A DNA stretch of 64,000 nt from an uncultured Cohaesibacter sp. Lineage in GTDB: Bacteria > Pseudomonadota > Alphaproteobacteria > Rhizobiales > Cohaesibacteraceae. The notes under the pieces are model-generated. The model made no database searches, was not told where the DNA came from, and was given only the letters and a program-made list of their open reading frames with translations. The position numbers and the translations under genes were made by a program. The DNA is taken from NCBI RefSeq assembly GCF_963666525.1, contig NZ_OY762905.1, positions 4,543,001 to 4,607,000 on the forward strand, written 5' to 3'. Each line of letters starts with the position of its first letter. The first letter of the stretch is position 1. Shown one piece after another: positions 1 through 64,000 of this stretch.

Positions 1-107
1 AGGGTCTCCCCCAACCGGTTTACGATGAGCGTGAAGCCCTGATGGATATCATCCATCTCCTCGACGCCCACAAGATGCTTGCCTTCGTCCCACTCGATTA
101 ATGCCAT
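1..107 (-). CDS. Bacteriohemerythrin, N-terminal part (cut by window edge)
   Basis: The leftward frame from an ATG at 107 begins MALIEWDEGKHLVGVEEMDD and continues with IHQGFTLIVNRLGET before the window ends. The early W, the VGV..MD..H arrangement and the N.L helix match the start of bacteriohemerythrins, which bind O2 at a non-heme di-iron site in a four-helix bundle; the visible His would be an iron ligand. Only about 35 residues are visible, so the remaining ligands cannot be checked. It lies 33 bp downstream of the SIR2-like gene on the same strand and probably shares its transcript. Next to nitrogenase genes, an O2-binding or O2-delivering role is a reasonable inference. Confidence 0.75.
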   Translation of the reverse strand, partial: MALIEWDEGKHLVGVEEMDDIHQGFTLIVNRLGET

Positions 108-140
108 ATTGTGTCCCCACACACTTTGGAATTACTATAT

Positions 141-1004
141 CTATACCACAGAGTGAATAGATACGGGAATACCCGCTGCTTCAAGAAAGTCGGCAATATC
201 CAATTCCATGATTTCAATTGCCTTTTTCTTGCAATAGCGGCGTTCTTTGTCTGTAGGTTCCTTGATCAACGCCCAGCCGGCGGACTCATTCGCGCCAAAG
301 GTGATGTCCGACATCACCATCCGTTCGGTATCGCGTGTGAAGCGCATTCCCAGAAACAGATACTGCTTTCCCTGTCTGTAGCTCTTGAGGAAGGGCGGCA
401 CACCGAACCCGCCCATCAGTTCGGTGAGATAGTCGACAAAGTCGGCGTCCGAGGCGATGTAGGTCGGCTGCGGCTCTGGCGACCCAAGCGGCTTGAACAG
501 GATCGGCAGATCTGATGTGAGTGCCTCTGGTTCTATCGGCTGATAGGTCTTGCCGTCATGGTGGTGAATGATGAAGCGATTGTTCGTCCCGCCGATCCGG
601 GCGATGCCGCGCACCAGATAGTGGGGCTTGTCGGCAAAGCCCTGTTGCAGCTGCAGGTCCCGGTTGATGTCGATGACATAAGGCGGCGCGCAATCCCTGA
701 TCCAGTCATGCAGGGCAGCCCGTGTCCATTGCTGCTGCTGGTAGAGCTGGGTGAGGAATTGTTCGATGAAACGGCGACCGCGCTTGAGTTCCAGGTTCAT
801 CGCTGCTCGGGAGAATTCATACATCAGCTTTGGTGCCATGGGGCGGCCCTTGTTCATGGCAAGGATCAGGCTGTCGCTGCTCGCAGGCATAGGCTCGCCT
901 GTTGTGTTGTTGGTCACATCGAACAGTGCTCCGGGGCCAAGATAGGGGATGACGTCGCCGCTGCCGACTTTTCTCACGATCTCATCTAAGAGTGCCTTGG
1001 TCAT
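141..1004 (-). CDS. SIR2-like protein of the nif region
   Basis: 287 aa, or 292 aa if the upstream ATG at 1019 is used. The N-terminus has a GSGDVIPYLGPGALFDV stretch, resembling the nucleotide-binding loop (IPFLGAG type) of SIR2-like domains. The rest is soluble, with a tail rich in charged residues (KERRYCKKKAIEIMELD). I recall SIR2-family proteins beside nif genes in other diazotrophs, but the function is not known to me; NAD binding or hydrolysis is the family expectation. ATG 1004 is preferred because GGCAGG lies 7 nt upstream of it, while 1019 has no ribosome-binding site. The gene diverges from nifH across a 430 bp region carrying NifA sites, so co-regulation with nitrogenase is likely. 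Confidence 0.7.
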   Translation of the reverse strand: MTKALLDEIVRKVGSGDVIPYLGPGALFDVTNNTTGEPMPASSDSLILAMNKGRPMAPKLMYEFSRAAMNLELKRGRRFIEQFLTQLYQQQQWTRAALHDWIRDCAPPYVIDINRDLQLQQGFADKPHYLVRGIARIGGTNNRFIIHHHDGKTYQPIEPEALTSDLPILFKPLGSPEPQPTYIASDADFVDYLTELMGGFGVPPFLKSYRQGKQYLFLGMRFTRDTERMVMSDITFGANESAGWALIKEPTDKERRYCKKKAIEIMELDIADFLEAAGIPVSIHSVV

Positions 1005-1127
1005 GACTGTGCCTGCCATTCTGTTGTTGGTGCAATGTCTGGTTCCTTAAGACAAGCAAGAAGCAAACCAAGTCATGAAATTCATTTAAAACATTGAAAT
1101 TGATTAGATAATTGAAGTTTTGAGGAG

Positions 1128-1143
1128 TGTCGTGTTTACGACA
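1128..1143. promoter_or_regulatory. NifA upstream activator sequence (distal, nifH)
   Basis: TGTCGTGTTTACGACA is an exact TGT-N10-ACA match and a near-perfect dyad (TGTCG/CGACA). It lies about 210 bp upstream of the nifH -24/-12 element and about 125 bp from the divergent SIR2-like gene, so it could serve both directions. Confidence 0.85.
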
Positions 1144-1238
1144 ACGGCTGCCCTTGTCGAGGCGGGCATGGCGCAATCAGTGTCGTTTGTCGCTTTTCTG
1201 CAAGCCGTGAGAAAACACGACAATATTGGCAAACATTC

Positions 1239-1254
1239 TGTCGCCTATACGACA
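1239..1254. promoter_or_regulatory. NifA upstream activator sequence (proximal, nifH)
   Basis: TGTCGCCTATACGACA is an exact TGT-N10-ACA site with the same TGTCG/CGACA arms as the distal site. It sits about 100 bp upstream of the -24 GG, the usual distance for NifA activation through DNA looping. Confidence 0.88.
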
Positions 1255-1323
1255 AAGAGCCTTTTGTCATGTCGGTGTTCTGACGCAACGAAAAGACACC
1301 CGGAGAAAATTATTATCACATGA

Positions 1324-1336
1324 AATCAAATGGTTA
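1324..1336 (+). promoter_or_regulatory. IHF-type site between UAS and nifH promoter
   Basis: AATCAAATGGTTA matches the IHF consensus WATCAANNNNTTR at every specified position. It lies between the proximal NifA site and the sigma-54 promoter, where IHF bends DNA in nifH promoters of other proteobacteria. Assignment rests on the consensus and position only. Confidence 0.6.
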
Positions 1337-1337
1337 A

Positions 1338-2330
<993 letters not shown>

Positions 2331-2373
2331 GCCCCAAAGCATTCACTTTGAACTGTTGATCAAGGTGTGGGGC
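2331..2373 (+). other. Stem-loop between nifH and nifD
   Basis: Two nested stems lie directly after the nifH stop: outer GCCCCA/TGGGGC (2331-2336, 2368-2373) and inner CACTTTGA/TCAAGGTG (2344-2351, 2360-2367). No T-run follows, so it is not a classical terminator. A hairpin here may protect the nifH 3' end and keep NifH in excess over NifDK; that role is inferred. Confidence 0.6.
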
Positions 2374-2401
2374 GGATTGGCTCCCACCTTAGAACGGGAA
2401 A

Positions 2402-3880
2402 ATGAATATGTCTGAAATGACAAAAGAACAGACCGAAGCGCTCATCCAGGAAGTGCTCGAGGTCTATCCGGAAAAAGCCAAGAAAGAGCGCGCCAAGCAT
2501 TTGACGACCAACGATCAGGCGGTCGAGAAGTCAAGCAAATGCATCACCTCCAACCGTAAGTCCCTTCCGGGTGTGATGACCATCCGCGGCTGCGCCTACG
2601 CGGGCTCGAAGGGCGTGGTCTGGGGGCCGGTCAAGGATATGGTCCATGTTTCCCATGGACCGGTTGGCTGTGGTCAATACTCCCGTGCTGGTCGTCGCAA
2701 CTATTATGTCGGCAACACCGGGGTTGATACCTTCGGCACGATGAACTTCACCTCAGACTTCCAGGAAAAGGACATCGTCTTCGGCGGCGACAAGAAGCTC
2801 GCCAAGATTGTCGACGAAATCGACATGCTGTTCCCGCTCGCCAAGGGCATTTCCATTCAGTCCGAATGTCCGATCGGGCTCATCGGTGACGACATCGAAG
2901 CGGTAGCCAAGACCAAGAGCAAGGAAACCGGCAAGACCATCGTTCCCGTCCGTTGCGAAGGCTTCCGCGGCGTTTCCCAGTCTCTGGGCCACCACATCGC
3001 CAACGACGCCATCCGCGACTGGGTGATCGATCCGGCCACCGGCAAGGAGTTTGCCTCGACCGAGTATGACCTCACTATCATCGGCGACTACAACATCGGT
3101 GGCGACGCCTGGGCATCCCGCATTCTGCTTGAGGAAATGGGGTTGCGCGTCATTGCCCAGTGGTCCGGTGACGGCACGCTGGCAGAAATGGAAAACACGC
3201 CAAAGGCCAAGTTGAACCTGCTGCACTGCTACCGCTCCATGAACTACATCTCCCGCTACATGGAAGAGAAGTTCGGTATCCCCTGGATGGAGTACAACTT
3301 CTTTGGCCCGACCAAGATCGAGGAATCCCTGCGCGCCATCGCGGCCCAGTTCGATGACAAGATCAAGGAAGGCGCAGAGCGTGTCATCGAGAAATACAAG
3401 CCGCAATGGCAGGCGGTGGTCGACAAATACCGCCCGCGTCTGGAGGGCAAGCGCGTCATGCTCTACGTCGGCGGTCTGCGTCCGCGCCATATCATCGGTG
3501 CCTATGAAGACCTCGGCATGGAAGTGGTCGGCACGGGCTACGAATTCGCTCATAACGACGACTACGACCGCACCATCAACGAGATGGGCAATGCGACCCT
3601 GATCTATGACGACGTGACCGGCTACGAGTTCGAGGAATTCGTCAAGCGCGTCAAACCGGATCTCATCGGCTCGGGCATCAAGGAAAAATACATCTTCCAG
3701 AAGATGGGCATTCCATTCCGCCAGATGCACTCCTGGGATTATTCTGGCCCATACCATGGCTATGACGGTTTCGCGATCTTTGCGCGCGACATGGACATGA
3801 CCCTCAATAATCCGTGCTGGGACAGCATGACCCCGCCCTGGAAGAAGCTGGGTGAAGAGACGGCCATTGCCGCGGAATGA
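2402..3880 (+). CDS. nifD: Nitrogenase MoFe protein alpha chain NifD
   Basis: 492 aa. With NifK it forms the alpha2beta2 MoFe protein that reduces N2 at the FeMo-cofactor. P-cluster ligands are visible as C64 (RGCAYAG), C90 (PVGCGQ) and C156 (SECPIG). C276 (LLHCYRSMN) and H443 ([16 protein letters not shown]) are the two protein ligands of FeMo-co. H197 in [11 protein letters not shown] is the active-site histidine. These features and the length mark the molybdenum enzyme and not VnfD or AnfD. The ATG follows GAACGGGAA; a second in-frame ATG two codons on could also be used. It is 71 bp downstream of nifH in the same operon. Confidence 0.98.
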
Positions 3881-3952
3881 TCCGGCATCAGAGACATCAA
3901 TTCTCTCCAACACTTCGTGAGTTCACAGATTGGTGGCGCGAAGGAGGACCAA

Positions 3953-5524
3953 ATGAACCAAGTCGTTGACAATATCAAACCCAGCTTCCCCCTGTTCAAG
4001 GAAGAGGACTACACCACGTCGCTGGGCAACAAGCGGGCTCTGTTCGAAGAAAAGCACGATCCGTCCAGGATTGACGAGATTTTCGAATGGACCACCTCCG
4101 AGGAATACAAGGAGCTGAACTTCTCCCGCGAGGCTCTTACCATCAACCCGGCCAAGGCCTGCCAGCCGCTCGGCGCCGTTCTCTGCTCGCTCGGGTTCGA
4201 GAACACCTTGCCCTATGTGCATGGTTCGCAAGGGTGCGTGGCCTACTTCCGCACCTATTTCAACCGTCACTTCAAGGAGCCGGTCGCCTGCGTATCCGAC
4301 TCCATGATCGAGGACGCTGCCGTGTTTGGCGGTCAGAAGAACATGTTCGACGGTCTGGAAAACGCCCGCGCGCTTTACAAGCCGGACATGATCATGGTCT
4401 CCACGACCTGCATGGCCGAAGTCATCGGTGATGACCTCAACGCCTTCATCGGCAACTCCCGCAAGGAAGGTCATATTCCGGAAGACTTCCCGGTTCCGTT
4501 TGCCCATACGCCGAGCTTTGTCGGTTCCCACACCACCGGCTGGGACAACATGTTCGAGGGCACCATCCGCTATTTCACCCTGAATAGCATGGAGGACAAG
4601 GAAGTCGGCTCGAATGGCAAGATCAACATCGTGCCGGGCTTCGAGACCTATCTTGGCAACTATCGTGTCCTGCATCGCTACATGAAGGAAATGGGCGTCG
4701 ACTACTCGCTGCTCTGCGATCCTTCCGAGGTGCTGGATACCCCCGCTGACGGCAAATACCGCATGTATTCCGGCGGTACCACCCAGGACGAAGTCAAGGA
4801 CGCGCCTAACGCCAAGGACACCCTGCTGCTGCAGCCGTGGCAGTTGGTCAAGACCCGCAAATTCACCAAGGGCACATGGAACCACGAGACGCCAGCCATC
4901 AACATCCCGATGGGCCTCAAATGGACCGACGAGTTCCTGATGAAGGTTTCCGAGATCAGCGGCAAGGAAATCCCGCTGTCGCTGGAGATCGAACGTGGTC
5001 GCCTCGTTGACATGATGACCGACAGCCATGCCTGGCTGCATGGTAAGAAATTTGCCATCTGGGGTGATGCCGACTTTGTCATGGGGCTGGCTGGCTTCCT
5101 TCTGGAACTGGGAGCCGAGCCGACCCATATCATCTGCCACCACGCCAACAAACGCTGGAAGAAGGCCGTGGATCAGATGCTGGCCGACAGTCCCTATGGC
5201 AAGGATTGCGAAGTGCATGTCGGTGCCGACCTCTGGCATCTGCGTTCCCTGATCTTTTCCAAGAAGCCGGACTTCATGATCGGCAACTCCTACGGCAAGT
5301 TCATTGAACGTGACACCCTCAAGAAGGGCGAAGACTTCCATGTGCCTCTGATCCGCATCGGCTTCCCGATCTTCGACCGTCATCACCTGCATCGCTCAAC
5401 AACGCTGGGCTATGAAGGCGCCATGACCATCCTGACGACGCTGACCAACGCCGTTCTGGAGAAGTTGGACAAGGACACCATGAAGATGGGCGTCACCGAC
5501 TATAACTACGATCTGGTGCGTTAA
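3953..5524 (+). CDS. nifK: Nitrogenase MoFe protein beta chain NifK
   Basis: 523 aa. Beta subunit of the MoFe protein, sharing the P-cluster with NifD. The beta-side ligands C70 (AKACQPLG), C95 (GSQGCVAYF) and C153 (STTCMAE) fall at exactly the positions used in the Azotobacter numbering. The start at ATG 3953 is set by AAGGAGGACC just upstream; the frame is open to a GTG at 3917, but that extension (MSSQIGGAKEDQ) contains the ribosome-binding site itself. It lies 72 bp after nifD and is followed by a hairpin before nifT. Confidence 0.98.
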   Translation: MNQVVDNIKPSFPLFKEEDYTTSLGNKRALFEEKHDPSRIDEIFEWTTSEEYKELNFSREALTINPAKACQPLGAVLCSLGFENTLPYVHGSQGCVAYFRTYFNRHFKEPVACVSDSMIEDAAVFGGQKNMFDGLENARALYKPDMIMVSTTCMAEVIGDDLNAFIGNSRKEGHIPEDFPVPFAHTPSFVGSHTTGWDNMFEGTIRYFTLNSMEDKEVGSNGKINIVPGFETYLGNYRVLHRYMKEMGVDYSLLCDPSEVLDTPADGKYRMYSGGTTQDEVKDAPNAKDTLLLQPWQLVKTRKFTKGTWNHETPAINIPMGLKWTDEFLMKVSEISGKEIPLSLEIERGRLVDMMTDSHAWLHGKKFAIWGDADFVMGLAGFLLELGAEPTHIICHHANKRWKKAVDQMLADSPYGKDCEVHVGADLWHLRSLIFSKKPDFMIGNSYGKFIERDTLKKGEDFHVPLIRIGFPIFDRHHLHRSTTLGYEGAMTILTTLTNAVLEKLDKDTMKMGVTDYNYDLVR

Positions 5525-5550
5525 GCATCGGCCAAATACCACTCCCTTCC

Positions 5551-5581
5551 GCCCTGCGTCACCCTTCTGGTAGCGCAGGGC
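5551..5581 (+). other. Stem-loop between nifK and nifT
   Basis: GCCCTGCG (5551-5558) pairs perfectly with CGCAGGGC (5574-5581) around a 15 nt loop. No T-run follows, so it probably acts as a 3' stabiliser or partial attenuator that separates high nifHDK expression from the downstream genes. Confidence 0.5.
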
Positions 5582-5605
5582 GCGAGAGGTGACAAGGAGA
5601 CCGAA

Positions 5606-5818
5606 ATGCCAAACGTGATGCTCAGATACAACGACAAGGGCGAGTTGCTGTTCTATGTGGCCAAGAAGGATCTGGAAGAGGTGATCACCTCGATCGAGAC
5701 CGATGACGGGGCCTCCTGGGGCGGTACGGTGGAGCTTTCCAATGGAGACAGGTTCTTCATTGATCCGATTTCCCCACCACCTGAATTTCCGACGACCCTG
5801 CGTTTCAAACGCGGATAG
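5606..5818 (+). CDS. nifT: NifT/FixU family protein
   Basis: 70 aa, the normal size for NifT. The FYVAKKDLEE motif, the central WGG (ASWGGTVELSNGD) and the C-terminal TLRFKRG are typical of the NifT/FixU family. NifT is co-transcribed with nifHDK in many diazotrophs; it is dispensable in the cases studied and its role remains unclear. A GACAAGGAGACC ribosome-binding site precedes the ATG. The 167 bp that follow, up to the ferredoxin gene, hold no gene that I can support. Confidence 0.92.
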   Translation: MPNVMLRYNDKGELLFYVAKKDLEEVITSIETDDGASWGGTVELSNGDRFFIDPISPPPEFPTTLRFKRG

Positions 5819-5985
5819 CCAGTCCCCGGCACGTCGCGCTCAGGCTTTGCTGCGATGCTCCCTGAAAGGGGCTCGGGCAGGGCAGGGTGAGGCGAGCCGG
5901 ACACACGAGATGAGGCAAAGAGGCCATCCGGCATTGACCCGCCAGGTCTGAACCCGACTTTGCCTTGCCCAAAAGGAGATAGACC

Positions 5986-6180
5986 ATGGCAATGATGATC
6001 AACGCTGATATCTGCACAGCCTGTGGCGATTGTGAAACCACATGCCCAACCAACGCAATTTCCCCGCGCAAGGGCGTCTATTACATCGATCCGTCGCTCT
6101 GCAATGAATGCGAAGGGGCTCACGATAGCCCCAAATGCATGGAAGGCTGCTTCGAGGAAGATTGCATCGTTCCTGCCTGA
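5986..6180 (+). CDS. fdxN: 2[4Fe-4S] ferredoxin (FdxN type)
   Basis: 64 aa low-potential ferredoxin. The first cluster motif is C10-x2-C13-x2-C16-x3-C20 followed by P. The second is C39-x2-C42-x8-C51-x3-C55, with the longer loop typical of nif-associated FdxN proteins; C60 is an additional cysteine. The ATG follows AAAAGGAGATAGACC. Such ferredoxins donate electrons for nitrogenase or for NifB-dependent cofactor synthesis. Its place between nifT and nifY puts it under the nifH promoter. Confidence 0.88.
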   Translation: MAMMINADICTACGDCETTCPTNAISPRKGVYYIDPSLCNECEGAHDSPKCMEGCFEEDCIVPA

Positions 6181-6301
6181 TGGCCGGAAAGCTGAAACTC
6201 GAGGGGAGGGGCGCGAACTTCGCCTGCAGCCTGTTGTTCCTAACTGGGTTCGCGTCCCTTTTTTCTTTCATTGACAACGACAAGATGATCGGAGGTCTGC
6301 C

Positions 6302-7009
6302 ATGAATGCTCCTCTGTCGCGCGAGCTGGCCTTGCGCATTGGCCTTGCGGCGAACGACTTGCCCGGAATCGATGCCGGGACACTGATTTCCATTCTCGGA
6401 GCTGCTGTCGGCTTGCCGATGAGCGAGGAGAAATTTGCCAATCTCGGCATGAAAACCTTTCGGCAGGCTGGAGGGGAAGCCTTCATCAAACTGCCGGTCG
6501 ACGCGCTGAAGGCGGCATTGCGCATCCTCAAGGGCGATGGTGTCGCTGAAAGCGAGAGTGTTGAAGTGCTGCCGGTCGATGCCTATGCCGATGGTGACAT
6601 GCCCGGTTCCATCCGCATCGCCTGTGCCTCCAATTCCGCCGAGGAGCTGGACGGACATTTCGGCTCCTGCCGACGTTTTCTCGTCTATCAGGTATCAGCA
6701 ACCGAAGCACGGCTCATCGATGTCCGTTCGGCCAGTGAACCCGATGACGTGGAAGACAAGAACAAGTGGCGCGCCGCACTGATCGCCGATTGTGATGTGT
6801 TGCACGTGATCTCCATCGGCGGACCTGGCGCCGCCAAGGTCGTGCGTGCCGGTATCCATCCCATCAAGCTGCCTGCGGGGCGACAGGCTCGCGACATCGT
6901 TGCCGATCTGCAAAAAGTGTTGGCAGGCTCGCCGCCGCCATGGCTGGCGCGCGTGATGGGACAGGAAGCGAAAACATTGACGCCCTTTCTTGAGGAAATC
7001 GAAGAATGA
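6302..7009 (+). CDS. nifY: NifY/NafY-type FeMo-cofactor carrier
   Basis: 235 aa in two parts. An N-terminal helical domain (about 1-95; ALRIGLAANDLPGIDAGTLISIL) resembles the one that contacts apo-MoFe protein in NafY. A C-terminal NifX-like cofactor-binding domain (about 100-215) carries IRIACASNSAEELDGHFGSCRRF. The DGHFGSC segment holds the conserved histidine region used for FeMo-co binding in this family. NifY/NafY proteins stabilise apo-NifDK and carry FeMo-co for its insertion. The ATG follows GATCGGAGGTCTGCC. Its stop overlaps the next start (ATGA at 7006). NifY and NafY are hard to tell apart by eye. Confidence 0.88.
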   Translation: MNAPLSRELALRIGLAANDLPGIDAGTLISILGAAVGLPMSEEKFANLGMKTFRQAGGEAFIKLPVDALKAALRILKGDGVAESESVEVLPVDAYADGDMPGSIRIACASNSAEELDGHFGSCRRFLVYQVSATEARLIDVRSASEPDDVEDKNKWRAALIADCDVLHVISIGGPGAAKVVRAGIHPIKLPAGRQARDIVADLQKVLAGSPPPWLARVMGQEAKTLTPFLEEIEE

Positions 7010-7278
7010 TCGATGCTGCGCTGCTGGATGATGTGAAGGAGGAAGTCATTGCGCATGGTCTTGACCAATCGGTTGCGGCCCATTTGCGCAACAGATGGCC
7101 AGAGGTGCATTTCACCTTTTGTCAGGACGACGACATTGTCGCAGCGCAGCCGATCAGCTCATACGAAACATTCAATCTTTACCTCGTCGTCGGCGGAGAG
7201 GGCTGCATCAGCTTCACATCGGTTCCCGAACAGGCAACCGGTGTGGTCATTGCCGAACTTTTTGACTGGGAGGGGTAA
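7006..7278 (+). CDS. Small conserved nif-operon protein (possibly DUF6129)
   Basis: 90 aa acidic soluble protein with no transmembrane segment and no cysteine motif (one Cys in FTFCQDDD and one in GEGCISF). It begins MIDAALLDDVKEEVIAHGLD, and a hydrophobic core SYETFNLYLVVGGEGCISF follows. I think it belongs to the small family found after nifY in Azotobacter-type loci (DUF6129), but this is from memory. Translation is coupled to nifY by a 4 bp ATGA overlap, which argues for a role tied to NifY or the MoFe protein. Biochemical function unknown. Confidence 0.75.
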   Translation: MIDAALLDDVKEEVIAHGLDQSVAAHLRNRWPEVHFTFCQDDDIVAAQPISSYETFNLYLVVGGEGCISFTSVPEQATGVVIAELFDWEG

Positions 7279-7303
7279 TCGGGGGGAGGAATAGGAAAAG
7301 ACC

Positions 7304-8281
7304 ATGACCGACTATGAGCCACGCATCGCTCAACTCAAGGAAATCTGCCGAAAAGTCAAACCAGGCGTGCATCATGTTTCGCTGGTCGAAGCGATTGGCA
7401 CCGTGCTGCCCGATCTGAAATTTCGCTATCGTACGACGCTCAGCGGCTGGTATCGGCTGGGTGGTCTTGTCGACGCTGATGGCAATCGGATCGCCGCCAG
7501 TCTGAGAGAATGGGCGGAGGAGGAGTCCGATCATGACATGTTCGCACTCTATGAAAAATATGGTGCTGCCGACTACATGACCACCCGCTTTGATGGCAAA
7601 TGTCACTATTTCGTTGCGCCGATCGGACCGAATGCGGCTGACTTCGTTCAGCTCAAGGTGGAGGAACTGACCGAGGTCATCGACCATCCGCTGTTCATCA
7701 ATGATCAGGTGCCGGATGATCTTGAAGATCTGCTCGATCCGCATGGAGCCTTTGCGGCGCGGGTCGAGCCAGCGGAAATGACACCGCCCCGCTATCTGTT
7801 CCATTCGATTACCGATATCAGCGAGCTGGTGGGCAAGCAGCTCTCCTCGGAAGGGTCCGATCTGCGCTATATCCGTTTTCTGGAGGAATGGGGCAACACC
7901 ACAGCTTCCAGCAAGGAGCGCTTCAGCGACCATTTTGTTCTCAAGCTGCTGCCGTTCCTTGATCGCTTCGGCGAACGCAAGACCGAGGCGACGCCGGTTC
8001 CCGTCAAGAAGCTGCCTTTGCCAAGCGACAATGTCGCCACCATGACCGGCACCAGCCTGTCGCATTTCCTCAAGGAATATGACAAGAACGCCGGTTTTCC
8101 CATGGCGTGGTATTTCAACATGCTGGTCGAACAGAAGATCTGGCCGCAAATTGCCATGGCTGTCTACACCGATCATCAGCGCAACTATCGCTATCTTGCC
8201 GAAAAGGATCTCGAAGTGCTCGAGAACTGGATCCGCTTTCCCTATGTCTTTGGCGCTGGAGCCTTGCCGACATTGTTGTAA
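7304..8281 (+). CDS. Uncharacterised 325 aa protein of the nif operon
   Basis: I do not recognise this protein. It is soluble and acidic, with no signal peptide, membrane segment or cysteine cluster. Visible stretches include a basic N-terminus (RIAQLKEICRKVKPG), an Arg/Trp-rich segment (FRYRTTLSGWYRLGG), an acidic middle (VPDDLEDLLDPHG) and an aromatic C-terminus. The ATG follows a strong GGGGGGAGGAATAGG ribosome-binding site 26 bp after the preceding gene. It is the last gene before the nifE promoter, so it should be produced with NifHDK. It might be a nitrogenase accessory or protection factor; the context is the only support for that. Confidence 0.75.
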   Translation: MTDYEPRIAQLKEICRKVKPGVHHVSLVEAIGTVLPDLKFRYRTTLSGWYRLGGLVDADGNRIAASLREWAEEESDHDMFALYEKYGAADYMTTRFDGKCHYFVAPIGPNAADFVQLKVEELTEVIDHPLFINDQVPDDLEDLLDPHGAFAARVEPAEMTPPRYLFHSITDISELVGKQLSSEGSDLRYIRFLEEWGNTTASSKERFSDHFVLKLLPFLDRFGERKTEATPVPVKKLPLPSDNVATMTGTSLSHFLKEYDKNAGFPMAWYFNMLVEQKIWPQIAMAVYTDHQRNYRYLAEKDLEVLENWIRFPYVFGAGALPTLL

Positions 8282-8293
8282 TGACATGGCGAT

Positions 8294-8309
8294 TGTCGGT
8301 TTTGCGACA
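8294..8309. promoter_or_regulatory. NifA upstream activator sequence (nifE)
   Basis: TGTCGGTTTTGCGACA is an exact TGT-N10-ACA match with TGTCG/CGACA arms. It is only about 46 bp upstream of the -24 GG, unusually close for a NifA site. Confidence 0.82.
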
Positions 8310-8352
8310 TTGAGGCATATGGATATCATCATATAATTCAATGAATTATCTA

Positions 8353-8369
8353 GTGGCACAGACCTTGCA
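8353..8369 (+). promoter_or_regulatory. Sigma-54 promoter of nifENX operon
   Basis: GTGGCACAGACCTTGCA has GG at 8355-8356 and GC at 8367-8368 with exact N10 spacing. It is 43 bp upstream of the nifE ATG. Confidence 0.92.
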
Positions 8370-8411
8370 AAACAGAAGCCGGACCATTTCTTACAGCGAG
8401 GTTTGTGGCCA

Positions 8412-9815
8412 ATGAAACAAAGTGATATCGCACAGCTGCTCGATGAACCTGCGTGTGAACATAACCACAAATCCAAGTCCGGATGTGCCCGGCCAAAGCC
8501 TGGAGCTGCGGCTGGGGGCTGCTGTTTCGATGGTGCCCAGATCGCCCTTCTGCCCATCGCCGACGTCGCCCACATCGTGCATGGCTCCATCGCCTGCGCC
8601 GGGAGCGCATGGGACAACCGCGGCAGCCGGTCTTCCGGCGCCAAGCTCTACAAGTTGGGTCTGACCACTGATCTCACCGAGCAGGATGTCATCATGGGGC
8701 GGGGCGAAAAGCGCCTGTTCCATTCGATCAAACAGGCGATCGATGAGCAGAATCCGGAAGCAGTCTTTGTCTACAATACCTGCGTCCCGGCTCTCATCGG
8801 CGACGACATCGGGGCCGTTTGCAAGGCGGCACAGAAGCGCTGGGGCGTACCCGTTGTTCCGGTCGATGCAGCCGGCTTCTATGGCACCAAGAACCTCGGC
8901 AATCGCATCGCCGGCGAGATCATGGTGCGTCATGTGATCGGCACGCGCGAGCCCGATCCTGTTCCGGCCCATCTGCATCGGGAAGGGGTCACCGTTCACG
9001 ACATCGCCCTCATCGGCGAATACAATATTGCAGGTGAATTGTGGCATGTGCAGCCGCTGCTCGATGAGCTTGGGTTGCGTGTGCTGGGGTCCCTCTCGGG
9101 AGATGCCCGCTTCAGGGAAGTGCAGACCATGCACCGTTCTGAGGTCAACATGATGGTCTGTTCCAAGGCCATGATCAACGTTGCCCGCAAACTGAAGGAG
9201 GGTTTCGGCACACCGTGGTTTGAAGGCAGCTTCTACGGCATTCGCGACATGGGGCTGGCGCTGCGCGACTTTGCCCGTCTCATTGATGATCCATCGCTCA
9301 CCGGGCGCACCGAAGCGCTGATTGCCCGTGAGGAAGCGCGCCTTCATGCGGCCCTTGCGCCCTTCAAGGCCCGCCTTGCTGGCAAGCGGGTGTTGCTCTA
9401 CACCGGCGGAGTCAAGGCGTGGTCGATCATTTCCGCGCTTCAGGATCTGGGCATGGAGGTGGTTGCCACCTCGACCCGCAAGTCGACCGAACAGGACAAG
9501 GCCAAGATCCGCGAGCTGATGGGTGACAAGACCGTCATGCTCGATGAAAGCCAGGGCGCCCGCGCCCTGATCGACATGGTCAATGACACCAACACCGACA
9601 TCCTGATCGCCGGTGGCCGCAACATGTATACCGCTCTGAAAGCCCGCATTCCTTTTCTGCATATCAATCAGGAACGCGAGCTCGCCTACGCGGGTTATGA
9701 GGGTATGATCACATTTGCCGAACAGATCCTGCAGGCGGTGGAAAGCCCGATCTGGAAGGCTGTGCGCGATCCCGCACCCTGGCACAAATCCCTCAGTGTG
9801 GCCGCAGCGGAGTAG
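8412..9815 (+). CDS. nifE: FeMo-cofactor scaffold protein NifE
   Basis: 467 aa. With NifN it forms the NifD/NifK-like scaffold on which the NifB product matures to FeMo-co. The N-terminus is Cys-rich (C15, C25, C37, C38), followed by C62 (HGSIACAG), equivalent to a P-cluster-type ligand of Nif[13 protein letters not shown] and the central [22 protein letters not shown] are typical of NifE. The start at 8412 (MKQSDIAQ) is preferred over a TTG three codons upstream because of the GCGAGG ribosome-binding site. First gene of the second nif operon, behind the promoter at 8353. Confidence 0.97.
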
Positions 9816-9820
9816 AAACC

Positions 9821-11239
9821 ATGGCAGACATCATCAAACGCAACAAGGCCCTCTCCGTCAGCCCGCTCAAGGCCAGCAGCTCGCTAGGAGCGTCCCTGGC
9901 ATTCCTCGGCATCCGCGATGCCATCGCCATGCTGCATGGTGCCCAGGGCTGCACCGCCTATGGCAAGATCTATCTGATCGGTCATTTCCGCGAGCCAGTG
10001 GCGCTTCAGACCACCGCGATGGACCAGGTCAGCACCATCATGGGGGCAGATGAAAATGTGGTCGAAGGGCTGAAAACGATCTGCAACAAGTTCAATCCGG
10101 CCCTCATCGGCATCCCGACAACGGGCCTGTCTGAAACCCAGGGGTCGGACGTCAATGGTGCGGTTGCCACCTTCCGCAAGAGCCATCCCGAATGCTTCAA
10201 GACAGCTGTTGTGCCTGTTGAGACGCCGGATTATGTCGGCTCTCTGGAAACCGGTTTTGCCAAGGCCGTCTACGAAATGATCAATCGTCTGGTGCCTGAG
10301 TCCGAAACGAAGGGTGGGATTGCTTCCAACCGACAGGTCAACATTCTGGTCAATGCCTCGCTCACCCCGGCCGACATCGACGAGATCAAGGACATGGTGG
10401 AGGCCTTCGGCCTGCTGCCGATTGTCATTCCCGATCTCTCGACCAGTCTTGATGGCCATCTCAACGAGCTGGACTTCAATCCTCTGACCACAGGCGGGAC
10501 CTGCATCGGCGACTTCGAAATCCTGCACAAGGCGCGGGCGACCATCGTTATCGGGTCGAGCATGACCCCGGCCGCCGACTTGCTCAAGGAGCGCACCGGC
10601 GTGCCGGACTATCGGTTTGACCATCTGATGGGGCTCAACGCGGTCGATAGCTTTCTGTCGATGCTGCACGAGCTGACCGGTCAGCCGGTTTCGCGAAGGC
10701 TGGAGCGGCAGCGTCAGCAACTGCAGGACGCCATGCTGGACACCCACTTCAATCTGGGCATGGGACGGGCAGCCATTGCTGCGGATCCTGACCTGCTCAA
10801 GGCGTTTGGCGATCTGCTGGCCGGCATGGGCTGCGATCTGGTGGCCGCGATTTCACCATCGAACACGGCGATCCTCAGGCATGTCGTGGCACGGGAAGTC
10901 AAGATTGGCGATCTGCAGGAGCTGGAGAAATATGCGCAGGCCGGAGAGGCGGACCTGATCATCGGCAATTCCCACTGCGCTGCGAGCGCAGAACGACTTG
11001 GCTTGCCGCTGCTGCGCGCCGGTTTTCCACAATATGACCGGATCGGTGCGCCAGCCCGCTGCTGGATCGGCTATCGCGGATCGCGACAGACCTTGTTCGA
11101 TCTAGCCAATCTGCTCATCGCTTCGGAGCAGGGAGCGGTCGAACCCTATCGATCCATCTATGCTCAGGTACAGGATTTGGAGGAGGGGCACCATGGGCCA
11201 GATAAGCCGCACGCTCACGCTGGTGGATGGCAGCATTGA
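9821..11239 (+). CDS. nifN: FeMo-cofactor scaffold protein NifN
   Basis: 472 aa partner of NifE, related to NifK. The conserved HGAQGCTAYGKIYLIGHFREP is near the N-terminus, with C44 corresponding to a cluster ligand. IGIPTTGLSETQGSDV and FDHLMGLNAVDSFLSML are characteristic of NifN. It starts 5 bp after the nifE stop. Its last 47 bp overlap the nifX start, indicating tight translational coupling. Confidence 0.97.
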   Translation: MADIIKRNKALSVSPLKASSSLGASLAFLGIRDAIAMLHGAQGCTAYGKIYLIGHFREPVALQTTAMDQVSTIMGADENVVEGLKTICNKFNPALIGIPTTGLSETQGSDVNGAVATFRKSHPECFKTAVVPVETPDYVGSLETGFAKAVYEMINRLVPESETKGGIASNRQVNILVNASLTPADIDEIKDMVEAFGLLPIVIPDLSTSLDGHLNELDFNPLTTGGTCIGDFEILHKARATIVIGSSMTPAADLLKERTGVPDYRFDHLMGLNAVDSFLSMLHELTGQPVSRRLERQRQQLQDAMLDTHFNLGMGRAAIAADPDLLKAFGDLLAGMGCDLVAAISPSNTAILRHVVAREVKIGDLQELEKYAQAGEADLIIGNSHCAASAERLGLPLLRAGFPQYDRIGAPARCWIGYRGSRQTLFDLANLLIASEQGAVEPYRSIYAQVQDLEEGHHGPDKPHAHAGGWQH

Positions 11240-11687
11240 GGATGGTTTCATGGATTGTGCGCTGAAGATCGCATTCGCGACAAGTGACCTCGTTCATGTG
11301 GACCAGCATTTCGGTACCAGCGAAAGTTTCGCGATTTTCATGGTGACGCGGGATGAAGTGCATTTTCATCAGACCATTGCCTTTGAAGAGGCAGCGCAGG
11401 ACGGCAGCGAAGACAAGCTTCAGGCGCGGATTGGCGCCCTTTCTGGCGTTGCTGCCGTCTATTGCCGGGCCGTGGGGGCCTCGGCGATTGCCCAGCTCAA
11501 ACAGGCCGGGGTGCAGCCAATCAAGGTGGCCGACGGCACCTTGATCAAGTTGCAGCTGGGTATGCTGCAGGAAGAGCTTGCCGGAAGCCCGTCTTTCTGG
11601 GTGCTACGGGCACTCGAGAGCGAAAGGGGGCTGCGCGATGATCCGCGCAGGTTTGATGACATGGAAACCGAAGGCTGGAACGAGTGA
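11193..11687 (+). CDS. nifX: NifX, NifB-co/FeMo-co binding protein
   Basis: 164 aa. The start at ATG 11193 (MGQISRTLTLVDGS) is set by GGAGGAGGGGCACC and lies inside the end of nifN. A single NifX-type domain (about 30-150) carries IAFATSDLVHVDQHFGTSESF; the DQHFGTSE region corresponds to the cofactor-binding motif of the NifX/NifY/NafY group. NifX shuttles FeMo-co precursors between NifB and NifEN. The next gene, a NifX-associated protein, follows 7 bp downstream. Confidence 0.93.
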   Translation: MGQISRTLTLVDGSIEDGFMDCALKIAFATSDLVHVDQHFGTSESFAIFMVTRDEVHFHQTIAFEEAAQDGSEDKLQARIGALSGVAAVYCRAVGASAIAQLKQAGVQPIKVADGTLIKLQLGMLQEELAGSPSFWVLRALESERGLRDDPRRFDDMETEGWNE

Positions 11688-11694
11688 GGTGAAT

Positions 11695-12171
11695 ATGAGT
11701 GATTGGCAAGAAATGGTGGTCGCTGAGGGGGATACCGCGCTGGCAGCGCCCTTCGTCAAGGAAATGCTGCGTCAGATCAGGGCGGTCGATTCCTACGGCA
11801 TCTGGGACAAGTCCGGTGAACACGAAATCATCGATCCCTTCATCCTGACCAAGGAACGCAAGCGACAGGTGCCGGTCATTGGTGATCCCGACGAGGACAT
11901 CATTGTCCGGATCAAGGCCTGGTACAACGCTCTTGCCACCAGCATCGAGGCGCGGACCGGTCTGATGGCCGTGCCGCTGATCAATCTTACTTACGAAGGC
12001 TTCGGGCGGGTGATCATTGCCGTCGGCAAGCTGATTGTCTTCGACAAGAACCTGCGCGACGTCCACCGCTTCGGCTTCAAGTCGCTCGATCACATGCAGG
12101 ATGAGGCAGAAAAGATCATCTCGAAAGCCGCCGCGCTCGTTGAGGCTCACCGGGACGTGGCAAAGCTTTAG
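11695..12171 (+). CDS. NifX-associated nitrogen fixation protein (DUF269)
   Basis: 158 aa acidic protein that starts MSDWQEMVVAEGDTALAAPF. Typical family stretches are LLRQIRAVDSYGIWDKSGEH-like sequence near residue 30, RKRQVPVIGDPD, and a C-terminal VGKLIVFDKNLRDVHRFGF. The family is found almost only after nifX and its function is not settled. The frame is open upstream into nifX, but ATG 11695 follows GAGTGAGGTGAAT and gives the usual family length. Confidence 0.9.
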   Translation: MSDWQEMVVAEGDTALAAPFVKEMLRQIRAVDSYGIWDKSGEHEIIDPFILTKERKRQVPVIGDPDEDIIVRIKAWYNALATSIEARTGLMAVPLINLTYEGFGRVIIAVGKLIVFDKNLRDVHRFGFKSLDHMQDEAEKIISKAAALVEAHRDVAKL

Positions 12172-12229
12172 ACAAGGCCGGATGGCCGCATAGCAAGGGC
12201 TGACTTGCAAAGACAATCGGGGACTGACC

Positions 12230-12442
12230 ATGGACGAGACCGAACTGAAACAACTGACCAAAGCCGCCAGGAAGGCAAAGCGGATCGCATCGGAGAAGGC
12301 AATGGAACTGCATGATCTCGTCGAGGATCGTCTGCCTGCCGCCTATGCCGAACTGCCCGGACTGGCCGAGGAAACCTATTCCGCCTGCAAGGCCTGGGCC
12401 GCGGCGGAAGCAGCCTGCGTGGCTGCTCAAAGCAATCTGTGA
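12230..12442 (+). CDS. Rop-like small protein of nif loci (DUF683/CCE_0567 family)
   Basis: 70 aa, predicted as an antiparallel helical hairpin: KQLTKAARKAKRIASEKAMELHDLVED is one amphipathic helix and ETYSACKAWAAAEAACVAAQSNL the second. Length, composition and position between DUF269 and fdxB match the DUF683 (CCE_0567-like) family, members of which bind metal. Its role in nitrogen fixation is unknown. It starts after GGGGACTGACC, 58 bp after the preceding gene. Confidence 0.85.
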   Translation: MDETELKQLTKAARKAKRIASEKAMELHDLVEDRLPAAYAELPGLAEETYSACKAWAAAEAACVAAQSNL

Positions 12443-12455
12443 GAGGAAAACAAAG

Positions 12456-12797
12456 ATGACTGCGATTGTCGGACTGACCCTGGACGGCACCGAATGGACA
12501 CCCCAGTTTGTCGAGGCACTGGATGCCAAAAAATGCATCGGCTGTGGCCGTTGCTTCCGGGTTTGCGCCAGAAATGTCTTCGAGCTGGTGGACCGAGAAA
12601 GCCTTGATCTTAATGACGAGGAAGAGGATCTTGATGATGATGATCCGTTCGGCGATGACGACGATGATGACGGCTTCTCCGATGACACCAGTATGGTCAT
12701 GACCGTGAAGAACAACGGCGATTGTATCGGCTGTGAAGCTTGCTCGAAAATCTGCCCCAAGGGCTGCTTCACGCATATGACAAAGCAAGCCGCCTGA
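12456..12797 (+). CDS. fdxB: Nif-specific ferredoxin III FdxB
   Basis: 113 aa 2[4Fe-4S] ferredoxin. The first motif is C27-x2-C30-x2-C33-x3-C37, the second C90-x2-C93-x2-C96-x3-C100, with an extra C104. The opening GLTLDGTEWTPQFVEALDAK is characteristic of FdxB. Residues 49-78 form a highly acidic insert of mainly Asp and Glu, which the family has in shorter form. ATG 12456 follows GAGAGGAAAACAAAG; longer frames upstream run through the preceding gene. Last gene of the nifEN operon, followed by a terminator. Confidence 0.93.
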   Translation: MTAIVGLTLDGTEWTPQFVEALDAKKCIGCGRCFRVCARNVFELVDRESLDLNDEEEDLDDDDPFGDDDDDDGFSDDTSMVMTVKNNGDCIGCEACSKICPKGCFTHMTKQAA

Positions 12798-12834
12798 GCG
12801 GGGTCTGTTTGTTACAAAGCGAACAAGCAACAGG

Positions 12835-12860
12835 ATGCCGCCTTTCGGGCGGCATTTTCA
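12835..12860 (+). terminator. Rho-independent terminator after fdxB
   Basis: ATGCCGCC (12835-12842) pairs with GGCGGCAT (12848-12855) around a 5 nt loop and is followed by TTTTC. It closes the nifENX-fdxB operon. Confidence 0.8.
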
Positions 12861-12880
12861 TTGTTGGATGAACCCGACAT

Positions 12881-12896
12881 TGTCAGCTTTCCGACA
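12881..12896. promoter_or_regulatory. NifA upstream activator sequence (iscA-nifV)
   Basis: TGTCAGCTTTCCGACA is an exact TGT-N10-ACA match, about 68 bp upstream of the -24 GG. A near-IHF site (AATCAATAGTATG, 12934-12946, one mismatch) lies between the two. Confidence 0.8.
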
Positions 12897-12961
12897 TTCG
12901 CTTGCTGGTGTCTATTTTAAGAAACAATATTAAAATCAATAGTATGCAGGTGAAAAATTCA

Positions 12962-12978
12962 TTGGCACACCTCTTGCT
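12962..12978 (+). promoter_or_regulatory. Sigma-54 promoter of iscA-nifVWZM operon
   Basis: TTGGCACACCTCTTGCT has GG (12964-12965) and GC (12976-12977) with N10 spacing, 43 bp upstream of iscA. Confidence 0.9.
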
Positions 12979-13020
12979 AATTCAGATTGGACAGTTGGAT
13001 TTAAGCCAGAGGGTAGAACA

Positions 13021-13344
13021 ATGCTGACACTCACCGACAAAGCACAACAGGCGCTGCAAGGTCTGATTGAGAAGTCGTCGAAGCCGCTGACCGGGCTTCG
13101 GATCGCCGCCGACATGGCTGGCTGTGCCGGTGTGAAATATCGCATGGCGCTGGTCGCCGGGCCGGAGCCGGAAGACCATGTCGTTGAGTGCGGCCGGATC
13201 AGCCTCTATGTGGTGCCCAAGAATGCCGAAATCCTGATCGGCACGACCATCGATTTTGCAGAGACCGACAAGGGCGCCGGTTTCACTTTCGACAATCCCA
13301 ACACAGCTGGTATGTGCGCCTGTGGCAAAAGCTTTGCCGCCTGA
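13021..13344 (+). CDS. iscA: Nif-type IscA/HesB iron-sulfur assembly protein
   Basis: 107 aa A-type Fe-S carrier. The three conserved cysteines are present: C35 (MAGCAG) and C99/C101 (MCACGKSF). The GAGFTFDNPN motif before the CxC is typical of the family. The start at 13021 follows AGAGGGTAGAACA. In Azotobacter-type loci this gene precedes nifUSV and delivers Fe or Fe-S units for nitrogenase cluster assembly. Here nifV follows directly, 41 bp later, and nifU and nifS are absent. Confidence 0.93.
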   Translation: MLTLTDKAQQALQGLIEKSSKPLTGLRIAADMAGCAGVKYRMALVAGPEPEDHVVECGRISLYVVPKNAEILIGTTIDFAETDKGAGFTFDNPNTAGMCACGKSFAA

Positions 13345-13385
13345 TCCAATTGGCGTGAAGGCTTCTTTCTGGAAAGGGATGGGCG

Positions 13386-14528
13386 ATGAATTTGGTAAGG
13401 CAAGTCACAATCAATGATACCACCCTGCGCGATGGCGAACAGAGCGCCGGTGTGGCCTTCACCCGCGCTGAGAAATGCCATATCGCGCGCGAACTGGTCG
13501 CCGCCGGTGTGCCGGAACTGGAAATCGGAATTCCGGCGATGGGGGAAGCTGAGCAGGAGACCATCCGCTCGATTGCCAGCCTTGGGCTTGATGCCCGGCT
13601 GGTCGTCTGGTGCCGCATGTGCGATTTCGATCTTGACGCCTCAAGAGACCTTGGCGTTGACCTGATCGATTTGTCCATCCCCATGTCCGATGGGCAGATC
13701 CACTACAAGCTCGGGCAGACCAGAGACTATGTGCTCGACCAGATCGCCACCATGGTGCCCAAGGCGCTCGACGCCGGGTTCGATGTTATGGTCGGGGGCG
13801 AGGATTCTTCCCGCGCTGATCTGGACTTCGTTCTCAAGGCCATGGAAGTGGCCGGGAAGGCCGGAGCGCGACGGTTCCGCTTTGCCGATACCGTTGGCAT
13901 CATGGAGCCATTCGGTACGGCGGAGATTTTCCGGCAGCTGCGGGCCAACTCCGATCTGGAGCTGGAGATGCACGCCCATGATGACTACGGTCTTGCAACG
14001 GCCAACTCGCTGGCCGCAGTGCTGGGTGGCGCGAGCCACGTCAACACCACGGTCAACGGCCTTGGCGAACGGGCCGGCAATGCGTCACTCGAGGAATTCG
14101 CCGTTGCCATCGACCGGCTCTACAATATCCGCACCGGCGTTGACCAGCGCCTGTTCAATGCGCTGTCGCAACTGGTTGCCAATGCATCCGGCCGTCCGGT
14201 TCCCCACCAGAAGAGCCTTGTCGGCTCCAGCGTCTTCACGCATGAGAGCGGTATCCATGTCGACGGGCTGGTCAAGAACAGGGAGACCTATCAGGGGGTC
14301 GACCCTGAATGGCTGGGGCGGCAGCACGAATTGGTGCTGGGCAAACATTCCGGCACCAAGGCGGTGCTCCATATCTATGGCACCATGGGCATCGCCCTCA
14401 CGGCGCAACAAGCCAGGGGCATTCTGGAAAAGGTACGCGTCTTTGCCGAAACCTTCAAGCGAACCCCAGCGCGGCACGACCTCATGGACTTCCACAGGCA
14501 GGTCACGGCCGGTGAAATCGGCCACTGA
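13386..14528 (+). CDS. nifV: Homocitrate synthase NifV
   Basis: 380 aa. It condenses acetyl-CoA and 2-oxoglutarate to R-homocitrate, the organic ligand of FeMo-co. The signature DTTLRDGEQ is at 11-19, the metal-binding EMHAHDDYG lies near residue 200, and the GLGERAGNASLEE segment of the HMG-CoA lyase-like TIM barrel follows. The length and lack of the long C-terminal regulatory domain distinguish it from LeuA. The ATG follows AAAGGGATGGGCG. Confidence 0.95.
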   Translation: MNLVRQVTINDTTLRDGEQSAGVAFTRAEKCHIARELVAAGVPELEIGIPAMGEAEQETIRSIASLGLDARLVVWCRMCDFDLDASRDLGVDLIDLSIPMSDGQIHYKLGQTRDYVLDQIATMVPKALDAGFDVMVGGEDSSRADLDFVLKAMEVAGKAGARRFRFADTVGIMEPFGTAEIFRQLRANSDLELEMHAHDDYGLATANSLAAVLGGASHVNTTVNGLGERAGNASLEEFAVAIDRLYNIRTGVDQRLFNALSQLVANASGRPVPHQKSLVGSSVFTHESGIHVDGLVKNRETYQGVDPEWLGRQHELVLGKHSGTKAVLHIYGTMGIALTAQQARGILEKVRVFAETFKRTPARHDLMDFHRQVTAGEIGH

Positions 14529-14582
14529 TGCAATCAACGCTTCGGACAACAAAAAGTGCTAAAGGCAGAAAGGGTAACGACG

Positions 14583-14897
14583 ATGAGAAATGACGAGTTG
14601 GACGCCGAACTGTCCGATCTGGGAAGCGCAGAAGAATTTCTGGACTATTTCGAAATCGACTACGACCCCAAGGTGGTGATGGTCAATCGTCTCCATATCC
14701 TGCAACGCTTCCATGACTATCTGGAATCCAGAACCCGCAAACCCGGAGACGGGCAGTCCTGGTGGGATTTCTATACCGCCGAGCTGAAAGAGGCCTATCT
14801 GGATTTTGTGCGCTCCGACGCGCTGACCGAAAAGGTCTTCAAGGTTTTCAAGACCGGCCAGCCGACCTTTGTTCCGCTCGAAGAGGTGCTGAAGTAG
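14583..14897 (+). CDS. nifW: Nitrogenase-stabilising protein NifW
   Basis: 104 aa. ELDAELSDLGSAEEFLDYFEI at the start and the central HILQRFHDYLE with WWDFYTAELKEAYLDFV are typical of NifW, which associates with the MoFe protein and is linked to its maturation and oxygen protection. ATG 14583 (MRNDELDAEL) follows AGAAAGGGTAACG; a non-ATG start 9 codons upstream lacks support. Its TAG stop directly abuts the nifZ ATG. Confidence 0.93.
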   Translation: MRNDELDAELSDLGSAEEFLDYFEIDYDPKVVMVNRLHILQRFHDYLESRTRKPGDGQSWWDFYTAELKEAYLDFVRSDALTEKVFKVFKTGQPTFVPLEEVLK

Positions 14898-15413
14898 ATG
14901 CTGGACAGTCTGCCACCACCGAGATTCGACTATGGCTCCGAGGTTCGGGTGATCCGCAATCTGCGCAATGACGGCACCTATCCCGGCGTCGACACCGGGG
15001 TGCTTCTGGTGCGGCGCGGGGCGGTCGGCGTCATTCGCGATGTTGGAACCTTTCTGCAGGATCAGGTCATATATACCGTGCATTTCACGAAGGAAGACGT
15101 CATCGTCGGCTGTCGCGACCGGGAACTGATTGCCGCTGAAGCGCCATGGATGCCCAATCGCTATGAATATGGCGACAAGGTCAAGGCCCACGTTTCGCTC
15201 GGCGTTGCGGGACAAGTGGTGGCCGAGGTTGGTGATGTCGGCGAAGTGATCAAGGTGGTGCGCGACGAAGCAATGATGAAGGCCATCGGTTCGGTCGCCT
15301 ACCATGTGCGCTTTCCCGGGCGGACCCTGCAGGTGCCTGAACAGGCGCTGGACCCGCTTTATGAAATGCCAGACCTGTCAGACTTGTCAGACCTGTCGGG
15401 GGCGGCAGAATGA
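14898..15413 (+). CDS. nifZ: NifZ, MoFe protein P-cluster maturation factor
   Basis: 171 aa with two tandem SH3-like NifZ repeats: FDYGSEVRVIRNLRNDGTYPG (about 10-75) and YEYGDKVKAHVSLGVAGQVV (about 88-155). NifZ is needed for forming the second P-cluster of the MoFe protein. The C-terminus has a short acidic LSDLSDLSG repeat. It starts immediately at the nifW stop and overlaps nifM by 4 bp (ATGA), so translation is coupled. Confidence 0.92.
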   Translation: MLDSLPPPRFDYGSEVRVIRNLRNDGTYPGVDTGVLLVRRGAVGVIRDVGTFLQDQVIYTVHFTKEDVIVGCRDRELIAAEAPWMPNRYEYGDKVKAHVSLGVAGQVVAEVGDVGEVIKVVRDEAMMKAIGSVAYHVRFPGRTLQVPEQALDPLYEMPDLSDLSDLSGAAE

Positions 15414-16270
15414 CCGGCGATCCGCTTCTGTCCTATCATCTGATGAGCGCATCGCTGGCGGCCCACGAGTGCCGCTATGATGAGCTGCCCGCAGGAGCGC
15501 AGGCGAGGATCGACGCTCAGGCAAGGCGCGCCCTGTTGCTCGAAGGGCTGGTTCTGGCGAGTGCTGTGGCACAAAAGGTTGTTGTCCCGCAGGAAATGCT
15601 GAACCAGTCGGTTGCCCTGATCAGGGAGCGCTATGAAACCGCCGTGGCCTTTGTCGATGATCTGGCAGCCAATGGCCTGACCGAGGCGGGGCTGGAACAG
15701 GCCATTGCGCGGGAGTTGGCGGCGGATACGGTGCTCGATCTGGTAGCGAAGGCAGAACCGGCCACCACCGATGAGGAGGCACGGGACTTTTACGCGGCCC
15801 ATCCCGAACGCTTTTGCGTTGGCGAGACCCGCGATGCGCGCCACATTCTGATTACCATCAATGAGCAAATTGCCGAGAATCGGCGTGATGTGGCATGGCA
15901 GAGGATCTGCGATCTTCAGCAAGGCTTGACCGGCGATGTGGATCAGTTCGCGGATGCCGCCTTGCGCCATTCGGAATGCCCCAGTGCCCTCAATGGCGGT
16001 GCGCTCGGACGCATCCCGCGCGGCAAGCTCTACCCAGGTCTCGACACGGCCCTATTTGCCATGTCGGCCGGGGGCGTCAGCGAGGTTTTGGAGAGTGAGG
16101 CGGGCTTCCACATTCTCCTTTGCGAGGCGATCTACCCCGCAGAGATGGCCAGATTTGCGGACGCAGCGCCGAAAATAAGGGCCGCTATCGATGGCAGGAG
16201 ACAGGCCATGGCGCAAAAGCGCTTTATCGCAGACCTGTTGGCTCAACACCACTCGGCAACACCGCAATAG
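15410..16270 (+). CDS. nifM: NifM, PpiC-type peptidyl-prolyl isomerase for NifH
   Basis: 286 aa. A helical N-terminal half (1-115) is followed by a parvulin/PpiC domain (about 120-250), seen in RDARHILITINE, GGALGRIPRGKLYPGLDTALFAM and GGVSEVLESEAGFHILLCEAI. There is no signal peptide, so it is cytoplasmic, as expected for NifM, which helps NifH mature. Overlap with nifZ and position at the end of the iscA-nifV-W-Z operon match Azotobacter and Pseudomonas loci. NifM is uncommon in alphaproteobacteria, where NifH usually folds without it. Confidence 0.9.
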   Translation: MTGDPLLSYHLMSASLAAHECRYDELPAGAQARIDAQARRALLLEGLVLASAVAQKVVVPQEMLNQSVALIRERYETAVAFVDDLAANGLTEAGLEQAIARELAADTVLDLVAKAEPATTDEEARDFYAAHPERFCVGETRDARHILITINEQIAENRRDVAWQRICDLQQGLTGDVDQFADAALRHSECPSALNGGALGRIPRGKLYPGLDTALFAMSAGGVSEVLESEAGFHILLCEAIYPAEMARFADAAPKIRAAIDGRRQAMAQKRFIADLLAQHHSATPQ

Positions 16271-16388
16271 TTGATCTCATCCGATCAGTATTTCCTTTAT
16301 TGTAACGACTATCTGGGCTTATTATCCCTCAAACGTTCTTAAAGTTTGAGTGCTTCCCAGTACCTGCTGTTGCTAAAGGAAATTCGTC

Positions 16389-17285
16389 ATGGATCTTGTT
16401 GATGGCTTGAAGGCCTTTGTTGCCACTGCGCAAACCGGCTCATTCACCGATGCGGCCGAACGCATGGGGATTTCAAATCGACTGACGTCCAAGTATGTCG
16501 CCGAGCTTGAAGCCAGGATCGGCGCTCGGCTGTTGCAGAGAACCACGCGCAAGGTCGGACTGACCCCGGTAGGGGAGGATCTTCTGCTGCGTGCTCCGGC
16601 CTTGCTTGACGAGCTGGACGACCTGATCGGATCGGTGCGTGAAGAATCCCGCGGCCTTTCCGGCCTCGTGCGCATTTCCGCTCCTGTGTCTTTCGGTGAA
16701 ATCTATGTTGGCGACATGATCCGCCGTTTCATTGGCAACCATCCGCAGATGAATGTCGACCTGCGCCTCAACGATGCCTATGTCGATCTGGCCAGAGACG
16801 GCATCGATCTCGCCTTCCGCATTGGCACTCCAAGCGTCTCGTCTCTGAAGATGCGAAAGCTGGGCGATATGGGATCGGCCATCGTCGCTTCACCAGACTA
16901 TATCAGCAAGCATGGGGAGCCCAGAGAGCCACATGATCTGCTGGATCATATCTGCATGGTCGATGCGAACCGGCGCGATCCCACCCGCTGGGTCTTCGTG
17001 CAGGGAGACAAGACCATTGATGTTGTGGTCAAGCGGCGCTTCGTGGTCAACAGTGCCAAGGTGGCCCGGGATTGGGCTGTGGCTGGTGACGCGATTTCCT
17101 ATTGCCCACGCTTCATCGTGGCCGACGAACTGGCCGAGGGCAGGCTTGTCCAGCTGCTCGGCAATTATCAGGGCCTGTCAACGCCCCTCAGTGCCGTCTA
17201 TCTCGATGGTACGGTACTGCCACGCAAGGTGAGGGCCATCATCGATTTTGCCCTTGATGACATCAAGACAAACAGTCCCTTCTGA
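16389..17285 (+). CDS. LysR-family transcriptional regulator
   Basis: 298 aa. Winged helix-turn-helix at 1-60 (GLKAFVATAQTGSFTDAAERMGISN) and a periplasmic-binding-like effector domain from about 90. The segment VRISAPVSFGEIYVGDMIRRF is typical of the DNA-binding-linker junction in the AaeR/PecT-like subgroup. An AAAGGA ribosome-binding site precedes the ATG. It lies in the same direction as, and 148 bp upstream of, three redox genes and probably controls them. The inverted repeat at 17297-17346 is a candidate operator. Effector unknown. Confidence 0.88.
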   Translation: MDLVDGLKAFVATAQTGSFTDAAERMGISNRLTSKYVAELEARIGARLLQRTTRKVGLTPVGEDLLLRAPALLDELDDLIGSVREESRGLSGLVRISAPVSFGEIYVGDMIRRFIGNHPQMNVDLRLNDAYVDLARDGIDLAFRIGTPSVSSLKMRKLGDMGSAIVASPDYISKHGEPREPHDLLDHICMVDANRRDPTRWVFVQGDKTIDVVVKRRFVVNSAKVARDWAVAGDAISYCPRFIVADELAEGRLVQLLGNYQGLSTPLSAVYLDGTVLPRKVRAIIDFALDDIKTNSPF

Positions 17286-17296
17286 GGATGCTTATT

Positions 17297-17346
17297 TAGG
17301 AATGAATTGAAGATAGTTATTCAATATAATGTCCATTTCATTCCTA
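17297..17346. promoter_or_regulatory. Inverted repeat in promoter region of redox genes
   Basis: TAGGAATGAA (17297-17306) and TTCATTCCTA (17337-17346) are perfect inverted 10-mers 30 bp apart. Between them is a TATAAT (17325-17330). This fits a two-site operator for the upstream LysR or another dimeric regulator. The binding protein is inferred. Confidence 0.5.
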
Positions 17347-17433
17347 GAAAGAAAAGTCCATATTCACTTCAGACGAAACAAGCCGCCTTCCAAACCAGAA
17401 AACAGACGGCAACAAAAACAAGGAGTGAATACA

Positions 17434-18063
17434 ATGAACATTGCAATCGTAGGCGCAGGTAACATCGGATCCGGTCTGGCAAGCGTACTGGCACAGACCA
17501 GCCACAGCATCTCCATTGTTGATGCACAGAATGGTGCCGCCGCTGCCGCAAAACTCAAGGAACAGGGCTTGAATGTCGCTCTGAGCGAACTGAGCCCGGC
17601 CGTCGCAGCTGCTGATCTGGTCATCCTGGCCACCCCGTTCGCCGCCTCCAAGGCTGTTGTCGCCGAAGCTGATTTCGCTGGCAAGATCATCGTCGACGTG
17701 TCCAACCCGATCACCGACGACTTCTCCGGCCTGCAGGTTGGTTTCAACAGCTCCGCTGCCGAAGAACTGGCAAAGCTGGCTCCGGCTGCCAAGGTGGTCA
17801 AGGCGTTCAATACGGTGTTCGCCCAGCATTATGCATCCGGCCTGAAACTGAACGGCGAAGCCCTGCAGACGTTTGTTGCTTCCGACGATGAAGCCGCACG
17901 GGCTGCCGTCAAGGATCTGGCCGCAGAAATCGGTCTGGAAGCAAAAGACGCAGGTCCGCTTTCCAACGCCCGCTACCTCGAGCCGCTCGGCTACCTGAAC
18001 ATCAACTTCGGTTATATCCTGGGCTACGGCACGCAGATCGCACCGAAGTGGCTTTCTGAATAA
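17434..18063 (+). CDS. NAD(P)-binding oxidoreductase of F420-reductase (FNO-like) fold
   Basis: 209 aa, Rossmann fold with GAGNIGSGLA (residues 7-16). Segments IIVDVSNPITDDFSGLQVGFN and KVVKAFNTVFAQHY are typical of COG2085 dinucleotide-binding proteins, often labelled NADPH-dependent F420 reductase. Most of this subgroup has not been shown to use F420. Because this chromosome also encodes F420 synthesis (31399-36964), a genuine F420 role is possible. The true start at 17434 has AAGGAG; 35 upstream codons are probably untranslated. First gene of a LysR-linked group with a dioxygenase and a glutathionyl-hydroquinone reductase. Confidence 0.82.
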   Translation: MNIAIVGAGNIGSGLASVLAQTSHSISIVDAQNGAAAAAKLKEQGLNVALSELSPAVAAADLVILATPFAASKAVVAEADFAGKIIVDVSNPITDDFSGLQVGFNSSAAEELAKLAPAAKVVKAFNTVFAQHYASGLKLNGEALQTFVASDDEAARAAVKDLAAEIGLEAKDAGPLSNARYLEPLGYLNINFGYILGYGTQIAPKWLSE

Positions 18064-18225
18064 TCCGGCCCCCCGCACCGGAAGAGCTGACCAATCGTCG
18101 GCCCAAGATTTGAAACAACAATAAGAACAATAACAAAAATCCAAACCAGCATGCAGGGAGCCAAGCAATCGGCTCCCTGCAATCAAAAGACGCAGCATAG
18201 AAACTTGCATCAAAGGAGAAAGACG

Positions 18226-19050
18226 ATGAGCGTGACCCATTCCCTTAAAAGCCTTCGCGACAGTCTGAAGGCATCCGACCGCATGCCGTTGGTCTTTCTT
18301 GGCCATGGCAACCCGATGAATGCCATCGAGGACAATGTCTACAGCAAGAGCTGGAGCCAGCTTGGCAAGAGCCTGCCGCGCCCTCAGGCCATTCTCGTGG
18401 TCTCCGCCCACTGGATGACGCAGGGCTCGACGCTGGTCGACGTTTCCAAGCTGCCAAAGACCATTCATGACTTCTACGGTTTCCCCGATGAGCTGTTCGC
18501 CCAGCAGTATCCGGCCCATGGCGATCCTGCCCTCGCACGCGATGTGGTTGCCATTCTGGCCAGCCATCACGCCGAGGAAGATGATCGCTGGGGCCTTGAC
18601 CATGGCGCATGGTCGGTTCTGACGCATCTCTATCCCGAAGCCGATGTGCCGGTGTTCCAGCTGTCGATCGACATGACCAAGCCACTCAAATGGCATCTGG
18701 AAATCGGCAAGACGCTTGCCCAGCTGCGTGAGCGGGGCGTGCTGATCCTCGGATCCGGCAACGTGGTGCACAACCTGCGCGCCATGCGCTGGGGCGGCAA
18801 GGCACAGGACTTTGCGTTGGAATTCGACAAGCTGTTTACCGACAAGCTGTCCGAGCGTGACTACGGCGCGCTGGCTGATACGCAACAGCTCGGTTCCCTG
18901 CTGCGCATGGCGCATCCAACGGTAGACCACTATCTGCCGGCCCTGACCATCGCCGGGGCTTCCGACGAGCGGGACGATCTGACCTTCATGACCGAGTCGA
19001 TCGATCTTGGTTCGGTCTCGATGCGCTCGTTCATCTTCCACAGCGCCTGA
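18226..19050 (+). CDS. DODA-type (4,5-DOPA) extradiol dioxygenase family protein
   Basis: 274 aa member of the class III extradiol dioxygenase family represented by E. coli YgiD. FLGHGNPMNA and VVSAHWMT contain the conserved metal-ligand histidines, with FYGFPDELF and DHGAWSVLTHLYP further on. These enzymes open catechol rings next to a hydroxyl, using Fe or Zn sites. The ATG at 18226 follows AAAGGAGAAAGACG. With the neighbouring hydroquinone reductase it suggests handling of catechols or quinones. The actual substrate cannot be read from the sequence. Confidence 0.85.
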   Translation: MSVTHSLKSLRDSLKASDRMPLVFLGHGNPMNAIEDNVYSKSWSQLGKSLPRPQAILVVSAHWMTQGSTLVDVSKLPKTIHDFYGFPDELFAQQYPAHGDPALARDVVAILASHHAEEDDRWGLDHGAWSVLTHLYPEADVPVFQLSIDMTKPLKWHLEIGKTLAQLRERGVLILGSGNVVHNLRAMRWGGKAQDFALEFDKLFTDKLSERDYGALADTQQLGSLLRMAHPTVDHYLPALTIAGASDERDDLTFMTESIDLGSVSMRSFIFHSA

Positions 19051-19112
19051 AGGCCGTAACACGACATAACCATAACAAAAACAGAGAGAACAAAGAAAGA
19101 CAGGAGACGACC

Positions 19113-20081
19113 ATGCTGATCGATGGAAAATGGACAAAGGACTGGCAGCCCGTACAGAAATCCGACAAGGACGGACGCTTCGTGCGCCAGACCTCAAGTT
19201 TCCGCAACTGGATCACGCCGGACGGAACTCCTGGTCCAACCGGGGAAGGGGGCTTTGAAGCAGAGGCCGGGCGCTATCGCCTCTATGTGGCGCTCATCTG
19301 CCCATGGGCATCCCGCACCCTGATTGCCCGCAAGCTCAAAGGCCTTGAGGAGATCATTCCGGTCACCGTCGTCAACCCGACCATGACTGATCAGGGTTGG
19401 GCCTTCGGTGGCTACGCCGGTGCGGACGAAGATCCGTTGTTTGGCGCCACCTACATCCACGAGCTCTACACGCGCGCCGACCCGCATTTTTCCGGTAGGG
19501 CCACGGTGCCCGTGTTGTGGGACATGAAGCGCAATGTCATGGTCAACAACGAAAGCGCCGATATCGTCCGGATGTTCGACACAGCTTTCGAGCACATGAT
19601 ACCGTCCGATGTGCGTCTTTACCCCGAAGACCTTCACGAGGAGATCGACGCACTCAATCCGGTCATCTACGACACGCTCAACAATGGGGTCTACAAGGCC
19701 GGGTTCGCGACAACCCAGGCCGCCTATGACGAGGCCGTTGACGGGGTGTTCGAAACGCTCGACATGCTGGAAGCCCGTCTTGATGGCGGTTTCATCTTTG
19801 GAGAGCGCTTCACCGAAACGGATATCCGCACTTTCGTCACCCTTATCCGCTTTGATGCGGCCTACCATGGCCTGTTCAAGACCAACCGCAAGCAGATCAA
19901 GGACTATCCGCAGCTGTCAGCCTACATGGAGCGCATCCTTCGTCTGCCGGGTGTTGTCGAAACCGTCAACATGGATCACATCACCCGAGGCTACTACTCC
20001 ATCAAAGCGCTCAACCCGAACGGTATTCGCCCGACCGGACCCGCTCATGTGGAGGCTCTTCTGCAGTCCGTTGCTTCTTAG
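19113..20081 (+). CDS. Glutathionyl-hydroquinone reductase (Xi-class GST)
   Basis: 322 aa, the usual length of the YqjG/ECM4 family. ICPWASRTLIARKLKGLE carries the catalytic cysteine of the Xi-class glutathione transferases, which reduce glutathionyl-hydroquinones to hydroquinones. VNNESADIVRMF is the glutathione-contact segment, and the C-terminal helical domain carries TETDIRTFVTLIRFD. It begins after AGGAGACGACC, 62 bp after the dioxygenase. Likely part of a LysR-controlled quinone or catechol defence unit. Confidence 0.92.
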   Translation: MLIDGKWTKDWQPVQKSDKDGRFVRQTSSFRNWITPDGTPGPTGEGGFEAEAGRYRLYVALICPWASRTLIARKLKGLEEIIPVTVVNPTMTDQGWAFGGYAGADEDPLFGATYIHELYTRADPHFSGRATVPVLWDMKRNVMVNNESADIVRMFDTAFEHMIPSDVRLYPEDLHEEIDALNPVIYDTLNNGVYKAGFATTQAAYDEAVDGVFETLDMLEARLDGGFIFGERFTETDIRTFVTLIRFDAAYHGLFKTNRKQIKDYPQLSAYMERILRLPGVVETVNMDHITRGYYSIKALNPNGIRPTGPAHVEALLQSVAS

Positions 20082-20223
20082 AACAGGCTCGTTGATCAAG
20101 GCGTTGAAGCGGTCGAATGGTTCTGGACAAATCAGTCTCCAGTGGCCATGATCGCTTCAGCCGTTCTGGCTAGACAATCACTAAGCATTTGTAACAGAAC
20201 CAGCTTTGGGACCGCGAGCAATC

Positions 20224-21900
20224 ATGAAGACGAGCATTGGCAACTATCTTTTCACGCGTTTGAAGGAAATGGGAATCGGGCATGTGTTCGGCGTGCCCGG
20301 AGATTTCACCCTGCAAATGCTCGACCAGATCGAGGATGTCGCTGGTCTCACCTTCGTGGGCAACTGCAATGAGCTGAACTCGGCCTATGCCGCCGATGGC
20401 TATGCCCGGCTTAACCGGATTGCGGCGATGATCACCACCTACGGAGTGGGCGACCTGTCTGCCCTGTGCGGTGTCGCCGGTGCCTGCGCGGAGAATGTGC
20501 CCATCGTTTTCATCTCCGGTGCGCCGCCGCTCTACGCCATGGAAGGACACCTCAGGATTCATCATTCGCTGGCCGAAGGCAACTTTGACAATGTCATGAA
20601 CAGCGTGCGCGAATTCACGGTCGCGCAGACCCGTCTGACCCCGGCCAATGCAGCCTTCGAGATCGACCGGATCCTGAGCATCTGCTGGATCGAACGGCAG
20701 CCGGTGTTCATCCAGATCCCGTCCAATATTTCCTATCTCATGATCGATGCGCCAACCCGGCCGCTGAATCTGGCGATGCCGGAAAGTGACAGCGAACGCA
20801 TCGAGAGCGCCATCACTCTTGTCAGGCAGTATCTCGAGAACGCCAGGCGCCCAGCGGTGTTGATCGACATGGATGTTGACCGGACCGGCTACGCCGACGC
20901 CCTCGTGCGGCTGGTGGAAAAATACCGGATTCCCTACGCTTCCTTCCGCTCCGGCAAGGCGATCCTCAGCGAAGCGTCTCCCCTGTTTGCAGGCATCTAC
21001 AACGGTGCCGCCTCTGCCCCTCATGTGCGTGATATCATCGAAAAATCAGATTGCCTGTTCGTGACGGCTCCGAGCTTCGTTGAAGCCAGTACCCTGCAGT
21101 TCATCGACCAGATGCCAGCTGAAAGGATCGTTTCGATCCGTGGTCACAGCGTCACGGTCGGTGGCGAGGTGTTTGAAGGTGTGATGGCCGAGGAGTTGAT
21201 CAACGGGCTGGTCGACAGCATTGATGCGCGTCCTGAGTCTGTCGTGAGACTTGAGGCTCATGGCTGCGAACCGGTGACCATCGAGCCAGATCTCGCCCTG
21301 ACACAAAAGCGCTTCTGGCCCATCATGGAAGGCTTTTTTGAAGAAGGCGACGTGATTCTGGCGGAAAACGGAACGTCCAATATCGCGTTGACCAGCGTCC
21401 GGCTGCCCGCGGGGGTCAGCTATCTCTCCCAGATGGTCTGGGGGGCCATTGGCTACACGCTGCCCGCGCTGCTCGGCTCGATGATGGCCGCGCCTGACCG
21501 GAGGCAGATCCTGTTCATCGGTGATGGCTCGTTCCAGCTCACCGCGCAGGAGCTTTCGACCATCCTGCGTGAAGGGTTGAAGCCGATCATCTTTCTGATC
21601 AACAACCGTGGCTATACCATCGAGCGTTATATTCAGGGTATGAAAGCCAGCTACAATGACGTCGCCAACTGGGACTATACGGCCCTCATGAAGGTGTTCG
21701 CACCCGGCGTTGAGTCATTCACCGCATCGGTTTCGACCGAAGGGGAACTGGTTGCCGCTCTTGCGGCATGCGGGAAGGCGGATTGTGCCTCCTTCATCGA
21801 GATCCATCTCGACCCGTTTGATGCTCCCGAGCCTCTGAAGATCTTCGGACCCAAGACTGCCGAACTTGATTATGGCACCCGCAGGGGCCCCCGGTCCTGA
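20224..21900 (+). CDS. ThDP-dependent 2-keto acid decarboxylase (pyruvate/indolepyruvate type)
   Basis: 558 aa. N-terminal PYR domain with the catalytic glutamate E50 (GNCNELNSAYAADGYAR) and the HH pair H113-H114 (RIHHSLAEGN) typical of PDC/IPDC enzymes. The C-terminal PP domain has the ThDP motif from GDGSFQLTAQE to INNRGYTIE. It could decarboxylate pyruvate, phenylpyruvate or indole-3-pyruvate; the substrate cannot be told by eye. The start MKTSIGNYLF at 20224 is favoured over an upstream start at 20206. It stands alone in a 142 bp gap after the GST gene, with a convergent TetR gene following. If indolepyruvate is the substrate it would contribute to auxin synthesis. Confidence 0.88.
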   Translation: MKTSIGNYLFTRLKEMGIGHVFGVPGDFTLQMLDQIEDVAGLTFVGNCNELNSAYAADGYARLNRIAAMITTYGVGDLSALCGVAGACAENVPIVFISGAPPLYAMEGHLRIHHSLAEGNFDNVMNSVREFTVAQTRLTPANAAFEIDRILSICWIERQPVFIQIPSNISYLMIDAPTRPLNLAMPESDSERIESAITLVRQYLENARRPAVLIDMDVDRTGYADALVRLVEKYRIPYASFRSGKAILSEASPLFAGIYNGAASAPHVRDIIEKSDCLFVTAPSFVEASTLQFIDQMPAERIVSIRGHSVTVGGEVFEGVMAEELINGLVDSIDARPESVVRLEAHGCEPVTIEPDLALTQKRFWPIMEGFFEEGDVILAENGTSNIALTSVRLPAGVSYLSQMVWGAIGYTLPALLGSMMAAPDRRQILFIGDGSFQLTAQELSTILREGLKPIIFLINNRGYTIERYIQGMKASYNDVANWDYTALMKVFAPGVESFTASVSTEGELVAALAACGKADCASFIEIHLDPFDAPEPLKIFGPKTAELDYGTRRGPRS

Positions 21901-21932
21901 AAGATCCAGCCTTGAATACCCGGCTGCTAAAG

Positions 21933-22559
21933 CTAGTGACAGATGCCAAACAGCAGCAGTTCCTTGACTGCCTGTTTGGTTTCTTCCCACTGCTCGTCAT
22001 TGAGATCGCTGCCCTCGTTGAGCGTCGAGATCTGATGCTTGAAATCGGCGTAATGCTGCGTGGTTGCCCAGATGGTGAAGAGCAGGTGTTTGGGGCTGAT
22101 CGGGCGAATCTTGCCGGCCGCAATCCATTTGTGAATCACATTGACCCGCTCTTCGGTCCATGACCGCAGTTCGGTTTCCAGATAGTCCTGCACGATAGGG
22201 GCGCCCTGAATGATTTCGTTGGCCCAGACCATCGAGCCATAGGGACGCGTTCTGGCCAGTTCCATCTTGGTGTCGATGTAGCTGCCAAGCGCCTCTCTCG
22301 GGTCGGCTTCCTCGACGATTTCATCGGCCGCCGCACGCCAGACATTGAAGATGTCTTCCACGACCGTGCGGTATAGTAACTCTTTGGTCGAAAAGTAATA
22401 AACCACGTTGGACTTGGGTAGACCGGCTTCTTCTGCAATACGACTGATTGAGGCGCCATTATAACCAAACTGAGCGAAAACTATTTCCGCAGCAGACAAT
22501 ATTTTCTCGGTATTTTGTGCCCTGTTTTTTTGTTGTTTCGTGTATTGCTGGGGTCTCAT
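21933..22559 (-). CDS. RutR-like TetR-family repressor
   Basis: 208 aa. N-terminal helix-turn-helix (NTEKILSAAEIVFAQFGYNGASISRIAEEAGLPKSNVVYYF is the typical TetR layout) and a C-terminal ligand domain with YGSMVWANEIIQGAP and LFTIWATTQHYADF, the hallmark segments of RutR, which senses uracil or thymine. It diverges from mmsA and the dihydropyrimidinase genes, supporting a role as pyrimidine-responsive repressor of that cluster. Candidate operators are the direct repeats at 22737-22773. Confidence 0.85.
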   Translation of the reverse strand: MRPQQYTKQQKNRAQNTEKILSAAEIVFAQFGYNGASISRIAEEAGLPKSNVVYYFSTKELLYRTVVEDIFNVWRAAADEIVEEADPREALGSYIDTKMELARTRPYGSMVWANEIIQGAPIVQDYLETELRSWTEERVNVIHKWIAAGKIRPISPKHLLFTIWATTQHYADFKHQISTLNEGSDLNDEQWEETKQAVKELLLFGICH

Positions 22560-22736
22560 GAACTTGCCTGTCTGGTTAGTCTGTGCGGGTAGTGTAGTTA
22601 TTTTTCGATCACAAGAACTTTAGTGTTGGGCCTGTAGATAAACGCTTCCATGCACAAAGTTGCCTGCATCAATTTTTGACTTTTCTTGTTCGTTTTTTGA
22701 GCAGTTGCACCAATATTTTGCAAACACTCAAAAAGC

Positions 22737-22773
22737 TGACCGATCGTGCAGAAAAAATATTGACCGATCGTGC
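22737..22773. repeat. Tandem 13-bp direct repeat, candidate RutR-type operator
   Basis: TGACCGATCGTGC occurs at 22737-22749 and 22761-22773, a 24 bp period. Each copy contains the palindrome CGATCG and begins with TGACC, which is also found in the known RutR operator (TTGACCAnnTGGTCAA). It lies between the divergent repressor and mmsA. Binding is inferred. Confidence 0.5.
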
Positions 22774-22909
22774 GGATAATGCAAGCGTTCTTACCACGAA
22801 AGAGGCGTTTGGCAAAAAAAATCGCAAAATAAAATGCACCGCCAAACCGCACTCGGCAAATGGCACCCAAGGGGAACACGGGGCGCAAACAGAGGCGAGG
22901 GGAAACGTG

Positions 22910-24400
22910 ATGTATCACGTCAACAATATCATCAAGGGAAAAAAGGTCGCTTCGGTTTCCGGGCGCACATCGGCAATTTTCAACCCGGCAACCGGCGAAC
23001 AGATTGCGACGCTGGGCCTGTCGAGCGATGCCGAAGTCAATGCAGCGGTTGCTGCGGCGAAGGCAGCTTTGCCCGGCTGGGCGGCCACGCCTCCAGCGAG
23101 GCGGGCCCGTGTCATGTTTGCCTTTCAGGCGCTGGTGCGCGAAAGGGCAGACGACATTGCCCGCGAGATCAGCCGTGAACATGGCAAGACCCATGATGAT
23201 GCCCTGGGCGAAGTGGCCCGCGCCCTTGAAGTGATCGAGTTTGCCTGTGGTGCCCCGCATCTTCTGAAGGGCGAGTTCTCTCGCAACGTCGGCACTGGTA
23301 TCGACACCCATTCGGAGCGTCAGCCGCTTGGTGTCGTGGCGGGTATTACCCCCTTCAACTTCCCGGCCATGGTGCCGATGTGGATGTTCCCCATGGCGAT
23401 TGCCTGTGGCAACACCTTCGTGCTGAAGCCTTCCGAACGGGATCCGTCCGCTGCCAACTTCGTTTGCGAATTGCTGGTGGAAGCCGGTTTGCCAGAAGGC
23501 GTGATTAACGTGGTGCATGGCGACAAGAGTGCCGTTGACTGCCTGCTCGATCATCCCGATGTCAAGGCCGTTAGCTTTGTCGGCTCGACCCCGATTGCCG
23601 AATATGTCTACCGCCGTGGCACCGACAGTGCCAAGCGAGTGCAGGCTCTGGGCGGAGCCAAGAACCACATGATCATCATGCCCGATGCCGACATGGATCA
23701 GGCCGCCGACGCCCTGATGGGTGCCGCTTTCGGCTCGGCCGGTGAGCGGTGCATGGCCGTGTCGGTCGCTGTTCCCATCGGAGAGGAAGCCGCAACGCGA
23801 CTCATCTCCAGCCTCAAGCCAAAGGTAGAGGCCCTGAGGATCGGCCCTTCAAGTGACGAAACCGCCGAGATGGGTCCCGTCATCACCGCAGACGCCAAGA
23901 AGCGCATTGTCGGGCTGATCGACAGTGGCGTTGAGCAGGGCGCGGATCTGGTGGTTGACGGTCGCGCCTTTGCCCTGCAGGGCTACGAGGGAGGCTATTT
24001 TGTCGGCGGCACCCTGTTTGACAAGGTGACCCCGGAAATGGACATCTACAAGACCGAAATTTTCGGGCCGGTGCTGTCTGTCATGGCACCTCAGAGTTTC
24101 GAGAGCGCGGTCGAGCTGATCAATGTTCACGAATATGGCAACGGGACCGCGATCTTCACGCGCAATGGCGACGCTGCCCGCAAATTCTCCAGCCAGATCG
24201 AGGTCGGTATGGTCGGCATCAACGTGCCCATTCCGGTGCCCGTGGCCTTCCATTCCTTCGGCGGCTGGAAACGCTCAAGTTTCGGCTCTCACGGTATCTA
24301 TGGGCCGGAAGCCATCCATTTCTATACCAAATTGAAGACCACCACGACGCGCTGGCCCGAGGGACTGTCCGAGGGCGCTGTGTTTACCTTCCCGAGCTAG
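22910..24400 (+). CDS. mmsA: CoA-acylating (methyl)malonate-semialdehyde dehydrogenase
   Basis: 496 aa aldehyde dehydrogenase. C281 in GSAGERCMAVSVAV is the catalytic cysteine. TPFNFPAMVPMWMFPMAIACGNT and FVGSTPIAEYVYRRGT are MmsA signatures. The enzyme converts malonate semialdehyde (from beta-alanine) or methylmalonate semialdehyde to acetyl- or propionyl-CoA. Here it starts the pyrimidine catabolic gene run, so malonate semialdehyde is the likely substrate. ATG 22910 (GCGAGGGGAAACGTG upstream) gives the normal family N-terminus; 78 upstream open codons cover the operator region and are unlikely to be translated. Confidence 0.93.
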   Translation: MYHVNNIIKGKKVASVSGRTSAIFNPATGEQIATLGLSSDAEVNAAVAAAKAALPGWAATPPARRARVMFAFQALVRERADDIAREISREHGKTHDDALGEVARALEVIEFACGAPHLLKGEFSRNVGTGIDTHSERQPLGVVAGITPFNFPAMVPMWMFPMAIACGNTFVLKPSERDPSAANFVCELLVEAGLPEGVINVVHGDKSAVDCLLDHPDVKAVSFVGSTPIAEYVYRRGTDSAKRVQALGGAKNHMIIMPDADMDQAADALMGAAFGSAGERCMAVSVAVPIGEEAATRLISSLKPKVEALRIGPSSDETAEMGPVITADAKKRIVGLIDSGVEQGADLVVDGRAFALQGYEGGYFVGGTLFDKVTPEMDIYKTEIFGPVLSVMAPQSFESAVELINVHEYGNGTAIFTRNGDAARKFSSQIEVGMVGINVPIPVPVAFHSFGGWKRSSFGSHGIYGPEAIHFYTKLKTTTTRWPEGLSEGAVFTFPS

Positions 24401-24526
24401 GGGAGCGACGGGGCCTTGCGCGCCTGGTGTGAAGAATGAATTTCGGCACTGACAGACCGGAAAACCGGCGGGTGCACTTCCAGAATAGCCCTTTGGGCAA
24501 ATGACCTATGACAGGGGAACCGGATC

Positions 24527-25768
24527 ATGAAGAAGAATCTGCGAGTGGATGGAGACCGTCTTTGGCAGTCTCTGATGGACATGGCAAAAATCGGACCGGG
24601 TGTTGCCGGTGGCAACAATCGTCAAACCCTGACCGATGAGGACGCCGAGGGGCGTGCGCTGTTCCAGAAATGGTGCGAAGAAGCTGGTCTTACCATGGGT
24701 GTCGACAAGATGGGCTCCATGTTCATGACCCGTCCGGGAACCGATCCCGATGCGTTGCCGGTCTATGTCGGCTCACACCTTGATACCCAGCCAACCGGCG
24801 GCAAATATGACGGCGTGCTCGGGGTGCTGTCTGCGCTGGAACTGGTGCGCATGCTCAACGATGCCGACATCAAGACCAAACACCCGATTGTCGTGACCAA
24901 CTGGGCCAACGAAGAGGGCGGGCGCTTCTCGCCGCCGATGCTGGCATCCGGTGTCTTTGCCGGGGTGCATTCGCTCGACTATGCCTATGGCCGCAAGGAT
25001 CTGGAAGGCAAGACCTATGGTGACGAGCTGAAACGCATCAACTGGGTTGGGGACGAAGAGGTTGGCGCGCGCAAGATGCACGCCTATTTCGAATATCACA
25101 TCGAGCAGGGTCCGATCCTTGAAGCCGAAAACAAGGAAATCGGCGTCGTAACCCATTGTCAGGGTCTGTGGTGGCTGGAATTCACCCTGACCGGCAAGGA
25201 AGCCCATACTGGCTCCACCCCGATGGCCATGCGCGTCAACGCTGGTCTGGCCATGGCCCGCATCTTCGAAATGGTGCAGGACGTGACCATGGCAGCCCAG
25301 CCGAACGCAGTTGGTGGTGTCGGTCAGGTGACCTTCTCGCCGAACTCGCGCAACGTACTGCCCGGAACGGTGGTCTTCACGGTAGATATCCGCACCGTTG
25401 ACATCGAAAAACTCAACGGCATGCGCGATGCCATCAAGGAAAAGGCTGCTGTCATTTGTGAAGAGCTGGGCGTCGGCTGCTCGGTGGAGCAGGTCGGCCA
25501 GTTCGATCCGGTGACCTTCGATCCGACGCTTGTCGAGCGGGTCCGTAACGCCGCCATCGATCTTGGCTACTCGCACATGGATATCGTCTCCGGTGCTGGC
25601 CATGACGCATGCTGGGCCGCAAAGGTCGCTCCCACGACCATGATCATGTGTCCGTGCGTCGATGGCCTCTCGCACAATGAAGCCGAGGAAATTTCCAAGG
25701 AGTGGGCTACAGCAGGGGCAGACGTGCTGCTGCAGGCGGTTCTGGAAACGGCCGAGATCGTCGAGTAG
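24527..25768 (+). CDS. N-carbamoyl-beta-alanine amidase (M20 Zn-dependent hydrolase)
   Basis: 413 aa of the allantoate amidohydrolase/N-carbamoyl-amino-acid hydrolase family. Metal-site motifs are SHLDTQPTGGKYDG, NEEGGRF, HIEQGP and GAGHDA. The dimerisation domain carries GKEAHTGSTPM. It hydrolyses N-carbamoyl-beta-alanine to beta-alanine, CO2 and ammonia in reductive pyrimidine breakdown. Direct linkage to dihydropyrimidinase and mmsA supports that substrate over allantoate. Start after AGGGGAACCGGATC. Confidence 0.9.
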   Translation: MKKNLRVDGDRLWQSLMDMAKIGPGVAGGNNRQTLTDEDAEGRALFQKWCEEAGLTMGVDKMGSMFMTRPGTDPDALPVYVGSHLDTQPTGGKYDGVLGVLSALELVRMLNDADIKTKHPIVVTNWANEEGGRFSPPMLASGVFAGVHSLDYAYGRKDLEGKTYGDELKRINWVGDEEVGARKMHAYFEYHIEQGPILEAENKEIGVVTHCQGLWWLEFTLTGKEAHTGSTPMAMRVNAGLAMARIFEMVQDVTMAAQPNAVGGVGQVTFSPNSRNVLPGTVVFTVDIRTVDIEKLNGMRDAIKEKAAVICEELGVGCSVEQVGQFDPVTFDPTLVERVRNAAIDLGYSHMDIVSGAGHDACWAAKVAPTTMIMCPCVDGLSHNEAEEISKEWATAGADVLLQAVLETAEIVE

Positions 25769-26014
25769 CGATCAGGACAAGACGCCGAACGGCGACAAGA
25801 CAAGGGGCACGGATACCCGATCCAAGAACAGGGCACAAAGCCCGATGGTATCCGGCCCGGCAATTACCAGACAAGACAAACACTCCGCCAGAGGCACCCG
25901 CTACTTGTCGGAGTTCAAGACACCAAGGCAAGAGGCTGATCGTTCGCTTACCGGGAACGCCCGAACTGTGTCCGGTGCCCGCTTCTTGGCATGAAACTTG
26001 AAGGGAACAGCAAC

Positions 26015-27469
26015 ATGAGCAAAGTGATTAAGGGTGGTACTGTTGTCACCGCCGATCTGACTTATGAAGCCGATGTGAAAATCGAGGACGGTGTCATCAC
26101 CGAAATCGGCCCCGATCTCTCCGGCGATGAAATTCTGGACGCCACCGGCTGCTATGTCATGCCGGGTGGTATCGATCCCCATGTGCATCTGGAAATGCCT
26201 TTCATGGGCACCTATTCGGCAGATGACTTTTCTTCAGGCACCCGCGCTGCGGTGGCGGGCGGTACGACGATGGTCGTCGACTTCTGTCTGCCCGATCCCG
26301 GTCAGAGCCTGATGGACGCTCTGATGCGTTGGGACAACAAGTCGACCCGCGCCACCTGCGACTATTCCTTCCACATGGCAATCACCTGGTGGGACAAGCA
26401 GGTGTTCGAGGAAATGGAAACTGTCGTTCGCGAGAAGGGCATCAACACCTTCAAGCATTTCCTCGCCTACAAGGGCTCGTTGATGGTCAACGACGATGAG
26501 CTGTTTGCCTCCTTCCAGCGCTGTGCCGAACTGGGTGCCATGCCACTTGTTCACGCAGAGAATGGCGACGTGGTAGCTTCCATGTCTGCAAGGCTGCTGT
26601 CCGAGGGCAACACCGGTCCGGAGGCGCACGCCTATTCCCGCCCGCCCGAAGTGGAAGGGGAAGCCACCAACCGTGCCATCATGCTGGCCGATATGGCAGG
26701 CGTGCCGCTCTATGTGGTCCATACCTCCTGCGAACAGGCCCACGAGGCCATCCGTCGTGCCCGACAGAAGGGCATGCGCGTCTATGGTGAGCCGCTGATC
26801 CAGCATCTGACCCTTGATGAAAGCGAGTATTTCGACAAGGACTGGGATCACGCCGCCCGCCGCGTCATGAGCCCGCCATTCCGCAACAAGATGCATCAGG
26901 ACAGCCTCTGGGCAGGTCTTCAGGCTGGTTCGCTTTCCTGTGTGGCGACTGACCATTGCGCCTTCACGACCGACCAGAAACGCTATGGCGTTGGTGATTT
27001 CACCAAGATCCCGAACGGCACCGGCGGTCTAGAAGACCGTCTGCCGATGCTCTGGACCTATGGCGTCGGTACTGGCCGGTTGACGATGAACGAGTTCGTG
27101 GCGGTCACCTCCACCAACATTGCCAAGATCCTCAACATGTACCCGAAGAAGGGGGCCATCCTCGTCGGAGCAGACGCCGATATCGTTGTCTGGGATCCGA
27201 AGCTGAAGAAGACCATTTCCGCAGCAACCCAGGTCTCGTCCATCGATTACAGCGTCTTCGAGGGCAAGGAAGTCACGGGGCTGCCGCGCTTCACTCTGTC
27301 TCGCGGCAAGGTCGTGGTCGAGGAAAGCACCCTGAAGACCGAAGAAGGGCACGGCCAGTTCGTGGCGCGCAAGCCTTATGGCGCGGTCAACAAGGCACTG
27401 TCCACCTGGAAGGAACTGGTCTCACCACGTCCGATCGTCCGCGCCGGCATCCCGCCGAGTGGTGTCTGA
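26015..27469 (+). CDS. hydA: Dihydropyrimidinase (D-hydantoinase)
   Basis: 484 aa amidohydrolase. GGIDPHVHLEMPF supplies the metal HxH, FLAYKGSLMV contains the lysine carboxylated to bridge the two zincs, and later metal histidines sit in PLVHAENGD and YVVHTSCEQ, with the active-site aspartate in ATDHCAF. It opens dihydrouracil or hydantoin rings. ATG 26015 follows GAAGGGAACAGCAAC; an ATG eight codons upstream at 25991 is possible. The 246 bp before it contain no supportable gene. Confidence 0.92.
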   Translation: MSKVIKGGTVVTADLTYEADVKIEDGVITEIGPDLSGDEILDATGCYVMPGGIDPHVHLEMPFMGTYSADDFSSGTRAAVAGGTTMVVDFCLPDPGQSLMDALMRWDNKSTRATCDYSFHMAITWWDKQVFEEMETVVREKGINTFKHFLAYKGSLMVNDDELFASFQRCAELGAMPLVHAENGDVVASMSARLLSEGNTGPEAHAYSRPPEVEGEATNRAIMLADMAGVPLYVVHTSCEQAHEAIRRARQKGMRVYGEPLIQHLTLDESEYFDKDWDHAARRVMSPPFRNKMHQDSLWAGLQAGSLSCVATDHCAFTTDQKRYGVGDFTKIPNGTGGLEDRLPMLWTYGVGTGRLTMNEFVAVTSTNIAKILNMYPKKGAILVGADADIVVWDPKLKKTISAATQVSSIDYSVFEGKEVTGLPRFTLSRGKVVVEESTLKTEEGHGQFVARKPYGAVNKALSTWKELVSPRPIVRAGIPPSGV

Positions 27470-27573
27470 TCGGCTCGTGGGCCGACCGACCAATCACGAT
27501 TTCCCTGCGGGTGCACGGCGCATCCGCAGGAACCGAATGACCAAACAGGCAATCCGAACGGGAACAAGCAAAG

Positions 27574-28374
27574 ATGATGCACTCCGACTTCCATGTGGTC
27601 TCAGCCAAGGACCTCTGTCTGACGTTTCAGACCAATGATGGGCCGGTCCATGCGCTCAAGGATGTCAACCTTCAGATCAACAAGGGCGACTTTGTCAGCT
27701 TCATCGGTCCGTCCGGCTGTGGCAAGACGACCTTTCTGCGCGCCATCGCTGCCTTGGAAAACCCCACATCGGGCGAGTTGATGGTCAATGGAACCACGCC
27801 AGAACTGGCGCGAAAGGATCGTGCCTATGGCTATGTCTTTCAGGCTGCTGGGCTCTATCCTTGGCGGACCATTGCCCGGAACATCAAGCTGCCACTGGAG
27901 ATCATGGGCTTTACCAAGGCCGAGCAGAAGGAGCGTGTCGAACGGGTGCTCAAGCTGGTGGATCTGGAAGGCTTTGGCAACAAGTTTCCATGGCAGCTGT
28001 CGGGCGGCATGCAGCAAAGAGCGTCGATTGCCCGGGCCCTGTCGTTCGATGCCGATATCCTGCTGATGGACGAGCCCTTCGGAGCGCTTGACGAGATCGT
28101 CCGCGATCACCTCAACGAACAGCTTTTGAAACTCTGGTCCAGCACCGGCAAGACCATCGGCTTCGTCACCCATTCCATCCCCGAAGCGGTCTATCTCTCC
28201 ACCAAGATTGTGGTCATGAGCCCGCGTCCGGGCCGCATCACTGATGTGATCGAGAGCACACTGCCAAAGGAACGACCGCTGTCCATTCGTGACAGTCAGG
28301 AATTCATCGATATCGCCCATCGCGTCCGCGAGGGCCTGAGGGCCGGCCATGGCGATGGAGCGGACGATGCGTAA
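27574..28374 (+). CDS. ABC transporter ATPase (NitT/TauT type, pyrimidine-linked)
   Basis: 266 aa single nucleotide-binding domain: Walker A GPSGCGKTT near residue 47, Q-loop VFQAAGLYPW, signature LSGGMQQR and Walker B ILLMDEPFGALDE. It resembles SsuB/TauB/ThiZ ATPases. It is the first of four transporter genes downstream of dihydropyrimidinase and overlaps the first permease gene by 26 bp. Two ATGs in tandem (27574, 27577) could start it. Likely substrate is a pyrimidine or its dihydro or hydantoin form, by context. Confidence 0.9.
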   Translation: MMHSDFHVVSAKDLCLTFQTNDGPVHALKDVNLQINKGDFVSFIGPSGCGKTTFLRAIAALENPTSGELMVNGTTPELARKDRAYGYVFQAAGLYPWRTIARNIKLPLEIMGFTKAEQKERVERVLKLVDLEGFGNKFPWQLSGGMQQRASIARALSFDADILLMDEPFGALDEIVRDHLNEQLLKLWSSTGKTIGFVTHSIPEAVYLSTKIVVMSPRPGRITDVIESTLPKERPLSIRDSQEFIDIAHRVREGLRAGHGDGADDA

Positions 28375-29230
28375 GCTCTTTGCCGTTTGCACGGTCGTGC
28401 TGGTGATCGTGGTGCTCTGGTATGGCGCTGCTGTCAAAATGAATGCCAAGTGGGCCTATGATCAGGCCGCCCGCGCCAAGGTGGAGCTGTCCTTCTCCGA
28501 TCTGGTCAGGGACACCTGGGCACAGGAGCGTCCTGTTCTGCCTGCACCGCATCAGGTGGCTGCGGAACTGTGGGACAGCACGGTGATGAAGAAGGTCAAT
28601 TCCAAGCGCTCGCTGATCTTTCACGGCTGGATCACGCTTGAGGCGACCCTGCTGGGCTTCGTGGTCGGCACACTGCTCGGAATCGTGCTGTCTGTCGGTA
28701 TCATCTATATCCGCGCGATGGACATGAGCGTCATGCCATGGGCCATTGCTTCCCAGACGATTCCCATTCTGGCAATTGCGCCAATGATCATCGTGGTCTT
28801 GAACTCGGTCGGCATCCAGGGGCTGATCCCCAAGGCGATCATCTCGGCCTATTTGAGCTTCTTCCCTGTTCTGGTCGGCATGGTAAAGGGGCTGAGGGCT
28901 CCCGATCACATGCAGCTGGATCTGCTCAAAACCTACAACGCCTCCAGAAGCGACGCCTTCTACAAGTTGCGTCTGCCGTCCTCCGTGCCCTATCTCTTCA
29001 CTTCGATGAAAGTGGGCATTGCCGCCTCGCTCGTCGGCACCATCGTTGGCGAGTTGCCAACCGGTGCCATTCGCGGGTTGGGCGCCCGGCTGCTGACCGG
29101 TTCCTACTATGGCCAGACGATCCAGATGTGGGCCGCTCTCTTTGCCGCCGCCCTGCTGGCCGCAGGCCTCGTGGCGCTCGTGGGACTTGCCGAGAAATCG
29201 GTTCTGAAGAAAATGGGGATGGTACGATGA
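28349..29230 (+). CDS. ABC transporter permease 1 (NitT/TauT type)
   Basis: 293 aa inner-membrane protein. An N-terminal transmembrane segment (LFAVCTVVLVIVVLWYGAAV) is followed by a periplasmic stretch and about five more helices. The EAA-type loop sits around SRSDAFYKLRLPSSVPYLFTSMKVG. It overlaps the ATPase gene upstream and the second permease downstream (ATGA at 29227). ATG 28367, with GGAG 6 nt upstream, is an alternative start that removes six residues. Confidence 0.88.
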   Translation: MAMERTMRKLFAVCTVVLVIVVLWYGAAVKMNAKWAYDQAARAKVELSFSDLVRDTWAQERPVLPAPHQVAAELWDSTVMKKVNSKRSLIFHGWITLEATLLGFVVGTLLGIVLSVGIIYIRAMDMSVMPWAIASQTIPILAIAPMIIVVLNSVGIQGLIPKAIISAYLSFFPVLVGMVKGLRAPDHMQLDLLKTYNASRSDAFYKLRLPSSVPYLFTSMKVGIAASLVGTIVGELPTGAIRGLGARLLTGSYYGQTIQMWAALFAAALLAAGLVALVGLAEKSVLKKMGMVR

Positions 29231-30072
29231 CCCTTGTTCTTGCTGCACTTGTCATCTGGATTGTGGCCTCATGGGTCAACGTCAAACTCTCCCGGTCGAA
29301 GGCCCACAACACGCTGCTGGTGCGCTTTCTGGTGCCATTCATTTTCGGGGTGACGATCCTGGTGGCCTGGGAGCTGCTGGTGCGCGGGCTGGATATTCCC
29401 GGCGTCATCCTGCCGCCGCCGTCCGCAATCGCAACGCGGTTCGCCGCGTCCACCGACATTCTCTGGCTCGACTTCCTGCAGACCTTCGCCAAAGGGGCGC
29501 TCAGCGGCTACATCATCGGCTGTGGTGCGGCCTTTCTGACGGCGATCCTCATCGACCGCGTACCATTCCTGCAACTGGGTCTGCTGCCGGTTGGCAACTT
29601 TGTCGCCGCGCTGCCCATCGTCGGCATCGCCCCGATCCTCGTGATGTGGTTCGGTTTCGACTGGCAGTCCAAGGCCGCCGTTGTCGTGGTGATGGTCTTC
29701 TTCCCGATGCTGGTCAACTGCGTGCAGGGCCTGGCCGACACGGATCACATGCAGCGTGATCTCATGAAGACCTATGCGGCGAGCTATACCGACACTCTGC
29801 TCAAGTTGCGGTTGCCTGCCGCGATGCCGTTCATTTTCAACGGGCTCAAAATTTCAACCACTTCGGCGCTGATCGGCGCGATCGTTGCCGAGTTCTTCGG
29901 CTCTCCCATCGTCGGCATGGGCTTCCGCATCTCCACCGAGGTCGGCAAGCTTGGACTCGACATGGTCTGGGCGGAAATCACGGTTGCGGCTATCGCAGGC
30001 TCCCTGTTTTACGGGGTAGTGGCCGCAATCGAAAAGGGGGTGACCTTCTGGCACCCCTCACAAAGGGGCTAG
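29227..30072 (+). CDS. ABC transporter permease 2 (NitT/TauT type)
   Basis: 281 aa inner-membrane protein paralogous to the preceding permease. It shows an N-terminal helix (LVLAALVIWIVASWV), a second (VPFIFGVTILVAWELL) and the EAA-type loop SYTDTLLKLRLPAAMPFIFNGLK. Two different permeases imply a heterodimeric pore. The start overlaps the previous stop by 4 bp; longer open frame upstream runs through permease 1 and is not used. Confidence 0.9.
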   Translation: MTLVLAALVIWIVASWVNVKLSRSKAHNTLLVRFLVPFIFGVTILVAWELLVRGLDIPGVILPPPSAIATRFAASTDILWLDFLQTFAKGALSGYIIGCGAAFLTAILIDRVPFLQLGLLPVGNFVAALPIVGIAPILVMWFGFDWQSKAAVVVVMVFFPMLVNCVQGLADTDHMQRDLMKTYAASYTDTLLKLRLPAAMPFIFNGLKISTTSALIGAIVAEFFGSPIVGMGFRISTEVGKLGLDMVWAEITVAAIAGSLFYGVVAAIEKGVTFWHPSQRG

Positions 30073-30152
30073 AAGACCCCATTCAATAACCAAAAGAAAA
30101 CAAAGCAACACCTTAACCATACTCCTTTACGGACTACCAAAGGGAATAGAAG

Positions 30153-31154
30153 ATGAGAGACACATTCAAGAAAATTGCGATTGGCGCATGTGCAGCTGCC
30201 TCGATCTTTGCAGCCACCGGAGCCAATGCGGCAGATGACTTTACCCTTCAGCTGAAATGGGTGACGCAGGCCCAGTTCGCCGGCTATTATGTTGCTCTGG
30301 AAAAGGGCTATTACGAGGCTGAAGACCTCAATGTCACCATCAAGCCGGGCGGTCCGGATATTGCTCCGACCCAGATTCTGGCCGGTGGTGGCGCTGATGT
30401 GGTTGTCGACTGGATGCCTTCGGCACTGGCTGCCCGTGAAAAGGGCCTGCCGCTCGTCAACATTGCCCAGCCTTACAAATCCTCGGGCATGATGCTGACG
30501 TGCCTCAAGGAAAGCGGCGTCAAGTCGCCTGAAGACTTCCCCGGCAAGACCCTTGGTGTCTGGTTCTTCGGCAACGAATATCCGTTCCTGAGCTGGATGA
30601 GCATTCTCGGTATTCCGACCGAAGGCGGCGACAAGGGCGTGACCGTCCTCAAGCAGGGCTTCAACGTTGATCCGCTGCTTCAGAAGCAGGCTGCCTGCAT
30701 CTCCACCATGACCTACAACGAATATTGGCAGGTCATCGACGCCGGTATCTCTGCCGACGATCTGATCACCTTCAAATATGAAGATCAGGGCGTGGCTACG
30801 CTGGAAGACGGCCTCTATGTGCTGGAAGACAAGCTGGCTGACGAGAAAGAAGTCGACAAGCTGGTCCGCTTCGTCCGTGCGTCCATGAAAGGCTGGAAAT
30901 ATGCTGAAGCCAACCCGGATGAAGCCGCAGATATCGTGCTTGAATATGACGAAACCGGTGCCCAGACCGAAAAGCACCAGAAGCGCATGATGGCCGAAGT
31001 GGCAAAGCTGACCGCCGGTTCCAATGGCGCTCTGGATACGGCCGACTATGAGCGTACCGTCAAGACGCTGATGAGTGGCGGTTCCGCTCCGGTCATTTCC
31101 AAGGCCCCTGAAGGTGCCTGGACCCACAAGATCACCGATCTGGCCCTGAAATAG
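30153..31154 (+). CDS. ABC substrate-binding protein, NMT1/THI5-like
   Basis: 333 aa. Signal peptide MRDTFKKIAIGACAAASIFA with cleavage likely after ANA (about residue 26). The mature protein begins ADDFTLQLKWVTQAQFAGYYVALEKGYY, the NMT1/ThiY hallmark for binding pyrimidine-like ligands. No lipobox cysteine, so it is a free periplasmic protein. Its pyrimidine-type fold together with the catabolic genes supports import of uracil, thymine or related rings. A hairpin follows at 31169-31196. Confidence 0.9.
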   Translation: MRDTFKKIAIGACAAASIFAATGANAADDFTLQLKWVTQAQFAGYYVALEKGYYEAEDLNVTIKPGGPDIAPTQILAGGGADVVVDWMPSALAAREKGLPLVNIAQPYKSSGMMLTCLKESGVKSPEDFPGKTLGVWFFGNEYPFLSWMSILGIPTEGGDKGVTVLKQGFNVDPLLQKQAACISTMTYNEYWQVIDAGISADDLITFKYEDQGVATLEDGLYVLEDKLADEKEVDKLVRFVRASMKGWKYAEANPDEAADIVLEYDETGAQTEKHQKRMMAEVAKLTAGSNGALDTADYERTVKTLMSGGSAPVISKAPEGAWTHKITDLALK

Positions 31155-31168
31155 GCCCGTCCCATTCT

Positions 31169-31196
31169 CCGCCTCCGGACATTGTGCCGGGGGCGG
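31169..31196 (+). other. GC-rich hairpin between ABC genes and cofG
   Basis: CCGCCTCCGG (31169-31178) pairs with CCGGGGGCGG (31187-31196) with one G-T pair around an 8 nt loop. No T-run follows, so it is likely an mRNA 3' stabiliser or partial terminator between the transporter and the F420 genes. Confidence 0.5.
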
Positions 31197-31398
31197 GATG
31201 ACGACCCTGGCCCGCCGGCCCGTTCGGCGGAGCCAACCCCGAGGTAACCGAACAATTCAAGGAAATGTCTTGCCCCGCGCAAACTCCGTTTGGCGCGAAC
31301 AGGGTTCCTTTGCGCCGATTTCCCGTTGGGAATGCCATCAAATGCGCAAACGACAGCCCCGAATGGCAGATGGTTTCACAACGGCTAAAGGCAACAGG

Positions 31399-32610
31399 AT
31401 GCTGGTAGAAAGCGAACTCAACAGTCGATCCGCCGACGTCATGTCGGATAGCGCTGCACGCTTGCCGTCCGGGGCGCGGGAGCTCAACGATCAGGCCCGC
31501 CATCTGCAGAAGGCGGATCTGGCAGGCCTGATGGCGCGGGCAAGCGTCATCCGCGATGCCCGTTGGGGCCGCACCGTGACCTATTCGCGCAAGGCCTTCG
31601 TGCCACTGACCAACATGTGCCGCGATACCTGCGCCTATTGCACCTTCGTCAAGCACCCCGATCACCCGGACGCCAACATCATGTCGCCCGATCAGGTTCT
31701 TGCCACTGCCCGCAAGGGCGAGGCTCAGGGCTGCAAGGAACTGCTGTTCAGCCTCGGTGAAAAGCCCGAACTGCGCTATGAGCGGGCAAGGGCCGCGTTG
31801 GCTTTGCTTGGCTATCACAGCATGACGGACTATCTGGCCGACATGTGCGCGCTGGTGCTCGAAGAAACCACCATGCTGCCCCATGTCAACGCGGGCACCC
31901 TCAGTGACGAGGAGTTTGCAAGGCTCCGCCCGGTTTCGGTTTCCATGGGCATGATGCTCGAAACCATCTCCCGCCGCCTGACCGGCAAAGGGGAGGCCCA
32001 CCATGCCTGTCCGGACAAGGTGCCTTTGCAGCGATTGCGGACGCTGGAACGGGCAGGGGAGCACAAGGTCCCATTCACCACCGGCCTGCTGATCGGCATA
32101 GGCGAAACGTGGCAAGAGCGGATCGAGGCCCTCCACGCCATCAATGACAGCCATAAGCGCCACGGTCACATTCAGGAAGTCATCATCCAGAACTTCCAGA
32201 CCAAGCCTGATATCGCCATGGCCAACCATCCAGAGCCGAGCCTCGAGGACATGCTTCGCACCATCGCGGCCGCGCGCATCATCCTTGCCCCGGAGATCAG
32301 CCTGCAGGCTCCGCCCAATCTCAGTGCCCGCCATATCGCCTATCTCGATGCGGGTATCAATGACTGGGGCGGAATTTCTCCGGTTACCATCGATTTCATC
32401 AACCCCCAGCATGCCTGGCCGCAGATTGATGCGCTTGCGGCGAGCTGTGACAAGGCTGGCTTTTCGCTCAGGGAACGACTGCCCGTCTATCCGGCCTATC
32501 TTCGGTCGGAAACCGAATTTCTGAGCCCTCAGCTACAAGGCCGCGTTGCCCGTATGTCGGCCAGCAACGGCCTCGCCAGCGAACAGCGCCACTTGACGCA
32601 AGGAGAATGA
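31399..32610 (+). CDS. cofG: CofG subunit of FO synthase (radical SAM)
   Basis: 403 aa from ATG 31399. The radical-SAM motif is C74-x3-C78-x2-C81 (NMCRDTCAYCTF). With CofH it forms the deazaflavin FO, the chromophore of coenzyme F420, from tyrosine and a ribityl-uracil. FSLGEKPELRYERAR and HGHIQEVIIQNFQTKP are family segments. Earlier in-frame starts (31342, 31363) exist; 31399 has AAAGGCAACAGG but is not certain. CofG and CofH are separate here, as in archaea and cyanobacteria, not fused as actinobacterial FbiC. Confidence 0.93.
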   Translation: MLVESELNSRSADVMSDSAARLPSGARELNDQARHLQKADLAGLMARASVIRDARWGRTVTYSRKAFVPLTNMCRDTCAYCTFVKHPDHPDANIMSPDQVLATARKGEAQGCKELLFSLGEKPELRYERARAALALLGYHSMTDYLADMCALVLEETTMLPHVNAGTLSDEEFARLRPVSVSMGMMLETISRRLTGKGEAHHACPDKVPLQRLRTLERAGEHKVPFTTGLLIGIGETWQERIEALHAINDSHKRHGHIQEVIIQNFQTKPDIAMANHPEPSLEDMLRTIAAARIILAPEISLQAPPNLSARHIAYLDAGINDWGGISPVTIDFINPQHAWPQIDALAASCDKAGFSLRERLPVYPAYLRSETEFLSPQLQGRVARMSASNGLASEQRHLTQGE

Positions 32611-32615
32611 TTATC

Positions 32616-33893
32616 ATGTCCAATGAAACAGAATCAGCATTCGGTAATGCCCTTGCTTTTGACGCTCGGAACGCCACCGCTCCTGTTCGGAAAATTCTCG
32701 ACAGGGCGCTTGAGGATCGCGAGATTTCACAAGCGGAGGCCGTGCTGCTGTTCAAGGCCGAAGCGCCCGCCGACTTGCAGACGATCTACCATGTCGCCGA
32801 CCTGCTGCGCCAGCGGGCCAACGGGGATCTGGTGACCTTCACGGTCAACCGCAACATCAACTTCACCAATGTCTGCTATATGGGCTGCAAATTCTGCAAT
32901 TTCGCCAAGCGGGCCGAAGAGGAGGATGCTCATTGGCATTCTGTGGGCGAGGTGCTGCGCCGTTGCCACGAGGCATGGGACCGGGGCGCAACCGAGGTAT
33001 GCATTCAGGGCGGGCTGCACCCCAAGCTGCCCGGCAGTTACTATGAGGAGCTTTGCCGCGCCATCAAGGCGGAGTTGCCCGACATGCACTTGCACGCCTT
33101 CTCACCTTTCGAGGTATGGTACGGTGCGTCCAAGACGCGGAAGTCGTACCGTGATTTCCTGCAAGGCCTAAAGGACGCCGGTCTGGGCACAATGCCGGGA
33201 ACGGCCGCCGAAATCCTCGACACCGACATACGCAAGCAACTGACCAAGGACAAGCTTAGCACGGAGAAATGGGTCGAGATCATCCGCACCGCCCATGAGG
33301 TGGGAATCCGGACCACAGCGACCATTATGTATGGCCATATCGATGCGCCGGAGCATTGGGCCGCTCACATTGACCTGCTGCGCTCGATCCAGAAGGACAC
33401 CGGCGGCTTTACCGAATTTGTGCCGCTGTCCTATCAGCATGTCGGCACGGCGCTTTATGCGGAAAATCCGGGCAAGGTGCGCAAGGGGCCGAGCACCGAT
33501 GAAATCGACAAGATGCATGCCGTCTCCCGCATCATGCTCCATGGGCTGATCGACAATATCCAGGTTTCCTGGACCAAGCTTGGCCCTGACCATGCGATGG
33601 CGATGCTCAATCGCGGTGCCAACGATCTGGGCGGCACGCTGATGGAAGAAAGCATCTCCCGCTCGGCGGGGGCGGATCATGGGCAGGAGATCACGGCCTA
33701 TGAACTGACACAGATCGTCCGTGCCTCGGGCCGCATGCCTGCGCGCCGGTCGAGCGACTATCGCATTCTCGACATCTATGATGACCATGATCCGCAGCCG
33801 CTTGCGCCTTTGATCGACCGGGGCGGCAAGGATCCGCTCGACTTTCTCAAGATGTTCCCGGCCACCTCTGCCAAGCTGGAGGCCGCTGAATGA
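32616..33893 (+). CDS. cofH: CofH subunit of FO synthase (radical SAM)
   Basis: 425 aa. The radical-SAM motif is C87-x3-C91-x2-C94 (NVCYMGCKFCNF). CIQGGLHPKLPGSYYEELCRAIK and HAFSPFEVWYGA are typical of CofH, which joins tyrosine-derived radical chemistry to 5-amino-6-ribitylamino-uracil. ATG 32616 is 10 nt after AAGGAG; the ATG at 32607 is too close to that site. It starts 5 bp after cofG and overlaps cofD by 4 bp. Confidence 0.95.
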   Translation: MSNETESAFGNALAFDARNATAPVRKILDRALEDREISQAEAVLLFKAEAPADLQTIYHVADLLRQRANGDLVTFTVNRNINFTNVCYMGCKFCNFAKRAEEEDAHWHSVGEVLRRCHEAWDRGATEVCIQGGLHPKLPGSYYEELCRAIKAELPDMHLHAFSPFEVWYGASKTRKSYRDFLQGLKDAGLGTMPGTAAEILDTDIRKQLTKDKLSTEKWVEIIRTAHEVGIRTTATIMYGHIDAPEHWAAHIDLLRSIQKDTGGFTEFVPLSYQHVGTALYAENPGKVRKGPSTDEIDKMHAVSRIMLHGLIDNIQVSWTKLGPDHAMAMLNRGANDLGGTLMEESISRSAGADHGQEITAYELTQIVRASGRMPARRSSDYRILDIYDDHDPQPLAPLIDRGGKDPLDFLKMFPATSAKLEAAE

Positions 33894-34870
33894 GCGAAAC
33901 ACAGAAGCTGAAGGTTACCCTGCTGGCCGGCGGGGTTGGCGGCGCAAAGATGGCCGAAGGCCTCGCTGCGCTAGGAGATGTAGAGCTGACGATCATCGGC
34001 AATATCGCCGATGATGACGACTTCCACGGCCTTTGGGTGTCGCCGGATATCGATACCATGACCTACACCCTGTCTGGCCGCATCAACCGTCAGCAGGGCT
34101 GGGGGCTGGCCGACGAGGGCACCCGTGCGCTCGATATCCTGACGACCCTTGGGCAGGACACATGGATGATGCTCGGGGACAAGGATTTCGGCCTCCACAT
34201 CTATCGCACCATGCGGCGGACGAAAGGTGATCGTCCCACAGACATAGCAGCCGATGTTGCTACGGCCTTTGGTGTCAAACCGCGCATTCTTTTGCCGACC
34301 GATGATCGGGTGCAGACCCGGGTCAAGACGGAAAAGGGCTGGTTGAGTTTTCAGGAATATTTTGTGCGCGAGAAATGTGCCCCCACCGTTGAGGCGCTTG
34401 AGCTCAAGGGCATAGAGGACGCCGCGGCAACCCCGGAAGCGCTTGCGGCCATAGCCAGCGCCGACCTGCTCGTCATCGCCCCGTCCAATCCACTGGTCAG
34501 CATTGAGCCGATCCTTGCCGCCAAGGGCATCCGTGATGAGGTGAAAGAGGCTTGCGTGCCAAGAATCGCTGTCAGCCCGCTGATTGCCGGCAAGGTCGTC
34601 AAGGGACCTGCCGACAGGATGATGACGGCGCTCGGCATGCGCGCCGATGCCGTTGGCGTGGCCGCGCACTATGTCGGGTTGATCGATGCCTTGCTGATCG
34701 ATCATCAGGACAGCGCGCTCGCCGAGGAGATCGCCAGACTGTCGATCCGGCCCCATTGCGACGACATCTTGATGAAGGACGCTGAAGACAAGGCGCGGCT
34801 GGCCCGTGCTGTTGTCGATCTTGGTCTGGCGCTTGCAGCAGACAAAGACCAAAACGGAGCTGCTGCATGA
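33890..34870 (+). CDS. cofD: CofD, 2-phospho-L-lactate (or analogue) transferase
   Basis: 326 aa. It transfers the phospho-lactyl type group onto FO to give F420-0 or its dehydro form. The LLAGGVGGAKMAEGLAAL N-terminus is the family's nucleotide-binding loop; NIADDDDFHGLWVSPDIDT and SNPLVSIEPILA are further hallmarks. ATGA overlaps link it to cofH and cofC. The native donor substrate (2-phospholactate, PEP or 3-phosphoglycerate type) cannot be predicted by eye. Confidence 0.95.
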   Translation: MSETQKLKVTLLAGGVGGAKMAEGLAALGDVELTIIGNIADDDDFHGLWVSPDIDTMTYTLSGRINRQQGWGLADEGTRALDILTTLGQDTWMMLGDKDFGLHIYRTMRRTKGDRPTDIAADVATAFGVKPRILLPTDDRVQTRVKTEKGWLSFQEYFVREKCAPTVEALELKGIEDAAATPEALAAIASADLLVIAPSNPLVSIEPILAAKGIRDEVKEACVPRIAVSPLIAGKVVKGPADRMMTALGMRADAVGVAAHYVGLIDALLIDHQDSALAEEIARLSIRPHCDDILMKDAEDKARLARAVVDLGLALAADKDQNGAAA

Positions 34871-35529
34871 CTGACAAGCTGCTGATCCTCATCCCGATGA
34901 AAGACCCGTCCCGGGCGAAATCGCGGCTGGCATCCGGCCTTTCGGAAGGCGAACGGTCGACCCTCTCGCTGATGCTGTTCAAGGCTGTGGTCGAACGGAT
35001 CAAAACCGCCCTTGCGAGCGCTGACCATTTGAAGACCCAGATCGACGTGATTGATATTGCGGTGGTTTCTTCCAGTGAGGTCATCCGGCAAGTGGCCGGG
35101 GAGCTGGACATTCTCTTTCTGCAGGAAGCTGGAGACAGTGGCCTCAATGATGCCTTGCAGGCTGCCTCTGAATGCGCCCTGAAGCAGGGCTATGGACGAC
35201 TCTGCATCCTGCCGGGAGATCTGGCCGATCCAACGGCGCAGGATATCGTCAGCCTGTTGTCCTATCCGCTTGATGCCCGGACAATCATTGTCTGCCCGTC
35301 TGAGGATCTGGGCACCAATGCCCTTGTCGTGCCACTGCCCAGCCCGATGCCATTTTCCTTCGGTCCGGACTCTTTTTCGCGGCACTTCAGTCAGGCCGCC
35401 GATCTGGGGTTGATGCCGGTCATTCTGCCGCTCAAGAGCCTGCGTCGCGATATCGATACGATGGCCGATTTGAGCTATCTCGATGCAGCCCAGACGGCAG
35501 TGATCGCCAAAGGCGGAGAGGGCGCGTAA
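34867..35529 (+). CDS. cofC: CofC, 2-phospho-L-lactate guanylyltransferase
   Basis: 220 aa. It activates the phospho-acid with GTP for CofD. The nucleotidyltransferase N-terminus is LLILIPMKDPSRAKSRLASGLS, followed by RLCILPGDLADPTAQDI and an FGPDSFSRHF segment that corresponds to the substrate loop. It overlaps cofD by 4 bp and shares a TAATG junction with cofE. It is a stand-alone enzyme. Confidence 0.92.
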   Translation: MTDKLLILIPMKDPSRAKSRLASGLSEGERSTLSLMLFKAVVERIKTALASADHLKTQIDVIDIAVVSSSEVIRQVAGELDILFLQEAGDSGLNDALQAASECALKQGYGRLCILPGDLADPTAQDIVSLLSYPLDARTIIVCPSEDLGTNALVVPLPSPMPFSFGPDSFSRHFSQAADLGLMPVILPLKSLRRDIDTMADLSYLDAAQTAVIAKGGEGA

Positions 35530-36299
35530 TGACCAGTCTGATGATCACGGCCATTCCCGGCGTTCCCGATATCGAGGCGGGCGATGACCTTGCCGCCATT
35601 CTTGGCGATTGTCTGGTAGCGAGCGGCAATGCGCCTGTCGAGGGCGATATCCTCTGCGTGGCTCAGAAGGTCTTCTCCAAGGCCGAGGGCTGCATCTACC
35701 CCCTTGCCAGCATCACGCCGTCAGCAGAAGCACTGCGTTATGCCGAAGAGCTGGGCAAGGATGCGCGCAAGGTCGAGATCGTGCTGAGGGAAAGCGTCGA
35801 GGTTGTGCGAGCCTTCCGCCATCCCGGTCAGAATGAGGGGACAATGATTTGCCGCCACCGGCTGGGGTTCATCTCGGCCAATGCTGCGGTTGATGAATCC
35901 AACATCGCGGAAACCGACGCCGCCATGACATTGCCACCGGACCCTGACGCCAGCGTTCGCGCCATGCGCGAGGCGCTCGAAACGCGGTTCGGCTGCCGCA
36001 TCGGCGTGGTGATGACCGATACCTTCGGCAGGCCCTGGCGTATTGCTCAGGTCAACGTGGCCATCGGACTTGCCGGGGTGCCAGCCACCATCCGCGAGCA
36101 AGGCAATCAGGACGCCTGGGGGCGCACCATGAAGGTGACCGAAGCCGCCTTCGCCGATGAACTGGCTGCCGCCTCCGGACTGGTGGTCAAGAAGGCAGCC
36201 AAAACACCCCTCGTGCTGTTTCGCGGGCTCGACTGGAGCCTTACCGAAAGTCGGGCAGGAGATCTGTTGAGAGGAAAACAAGAGGACATGTTCAAATGA
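35529..36299 (+). CDS. cofE: CofE, F420-0:gamma-glutamyl ligase
   Basis: 256 aa. It adds glutamate residues to F420-0 using [41 protein letters not shown] and [21 protein letters not shown] are CofE motifs. The protein ends after the CofE domain and lacks the nitroreductase-like C-terminal domain of actinobacterial FbiB, so the dehydro-F420 reduction route of actinobacteria is not evident here. It overlaps npdG by 4 bp. Confidence 0.95.
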
Positions 36300-36964
36300 C
36301 GATCGCAATCATTGGCGGCACAGGACCGCAAGGACAGGGGCTTGCGCTGAGATTTGCCCATGCCGGTGTGCCGGTCGCCCTCGGCTCACGGGATGCAACG
36401 CGCGCCGCCGAAATCGGGGTGGCGTTGCGGCAGCAGCTGGCGGACGACTGCGCCCCGATCACCGGCGTTGCCAACGAAGAGGCCGTGCGGATGGCCGACG
36501 AGATTGTTATTCTCGCGGTGCCCTTTGCGGGCCACAACGCAACGCTCAATGCGCTCAAGCCATATCTTGAGGGCAAGATTCTCGTCGATATCGTCGTACC
36601 CCTGAAGGAGGGCGACCCCAAGAAGGTGGAAATGCCACCGGAGGGCTCGGCAACGGAAGCTGCGCAAGCGCTGCTCGGGCCGGATATCCCCGTTGTCGGG
36701 GCGCTTCACAATGTCTCTGCAACCACGTTGAAGACCCTCGAATGGGACATCAATTGTGACATTCTGGTCTGTGGCAACTCGCTGGCAGCCCGTAAGACCG
36801 TCATGGATCTCATCGGGAAACTCGGGGTCACCGCCTACAATGCCGGCGACGCAGAAGCGGCTCGCTGCATCGAGGCCATCACCCCCATTCTCATTCGCAT
36901 CAACATATCCAAACAGGTGCCGTTCACCCACGCCGGGTTGAAGATCTGGGCACCAGATCACTGA
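36296..36964 (+). CDS. npdG: NADPH:F420 oxidoreductase
   Basis: 222 aa. The N-terminal Rossmann motif is [22 protein letters not shown], and the downstream [11 protein letters not shown] carries the arginine that favours NADPH. VALHNVSA-like sequence ([26 protein letters not shown]) and the C-terminal ITPILIRIN are typical of Fno/NpdG, which exchanges hydride between NADPH and F420. It overlaps cofE by 4 bp and precedes the LLM-class enzyme, so it probably supplies F420H2 to it. Confidence 0.92.
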
Positions 36965-37035
36965 TCCAAGTGACCGACAAACGATCACCACCTGAGCAAC
37001 CGAAAAGACTTGAAGAACAAGGACAGGAGAGAGAG

Positions 37036-38040
37036 ATGGAATTCGCTATTTGCTTTAAGGGCTTTGTTGAGCCCAAACGCGCCCGCGCCCTTGTGCGACA
37101 GGCCGAAAATGCTGGCTTCACCTATTGCTGGTTCTATGACAGCCACATTCTTTGGCGGGAAAGCTACATGGCTATGGCCATGTGCATGGAACATACCACC
37201 CAAATGCGCTTTGGCCCTTGTGTGACCAACCCGAACACGCGCGACTGGTCGCTGGCTGCCTCAATGTTCGGCTCGCTGGCCAAGCAGTCCGAAGGGCGCT
37301 TTGACATCGGCCTTGGCCGTGGCGACAGCGCGGTGCGGGTCATGGGCCTCAAGCCGGCGCCACTAAAACGTCTGGAAGAATTCACTCACGTGGTCAAGGC
37401 ACTGGTGCGTGGCGACGAGGCCCAGTATGGCGAATGCCCCGAGCCGGTGAAATTTCCTTGGGCTGAGGGCTATGAGCTGCCGGTCTGGGTGGCCGCCTAT
37501 GGTCCCAAGGCGTTGAGTTCTGCGGGACGTGTCGGCGATGGCCTCATCCTTCAGATTGCCGAACCGAGCATCGTCAAGTGGCTCGCCAGCACTGCCATTG
37601 AAGAGGGCAAGAAGGCAGGCCGTGACATGTCCCACTACAAGGTCATGTCGGCTGCGCCAGCCTATTTTGGCACCAGGGAAGAATGCATTGCCGCAACGCG
37701 CTGGTTCCCGGCCATGGTAGGTAACCATGTAGCTGACATCGTTGAGAAATACGGCACCGAGCGGGACGATATCCCACCTGCGCTGACCGCCTATATCAAG
37801 GATCGCAAGGGCTACGACTATTCCAAACACGGCCAGAGCGACAATCCGTATCTTGATTTCATTACCGATGAAATCATTGAGGGCTTCAGCGTACTGGGGC
37901 CGGCAGAGCAGCAGGTTGCCAAACTCAACGTCCTCAAGGATGCCGGTGTCACCCAGTTCAACATCTATCTGGACAATGGCAAGGAAGAACAGATCATTGC
38001 CGAATATGGCGAAAAGATCATTCCGGCTTTCACAGCCTGA
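37036..38040 (+). CDS. LLM-class F420-dependent oxidoreductase (TIGR03842-like)
   Basis: 334 aa luciferase-like TIM-barrel protein. It begins MEFAICFKGFVEPKRARALV. FYDSHILWRESYMAM, GPCVTNPNTRDWSLAASMFGSLA and DIGLGRGDSAVRVMGLKP are typical LLM segments near the deazaflavin pocket. I believe it matches the CPS_4081/TIGR03842 group, which often lies near hydantoinase genes. ATG 37036 follows GGACAGGAGAGAG; 22 upstream codons are probably untranslated. It ends the F420/pyrimidine run before a strong terminator. RutA, another pyrimidine enzyme, belongs to the same superfamily but uses FMN. I infer an F420H2-dependent step on a pyrimidine or hydantoin; the reaction is unproven. Confidence 0.85.
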   Translation: MEFAICFKGFVEPKRARALVRQAENAGFTYCWFYDSHILWRESYMAMAMCMEHTTQMRFGPCVTNPNTRDWSLAASMFGSLAKQSEGRFDIGLGRGDSAVRVMGLKPAPLKRLEEFTHVVKALVRGDEAQYGECPEPVKFPWAEGYELPVWVAAYGPKALSSAGRVGDGLILQIAEPSIVKWLASTAIEEGKKAGRDMSHYKVMSAAPAYFGTREECIAATRWFPAMVGNHVADIVEKYGTERDDIPPALTAYIKDRKGYDYSKHGQSDNPYLDFITDEIIEGFSVLGPAEQQVAKLNVLKDAGVTQFNIYLDNGKEEQIIAEYGEKIIPAFTA

Positions 38041-38089
38041 AACCAATCATCAACGCGGACTGGTTCGGTAAGAGCTGGTTAAACTTGAT

Positions 38090-38123
38090 GGGGCGGATCC
38101 TTCTGATCCTGCCCCGTTTTTTT
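38090..38123 (+). terminator. Rho-independent terminator after the F420/pyrimidine genes
   Basis: GGGGCGGATC (38090-38099) pairs with GATCCTGCCCC (38105-38115) with one bulged T, followed by GTTTTTTT. It ends the rightward unit 50 bp after the LLM gene and just before the convergent thiolase gene. Confidence 0.85.
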
Positions 38124-38140
38124 GCCTGAAGGCCAGGGGG

Positions 38141-39325
38141 TTATTCCGGGAAGATCTCGAACAGCCCGGCTGCTCCTTGGCCGCCGCCAATGCACATGCT
38201 GACGACGCCATATTTCGCGCCACGTCTGCGGCCCTCAAGGAGGATGTGTCCCGCCATGCGTGCTCCCGACATGCCATAAGGGTGACCGATGGAAATGGCC
38301 CCGCCGTTCACGTTGAGCTTGTCATTGTCGATGCCGAGCGCATCGCGACAATAGAGCAGCTGTGCTGCGAAAGCCTCATTGATTTCCCAAAGATCGATGT
38401 CGTCAACCCTGAGACCGTTGCGGGCCAGCAGTTTGGGGATGGCCCGCACGGGACCGATCCCCATTTCCTCTGCGGCGCATCCGGCAACAGCAAAGCCGCG
38501 CAGAGTGCCAAGCGGGCTGAGGCCGCGCCGATTGGCCTCGTCTGCTTCCATAAGAACACAGGCCGAAGCCCCATCTGAGAGCTGGCTGGCGTTGCCGGCG
38601 GTGACGCATTTGTCAGGCCCGAGCACCGGCTTGAGGCGCGCGAGCCCTTCGGCTGACGTTTGCGGCCTGTTGCATTCGTCATGGCTGAGAGTGACGGATT
38701 CTTCGCTGTCCGTTCCCGTTTCCTTGTTCCGAACCAGCTTCCTTGTCTGCACCGGAATGATCTCGGCGTCCAGTCGTCCGTCCTGTTGCGCGGCGGCGGT
38801 ACGCTGCTGGCTTTGCAGGGCATAGGCGTCCTGAGCTTCGCGGCTGACGCCATAGCGTTCGGCAACCAGCTCGGCGGTTTCGATCATCGACATGTAGTAG
38901 CTGTCTCGCACGTTCGGATCGCGGTAACGATACTGGTTCCAATATTGCTCCAGCTGGACCAGCGAGATGCTGTCGAGACCGCCACCGATGGCCACATCAA
39001 CCCCTTCGTTGGCAATCATGTGAGAGGCGATGGCTATGGCGTTAAGTCCGGAGGCACACTGCCGATCAATGGTCGACCCGGCAACCGTGTCCGGCAGACC
39101 GGAGGCCAGCACGATGTGGCGCCCGACGTTGATGCCGGTAGAGCCCTGCGTCAGGGCCGAGCCGAAGGTGACCTCCTCGACGGCGTCCCCCTCCAGCGAA
39201 GCCCTTTCCATTGCGGCGCGCACGGCATGGGCGGCAAGACTGGGGCCTTCAAGATTGTTGAAGGCGCCACGATAGGCCTTGCCGATGGGGGTGCGGGCAG
39301 TTGAAACGATGACGGCTTGACGCAT
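38141..39325 (-). CDS. Acetyl-CoA acetyltransferase family thiolase
   Basis: 394 aa. The acyl-accepting cysteine is in [15 protein letters not shown], the C-terminal histidine in [14 protein letters not shown] and the second cysteine in [14 protein letters not shown]. It begins [22 protein letters not shown] after AGGAGGAGAAAGAA. Thiolases of this kind split 3-ketoacyl-CoA (acetoacetyl- or 3-oxoadipyl-CoA types) to acetyl-CoA plus an acyl-CoA. It is the last gene of a leftward operon with a 3-oxoacid CoA-transferase, which would provide its substrate. Confidence 0.92.
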
Positions 39326-39430
39326 TTCTTTCTCCTCCTCGGTCGCTCGTCCTGCTTCGGCCTGTCGCACTTTGTCGTGCGGCAAGCGATGCTGCGTTCG
39401 AGCCATCCTGCAAGCGCGGACGCGGATTCC

Positions 39431-40723
39431 CTAAGCGGGTTCCAGTCCGCACCAGTTTGCGATGAACAGGGCCGTGGCCTTGGTGACCCGATTGACGCTT
39501 TCCAGCGATACCCGTTCGTTGAAGCCGTGAATGGCTTCGGCATGTGGTCCGTAGACAAGAGCCGGTGTATTGGCATAGAGGCCAAAGAAACGGGTATCTG
39601 TCGTGCAGGTGATGGCCATCTGTTCCAGTTCCCTGTCGTTGACCACCCTGTGGGCGTCGCCCAGAGTCTTGATGGCGCTCAGCGCCGGTTCGCTCCTGTC
39701 GTCAGACAAGGCATACCCTTCAGCCATGAATCCGTGGTAAACAACCTTGGGTTTATTGGCCTTCAGGAAGCTGTTTTCCTCGGCAGCTTGCATGAGCGTG
39801 GCCTCGATGTCGGCGCGTGCCGCAGCCATGTCCTGACCGGGGAAGACCCCCATGCGCACGTCGAACACGCACCAGGCCGGAACCGAGCTTGGCCAGTCGC
39901 CGCCGACGATCTTGCCGACATTGAGATTGAGCGCATGTTCGTGGTGGGCAAAGGTGTGGTGACGGTTCTCGGATGCGTTCCAGCGCTTCTCAAGGCCGTG
40001 CAGGGCGTTGATCAGCGGTACGGCGGCCTCAATGGCATTGGCCCCGTCACCTGCATAGGCCACATGGGTGGGCAGGCCCTGAAGATGAACCTGAAACCAG
40101 ATCACACCGGTCTGGGCCTTCACCAGCTTTTCATCGAACGGTTCGGGAATGAGCACGGCGTCCGCCTTGTAGCCGCGCGCAAGGCAGGCAAGAGCACCGT
40201 TGCCCGTGCATTCTTCCTCGACAACCGACTGAAAGAACAGATCCGCCGCCGGGGCAAATCCGGCGGCGCGCAGGGCATCAAGCGCAAACAGGTTGGCCAC
40301 CAGCCCGGCCTTCATGTCTCCAGCGCCCCGGCCATAGAGCCAGTCGCCATCGACTTTGGGCGAGAAGGGCGGGGTCACCCACATTTCCAGTGGTCCGGCG
40401 GGCACGACATCGATGTGGCCATTGAGGATCAGCGAGCGGCCCTTGTTCGTCCGGCTCCGGTGTGTGCCGACCACATTGACCGCATCGGCATAGGAGCCAA
40501 TGACCGGCGAAAAGCCCGGCAGATGGCGAATGGCATCGACATCGATCTGCCAACGATCAACCGCATAGCCGCGCTCGGCAAGCGCGTCCGCCATGTGGGC
40601 CTGTGCAGACTGTTCCTGCCCCCGTGTCGAGGGGTGGTTGACGAGGTCTGCCAGAAAGGCTGTCTGCTGGTCGGAATTGTCGTCCACAGCGGCAAGAATC
40701 TGGCGCTCAATGCTCTTGTCCAT
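39431..40723 (-). CDS. ArgE/DapE-family M20 deacylase
   Basis: 430 aa metallopeptidase-like deacylase. Metal motifs are LNGHIDVVPAGP, GRGAGDMKAG, VVEEECTGNG and the C-terminal VYGPHAEAIHGFNERV. The dimerisation domain has LQGLPTHVAYAGDGANAIEA. The family cleaves N-acyl amino acids, diaminopimelate precursors and similar amides. In this operon it probably releases an amino acid from an N-acyl or N-formyl form before transamination. ATG 40723 follows GGAGAGAGCAATC. Confidence 0.88.
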   Translation of the reverse strand: MDKSIERQILAAVDDNSDQQTAFLADLVNHPSTRGQEQSAQAHMADALAERGYAVDRWQIDVDAIRHLPGFSPVIGSYADAVNVVGTHRSRTNKGRSLILNGHIDVVPAGPLEMWVTPPFSPKVDGDWLYGRGAGDMKAGLVANLFALDALRAAGFAPAADLFFQSVVEEECTGNGALACLARGYKADAVLIPEPFDEKLVKAQTGVIWFQVHLQGLPTHVAYAGDGANAIEAAVPLINALHGLEKRWNASENRHHTFAHHEHALNLNVGKIVGGDWPSSVPAWCVFDVRMGVFPGQDMAAARADIEATLMQAAEENSFLKANKPKVVYHGFMAEGYALSDDRSEPALSAIKTLGDAHRVVNDRELEQMAITCTTDTRFFGLYANTPALVYGPHAEAIHGFNERVSLESVNRVTKATALFIANWCGLEPA

Positions 40724-40752
40724 GATTGCTCTCTCCAAATAGTCCTGCTCGC

Positions 40753-41412
40753 TCAGAAGGTCGGGATATCACCATCCGGGATTATCAGTGGTGCGCCGGT
40801 CGCGGATTTGACCTCGGCAACGGATATCCCTTTGGCCAACTCGCGCAAGGCAAAGCCCTGGGGGGTCACATCGACGACCGCCATGTCGGTGAAAATGCGC
40901 TCCACCGACCCTATTGCCGTCAGCGGCAGAGTGCAGCGCTCAAGCAGTTTGGGATTGCCCTTGCGGTCGGTGTGGGTCGTCAGCACCATCACATGGGCTG
41001 CCTTTTGCGCAAGCTCAATGCCGCCGCCGACGCCGGGGGAGAACTTGCCCGGAATCTTCCAGTTGGCGAGATCGCCATTCTGCGCCACCTCGAAGGCACC
41101 AAGCATCGTCAGATCCAGCCGTCCGGACCGGACGATGGCAAAGGACGTGGCGCTGTCGATGAAGGCACCGCCGGGCAGGGCGCTGATATAGGCCCCGCCA
41201 GCGTCGATAAGATCGCAATCGGCGTGATCATAGTCCATAGTCGGGCCGACGCCGACGAGACCGTTTTCCGTATGAAGACCAACCTCCATGCCGGTTGGCA
41301 GGAAATTGACCACTCGGGTTGGAAGGCCGATCCCGAGATTGACCAACATGCCCGGCTCGATGGCGCGGGCCGCGCGGGCAACCATTCTGTCTCTAGCGTC
41401 GGACAATGGCAT
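40753..41412 (-). CDS. 3-oxoacid CoA-transferase subunit B
   Basis: 219 aa. The active-site glutamate is in LHTENGLVGVGP. The GGAFIDSATSFAIVRSG and TPQGFALRELAKGISV segments are typical of the SCOT/AtoA B chain. It transfers CoA to a 3-oxo acid. The start MPLSDARDRMVARAA at 41412 overlaps the A-subunit gene by 20 bp, with AAGGA upstream; longer open frame through subunit A is not used. Confidence 0.92.
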   Translation of the reverse strand: MPLSDARDRMVARAARAIEPGMLVNLGIGLPTRVVNFLPTGMEVGLHTENGLVGVGPTMDYDHADCDLIDAGGAYISALPGGAFIDSATSFAIVRSGRLDLTMLGAFEVAQNGDLANWKIPGKFSPGVGGGIELAQKAAHVMVLTTHTDRKGNPKLLERCTLPLTAIGSVERIFTDMAVVDVTPQGFALRELAKGISVAEVKSATGAPLIIPDGDIPTF

Positions 41413-42085
41413 ATTCCTTGTGCAACTGGTCGAGGGCAACCACATGGTCGACAAACGGTCCGGGCGTGTGAATGGCATCCGGGTCGAGATCGCCGATCGG
41501 CAGACAATTGCGGCTCTGGACAATGACGCAATCGGCAGCCATTGCCATCAGCGGGCTGAAATTGCGCGCCGTCTTGGCAAAGCAGAGATTGCCAAACCCG
41601 TCGCACCGCTCCGCATGAATAAGGGCAGCATCGGTGCGCAGGGCGGTTTCCAGCACATAGTCACTGCCATCGAGCGTGACCATCTGTTTGCCCTCGGCCA
41701 GTTCGGTGCCGATGCCGATGTCCGAGATAAACCCGGCAAGGCCGGCGCCTCCGGCCCGAATCCGTTCGGCCAGAATGCCCTGAGCGCAGAATTCCACCTC
41801 GATGACACCCCGGTTCATCAGGTCGATGGCGTGGGCATTGAGGCCGAGATGGGTGACGATGAGCTTGCGCACCTGACCATTGGCGAGCAGATGGTCAATG
41901 CCCATGCCCGCCTCGTTGGCATCATTCTTGATGATGGTCAGGTCCTTCTGGCCCTGACGCACCAGTTCGGCAATCAGGTTGAACGGGGTGCCTGGCACCC
42001 CGAACCCGCCCACCATGATCGAGGCTCCGTCGCCGATATGGGCGACGGCCTCCTCGATGGATCGGTTTTTGCGCGGCAGTCTCAT
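41393..42085 (-). CDS. 3-oxoacid CoA-transferase subunit A
   Basis: 230 aa. GASIMVGGFGVPGTPFNLIAEL is the SCOT/AtoD-type CoA-binding glycine-rich motif; NDANEAGMGIDHLLANGQV and EFCAQGILAERIRAGGAGLAGF follow. It pairs with the overlapping B subunit. Acetoacetate-type and 3-oxoadipate-type enzymes are both possible. Its start overlaps the aminotransferase stop by 4 bp. Confidence 0.92.
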   Translation of the reverse strand: MRLPRKNRSIEEAVAHIGDGASIMVGGFGVPGTPFNLIAELVRQGQKDLTIIKNDANEAGMGIDHLLANGQVRKLIVTHLGLNAHAIDLMNRGVIEVEFCAQGILAERIRAGGAGLAGFISDIGIGTELAEGKQMVTLDGSDYVLETALRTDAALIHAERCDGFGNLCFAKTARNFSPLMAMAADCVIVQSRNCLPIGDLDPDAIHTPGPFVDHVVALDQLHKEYAIVRR

Positions 42086-43431
42086 GAGGCATTCACGGGC
42101 AGATTGTATTTTGCCGCGAGGGCATCAAGGCTGTCGATGAGGATCGCCATGATTTCGTCGATCTGCGATTCCGTGACGATCATGGCCGGTGCCACGAGGA
42201 AATGGTCGCCCTCGATGCCACCGCGTGTCCGCCGGGAATAGATGATCAGACCGCGCTCGTAGGCCATTTCCACCAGTTCGAGATAGCAGTTGTACTCCTT
42301 GGGCAACGGCTTCATGGTTTCCTTGTCGCTGACAAGCTCGAAGGCCAGCAGCAGACCCTTTCCGCGGACATCGCCGATGAAGGGATAGCGCTCCATCAGC
42401 CCTTCCAGGCGTGCCTTGAGGAGATCGCCCATGGCGGCACAATTGCCGATGAGGTCGAGCCGGTCGATTTCCTTGAGCACGGCCACCCCGGCAGCGCAGG
42501 CAAGCGGGTTGCCGGCATAGGTGTAGCCATGCAGGAAGCCGCCGGCGTCCAGCAACGCTTCGACCATGGTTTCGCGGGCAACCACGGCCCCGAGCGGCGC
42601 ATAGCCGGCGGCAAAGCCTTTGGACATCGCCACGATGTCCGGTTCGATATCCCAATGATTGGCCGCAAGGAAGGAGCCGGTTCGCCCGACGCCGGTCATC
42701 ACCTCGTCATAGATGAGGAGAATGCCGAATTCCTTGCAGATCTCCGCAATGCGCCCGTAATAGCTGTCCGGGGCGACGAGCGCACCGGTGGAGGCGCCAC
42801 CAATCGGTTCCATGATGAAGGCGAGGACGGTTTCCGGGCCTTGCTTGAGGATCTCGTCACGCAGCAGCTCGGCATATTTGAGGCCGCGCTGTTCGTCGGT
42901 AAGGTTGTCTCGGTCGAGGTAGCAGGCGGGAGCGGCGATCTTGGGCATATCGCGCATCATCGGGTCAAACGGCCGGGCGAGCGGATCATAGCCGGTGAGG
43001 GCCAGTGCCCCGAAGGTGCTGCCGTGATAGGACGGAAAGCGAGAAATCACCTTCCAGCGGCTGGCTTGTCCTTGCGTGATCGCATATTGCCGCGCCAGTT
43101 TGATGGCGCTTTCCACAGCTTCGGAGCCACCGGAGACAAAGAACACCCGGTCAAGATTGCCCGGCATCCGCTCGGCCACCATCGTCGCAAGATCCTCGGA
43201 GGGCTCTGTGCGGAAATGCAGGCGATAGCCGAAGGTGGATTTGTCCATCTGGGCCTTCATGGCCGCCAGCACATTGGGGTTGGAATGACCAATGTTGGAA
43301 ACCATCGCACCGGAAGAGCCGTCGATATAGCGCTTGCCGGACTGGTCGTACATATAGATCCCTTCCGCGCGGTCCAGAAACGGACGGGGGGCACGGGACT
43401 GATAGAAGAGGTGAGACGCTTCTTTGCTCAT
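42082..43431 (-). CDS. Class III (omega-amino acid) aminotransferase
   Basis: 449 aa PLP enzyme. [17 protein letters not shown] binds the PLP phosphate, [14 protein letters not shown] carries the conserved aspartate, and [16 protein letters not shown] carries the Schiff-base lysine. The family acts on omega- or beta-amines such as beta-alanine, GABA and 3-aminobutyrate. Downstream CoA-transferase and thiolase genes point to a beta-amino acid giving a beta-keto acid. It could also supply the beta-alanine transamination step missing from the pyrimidine operon. It overlaps the ABC ATPase gene by 4 bp. Confidence 0.88.
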
Positions 43432-44198
43432 TTTACGCCTTCAAGATGTTTTCTAAGGAAATTCTTTGTTCTTTCTTGTGTCGGGTTGCGGAAGATCACC
43501 TCGGGGGCGCCTTCCTCGACGACGACACCGCCGTCCATGAACAGGACCCGATCGCAGACGCTTTCGGCAAAGCCCATTTCATGGGTGACAATGATCATGG
43601 TCATGGCTTCCTCAGCCAGCATTTTCATGACCTGGTTGACCTCTTCGACGAGTTCCGGGTCAAGGGCCGATGTCGCTTCGTCAAACAGCATCAGCTTGGG
43701 TTTCATGGCCAGCGCCCGGGCGATGGCGACGCGTTGCTTCTGGCCACCGGAGAGCTGGGAAGGATGATAGTCGATCCGGTCGATCAGCCCGACATGCTCC
43801 AGTTGTTGTTCGGCCAGCGCGTTGGCTTCCTCATCCGAAATGCCCTTGAGCAGTTTGGGGGCCAGCGTGATGTTTTCCCTCACCGTCAGATGGGGGAACA
43901 GGTTGAAATGCTGGAACACCATGCCGATCTGTTGGCGGATCTGGTTGATATGCTTTTCGTATTGCGTGTGCGGCAACAGCTTGTTGACCTGTACGCCATC
44001 AAGCCACACCTCGCCCGAGGTGAGCGGGTCGAGATCGTTGATGGCGCGCAGCAGGGTCGATTTGCCCGAGCCGCTGGGGCCGATGATGGCCACGATCTGC
44101 TTCTGTTCGACCTGAAGGCTGATGTCCTTGAGAACCTCCAGTTCGCCATAGCACTTCTGGGCGTGGCGGATATCGACAAAGGGACGGTGGTGCGTCAT
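43428..44198 (-). CDS. Polar amino-acid ABC transporter ATPase
   Basis: 256 aa: Walker [16 protein letters not shown]-loop [13 protein letters not shown], signature [19 protein letters not shown], Walker [17 protein letters not shown]. The FQHFNLF Q-loop is typical of GlnQ/HisP-type ATPases for polar amino acids. Part of a complete transporter with two permeases and a binding protein at 44219-46498. Confidence 0.93.
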
Positions 44199-44218
44199 GG
44201 AATGATCCTTCGACAGGC

Positions 44219-44875
44219 TTAACGGGAGGCTTGAACGCGGCGTTCTAGGCGACGCAACACCGCTTCCATACCCAGATTGATGATGTAGTAGCAGACCGCA
44301 ACGACCGCATAGAATTCGAACGGGCGATAGGTCCGGCCAATGGCCAGCTGCGCCGACAGGGTCAACTCGCTCACGCCGATCACCGATACCAGCGCCGAGT
44401 CCTTCAACAGCGCGATCATGTTGTTGCCGATCGGCGGAATGACGTCGCGCACGGCTTGCGGGATGACGATGTAGCGAAGGGCCTGTCCGCGACTGAGGCC
44501 AAGGGTTCGCGCCGCTTCCATCTGTCCCTTGTCGACAGCCAGGATGGCGGTCTGGATCAGCTCGGAATTATACACCGCAAAATGCAATCCCAGACCGACA
44601 AAGCCTGCGACAAATGCAGGCAGGTCGATTCCGATCTGGATCAACCCGAAATAGATGAGGAACAACTGCAGCAGCAGCGGCGTACCCATGAACAGCCATT
44701 CAAAACCCTTCGTCGGCCAACTGATGGCGCGCGGCGCATAAAGGGCGATCACGGCAAAGAAGATGCCGCCGAAGAAGCTGAGCACCGCCGCAGAAATGGT
44801 GATGGCAATGGTCCAGAAGACGCCTTGCAGGATGACGTCGAAAAAGCCGGGTACGACCGAGAAATCAAGACCCAT
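44219..44875 (-). CDS. Polar amino-acid ABC transporter permease (HisM-like)
   Basis: 218 aa inner-membrane protein with about five helices. The conserved EAA-type cytoplasmic loop is [31 protein letters not shown]. It pairs with the next permease as a heterodimer. Confidence 0.92.
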
Positions 44876-44902
44876 GACGACGTCCTTTCATAGCTGGGTT
44901 GG

Positions 44903-45550
44903 TCATTGGATCCGCACCTTCCTGTCGAGCCAGCTGATGCCACGACCGGTGATATAGATGATGACCATGTAGAGAGCCCCGGCGAGCAGGAACATCTCGA
45001 ATGGCTTGTAGGTGGAGCCGATGAAGCGCTGCGCCGTATAGGTGAGCTCAACAACCGAGATGGCCGCGACTAGTGCCGTGCCCTTGATGAGCGCGTTGAT
45101 GTTGACCCCGAGCGGGCGCACCATCAGGCGAAAGGCCTGCGGCAGGATGACGTAGCGCATGGCCTGCCAGCGACTCATGCCCAGCGTTCTGGCCGCTTCC
45201 GTCTGACCCTTGTGTACCGAGATGATCGCTCCACGGATGGTTTCGGTCATATAGGCACCGATATTGACGCCGAGCCCGATGACACCAGCCTCGAAGGCAT
45301 CAAGCTGAATGCCGATCTGAGGGCCGCCAAAATAGAGCAGGAACAGCTGGATGAGGGCAGGAGTGCCACGAAACAGGCTGACATAGGCCGCCCCGAGATA
45401 GCGCAGCGCCTGAAAACGTGACAACCGCGCAGCAGCCCCCAGAGAGCCGCAGACAAGTCCAAGGATCGCTGTCAGCACCGACAACTCGATGGTCAGTACC
45501 GCCGCCTTGAGAAAATGGGGATAGACCCGGAGGATGAGATCAATATCCAT
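44903..45550 (-). CDS. Polar amino-acid ABC transporter permease (HisQ-like)
   Basis: 215 aa inner-membrane protein paralogous to the preceding one. The EAA-type loop is AARTLGMSRWQAMRYVILPQAFRLMVRPLGV, with a hydrophobic N-terminus (KAAVLTIELSVLTAILGLVC). It is separated from the binding-protein gene by 162 bp that contain a G14 tract and no gene. Confidence 0.92.
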   Translation of the reverse strand: MDIDLILRVYPHFLKAAVLTIELSVLTAILGLVCGSLGAAARLSRFQALRYLGAAYVSLFRGTPALIQLFLLYFGGPQIGIQLDAFEAGVIGLGVNIGAYMTETIRGAIISVHKGQTEAARTLGMSRWQAMRYVILPQAFRLMVRPLGVNINALIKGTALVAAISVVELTYTAQRFIGSTYKPFEMFLLAGALYMVIIYITGRGISWLDRKVRIQ

Positions 45551-45698
45551 TAAGAGCAGTCCTCAATGACGGGCTGGAAGAGCGGAACCAGGCAGGCGCT
45601 TTCCAGCAATCCGCAAAGAGTGGGAGGAAAGAGGGTTGAAAGGTCCACCAGCCACAGCCATGAGGTGGGCGGATGGCGGGCCTTTCAGCGACTGTTTC

Positions 45699-45712
45699 GG
45701 GGGGGGGGGGGG
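45699..45712. repeat. G14 homopolymer tract at end of the binding-protein gene
   Basis: Fourteen consecutive G on the + strand, directly after the TAA stop (45713-45715) of the leftward substrate-binding gene, so the mRNA carries C14 in its 3' region. It is the only homopolymer of this length in the window and lies outside coding sequence. Confidence 0.9.
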
Positions 45713-46498
45713 TTAGCGGATGTCGCCGCCGACCCACTTGTTGGCAATCTCGAGATAGGTGCCGTCGGCCATAACCTCTTCAAGAGCTTTCTGCATGGCG
45801 GCTTTCAGCTCAGGGTTGCCCTTGCGGATGGCAATGCCCTGATCATATTTCTCGGCGGCAGGAACCGGTACTTCGACGAAGTCATAACCGTTTTCCTTCA
45901 TCGCCAGCATGGCTGCAATACGGTCGTTGACGATGGCATCGACGCGGCCGCTCTTGAGTTCGAGCATCAGCTCCGGCAGGCCTTTGTAGGTGCGGATCTT
46001 GTAGCCTTCGTCGCGAGCCCACTGCTCATGGGTTTCGCCAAGGGTGACGCCAAGGGTGGCATCCTTGAGGCCCGCCAGATCCTTGATCGGCGAGTCTTTC
46101 TGGGTGAAGATCGCGCGCTGAGTGCTGTAGTATGGGCCAACAAAGTCGACAACCTTTGCACGTTCGTCAGTGATGGTCATGGAGCCGACAATGGCGTCAT
46201 ACTTGTTGGCCAGCAGACCGCCGATGATGCCGTCCCATGCGGTGGTTATGATCTTGACGTCCACGCCCATGCGTTTGGCGATTGCGGCGCCAATCGACGG
46301 GTCGAAGCCGACCACTTCATTGGCATCGTTGACGAAGTTGAACGGAGGATAGGCCCCGCTCATGGCAATGCGAATCTCGCCCTTTTCCTTGATGGTGTCG
46401 AGTTCGTCAGCAAGAACCGGAGCGGAAATGCTAAGGCTTGCCAGCACGAGGGTGCCGGTGACTGCGACAAACTTCAACAAGCTGCGACGGTTGATCAT
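45713..46498 (-). CDS. Amino-acid ABC transporter substrate-binding protein
   Basis: 261 aa. Signal peptide MINRRSLLKFVAVTGTLVLA... with likely cleavage after VLA (about residue 30); the RR near the start is followed by SLLKF, so Tat export is possible but not certain. The mature part IKEKGEIRIAMSGAYPPFNFVND is a family 3 solute-binding domain for polar amino acids. First gene of the leftward operon, transcribed divergently from a LysR gene. Confidence 0.92.
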   Translation of the reverse strand: MINRRSLLKFVAVTGTLVLASLSISAPVLADELDTIKEKGEIRIAMSGAYPPFNFVNDANEVVGFDPSIGAAIAKRMGVDVKIITTAWDGIIGGLLANKYDAIVGSMTITDERAKVVDFVGPYYSTQRAIFTQKDSPIKDLAGLKDATLGVTLGETHEQWARDEGYKIRTYKGLPELMLELKSGRVDAIVNDRIAAMLAMKENGYDFVEVPVPAAEKYDQGIAIRKGNPELKAAMQKALEEVMADGTYLEIANKWVGGDIR

Positions 46499-46603
46499 GG
46501 ATATCTCCTGTGTGAAGCGAAAACTGTTCCCTGGCGTTTTGCCTATTTTTTAGCAGTGACTAATTTTTTGCCACCTTGTGTTGAAGGTTGCATGGGTTGT
46601 ATC

Positions 46604-46634
46604 ATCAAGCAAATAAATAATTCCAATGTTTGAT
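46604..46634. promoter_or_regulatory. Inverted repeat in divergent LysR/binding-protein promoter
   Basis: ATCAAGCA (46604-46611) and TGTTTGAT (46627-46634) form an inverted repeat with one mismatch and 15 bp between arms, a plausible LysR operator in the 149 bp divergent region. The binding protein is inferred. Confidence 0.45.
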
Positions 46635-46647
46635 ATAGATTGGATCT

Positions 46648-47604
46648 ATGATGAGGCCTTACGAACAGCGGTTTCCGTGGAATCTGGACTGGAACCTGCT
46701 TCGGACATTCATGGTCGTCGTTGAACAGAAAAGCATTACCAAGGCCGCTGATTTTCTGGGGCTGAAGCAACCGACGGTCAGTGCGGCTCTCAAACGGCTC
46801 GAGGAAATGACGGGGCATAAGCTCATCGTCCGAAAGCCGAACCAGTTTCGCGTCACCCGCTCTGGCGAGATTCTCTATTATGAGTGCTCGACCATTTTCG
46901 GCAGCGTATCGCAACTGCCCTCATTGCTGGATCGGGGCGAAGACGAGTTGCGCGGCCACATCACGCTCGTGGTGGCCAGCCATGTTGTCTGTCCGCAGTT
47001 CGATGACGTCCTTGCCGAATACGCTCGGCTGCATCAGAAGGTGACCTTTTCGATAGCGGTGGCCGATAGTGAGGAGATCGTCGGGCGTGTCGGCCAAAAC
47101 CGGGCCAGTTTCGGCGTATGTCTGGTCAACAAGCCACTCAGCACCCTTGCAGCAGAGATCATGTACAGGGAGTTCTTTGCGCTCTATTGCGGGCCAAGCC
47201 ACAGGCTATTCGGCAAGAAGGACATCGATGTTGCCGAATTGATCGGCGAGCCGAGCGTGTCGTTCCAGACGGAAGTGGAGGGTGGCGCACTGGAGCCCGT
47301 CGCCAATCTCAGGGCCCGCGTTCAGGCGGCAACCCGATGGCATGGCGTATCCTCCAACCTGGTGGAAGTGCGTCGGATGATCATGGCCAACATCGGCATC
47401 GGGGCTCTGCCGATCCATGTGGCGCGCCGGGAAGTGGATCGCGGGTTGCTGTTCCAGTTACCACCCTATGAAGGATTGCCGGTGGTGGACGTGCATCTTG
47501 TCTCCAATCCCAAGCGGCGCTTCTCTGAGGCGGAAGCCGAATTTTTGCGGCTTTGCAAGGAGAGAATATTCAGTCTGCCGCTGTCAGATCGGACCTTCTC
47601 CTAA
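46648..47604 (+). CDS. LysR-family transcriptional regulator
   Basis: 318 aa. HTH at about 15-75 (LLRTFMVVVEQKSITKAADFLGLKQPTVSAALKRLEE is the usual arrangement) and a C-terminal effector domain from about 100. Divergent from the amino-acid ABC operon and the likely regulator of it. The N-terminus NLDWNLLRTF is typical of this group. Effector unknown. Confidence 0.88.
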   Translation: MMRPYEQRFPWNLDWNLLRTFMVVVEQKSITKAADFLGLKQPTVSAALKRLEEMTGHKLIVRKPNQFRVTRSGEILYYECSTIFGSVSQLPSLLDRGEDELRGHITLVVASHVVCPQFDDVLAEYARLHQKVTFSIAVADSEEIVGRVGQNRASFGVCLVNKPLSTLAAEIMYREFFALYCGPSHRLFGKKDIDVAELIGEPSVSFQTEVEGGALEPVANLRARVQAATRWHGVSSNLVEVRRMIMANIGIGALPIHVARREVDRGLLFQLPPYEGLPVVDVHLVSNPKRRFSEAEAEFLRLCKERIFSLPLSDRTFS

Positions 47605-47641
47605 AAGGAGGGAGACGTAAGGCGAAAGCAGAGGGTGGGGG

Positions 47642-48661
47642 CTACGCCCGCTCCAGGATGCTCATGGCGGTCTGTTCGTCGGTAATCAATACGTTGATGA
47701 AATTGCCCCGCAATGCCCCGAGCATCGCAGCGGTCTTGTCGGTGCCGCCTGCAACCGCGATGCGGGTCGGAATCTGCCTCACCTCATCGAGCGTGATGCC
47801 GACAAGACGATCATCAAGCGGGCCCTGGATCCACGTCCCGTTCGCATCATAGAAGCGGCCGGCAACAACGCCGACAGCCCCCTTGGAAATGTAGTATTTG
47901 CTCTCTTCAACATTGGTCAACCCGCTGGCGAACACGAGGCTGTTGTCCTTGATCGAGCAGACACCGAACAGGATCTTGTTGCACGAGCGGATGCGCGTAA
48001 ACTGTTCCTGAATAATGGTCTCGTTGAGCAGGGCGTCACGCAGTTCCCTGTTGCTCAGGGCTGCCGGTGCATGAAGATTGGCGGCTTTTGCGTGCAATTT
48101 CAATGAAATGAGCGAAACGCATTCTTCAGAGCTGAAGCCGTCGGATGTGCTGCGCTGGCTTCCTACCACCTGAACCACATACATGTTCGAGAGATATTGC
48201 TCGGTGAGATTGTTGGCCAGCGCCTGAATGGTCCGCCCCCAAGCAACACCGACAACATCGTCGGGGGCCAGAGCGCCTTCAAGAAAACTTGCACCAGCCT
48301 TGCCGATTCGCTGAGTCGGGGTGAGCAGTCCGCCGTCATCCGGAATGACCATGCACTCCCGGAGACCGAATGTCTCCTTCAGCTTCTCCGCCAGCTTGAT
48401 GCTGGTTAGCAGGTCACTACGTACTGAGATCTTTATGTAGTGGTTTGCACGTGCTTCTTGTAGGTAATTGACAACAGAGGCCCGGGATACGCCTAATAAC
48501 GTGGCGATCTGATTTTGGTTCAGTTCATCGTGGTAGTAAAGCCATGCAGCCCACAGTCTGGGGTCGTTCTGATACATCGCGGGAGCTGTTACTCCATTTG
48601 ATGTAGACAGTTTTGCTGCCGTTGACGCTCTTCCTGCCTGTGTCTTCGTCGGAGATTTCAT
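47642..48661 (-). CDS. SorC/DeoR-type sugar-binding transcriptional regulator
   Basis: 339 aa. An N-terminal HTH (YYHDELNQNQIATLLGVSRASVVNYLQEA) is followed by a SorC-type sugar-phosphate-binding domain from about 75 (GVAWGRTIQALANNL, IRVAVAGGTDKTAAMLGALRGNFINVLITDE-like C-terminus). EryD, the erythritol regulator, belongs to this family. ATG 48661 is preferred: a TTGAAA-N16-TATAAT promoter on this strand (48734-48707) puts the RNA start near 48700, so the upstream TTG at 48703 cannot be used. It diverges from the sugar ABC genes and probably controls them. Confidence 0.87.
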   Translation of the reverse strand: MKSPTKTQAGRASTAAKLSTSNGVTAPAMYQNDPRLWAAWLYYHDELNQNQIATLLGVSRASVVNYLQEARANHYIKISVRSDLLTSIKLAEKLKETFGLRECMVIPDDGGLLTPTQRIGKAGASFLEGALAPDDVVGVAWGRTIQALANNLTEQYLSNMYVVQVVGSQRSTSDGFSSEECVSLISLKLHAKAANLHAPAALSNRELRDALLNETIIQEQFTRIRSCNKILFGVCSIKDNSLVFASGLTNVEESKYYISKGAVGVVAGRFYDANGTWIQGPLDDRLVGITLDEVRQIPTRIAVAGGTDKTAAMLGALRGNFINVLITDEQTAMSILERA

Positions 48662-48772
48662 CGTTCCGGCAGCCTTTCCATGACCTTTAATTTCAATTGT
48701 CAAAATATTATAGCAAATGTCATTGACGTTTCAATTGACAAATATCGGCCATTTTTCGCTGTTTGCAAGGAA

Positions 48773-48814
48773 GAATTTGACACTTGACACTATTCTCTGA
48801 CAAATGTTAAATTC
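48773..48814. promoter_or_regulatory. Large imperfect palindrome over the sugar-operon promoter
   Basis: GAATTTGACACTTGACA (48773-48789) and TGACAAATGTTAAATTC (48798-48814) match as inverted repeats at 14 of 17 positions. A promoter TTGACA (48784-48789) - N17 - TTAAAT (48807-48812) is embedded in it, reading toward the ABC genes. This is a good candidate SorC operator. Other TTGACA-like half-sites lie at 48718-48741. The 376 bp between the two genes hold no coding sequence. Confidence 0.6.
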
Positions 48815-49079
48815 TACGCGACGCAGGGAGGCAATTTCCTGACGTCAATTGTGCTTTCGTAATCCAGTCAGTTGTTTTACCCCGGTTTGATCAAGGGAAT
48901 TTCAGCTCCAGGTAGAGATGCCTGCGAGCTAACGGGATCTTTTTGCTCAAATTGCAATCTGGGGTAGGGCGTTCTGACGGTGGACGGAGGCTGGTTCGAT
49001 CAGGGTGAGGTCTGGTCGAAGCAAATTATTGGGCCGCGGGCATGGTGGTTTTGTCTGCGTCGCAATAAGGGAGGAATAT

Positions 49080-50096
49080 ATGTCCAATACCGTGTCGAAC
49101 GGGTCTTTGTGGCATCGCGCCACGTCCGACCGCCAGTTCAATTTTCTTGTTGTGGTCAATCTGCTGGTTCTTGCAGCCGCTGTCTCCATTTCTGGAATTG
49201 ACTTTGTCAACGCCTACAACCTTCAATCGATGGCAATCCAGATCCCCGAGCTCGGGCTTCTCGCTATTGGCGTGACCCTGGCAATGATTTCGGGCAACGG
49301 CGGCATTGATCTGTCGGGCATCGCGTTGGCCAACCTTTCGGGTATTTCGGCGGCACTACTGGTTCCGCAATATATCTCGCCCGACGACAATCCGATGACC
49401 TACGTCTTTGTCTTTGCCTTTGTCTGCGTCTGTGTGGGCTTTGTCGGCGGCATCGTCAATGGTCTGCTGGTCTCACGCGCCAACCTTACGCCAATCATCG
49501 CCACCCTCGGGACTTCGCTCGCCTTTACCGGCGTGAGTGTGGTGTTGACCAATGGCTCCGGTGTTCGTCTGGGATATATCGAGCCACTGGATGCCTTCGG
49601 ACATTCGCCCATTCTGGGTGTGCCGATGTGCTTTGCCCTGTTTCTGGTCATCGCCGTGATCATCGGGGCGGTTCTGCGCTTCACTCCGTTTGGTACGCGC
49701 CTCTATCTCTTGGGGAGCAATCCGAAGGCGGCGCGTTTTGCAGGCTTTGATGAAAAGAAGCTGTTTCTGACCGCCTACACCATTTCCGGTGTTCTGGCCT
49801 CGGTTGCCGGCTTCATCATCGCAGCGCGCATTTCCTCCGTGAAATGGGATTACGGGACATCCTATGTCCTCATTGCCATCCTGATTGTCGTGATGGCTGG
49901 CGTGAAGCCGGACGGCGGGTATGGTCGCATTTCCTGCGTCCTCCTCTCGGCTGCTGCGCTGCAGGTACTCTCGAGCATGTTCAACTTCTTGAATATCTCG
50001 AACTTTTTCCGGGACTTCGCCTGGGGTCTGCTTCTGCTGATCTTCTTGGCTGTATCCAAATTCGATCTTCGGGTTTGGCGTCTGACCAAGTCCTGA
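49080..50096 (+). CDS. Ribose-type sugar ABC transporter permease 1
   Basis: 338 aa inner-membrane protein with about eight to ten helices. LAIGVTLAMISGNGGIDLSGIALANLSG is the BPD_transp_2/RbsC hallmark, and SNPKAARFAGFDEKKLFLTAYTISG is its cytoplasmic loop. The start at 49080 follows GGGAGGAATAT; upstream open codons are not used. First gene of the operon after the palindrome promoter; a second permease is at 53135. Confidence 0.9.
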   Translation: MSNTVSNGSLWHRATSDRQFNFLVVVNLLVLAAAVSISGIDFVNAYNLQSMAIQIPELGLLAIGVTLAMISGNGGIDLSGIALANLSGISAALLVPQYISPDDNPMTYVFVFAFVCVCVGFVGGIVNGLLVSRANLTPIIATLGTSLAFTGVSVVLTNGSGVRLGYIEPLDAFGHSPILGVPMCFALFLVIAVIIGAVLRFTPFGTRLYLLGSNPKAARFAGFDEKKLFLTAYTISGVLASVAGFIIAARISSVKWDYGTSYVLIAILIVVMAGVKPDGGYGRISCVLLSAAALQVLSSMFNFLNISNFFRDFAWGLLLLIFLAVSKFDLRVWRLTKS

Positions 50097-50194
50097 CAGG
50101 GAAGGTCCGGTCTGTCCGGCAGGCACCCTCGATGCCGGACGAGCGATCCAGAGGGAGTTCTTTAAGGTTTTAGGGAGAGAAAGGAACTACCGCA

Positions 50195-51199
50195 ATGTCT
50201 AAGCTTAACAAAATTGCAATGTGCGCCCTGATGGTTGGTACCATGTTTACGGGAAGCCAGGCTATTGCTCAGGACGACAAGGAAATCGTCACTGTTGTGA
50301 AACTGCTTGGTGAAACCTGGTTCCGCCGCATGGATGTGGGCGTCACGGAATATGGCAAGGTCACCGAAGGTGTAACCACCAAGGAAATCGGACCGGGCAA
50401 GGGCGACGCTGCCCAGCAGGTGCGTCTGGTTGAAGACCTTATCGCCAAGGGTGTTGATGCTATCGCGGTCGTTCCGTTCGACCCTCCGATGATGGAAGGT
50501 GCCCTGAAACGCGCCATGGATCGTGGTATCACGGTCATCACGCATGAAGCCTCCAACCTGAAAAACACCCAGGTTGACATGGAAGCCTTCGACAACGACG
50601 CTTTCGGCGCTCACTTCAATGACCAGATCGCCAAATGCATGGGCGAAGAAGGCACATGGACCTCTTTCGTCGGGTCTCTGGGCAGCCTGACCCACGTTCA
50701 GTGGGCTGATGCTTCCGCTGCCAACGCAGAAGCAAAATATCCAAAAATGAAACTCGTCTCCGCAAAGAATGAGTCGTTCAACGACGCAAATACCGCTTAT
50801 AACAAAGCCAAGGAACTTCTGAAGAAGTATCCGGATATCAAGGGCTTCGAGGGCGGTTCAGCAGTTGATGTCATCGGCATCGGTCGCGCTGTCGAAGAAG
50901 CTGGTTTGGCAGGTAAAATTTGCGTCTATGGTATCGGCATGCCAACCGATACGAGCCGTTACCTCAAGAGTGGTGCCGTTACTGGCATCAGCCTTTGGGA
51001 TCCGAAAGACGCCGGCTTCATCATGAACAAGATTGCCCACATGGTGCTTAATGGTGAAGAACTCAAGGACGGCATGGATCTTGGCGTTCCAGGATATACC
51101 AACATGCAGCTGAAAAAGGGCCCGGGCAAGGGCGTCCTTCTCGTTGGTCAGGCTTGGCTCGACATCAACAAGGACAATGTCGATCAGTATCAGTTCTAA
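50195..51199 (+). CDS. Sugar ABC transporter substrate-binding protein
   Basis: 334 aa. Signal peptide MSKLNKIAMCALMVGTMFTG with cleavage likely after IAQ (about residue 26). The mature protein is a periplasmic-binding type 1 (RbsB/LsrB-like) domain: VVKLLGETWFRRMDVGVTEYG, DAIAVVPFDPPMMEGALKRAM, FEGGSAVDVIGIGRAVEEAG. It resembles the LsrB/RhaS type, which bind five- to six-carbon sugars or furanosyl compounds. The exact ligand is not evident. Confidence 0.9.
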   Translation: MSKLNKIAMCALMVGTMFTGSQAIAQDDKEIVTVVKLLGETWFRRMDVGVTEYGKVTEGVTTKEIGPGKGDAAQQVRLVEDLIAKGVDAIAVVPFDPPMMEGALKRAMDRGITVITHEASNLKNTQVDMEAFDNDAFGAHFNDQIAKCMGEEGTWTSFVGSLGSLTHVQWADASAANAEAKYPKMKLVSAKNESFNDANTAYNKAKELLKKYPDIKGFEGGSAVDVIGIGRAVEEAGLAGKICVYGIGMPTDTSRYLKSGAVTGISLWDPKDAGFIMNKIAHMVLNGEELKDGMDLGVPGYTNMQLKKGPGKGVLLVGQAWLDINKDNVDQYQF

Positions 51200-51205
51200 G
51201 ATACT

Positions 51206-51231
51206 GCCTTGAAGGTTGAAGGGGCTTTTTT
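51206..51231 (+). terminator. Weak attenuator-like hairpin after the binding-protein gene
   Basis: GCCTT pairs imperfectly with AAGGGGC and is followed by TTTTTT. It lies just after the binding-protein stop, a common place for partial termination that raises binding-protein output over the ATPase. The remaining 300 bp to 51542 hold no gene I can support. Confidence 0.4.
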
Positions 51232-51542
51232 CGCTGGTGAACGGACAATGTGCGTTTCCCTTGTGAAAATCTCCCGAGGAGGGCGGTATCCGGCAACGGA
51301 TCTCGTCCTCCAGGCCAAGCGATGCAGGCCCGATACCCGTCCTTGCGGATCATAATCGGACCAACAGGCTGACAAACGGTCTGCATCCCAATTGGCGCCC
51401 GCCGATAGGATCCGGCGCTAAGATTTACTCATGGACACAAAACCCTCCTGGTCTGTGTCAAACGGTCGTCACTCCGTTCAGCTCCAGCCCTTTCAGGCAA
51501 TGGGAACTGGGCGAGGGGAACCGGGGGTTTGCGGGATATAGC

Positions 51543-53138
51543 ATGAATAGCATAGGCACCATTCCCAAGTTTTCTCAAGCCGCTGAAGAGGCATCCCAGA
51601 GCGATATCGATACGCCATTTCTGGAGGTGCGCGGGATCCACAAGCGTTTTGGTGGCGTGCACGCCCTGCGCGGTGTCGATCTCTGTATCAATCCGGGTCA
51701 GATCTATCACCTGATGGGTGAGAACGGCTGCGGCAAGAGTACACTCATCAAGATCATTTCCGGCGCACAGCCAGCAGATGAAGGTGAGATCAGGATCAAC
51801 GGCGAACCGGTGACCTCACTTGATCCGTTGGGCGCGCTGAGAGCCGGCATCGAAACCGTGTATCAGGATCTCTCGCTGCTGCCGAACCTTTCGGTGACAG
51901 AGAATATTGCACTTTCCGAGCAACTGGTGGCCGCCGATGGCAAGCTGGCACGCAGTCTTGATCTTGGCAAGCTGACCGAGACCGCAACACGGGCCCTCAA
52001 GTCGGTCAACCTGCCAACTGACAAGCGGTTCTGCTCTACGGAGGTTGCCAAGCTTCCGATTGCGACACGCCAGCTTGTGGCGATTGCTCGCGCGATTGCT
52101 TCCGACGCCCGCCTTGTGATCATGGACGAGCCAACCGCCGCGCTGACCAAGCGCGAAGTCGACAATCTGATCGAGATCGTGGACCAGTTGCGTAGTCGCG
52201 GTGTGGCCGTGCTGTTCGTGACCCACAAGCTTGATGAAGTCATGTCGATCGGTGGTCATTTCATCATCATGCGCGATGGTGAAAAGGTTCAGGAAGGCGA
52301 CGTTGCCGACTATAAGAAAACAGACCTCAGTTTCTGGATGACTGGTCGCAAGATCGACGTTGTCCGCTACCGCACGACCGAAATCGGCGCGGAGAATCTG
52401 CTCGTCGTCGAGGGGCTGAAGCGCAGGAATGCGTTTGCCGATGTATCCTTCTCGCTTGCCCATGGCGAGATCGTCGGTGTCACGGGGCTGCTCGATTCCG
52501 GCCGCAACGAACTGGCTCGAGCCCTTGCCGGGGTGGAGCCCGCCGATGGTGGATCGATCGTGCTTGACGGCAAGTCCCTGCACCTTCGGCGCCCGGTTGA
52601 TGCGATCAACGAACAAATCGGCTATGTGCCGGAAGACCGCCTTTCCGAAGGTCTGTTCCTTGCCAAGCCGATCCAGTCCAACATCGTTGCCCAGATCCTC
52701 GATGACCTGCGCGACAAATTCGGCATGATCAGCAAGATTCGCAGCCGCAAGATGGCCGAGCGGCTGGTCAAGGACCTGCAGATCGTGGTCGCCGACCTCA
52801 ATAACCCGGTTCAGTCCCTGTCCGGTGGCAACCAGCAGCGCGTGCTGATCGGGCGCGGGCTGACCATCGTTCCTAAGGTGTTTGTGCTGCACGGCCCGAC
52901 CGTCGGCGTGGACGTTGGTTCCAAGGATACGATCTTCCGCATTATCCAGAAGCTCTCCAGCCAGGGCATGGGCGTGATCATAGTCAGTGATGACCTGCCT
53001 GAACTGCTGCAGAACTGCGACCGGATCATCGTCATGCGCCGGGGTCGGATCGTTGAAACCTTCGACGCTGAAAATCTAGAAGAAAATACCCTTTACCAGG
53101 CAATGGTGGCGGAAAACTCGACGGGGAAACAGTCATGA
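51543..53138 (+). CDS. Two-domain sugar ABC transporter ATPase (RbsA-like)
   Basis: 531 aa. The first nucleotide-binding domain has Walker A GENGCGKSTLIKI (near residue 60) and Walker B LVIMDEPTAAL. The second has a degenerate Walker A (GLLDSGRNELARAL), signature LSGGNQQRVLIGRG and VFVLHGPTVGVDVGS in place of the usual LDEPT. A degenerate second Walker A is normal in RbsA-type proteins, but the HG substitution of DE is less usual. It overlaps the second permease by 4 bp. Confidence 0.9.
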   Translation: MNSIGTIPKFSQAAEEASQSDIDTPFLEVRGIHKRFGGVHALRGVDLCINPGQIYHLMGENGCGKSTLIKIISGAQPADEGEIRINGEPVTSLDPLGALRAGIETVYQDLSLLPNLSVTENIALSEQLVAADGKLARSLDLGKLTETATRALKSVNLPTDKRFCSTEVAKLPIATRQLVAIARAIASDARLVIMDEPTAALTKREVDNLIEIVDQLRSRGVAVLFVTHKLDEVMSIGGHFIIMRDGEKVQEGDVADYKKTDLSFWMTGRKIDVVRYRTTEIGAENLLVVEGLKRRNAFADVSFSLAHGEIVGVTGLLDSGRNELARALAGVEPADGGSIVLDGKSLHLRRPVDAINEQIGYVPEDRLSEGLFLAKPIQSNIVAQILDDLRDKFGMISKIRSRKMAERLVKDLQIVVADLNNPVQSLSGGNQQRVLIGRGLTIVPKVFVLHGPTVGVDVGSKDTIFRIIQKLSSQGMGVIIVSDDLPELLQNCDRIIVMRRGRIVETFDAENLEENTLYQAMVAENSTGKQS

Positions 53139-54166
53139 GTGATTTTACACTGGACGGCATCAACGGGGGCAAGGGCGAAAGCCAGATCTCCCGTATCGCA
53201 AGCTGGATGATCCGTTATCCGCCGATTTTCACCTTGCTGCTGATCGTCATCGTCTGCGTCGTCATCGGGACGATCTCGCCTGAATTCTGGCAGATCTCCA
53301 ACATCTTCGACATCGCCCGCGCTGCTGTGGTCACTGGCCTGTTCGGCCTTGGCTTCCTCGTGGTGCTTGCCGCTGGTGGCATCGATATGTCCTTTGCGGC
53401 CATTGCCGGTCTGATGATGTACTGGATAACCACAGCCGTGGCGGCCTATGCGCCTTGGCTGCCGATCCCGGTCATCATTCTGATGGCTGCTGTCGGGGGC
53501 ATGATCATCGGCATCGGTAACGGCCTTCTGGTTCATGCGCTCAAGGCACCCGCCCTGATCGTGACCATCGGCACACAATATGTGATCCATGGCTTCCTGT
53601 TGACCTTCATCGGCACCGAGCTGTTCGTCAACATTCCGCTTTCCATGGAGAATTTCGGCAAGGCCGAGTTGATGCGGGTCGGCACCCAGAGTGGGTCCAT
53701 CGCCATCCTGCCAGCCTATGTGCTGGTGCTGGTTGTCGCTGCAATCGTGACCTGGTGGATCCTCAACCGGACCCTGATGGGCCGAGCCATCTTTGCGGTT
53801 GGCGGCAGTGCGGACATCGCCGAGCGGCTTGGCTATGACCACCGCAAGGTTCAGATGTTCGTCTTCGCCTATGCCGGACTTCTGGCTGGTATCGCAGGTG
53901 TCATCCATGTCGCCAGCAACCGTCTGGCCAACCCCTTCGATCTGTCGGGCAATGAGCTGAATGTCATTGCGGCCGTGGTTCTGGGCGGCGCAAGGATCAC
54001 TGGTGGTGGTGGAACGGTCATTGGGGCGATGCTGGGCGTCATCCTGATTACCCTGATCGACAACGTGCTGATCCTGGCTGGCATCCCCAGCACCTGGCAA
54101 ACCTTTGTCATTGGCTGCTTCATCATTCTGGCCGGAGCGCTTTTCGCCAACTCGTCCAATCGTTGA
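53135..54166 (+). CDS. Ribose-type sugar ABC transporter permease 2
   Basis: 343 aa inner-membrane protein, paralogous to the permease at 49080. GLGFLVVLAAGGIDMSFAAIAGLMMY is the RbsC-type hallmark; GGSADIAERLGYDHRKVQMFVFAYAG is the cytoplasmic loop. ATGA overlap with the ATPase. Two distinct permeases suggest a heterodimer. The next gene is a kinase 171 bp downstream. Confidence 0.9.
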   Translation: MSDFTLDGINGGKGESQISRIASWMIRYPPIFTLLLIVIVCVVIGTISPEFWQISNIFDIARAAVVTGLFGLGFLVVLAAGGIDMSFAAIAGLMMYWITTAVAAYAPWLPIPVIILMAAVGGMIIGIGNGLLVHALKAPALIVTIGTQYVIHGFLLTFIGTELFVNIPLSMENFGKAELMRVGTQSGSIAILPAYVLVLVVAAIVTWWILNRTLMGRAIFAVGGSADIAERLGYDHRKVQMFVFAYAGLLAGIAGVIHVASNRLANPFDLSGNELNVIAAVVLGGARITGGGGTVIGAMLGVILITLIDNVLILAGIPSTWQTFVIGCFIILAGALFANSSNR

Positions 54167-54337
54167 GGCGGTAGGGAAAAAGCGCAGAGCCAGCACGCAA
54201 ATCTACCCGGGTCTCGCCAGCTCCGACAGGTGACGCAGTGACCCGGCCCCCTGAAACAACAACCAGGCCCGCGGTGCGGGAGGCTGACCAATTCGCCTGC
54301 GGCCTGTTCGATCAATATACTGCAAGGAGTGAGGATC

Positions 54338-55288
54338 ATGACTTTTGATGTAAGTGTGGTTGGGCTGTATATTCTGGACATTCTGGGACGCCCCGTTGAT
54401 GAAATTCCGCCGGGAGGACAGCTTCGCTTCATCGATGAGATCCGTCTGACGGTTGCCGGTACTGCAGGTGGCTCTGCCATTGACTGTGCCAAGCTTGGCC
54501 TCAAGACCCGCGCCGTTGGGGCCATTGGCGATGACGAAAAGGGTGACTTCATCCTTCACACGCTCACCGGCTTTGGCGTCGATATTGCCGAGATGCGCAA
54601 GCTCGAGGGCGTGCCGACCTCTTCGACCATCCTCAACGTTCGCCCGAACGGCGAACGCCCGGCCTTGCATCGCCGCGGTGCATCCGATGAACTGACCCTT
54701 GGCGACAAGGACTATCCTGCCATTCTGGACGCCAAGTTCGTGCACGTTGGCGGTATGCCTTTGCTGGCCAAGCTTGATGGCGCGCCGACAACTGCTCTGC
54801 TCAAGGCTGCCAAGGCCGCCGGTTGTCAGACAACGTTCGACCTTCTGTCTGCAACGCCAGAAACCCTTGATGTCCTGAAGCCTTCGCTGCCGTTTGTCGA
54901 CTATTTCGTGCCAAGTATCGAAGACGCCGAAGCCATGTCCGGCCTCAGCGTACCGGAAGATGCTGCGAAATTCTTCCTTGATGCAGGGGCAACCAACTGC
55001 CTGCTGACCATGGGCGGGGATGGCTGCATCGTGGCAACCCAGGACACCATGTTCCGGTTGCCGGCATTCAAGATCGACGTCAAGGATACGACCGGCTGCG
55101 GTGATGCCTTCACTGCAGGTCTGATTGCAGGTCTCAACCATGGTTGGGATATCGAGAAATCGGCACGGTTTGCATCTGCCTGTGGCGCCCTGGTGTCCAC
55201 CGGTCTGGGCTCTGATGCCGGGATCGTCAATTTCGAGGAAACCGAAAAACTGATGAACACCGCGCCCACTCTGCCAATGGCTGGCTGA
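54338..55288 (+). CDS. PfkB-family carbohydrate kinase
   Basis: 316 aa. The N-terminal substrate motif VAGTAGGSAIDCAKLGLKTRAVGAIGDDEKG and the C-terminal DTTGCGDAFTAGLIAGL, with the catalytic base Asp in GCGDAF, define the ribokinase/PfkB family. ATG 54338 follows AAGGAGTGAGGATC; a GTG three codons upstream is not needed. It probably phosphorylates the imported sugar. The substrate is unknown. Confidence 0.9.
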   Translation: MTFDVSVVGLYILDILGRPVDEIPPGGQLRFIDEIRLTVAGTAGGSAIDCAKLGLKTRAVGAIGDDEKGDFILHTLTGFGVDIAEMRKLEGVPTSSTILNVRPNGERPALHRRGASDELTLGDKDYPAILDAKFVHVGGMPLLAKLDGAPTTALLKAAKAAGCQTTFDLLSATPETLDVLKPSLPFVDYFVPSIEDAEAMSGLSVPEDAAKFFLDAGATNCLLTMGGDGCIVATQDTMFRLPAFKIDVKDTTGCGDAFTAGLIAGLNHGWDIEKSARFASACGALVSTGLGSDAGIVNFEETEKLMNTAPTLPMAG

Positions 55289-55450
55289 ACGGCCGACGGA
55301 GAAGAGCGGACAGAACCGACTTCGAACCAAAAAGATTTGAACCAATCAATCTGGCGCATGAGGTAAGGGATTGCCTCGCGCCGGACCCGGGAGAATTGTG
55401 CTGATTTTCTTGAAGACCAGCCGCTCCGTCCAAAACTGGAGGTAGGGACG

Positions 55451-56104
55451 ATGGAAGAATTAGAGCTGCGGCGTGAGATGGTTGCGGCCTGCCGTCGAAT
55501 GAATGACATAGGGCTCAATCAGGGAACTTCGGGAAACGTGTCGGCGCGGTGTGGCGACAAAATTCTGGTAACTCCGACCTCATTGCCATATGACGAGATG
55601 CAGCCCGAAGACATCGTCGCAATGGACGCTGACGGGCATTTCGAAGGCCAGCGCAAGCCGTCGTCGGAATGGCGCTTTCATCACGACATTCTCTCCAATC
55701 GGCTGGACGTCAACGCTGTTCTGCATTGCCACTCGACCCATGCTGCCGCAATGGCCTGCCACCAGCTCGACATCAACAGCTTCCACTACATGGTCGCCGT
55801 CGCGGGCGGAACCAACATTCGGTGCGCGCCCTATGCGACCTTCGGCACGCAGGCACTGTCAGACTCGGCACTCAAGGCGCTCGAAGGGCGCAAGGCCTGT
55901 CTGCTCGGTCAGCATGGCCAGATCGCCCTTGGTTCGACATTGAAGCAGGCGCTGGCACTGGCCATCGAGGTCGAGACCCTGGCCAAGATGTATATCATCG
56001 CCCGTCAGCTGGGCGAGCCGCCTGTACTGAGCGAAGAGGAAATGGGGCGTGTCATGGGGCAGATGAACCAGATGCATTACGGGGTGACCCGAAGCCCGTC
56101 CTGA
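55451..56104 (+). CDS. Class II aldolase/adducin family protein
   Basis: 217 aa. The metal-binding HCHSTHAAAMACH, a later LLGQHGQIALG histidine and the SSEWRFHHDIL glutamate match L-fuculose-1-phosphate aldolase-type enzymes, which cleave ketose-1-phosphates to DHAP and an aldehyde. NQGTSGNVSAR is the phosphate-binding loop. ATG 55451 follows GGAGGTAGGGACG. With the PfkB kinase upstream it fits phosphorylation followed by retro-aldol cleavage. Confidence 0.9.
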   Translation: MEELELRREMVAACRRMNDIGLNQGTSGNVSARCGDKILVTPTSLPYDEMQPEDIVAMDADGHFEGQRKPSSEWRFHHDILSNRLDVNAVLHCHSTHAAAMACHQLDINSFHYMVAVAGGTNIRCAPYATFGTQALSDSALKALEGRKACLLGQHGQIALGSTLKQALALAIEVETLAKMYIIARQLGEPPVLSEEEMGRVMGQMNQMHYGVTRSPS

Positions 56105-56220
56105 ATGATCAACGTGCAGGCCATCACTCCCGTCGTGATTGCGCCGGCGACGTTGAACTCCCCCGAAGGTGAGACACCCCGGAAGGTGCCTCACAAGATA
56201 CAGTCCGATGGAGAAAGACA

Positions 56221-57219
56221 ATGAACCGGATCTTTAACAACCCCGATTTCATCGTGGAAGATGCCGTCCGCGGCTATCTCAAGGCCCACCCGGATATTCT
56301 TGCTGCGACCGAAAATCCACGCGTTCTGCGCCGTCCGGCCGCGCCGCAGAAAGACAAGGTGGGCATCGTCACCGGCGGCGGCTCGGGGCATGAACCGGCA
56401 TTTCTTGGATATGTCGGCAACGGCATGCTCGACGCTGTGGCCATCGGCGAAATCTTTTCCTCTCCATCGGCCAAGGCCTTCCATGATGCCTTCATTGCCG
56501 CCGACGGTGGGCGCGGTGTTGCCTGCCTCTATGGCAACTATGCCGGTGACAACATGAACGTCAAGCTGGCTGCCAAACAGGCCGCAAAGCACGGACTGAC
56601 CGTCAAGACTGTCGTCGCCAATGATGATGTCCCGTCCGCTTCGAAGGACGACAGGGCCAAACGGCGCGGTGTCGCCGGAGAGATCCTGATGTGGAAGGTA
56701 GGTGGTGCACGTGCCGACGAGGGGGCTGATCTGGATGAGGTGATTGCTTCTGCACAGAAGGCAATCGATGCGACACGCAGCATCGGCATCGGTCTTTCGG
56801 CCTGCACCATTCCGGCGGTTGGCAAACCCAATTTCCATATCGAAGACGGCCACATGGAAGTCGGTATCGGCCACCACGGCGAACCGGGTGTTGCTGTCAT
56901 GCCTATCAAACCCGCCCGGGAGATGGCTGATCTTATGCTCGACCATATCCTGCCGGATCTGCCGTTCGAAAAGGATGACGACGTGGCGATCCTGGTGTCC
57001 GGCCTTGGCGCCACTCCTGTCATGGAGCTCTATGTTCTCTATGATCGACTGGCCGAAGTGATCGAGGCTCGCGGCATGAAGACCCGCCATCTCTTTATCG
57101 GCAACTATTTCACATCCCTTGAAATGCAGGGTGTCACCCTGACAATGATGCGTCTCGACAGTGAGCTTGACCGGCTGCTTGCCGCGCCTGCCCATTCCAT
57201 CGGCCTGACGAGGTTCTGA
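56221..57219 (+). CDS. dhaK: Dihydroxyacetone/erythrulose kinase subunit DhaK
   Basis: 332 aa. TGGGSGHEPAF (51-61) and GEIFSSPSA form the substrate site; H219 in GHHGEPG is the histidine that binds the ketose covalently. The protein lacks the DhaL domain, which is encoded by the next gene. Separate DhaK and DhaL usually go with a PTS partner DhaM, but none is present in this window. It may act on dihydroxyacetone or on a tetrulose such as erythrulose. Confidence 0.92.
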   Translation: MNRIFNNPDFIVEDAVRGYLKAHPDILAATENPRVLRRPAAPQKDKVGIVTGGGSGHEPAFLGYVGNGMLDAVAIGEIFSSPSAKAFHDAFIAADGGRGVACLYGNYAGDNMNVKLAAKQAAKHGLTVKTVVANDDVPSASKDDRAKRRGVAGEILMWKVGGARADEGADLDEVIASAQKAIDATRSIGIGLSACTIPAVGKPNFHIEDGHMEVGIGHHGEPGVAVMPIKPAREMADLMLDHILPDLPFEKDDDVAILVSGLGATPVMELYVLYDRLAEVIEARGMKTRHLFIGNYFTSLEMQGVTLTMMRLDSELDRLLAAPAHSIGLTRF

Positions 57220-57221
57220 CC

Positions 57222-57869
57222 ATGCTTTCTTCCATTTCCATCAAGGATTCCGGCGGGCTTGTCGTGGAGCTCATCGACGTGATCAGGGAAAACCGCGCAT
57301 GGCTTTCCCAGATCGACGGAGCCATCGGCGATGGCGATCACGGCATCAACATGAGCAAGGGTTTCACCTTGGCTGGAGGCAAGCTAGAAGACCCGCTGCC
57401 CTCTTTGCCGGACGCCCTCAACACGCTTAGCGAAACCCTCATCGAGGACCTCGGCGGCTCCATGGGGCCACTCTACGGCTATCTCTTCTCGAGTATGGCC
57501 GACGAACTGGAAGAGCCCGACAAGCTTGATGGTGACGTGTTCAGCAAAATGCTGCATGCGGCGCTGGACGGGGTTCAGGAAATCGGTTCGGCCAATGTTG
57601 GCGACAAGACGCTGCTTGATACGCTGTCTCCGGCGGCCGAGGCTTTCGATGAAGCATGGCGATCGGGCAAGGAATTTTCCGACTGTCTCGAAATCATGTC
57701 TTCCGCCGCCGAAAAGGGGCGGGATGCCACCATCGATATGGTCGCAAAGGTCGGCCGGGCCTCTCGCCTTGGTGAGCGGTCCCGCGGCGTGCTGGACGCC
57801 GGTGCCACGTCCTGTTGCCTCATTTTGCAAACCCTTGCCAAGGGCATCAGGGAGCGTATGGACGCCTGA
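57222..57869 (+). CDS. dhaL: Dihydroxyacetone kinase subunit DhaL
   Basis: 215 aa. Nucleotide-binding motifs are IDGAIGDGDHGINMSKGF, with the Mg-binding aspartates, GGSMGPLYGYLFSSM and GDKTLLDTLSPAAEAF, and the C-terminal GRASRLGERSRGVLDAGA. It starts 2 bp after dhaK. With no DhaM nearby, either free ATP is the phosphate donor or the PTS protein is encoded elsewhere. A rho-independent terminator follows. Confidence 0.92.
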   Translation: MLSSISIKDSGGLVVELIDVIRENRAWLSQIDGAIGDGDHGINMSKGFTLAGGKLEDPLPSLPDALNTLSETLIEDLGGSMGPLYGYLFSSMADELEEPDKLDGDVFSKMLHAALDGVQEIGSANVGDKTLLDTLSPAAEAFDEAWRSGKEFSDCLEIMSSAAEKGRDATIDMVAKVGRASRLGERSRGVLDAGATSCCLILQTLAKGIRERMDA

Positions 57870-57914
57870 GCAATTCTCTTCTCCATGAAGAAATCTGTTC
57901 GCCATGGCAGATTG

Positions 57915-57957
57915 AAAAGCCGGTGGGCTCCTTTTACAGGAACTCACCGGCTTTTTT
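57915..57957 (+). terminator. Rho-independent terminator after dhaL
   Basis: AAAAGCCGGTG (57915-57925) pairs with CACCGGCTTTT and is followed by further T (CTTTTTT, 57951-57957). It ends the rightward sugar operon. Confidence 0.85.
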
Positions 57958-58038
57958 GTGCCTGTTTGCTGCAGAAGGTGCGCTGCCTTTTGCATCACTC
58001 CGTCTCTTGCCAATCCTTCGGTCCAAACGGAGGCCTGC

Positions 58039-58078
58039 AAAAAAAAAGCCCAATTGCCGTACGAGACGACAATTGGGT
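58039..58078 (-). terminator. Rho-independent terminator for the leftward tkt-tal unit
   Basis: Read leftward, ACCCAATTG (58078-58070) pairs with CAATTGGGC (58056-58048) and is followed by a run of T (A-run at 58039-58047 on the + strand). It lies 140 bp after the transaldolase stop. The 351 bp between dhaL and tal thus hold two opposing terminators and no gene. Confidence 0.85.
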
Positions 58079-58220
58079 TGGTTGCTTATGAGGATAGGTG
58101 GGGCTCTGCTGGATGGGATTGAAGGAGCCCGAATTTGAAAAGTGGGGGAAGAGGCTGCTTTCCTCCGCTTTCACTCTTCTTTCTGGAGGATTTCTATGGA
58201 TGCCCGGATCGGTGGACCGA

Positions 58221-58874
58221 TCAGAGGATCGACTGTCCGGTAGCTGCCCAATCCTTGGCAAACTGGTCAAGACCCTTGTCAGTCAGGGCGTGGTTTGCCA
58301 GGCTCTTGATGACAGAAGGAGGAATGGTGGCGACATCGGCACCGGCAAGTGCGGCTTCCTTGACGTGGTTGGCAGAACGGATCGAGGCTGCCAGGATTTC
58401 GGTCTTGAAGTCGTAGTTGTCATAGATGTCGCGAATGTCGCGGATCAGATCCATGCCATCGAGGTTGAGGTCGTCAAGACGGCCGATGAACGGAGAAATG
58501 TAGGTGGCACCAGCCTTGGCAGCCAGCAGTGCCTGATTGGCAGCAAAGCACAGGGTGACGTTGGTCTTGATACCCTTGTCGGTGAGGCTGCGGCAGGCTT
58601 TGAGGCCATTGAGCGTAAGCGGCAGCTTGATGACCACGTTGGAAGCGATCTTGCTCAGGCAATCGGCTTCAGCCATCATCGTGTCATAGTCCATCGAAGC
58701 GACTTCGGCGGAAACCGGACCAGTCACAACGCCGCAGATTTCTGCGATGACTTCCTTGAAATCACGTCCGGATTTGGCGATCAGGCTGGGGTTGGTGGTC
58801 ACACCGTCCAGAAGTCCGTAGTCGTTCAGTTCAACGATGTCTTCGATGATGGCGGTATCGACGAAAAATTTCAT
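58221..58874 (-). CDS. tal: Transaldolase (small, TalB-activity subfamily)
   Basis: 217 aa of the short transaldolase/F6P-aldolase family. Catalytic lysine in VVIKLPLT. The active site reads GPVSAEVAS and [11 protein letters not shown], with Glu and Phe where fructose-6-phosphate aldolase has Gln and Tyr, so it should be a true transaldolase that moves dihydroxyacetone units between sugar phosphates. ATG 58874 follows AAGGGAGAGAAAAA. It is transcribed leftward after transketolase (115 bp apart). Confidence 0.9.
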
Positions 58875-58989
58875 TTTTTCTCTCCCTTGCGCATGTCTCC
58901 CATGGGTGAAAGGTCTTTCGGGGGACTGGACATGCATTCATTACATTATTGGGGCGGGCCGAGTGGAAGGTCCACTCGACCGTTGGCTC

Positions 58990-61020
58990 CTAGAGTTTGA
59001 GAAGATGACAGGCGCGTGCAATGATTGCGTCGCTCGTGATGCCGAATTTCTCATAGAGTTCTTCAGCCGGAGCAGATGCGCCAAACCCATCCATGCCGAT
59101 GACATTGTCTTCATCACCAACAAAGGTAGCCCAGCCGAACTTAGAGGCGGCTTCCACGGCGATCCGTGGGCAGTCACCAAGAACGGACATACGATAGTCC
59201 CGATCCTGCTCTTTGAAAAGCTCCCAGCTTGGCATTGATACAACGGCGACGGAAATGCCCTTTTCTGTGGCCAGCTTTTCCGCAGCTTCCATGGCAAGGC
59301 TGACCTCGGTACCGGTGGACAGCAGCGTCAGGGCACGATCGCCCTCACCAAAGGTGCGCAGAACATAGGCACCGCGGGCTGACAGATTCTCGCCGGTTTC
59401 TTCCAGCCGCAACTGTGGCACAGCCTGTCTTGACAGCGCCAACAGCGATGGCCGGTTGCGCGAGCGGATTGCCAGTTCCCAGCATTCCAGCGTTTCCAGC
59501 GCGTCCGCCGGGCGGAAGGTGAGAAGGTTGGGAATGGCACGCAGGGAGGCCAGGTGTTCTACCGGCTGGTGGGTTGGTCCGTCTTCGCCAAGGCCGATGG
59601 AATCATGGGTCATCACATAGATGGTGCCAATCCCCATCAGGGCCGACAGGCGGATGCCGTTGCGGGCGTAGTCGGAAAAGACCATGAAGGTGCCGCCATA
59701 AGGAATGATGCCACCATGGGTCATCATGCCGTTCATCGCGGCCGCCATTGCAAATTCGCGCACGCCATATCCGATATAGCGTCCCGGCTGACCTTTCGTG
59801 TACTGGCTGTCAACGGCAGCCACACGGGTCAGGTTGGACCCGGTGAGGTCGGCCGAACCGCCGATCATTTCAGGCAGGGCAGGGGCGAGAGCCTCAAGTG
59901 CCATCTGGCTGGCCTTGCGGGTGGCCACTTTTTGCGGCTTGGCAAACAGCGCCTTGCGGGCTTCGGCGACGGCCCCCTTGAATTCTGCCGGCAGGGTATG
60001 GGCGATGCGACGCAGGAACTCGGCCTGCAGGGCCTCGTCCGATTTTGCCAGACGGTTTTCCCAGACGTCCCGGACAGCCTTGCCCTTGCTGCCAATAGCG
60101 CGCCACTGTGCCAGCAGGTCGGACGGAATTTCAAACGGTGCGGCGGTCCAGCCAAGAGCGGCCTTTGCTCCTGCGGCTTCTTCCTTGCCAAGCGGCGCGC
60201 CGTGGGAGGATTCCTTGCCCGCCTTGGTCGGAGCGCCAAGACCGATCACGGTCTTCATGGCGATCAGTGACGGTTTGTCCGTAACGGACTTGGCCGCGGT
60301 TAGTGCAGCATCCAGCGCAGCGGCGTCGTGGCCGTCGCAGGACTGGACATGCCAGCCACAGGCTGAAAGACGCTGCGGGATGTTGTCCGAGAAGGAAACT
60401 GAAGTTGGGCCATCGATGGTGATGGCGTTGTCGTCATAAAGCACGATCAGCTTGCCAAGGCCAAGGTGACCGGCAAGCGAGATTGCTTCCTGACCGATAC
60501 CTTCCTCAAGGCAACCGTCACCCATGAAGACATAGGTGTGATGGTCGACGAGGTCGGTGCCAAAATCCTTTGCCATGATCTGTTCGGCAAGGGCCATGCC
60601 GACGGCAGTGGCGATGCCCTGGCCGAGCGGGCCGGTGGTTGTCTCAATGCCCTTGGCATGACCATATTCCGGGTGACCGGCCGTAATGGAGCCCATCTGG
60701 CGGAAGTTGCGCAGCTGGTCGATCGTCATGTCGGCGTAACCGGTCAGATGCAGCAGGCTGTAAAGCATTGCAGAGGCATGGCCGTTGGATAGGACAACAC
60801 GGTCCCTGTCGGGCCAGTCGGGTGCTGAAGCATCAAATTTCAGGTGGTTTTTGAAAAGAACCGTAGCAGCGTCTGCCATGCCCATCGGGGCGCCGGGATG
60901 GCCGGAATTGGCAGCTTCCACGGCATCGATGCTCAAGGCGCGGATGCAATTGGCAAGGGCAAAGTTGGTGGCATCACGCTTGGCGTGCTCGAGGGCGGTT
61001 TCTGAAGAATAGTCTGACAT
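58990..61020 (-). CDS. tkt: Transketolase
   Basis: 676 aa, full-length transketolase: GHPGAPMGMADAATVLF at the start, the ThDP motif GDGCLEEGIGQEA, and the middle-domain AMAAAMNGMMTHGGIIPYGGTF. It moves two-carbon units between ketose and aldose phosphates. ATG 61020 follows GGAGGAGAAAAC. Divergent from a DeoR gene, whose product probably controls it. With transaldolase and RpiB it links tetrose or pentose phosphates to glycolysis. Confidence 0.95.
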   Translation of the reverse strand: MSDYSSETALEHAKRDATNFALANCIRALSIDAVEAANSGHPGAPMGMADAATVLFKNHLKFDASAPDWPDRDRVVLSNGHASAMLYSLLHLTGYADMTIDQLRNFRQMGSITAGHPEYGHAKGIETTTGPLGQGIATAVGMALAEQIMAKDFGTDLVDHHTYVFMGDGCLEEGIGQEAISLAGHLGLGKLIVLYDDNAITIDGPTSVSFSDNIPQRLSACGWHVQSCDGHDAAALDAALTAAKSVTDKPSLIAMKTVIGLGAPTKAGKESSHGAPLGKEEAAGAKAALGWTAAPFEIPSDLLAQWRAIGSKGKAVRDVWENRLAKSDEALQAEFLRRIAHTLPAEFKGAVAEARKALFAKPQKVATRKASQMALEALAPALPEMIGGSADLTGSNLTRVAAVDSQYTKGQPGRYIGYGVREFAMAAAMNGMMTHGGIIPYGGTFMVFSDYARNGIRLSALMGIGTIYVMTHDSIGLGEDGPTHQPVEHLASLRAIPNLLTFRPADALETLECWELAIRSRNRPSLLALSRQAVPQLRLEETGENLSARGAYVLRTFGEGDRALTLLSTGTEVSLAMEAAEKLATEKGISVAVVSMPSWELFKEQDRDYRMSVLGDCPRIAVEAASKFGWATFVGDEDNVIGMDGFGASAPAEELYEKFGITSDAIIARACHLLKL

Positions 61021-61078
61021 GTTTTCTCCTCCATGTTGGTTTTGAGGTACACCTTTGCAACAAAAAACGCAATGAAAA

Positions 61079-61128
61079 ATCACAAAATAACACTTGTTAT
61101 GTTATAAATGGTGTGAAATAAATGTGAT
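61079..61128. promoter_or_regulatory. Nested palindromes in the tkt-deoR divergent promoter
   Basis: ATAACA-CT-TGTTAT (61087-61100) is a perfect 14 bp palindrome. An outer pair ATCACA (61079-61084) and TGTGAT (61123-61128) surrounds it. AT-rich and centred between the tkt and deoR starts, it is a likely DeoR operator. The binding protein is inferred. Confidence 0.5.
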
Positions 61129-61198
61129 ATTGAAATTTATCGGGCCTGTCCGATGGCGTGGCGTTGTCGGAAGAGGAGCAGGGTCGAAAGGAGTCTTC

Positions 61199-61981
61199 AT
61201 GAAGCGCGAGGACCGCCAAAAGGCGATCATGGACCTTCTGGTAACCCATGGAGAGGTCGAGGTCGATAATCTGGCAGAGCAGTTTGCCGTATCGAAGATG
61301 ACCATTCATCGGGACCTTGATGATCTGGAAACAGAAGGCGTGATCCGCAAGATTCGCGGCGGGGCGACAATCGAGTCGGGCACCCGCTTCGAGAGTGATT
61401 TCCGTTTTCGTGAACGTCAGAGCCAGGACGCCAAGGTGGCGATGGCCGAAGCGGCCCTGAAGCTGATCGATCCGGGCATGAGCGTCATCATCAACGACGG
61501 CTCCATGGCAGCGTTTCTGGGAAAATTCCTGATCAAGAAGCGCCCGCTCACGGTGATCACCAACAATGCTGCGATCATGGATGCGTTGCGCAATGAGTCC
61601 GGCATCACTCTGATCTCGCTCGGCGGGTGCTATTCCAGCAAGTTCAATGCCTATTTCGGCAGCGTTACCGAAGTGGGACTGGCCAATCTGCGCGCCGACA
61701 TCTCCTTCATCTCGACCCCGGCCATTTCGGGGCTTGAGGTTTTCCATATGGATGACATGGTGGTCAAGACCAAGCGCGCGATGATGCCATGTGGCACCCG
61801 ACGCTGCCTGCTGGTCAACCATAACCGGTTTGATCACACTGCCTTGCACAAGCTCGCGACACTTGATGAGTTCGATTATATCATCACCGACAAGGCGCCC
61901 TCCAAAAGCGCGCTTGCAATCATCGAAAATGCGGGCCTGACCCTGACCATCGCCCAGCAGGATAGCGAGGGGGCGTCATGA
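61199..61981 (+). CDS. DeoR-family transcriptional regulator
   Basis: 260 aa. N-terminal DeoR helix-turn-helix (REDRQKAIMDLLVTHGEVEVDNLAEQFAVSKMTIHRDLDDLE layout, residues 3-55) and a sugar-phosphate sensor domain from about 75 (INDGSMAAFLGKFLIKKRPLTVITNN). ATG 61199 follows AAAGGAGTCTTC; 35 upstream open codons cover the promoter palindrome. It lies between divergent tkt and an RpiB gene, pointing to control of pentose/tetrose phosphate genes. Confidence 0.9.
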   Translation: MKREDRQKAIMDLLVTHGEVEVDNLAEQFAVSKMTIHRDLDDLETEGVIRKIRGGATIESGTRFESDFRFRERQSQDAKVAMAEAALKLIDPGMSVIINDGSMAAFLGKFLIKKRPLTVITNNAAIMDALRNESGITLISLGGCYSSKFNAYFGSVTEVGLANLRADISFISTPAISGLEVFHMDDMVVKTKRAMMPCGTRRCLLVNHNRFDHTALHKLATLDEFDYIITDKAPSKSALAIIENAGLTLTIAQQDSEGAS

Positions 61982-62213
61982 AGGTAGTCAGTTCGTTTCT
62001 TGCGGCCATTTGCCCACGAGGCATCGGTAGACGCGCGGCAGATTGTTGTGCCGGCGCGCTCGCTGATGTCGGCAAATGCCAGTTGCCAATTCAGCGTTCA
62101 CATATTGACAGGCCCCTGATGGACCTTGCCGCCCTTTTCGGTTTCGGAGCTTTCCGGGCCGCAGCGGGAATGTGCCGCTTATCTTAACCACGGTTGCAAT
62201 AGGGAGTAGAAAC

Positions 62214-62675
62214 ATGAAAATTGCAGTAGCTGGTGACAGTGCAGGCGAAGGCCTGGCTCACATTTTGGCTGAATACCTTGCCGGCAAGGGAAACATGGAG
62301 GTCCATGAAGTTTCCCGGGTGGAAGGCAAGGCCGATGACTTCTATGCCAACATGGCCGAACGCGTCGCCACGGGCGTCGTAAAGGGTGACTATGATCGCG
62401 CGATCCTGTGCTGCGGCACCGGCATCGGCGTTGCCATGTCCGCCAACAAGGTTCACGGCATCCGGGCAGCTCAGTGCCACGACACCTATTCTGCCGAACG
62501 CGCAGCGCTTTCCAACAACGCGCAGATCATCACCATGGGTGCGCGCGTCATTGGCACCGAACTAGCAAAGGCAATCGCCGACACCTTTTTTGCCAACACC
62601 GAGAATTTTGACGAAAACGGCCGCTCTGCAGGTAACGTCAAGGCAATCGACGACCTCGACGCCCGCAACAGCTAG
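62214..62675 (+). CDS. rpiB: RpiB/LacAB-family sugar-phosphate isomerase (EryI-like)
   Basis: 153 aa. [21 protein letters not shown] is the active-site segment with the catalytic cysteine; [20 protein letters not shown] follows. The start [15 protein letters not shown] resembles, from memory, EryI/DerI enzymes that interconvert erythrulose-4-phosphate and erythrose-4-phosphate; a ribose-5-phosphate isomerase role is equally possible. ATG 62214 follows AGGGAGTAGAAAC. The 232 bp after the DeoR gene hold no convincing gene. Confidence 0.85.
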
Positions 62676-62741
62676 GCTGTAGCTTCATTTCGAAGGCGAG
62701 GGCTGCGGCTGTCGTCCACCAGAATTTCACAACCCGAAAGA

Positions 62742-62774
62742 GGCCCGTTCCACCTTGTGGTACGGGCCTTTTTT
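62742..62774 (+). terminator. Rho-independent terminator after rpiB
   Basis: GGCCCGT (62742-62748) pairs with ACGGGCC (62762-62768), with an inner CCAC/GTGG helix across a T-T mismatch, followed by TTTTTT. Strong terminator. Confidence 0.92.
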
Positions 62775-62845
62775 GCCAGCCGGCAGTTTGAAATCATTTT
62801 GAACAAGATTGACAACGTCCGGCCAATCACGCAAAACACACAACG

Positions 62846-63040
62846 GATGGTTCTTTCCACGATCGTATCTGGAAAGATGAAAAGGGAACATGGTGCGGAC
62901 GACCCAACTCGGGGCCAATGCCATGGCTGCCCCCGCAACTGTAAGCGGATTGCCTTGTTTGTGAACCACTGAACCAACGGGTTTGGGAAGGGAACAGGGT
63001 GAAACACCGTGAGCCAGGAGACCTGCCAGCCGCACTGAAT
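62846..63040 (+). ncRNA. Cobalamin (adenosylcobalamin) riboswitch
   Basis: The core elements are in the right order: GAACATGGTG near 62886, GCTGCCCCCGCAACTGTAAG (62926-62945), a GGGTTTGGGAAGGGAACAGGG arm, and the B12 box GAGCCAGGAGACCTGCC (63011-63027). It lies upstream of the DUF1636-cobW genes. Boundaries are approximate. A hairpin GAGGCAAAT-CTG-ATTTGCTTC (63071-63091) may be part of the expression platform; no terminator T-run is seen, so translational control is likely. Confidence 0.92.
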
Positions 63041-63154
63041 CTCACGAACCGGTCGGGGTGTATCGGAGATGAGGCAAATCTGATTTGCTTCCCTGCCTGT
63101 TTCTCCCTGCTATCGGCGTTTTGACGAATGCGACCCCTTGGGCGTAGCTAGGAA

Positions 63155-63577
63155 ATGGCGTTGAAAAACAAGGCGATCTTGCAGATCTGCAGCACCTGCA
63201 ACAGTGCTGCTGTCAAGAAAAATCCCGAAAGACTGGCAACCGAAAGACCCGAAGGCGAGCAGCTTCTGAAGGCCGTCGAAGCCCTTGTGGTCGCTGACGA
63301 AGCCCTTTGCGGCAAACTGTCCGTTCAGCCCGCCCGCTGCATGAGCGGCTGTACGCGCAGCTGCGTGGCCGCCCTGATGGATGCCAGCAAGTATCAGTTC
63401 GTCATCGGCGAACTCGACAGCAGCGCCGAGCGGGTGGACGATCTTGTCGCCTTTGCCAGAAGCTATGTCGAGGCCGAGGACGGTCTGCCTGAATGGCGCC
63501 TGCGGCCGCAGCATATCCGCAAGAACACCTTGGCGCGTCTGCATCCGGTTCCCTCCATCCCTTCAACTGAAAGCTAG
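63155..63577 (+). CDS. DUF1636 small metal-binding protein
   Basis: 140 aa. Cysteine pairs ICSTCNSA (near residue 12) and RCMSGCTRSC (near residue 60) suggest metal or Fe-S binding, as in the DUF1636 family; members often lie beside cobW. It starts after TAGGAA and is directly downstream of the cobalamin riboswitch, so it is expected to be made when cobalamin is scarce. Precise function unknown; a role in cobalt supply or sensing is inferred. cobW follows 9 bp later. Confidence 0.85.
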   Translation: MALKNKAILQICSTCNSAAVKKNPERLATERPEGEQLLKAVEALVVADEALCGKLSVQPARCMSGCTRSCVAALMDASKYQFVIGELDSSAERVDDLVAFARSYVEAEDGLPEWRLRPQHIRKNTLARLHPVPSIPSTES

Positions 63578-63586
63578 AGGCACATC

Positions 63587-64000
63587 ATGTCTTTTCAGCC
63601 CCCCGTGATGACGAAAAAAATTCCCGCCACTGTCGTGACCGGCTTTCTCGGCTCGGGAAAAACCACCCTTATCCGTCACCTGATCGAAGGGGCAGGGGAC
63701 AGGAAGATCGCGCTCATCGTCAATGAGTTTGGCGATATGGGGTTTGATGGCGAACTGCTTGCCAGTTGCGGCAATCCCAACTGCACCGAAGACGATGTGG
63801 TCGAACTCAAGAATGGCTGCATCTGCTGCACGGTGGCGGACGAATTCCTGCCGACAATGGAGATGCTGCTGAAGCGCGAGCCTCGCCCGGATCACATCGT
63901 CATCGAAACCTCGGGCCTTGCCTTGCCGCAGCCTCTGGTCCAGGCCTTCCAGTGGCCAAGCGTTCGCGCGTCCGTCACTGTGGATGGAGTGATCACCATT
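63587..64000 (+). CDS. cobW: CobW-family GTP-binding metallochaperone (cut by window edge)
   Basis: 138 residues visible. Walker A GFLGSGKTT (19-27), then NEFGDMGFDG, and the metal motif NGCICC (C78-x-C80-C81) define the COG0523 GTPases that insert or deliver metals; CobW is linked to cobalt in cobalamin synthesis. The riboswitch upstream supports that. The start at 63587 is preferred over ATG 63608 because only the former has a nearby ribosome-binding sequence (TAGAGG). The C-terminus lies beyond the window. Confidence 0.93.
   Translation, partial: MSFQPPVMTKKIPATVVTGFLGSGKTTLIRHLIEGAGDRKIALIVNEFGDMGFDGELLASCGNPNCTEDDVVELKNGCICCTVADEFLPTMEMLLKREPRPDHIVIETSGLALPQPLVQAFQWPSVRASVTVDGVITI

Follow-up and report, generated by a model that had tools for sequence, protein, structure and literature searches.

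A putative F420-dependent first step of reductive pyrimidine breakdown in a Cohaesibacter gene cluster

The window analysed here, a stretch of 64,000 nucleotides from the genome of an uncultured Cohaesibacter species, carries genes for reductive pyrimidine catabolism together with genes for the biosynthesis of coenzyme F420. This raises the question of which enzyme reduces the pyrimidine ring in this organism, and whether F420 provides the hydride.

The gene cluster, its ends and its regulator

Every gene named in the initial annotation is present, in the order given there and on one strand (+). The series begins with mmsA (22910..24400; TIGR01722, 693 bits, cut-off 448.5), which codes for (methyl)malonate-semialdehyde dehydrogenase. 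It is followed by a gene for a HyuC-type amidase (24527..25768; NF006769, 677 bits, cut-off 452; TIGR01879, 384 bits, cut-off 204), a member of the hydantoinase/carbamoylase family, which does not fix the substrate, so that the role of N-carbamoyl-beta-alanine amidase is a putative one. Dihydropyrimidinase (25991..27469; TIGR02033, 605 bits, cut-off 393) is encoded next, followed by the ATPase (27574..28374; PF00005), permease 1 (28349..29230; PF00528), permease 2 (29227..30072; PF00528, matched on the longer ORF 28738-30072), and NMT1-type substrate-binding protein (30153..31154; PF09084, 136 bits) of an ABC transporter.

The F420 genes are cofG (31198..32610; TIGR03550, 463 bits, cut-off 213), cofH (32607..33893; TIGR03551, 485 bits, cut-off 374), cofD (33890..34870; TIGR01819, 278 bits, cut-off 257), cofC (34867..35529; TIGR03552, 123 bits, cut-off 105), cofE (35529..36299; TIGR01916, 224 bits, cut-off 181), and npdG, also known as fno, for NADPH:F420 oxidoreductase (36296..36964; TIGR01915, 188 bits, cut-off 150). 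The true start of cofG may be further in because the first ~95 residues are outside the profile. The last gene codes for an LLM-class F420-dependent oxidoreductase, the proposed uracil/thymine reductase (37036..38040; TIGR03842, 494.5 bits, cut-off 295). It probably starts at ATG 37036 rather than at GTG 36970, since, in the longer ORF, the profile match begins at residue 24, and this ATG is preceded by a GGAGAGAGAG stretch.

The strong terminator and the divergent RutR-like gene that had been claimed were both recovered; the families matched in the cluster include no dihydropyrimidine dehydrogenase. The intrinsic terminator (38087..38122, +) is borne out by folding (-20.3 kcal/mol, z = -5.1, 0/200 shuffles) and is followed by a U-tract; it was not listed by a simple consensus pattern scan for promoters and terminators, which performed no better than on shuffles. 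The cluster may be transcribed as a single operon, although gaps of 126, 222, and 104 bp occur near its 5' end. A class-III aminotransferase is encoded nearby on the opposite strand (42082-43431).

The divergent TetR-type gene (21933..22559, -) has RutR as its best family but can only be called RutR-like, as both scores are below cut-off (TIGR03613, 194 bits, cut-off 368; NF011584, 168 bits, cut-off 230). The promoter of the window carries a different repeat instead of a standard RutR box: two direct copies of TGACCGATCGTGC (22735..22776, no strand assigned; exact 13-mer starting at 22737 and 22761), which are a candidate operator. The 13-mer has no further copies on either strand of the window; locus L083 has one copy, placed between HyuC and a RutR of 66% identity, and the remaining 94 loci of the scan have none. 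When compared to TTGACCAnnTGGTCAA, which we take to be the E. coli RutR operator consensus, the best match in the promoter has 4 mismatches. With up to 3 mismatches allowed, the window contains 13 matches (chance mean 2.4), none of them inside the RutR-mmsA gap, and at the thresholds applied no palindrome was detected in this gap.

In the 95 fetched loci (1.64 Mb), 18 RutR-type sites were found with no more than 1 mismatch; 20 simulations under a first-order Markov model gave 0-2 such sites, with a mean of 0.3. Eleven of these precede cofG (in nine related loci), five are in the RutR/HyuC gap, one is between the LLM gene and that for the binding protein, one is between divergent LLM and cofD genes, and none is outside module genes. 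They occur in both LLM-type and preTA-type clusters. Such a box is present in only 11 LLM loci, namely L098 and 10 of L008-L087, so that most LLM loci are devoid of a near-exact operator at this threshold.

The LLM-class enzyme

The protein scores well above the cut-off of its family profile (494 bits over 295), and its top structural matches in the PDB are entries for Mer, Fgd2, Adf, and Fgd1, the best being Mer, including F420-bound entries (TM 0.8, 26% identity). As in Mer, a GPxVTNP loop is found at the non-prolyl cis-peptide, Asp97 aligns with the pyrimidine-contacting Asp96, and Gln173 is at carboxamide position 178. Unlike Mer, the site of the catalytic Glu6 is occupied by Cys, Thr, or Ala, with Glu in 0 of 96 rows; these rows include three entries for the window gene (window, L001, L005), two each for two genes from another class (L101/L104, L102/L105), and 6 paralogues, and the column was taken as aligned without gap. 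For the E6Q variant of Mer, 0.4% of kcat is left according to an excerpt of PMC11094777.

Putative binding and use of F420 by the LLM protein are supported indirectly by genomic context: among 59 rows for LLM genomes (which include the repeat G433 and the paralogue genomes G164, G244, and G372), CofD is found in 58, of which 55 are over cut-off. Dihydropyrimidinase is found in 58 of the same 59 rows, with none detected in G215 at E <= 1e-118.

At default E-value, the TIGR03842 model also catches other LLM proteins (158 of 387 genomes), and thus only matches over cut-off were counted. A distant group within the family (G164, G244, G372), with 50-57% identity and as many as three copies in tandem, adjoins npdG or cof genes and has neither dihydropyrimidinase nor HyuC beside it in the fetched DNA; dihydropyrimidinase is present elsewhere in these three genomes. 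Specificity for pyrimidines may thus not extend to the entire family.

Related loci and the distribution of PreA

Classical clusters have the layout preT-preA-RutR-HyuC-dihydropyrimidinase(-ABC), and their proteins are homologous to those from the window at 54-83% sequence identity. HyuC (68-70%) and dihydropyrimidinase (63-79%) have counterparts in 5/5 preTA loci, while the ABC ATPase (78-83%; not detected in L090), permease 1 (54-66%), permease 2 (70-72%), and the NMT1-type binding protein (73-79%) have counterparts in 4/5.

In 71 of 80 related loci, npdG lies upstream of the LLM gene at a distance of no more than 150 bp, and LLM, npdG, and cof genes are associated with dihydropyrimidinase/HyuC in several gene orders. 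Examples are Cohaesibacter celericrescens (L010 = G389; dihydropyrimidinase-ABC-cof-npdG-LLM) and, from another class, the single-contig genomes G695 and G882 (RutR-cofGHDCE-npdG-LLM, mmsA nearby, no PreA). The link to HyuC/dihydropyrimidinase is independent of the cof genes, since five LLM genes that adjoin HyuC/dihydropyrimidinase have no cofD in the 10 kb upstream (L030, L035, L054, L063, L087). Loci L051 and L069 resemble these, but their upstream DNA ends early.

The initial annotation had proposed a search of the full genome for a classical enzyme. No PreA/PydA match was obtained in the complete genome: the best PreA score is 132 bits (cut-off 335), and PreA and DHO_dh models together find no dihydropyrimidine dehydrogenase. 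The two strong DHO_dh proteins are a quinone-dependent PyrD and a PyrDB-like protein. The genome has a second dihydropyrimidinase at 1.37 Mb, beside polyamine-type ABC genes; a scan of this gene and 5 surrounding ORFs assigned none of them to a uracil reductase family.

A class-wide sample of 387 genomes proved too sparse for an exclusion test (8 with LLM over cut-off), which was thus moved to one family, that of Paracoccus denitrificans (140 genomes, 131 with dihydropyrimidinase). Six of the 131 have the LLM gene, and PreA is missing in 5 of these 6; the other 125 comprise 120 with PreA over cut-off, 2 with a weaker relative, and 3 with none. LLM is found in 0/9 genomes without dihydropyrimidinase. 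The Fisher test gives p of about 1e-6, uncorrected for relatedness, a value which overstates independence because the genomes are related. With the 2 weak relatives counted as lacking PreA, p = 5e-6; without G415, the family centre genome picked for having LLM, p = 1.5e-5. That genome is P. denitrificans DSM 413 (L052), which carries the F420/pyrimidine module and in which PreA was not found.

A survey of co-occurrence had also been suggested. It bears out that LLM, npdG, and cof genes travel with dihydropyrimidinase; the replacement is not exclusive, PreA being absent from 65 of 82 distinct LLM genomes and present in 17. The 82 comprise a 58-genome set minus G403 (= G310), G433 (= G243), G164, G244, and G372, plus a 31-genome set minus G000 and G942 (L025, same coordinates as G371), and cover 76 of the 80 loci L008-L087 (all but L042, L049, L069, and L072). 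PreA-positive genomes sit at two places on the LLM tree. In the 58-genome set, 15/16 of them have at least two dihydropyrimidinases, compared to 16/43 other LLM genomes. All 16 have a dihydropyrimidinase within 12 kb of PreA, while only 5 of the 16 have a second one that close to cofD; parallel modules are thus evident in these 5 and no more than possible in the others. Absence of PreA carries less weight where genomes are single-cell or metagenome assemblies, as some are. The PreA-negative part of the 58-genome set includes the complete genome containing the window and 12 named isolate strains (L008, L009, L010, L014, L015, L016, L017, L019, L020, L039, L052, L085).

Proposed pathway, alternatives, and known systems

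The identified genes and their conserved association, the replacement of PreA, the cluster homology, the RutR-type operators, and the Mer-like fold support, at the level of sequence, the genomic part of an F420-linked pyrimidine pathway. We consider it likely that the cluster is a reductive pyrimidine module whose first step is carried out by an F420H2-dependent hydride transferase of luciferase fold, not by PreTA or PydA. The substrate of the LLM enzyme, its reaction (F420H2-dependent reduction of the 5,6 bond), the direction of this reaction, induction by uracil, and co-transcription of the genes are what we infer. Pyrimidines would be taken up by the ABC transporter; F420 would be made by CofG/H/D/C/E and reduced by NpdG with NADPH; F420H2 would serve the TIGR03842 enzyme as hydride donor for reduction of the 5,6 double bond of uracil, probably also of thymine, yielding dihydrouracil or dihydrothymine. 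Dihydropyrimidinase would open the ring, HyuC would remove the carbamoyl group, a transaminase encoded outside the gene run would produce (methyl)malonate semialdehyde, and MmsA would convert this to acetyl- or propionyl-CoA. RutR-type control would tie F420 synthesis to the uracil response.

The enzyme might reduce another heterocycle (hydantoin-type, a modified pyrimidine, or thymine only), with uracil not being the main substrate. Hydantoins are further substrates of dihydropyrimidinases and HyuC amidases, and retention of PreA in 17/82 LLM genomes could mean different substrates. We consider this unlikely, given that HyuC, dihydropyrimidinase, and the transporter are close homologues of those from preTA clusters, that RutR-type operators occur in both kinds of cluster, and that 65/82 LLM genomes would lack PreA while dihydropyrimidinase is kept in 58/59 tested. 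Still less likely is passenger status of the F420 module, or a secondary function such as detoxification, with uracil being reduced by another protein, in this genome a PyrK/PyrDB-like pair. At 5.05 Mb, the genome does have a PyrK-PyrDB-HyuC-like run that also codes for an ABC transporter and a phosphorylase-like protein; however, a PyrDB-like match (124-142 bits) is restricted to G000, G387, G388, and G392 among 58 genomes (next score 64), C. celericrescens has the LLM module without this protein, and a passenger is not expected to track PreA absence.

RutA of the Rut pathway, a luciferase-fold enzyme, has uracil as substrate and opens the ring oxidatively with FMN and O2, so that the LLM protein might likewise use FMN, or reduced FMN and oxygen, or might run as an F420-reducing dehydrogenase. 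This we consider highly improbable: the 21 NCBIfam families which the LLM protein matches at E <= 0.001 do not include RutA, its closest solved structures are F420 enzymes, npdG is the usual upstream neighbour of its gene (71/80 loci), and a peroxy-ring product would not serve dihydropyrimidinase, which requires a dihydropyrimidine.

A Cohaesibacter-like bacterium thus appears to have replaced the usual first enzyme of uracil breakdown, an iron-sulfur flavoprotein, with a small enzyme that putatively depends on the rare cofactor F420. If true, dihydropyrimidine dehydrogenase, a type of enzyme that clears 5-fluorouracil in people, has here given way to a non-homologous enzyme; a cofactor pathway is under catabolic control; and F420 gains a defined job in such bacteria, with its biosynthesis genes in the same cluster. 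With distinctly less confidence, we lean towards the view that F420 in these proteobacteria serves mainly or only for pyrimidine reduction, uracil-inducible and via a dedicated Fe-S-free, flavin-free dihydropyrimidine dehydrogenase derived from a Mer-like pterin reductase, which kept the pyrimidine-ring pocket and lost the acidic residue that acts on the one-carbon unit.

Literature matches listed, subscription papers and preprints being outside their scope, include no report of an F420-dependent uracil reductase, and within the same scope none was found on TIGR03842 or on RutR together with F420. Among the papers covered, F420 and dihydropyrimidinase occur together in one, a gut metatranscriptome study, and PMC6279831 does not contain the word pyrimidine. 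For uric acid clusters from Chloroflexota, a putative F420-dependent luciferase-family reductase is described, as a prediction only, in sections of PMC12507026. There, too, an F420 LLM protein would replace a ring reductase (of YgfK/UacX type); the resemblance is one of concept, and the pathway is that of purines (yanthine) in another phylum.

Among the closest known systems is the reductive pyrimidine (Pyd) pathway. According to portions of PMC7332683, PydA, PreTA, and the ferredoxin-dependent PydAc all belong to the DHODH family and carry Fe-S clusters and FMN. In the module described here, a DHODH-family reductase was not found, and the LLM candidate, an enzyme of F420 type, is not homologous to these proteins and has no Fe-S domains. 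The two systems agree in the type of their dihydropyrimidinase, their HyuC-type amidase, their transporter, and their RutR-like regulator and would lead to the same product.

The gene run and the genome that carries it

The initial annotation read the gene run at 22910-38040 (+) as an F420-dependent pyrimidine pathway, in which the luciferase-like protein LLM (37036-38040, +) reduces the ring. We are fairly confident that this is the best available interpretation. The gene identities on which it was built are supported by Pfam or curated NCBIfam profiles, except for the regulator: the divergent gene has a RutR-like match, but its score is under the family cut-off. The strong terminator reported to close the run corresponds to a hairpin with a folding energy of -20.3 kcal/mol and a trailing U-tract. 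LLM is assigned to the NCBIfam profile TIGR03842 ('F420_CPS_4043'), a hypothetical equivalog with no function attached, and shares 99% identity with the LLM of Cohaesibacter haloalkalitolerans, which places the host among the alphaproteobacteria, near Cohaesibacter.

As noted for the window, no classical uracil reductase was found with the PreA and PF01180 models in the whole genome, which is complete (one contig, 5,175,666 bp). The best match of the PreA model scores 132 bits, at a PyrDB-like gene, versus a cut-off of 335. PF01180 detects two strong proteins, the quinone-dependent PyrD (TIGR01036, 359 bits) and the PyrDB-like protein, which adjoins a PyrK-like protein, plus one weak match under the cut-off. 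PF00296 detects two proteins, LLM and a TIGR03571 member outside TIGR03842. A comparable PyrDB-like match occurs in 4 of the 58 genomes of the PreA survey of LLM genomes.

Genes for the PyrK-like, PyrDB-like and a HyuC-type protein are consecutive at C1:5047515-5051990 of this genome (L007:7516-11991 in the fetched locus); their neighbours, up to L007:17007, are a uridine phosphorylase-like gene (under cut-off) and an NMT1/Ssu-type ABC transporter. This run possibly serves orotate or another pyrimidine-type reductive pathway. Within the window, a second NpdG-like Rossmann protein (PF03807; 17329-18063, +; 32% identity to the cluster NpdG over 200 columns) has the gene of a LysR-type regulator on one side and that of a LigB-type protein on the other, followed by a glutathione transferase gene. 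On the strand opposite to the cluster (39431-40738, 42082-43431 and 43428-44875, all -), a class-III aminotransferase (42082-43431) is encoded together with ArgE/DapE-type deacylase and ABC transporter genes; it is a candidate for the missing beta-alanine transaminase step.

Distribution of LLM and PreA

Replacement of PreA by LLM was analyzed with three models in 140 genomes (completeness of at least 95% requested) from the family of Paracoccus denitrificans, centred on strain DSM 413 (G415), which was picked as an LLM genome; passages of an F420 review mention trace F420 in P. denitrificans (PMC8498797). Dihydropyrimidinase is encoded in 131 genomes, PreA over cut-off in 122 (2 more have weaker matches), and LLM in 6. 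All six LLM genomes encode dihydropyrimidinase; five lack PreA (G415, G429, G431, G471, G547) and one has it (G411). Among the 125 LLM-free genomes with dihydropyrimidinase, PreA exceeds its cut-off in 120, scores weakly in 2 (G446, G536), and is absent from 3 (G520, G555, G561). The nine genomes devoid of dihydropyrimidinase include none with LLM and one with PreA (G495, split across contig ends). For the 131 dihydropyrimidinase-bearing genomes, which are related to one another, the Fisher p value for exclusion is 1.1e-6; under the same non-independence it is 4.9e-6 if weak PreA genomes are counted as lacking and 1.5e-5 without the centre genome.

The proposed co-occurrence was borne out in LLM genomes at large for dihydropyrimidinase (58 of 59, not G215) and CofD (58 of 59, not G414), but PreA is also present over its cut-off in 17 of 82 after removal of repeats and a distant paralogue group (before this removal, 16 of 58 in the first set and 1 of 31 in the second). 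These 17 genomes are among the main weak points of the F420-pyrimidine reading. They occupy two places on the LLM tree and need 2 changes there, fewer than in any of 500 shuffles (mean 15.8). In the first set, dihydropyrimidinase is encoded within 12 kb of PreA in 16 of 16 PreA-positive genomes, and at least two dihydropyrimidinases in 15 of these 16, as also in 16 of the 43 other LLM genomes. A second one is within 12 kb of cofD in 5 of the 16 (G408, G413, G420, G424, G428); thus, at least these five carry two parallel modules.

Gene orders and RutR-type operators

In 84,980 species genomes, 393 stretches were found to encode an LLM relative, of which the best 80 were fetched. Among these 80, NpdG is encoded within 150 bp upstream of LLM in 71. 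At any distance within the fetched DNA, CofD is encoded in 67 and dihydropyrimidinase or HyuC in 36 (29 with cofD, 7 without), and 6 have neither cofD nor one of the latter two; many loci end at contig edges or at the 10-kb flank, which puts most of the dihydropyrimidinase in L008-L010 out of view. The order varies, for example: RutR(-) cofGHDCE-npdG-LLM-HyuC-dihydropyrimidinase-ABC (L027), dihydropyrimidinase-HyuC divergent from cof-npdG-LLM (L014), and LLM-HyuC-dihydropyrimidinase-ABC with cofD on a separate contig (L030). Two single-contig genomes of another class have RutR-cof-npdG-LLM with mmsA nearby, and the PreA model found no PreA in them; one locus also encodes HyuC (44%) and dihydropyrimidinase (52%) (L104), while neither was found within the fetched DNA of the other (L105).

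A distant TIGR03842 group (L093-L095, from G372, G164, and G244; 50-57% identity to the window LLM) can form tandem arrays of as many as three copies next to npdG, with cof genes also in L093 and L094; dihydropyrimidinase and HyuC were not found in the fetched DNA, and the group perhaps catalyzes another F420 reaction. L044 comes from a record titled Nocardioides marinus DP1N28-1, and its LLM clusters with those of Leisingera on the tree; a mix-up of the record or of its name is therefore probable.

Operators were scored with TTGACCAnnTGGTCAA, the E. coli RutR consensus. With at most one mismatch, 18 sites (6 exact) occur in 95 loci (1.64 Mb), versus 0-2 (mean 0.3) in 20 first-order Markov simulations; with at most two, 54 versus 2-10. 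Each of the 18 adjoins a gene of the module. Nine loci have sites upstream of cofG, 11 in all, at 43-120 bp from where the CofG match starts; another 5 sites separate RutR from HyuC, and there is one each between LLM and the binding protein and between LLM and cofD. The preTA clusters L089 and L091 account for two of the 18. Most LLM loci are devoid of such a site, which is present in 10 of 80 (L008-L087) plus L098. In its place, the window has TGACCGATCGTGC twice, at a spacing of 24 bp, and no further copy; TGACCGATCGTGC occurs once in L083, adjoining a RutR 66% identical to that of the window. From these sequences we infer that the window regulator may represent a RutR subfamily with an altered box.

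Comparison with Mer and with preTA clusters

The AlphaFold model of LLM (33 aligned sequences, mean pLDDT 87.5) has as its top Foldseek match the methylene-H4MPT reductase Mer, including F420-bound entries (8qpl, E 1.2e-20, TM 0.80). Cys62-Val63 aligns with the Gly61-Val62 cis-peptide of Mer, Asp97 with Asp96, and Gln173 with residue 178 (N in the aligned chain); Val63, Asp97, and Gln173 are invariant in 96 of 96 rows. The sections consulted of PMC11094777 describe Asp96 as contacting the pyrimidine ring of the carrier, position 178 (there Gln178) as a carboxamide residue close to F420 and pterin, and Glu6 as the catalytic residue that protonates N10 of the one-carbon carrier. Unlike Mer, LLM is missing this acid: the 96 rows have Cys (58), Thr (35) or Ala (3), assuming that position 6 is gap-free. 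The invariant Mer-like residues and the missing Glu suggest that the modelled fold would retain its hold on F420 and the pyrimidine ring, without the one-carbon acid.

A search of the open-access literature found no proposal of an F420-dependent uracil reductase among the papers listed. As far as the excerpts of these sources go, the uracil reductases described vary in donor (NADPH, NADH, ferredoxin) and belong to the DHODH family (PMC7332683), the bacterial F420 enzymes studied by the date of the review were actinobacterial only (PMC8498797), and in 2025 an F420 LLM was proposed, from gene neighbourhood, to substitute for the ring reductase of uric acid clusters in Chloroflexota (PMC12507026). 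As for the preTA clusters, preT, preA, RutR, HyuC, and dihydropyrimidinase occur together in all five PreA neighbourhoods (L088-L092), followed in four by ABC genes of the window's kind (none detected in L090). Identity to the window proteins is 68-70% for HyuC, 63-79% for dihydropyrimidinase, 78-83% for the ABC ATPase, 54-72% for the permeases, and 73-79% for the binding protein. The window differs from preTA clusters in the slot of the first step, the probable pathway being otherwise the same.
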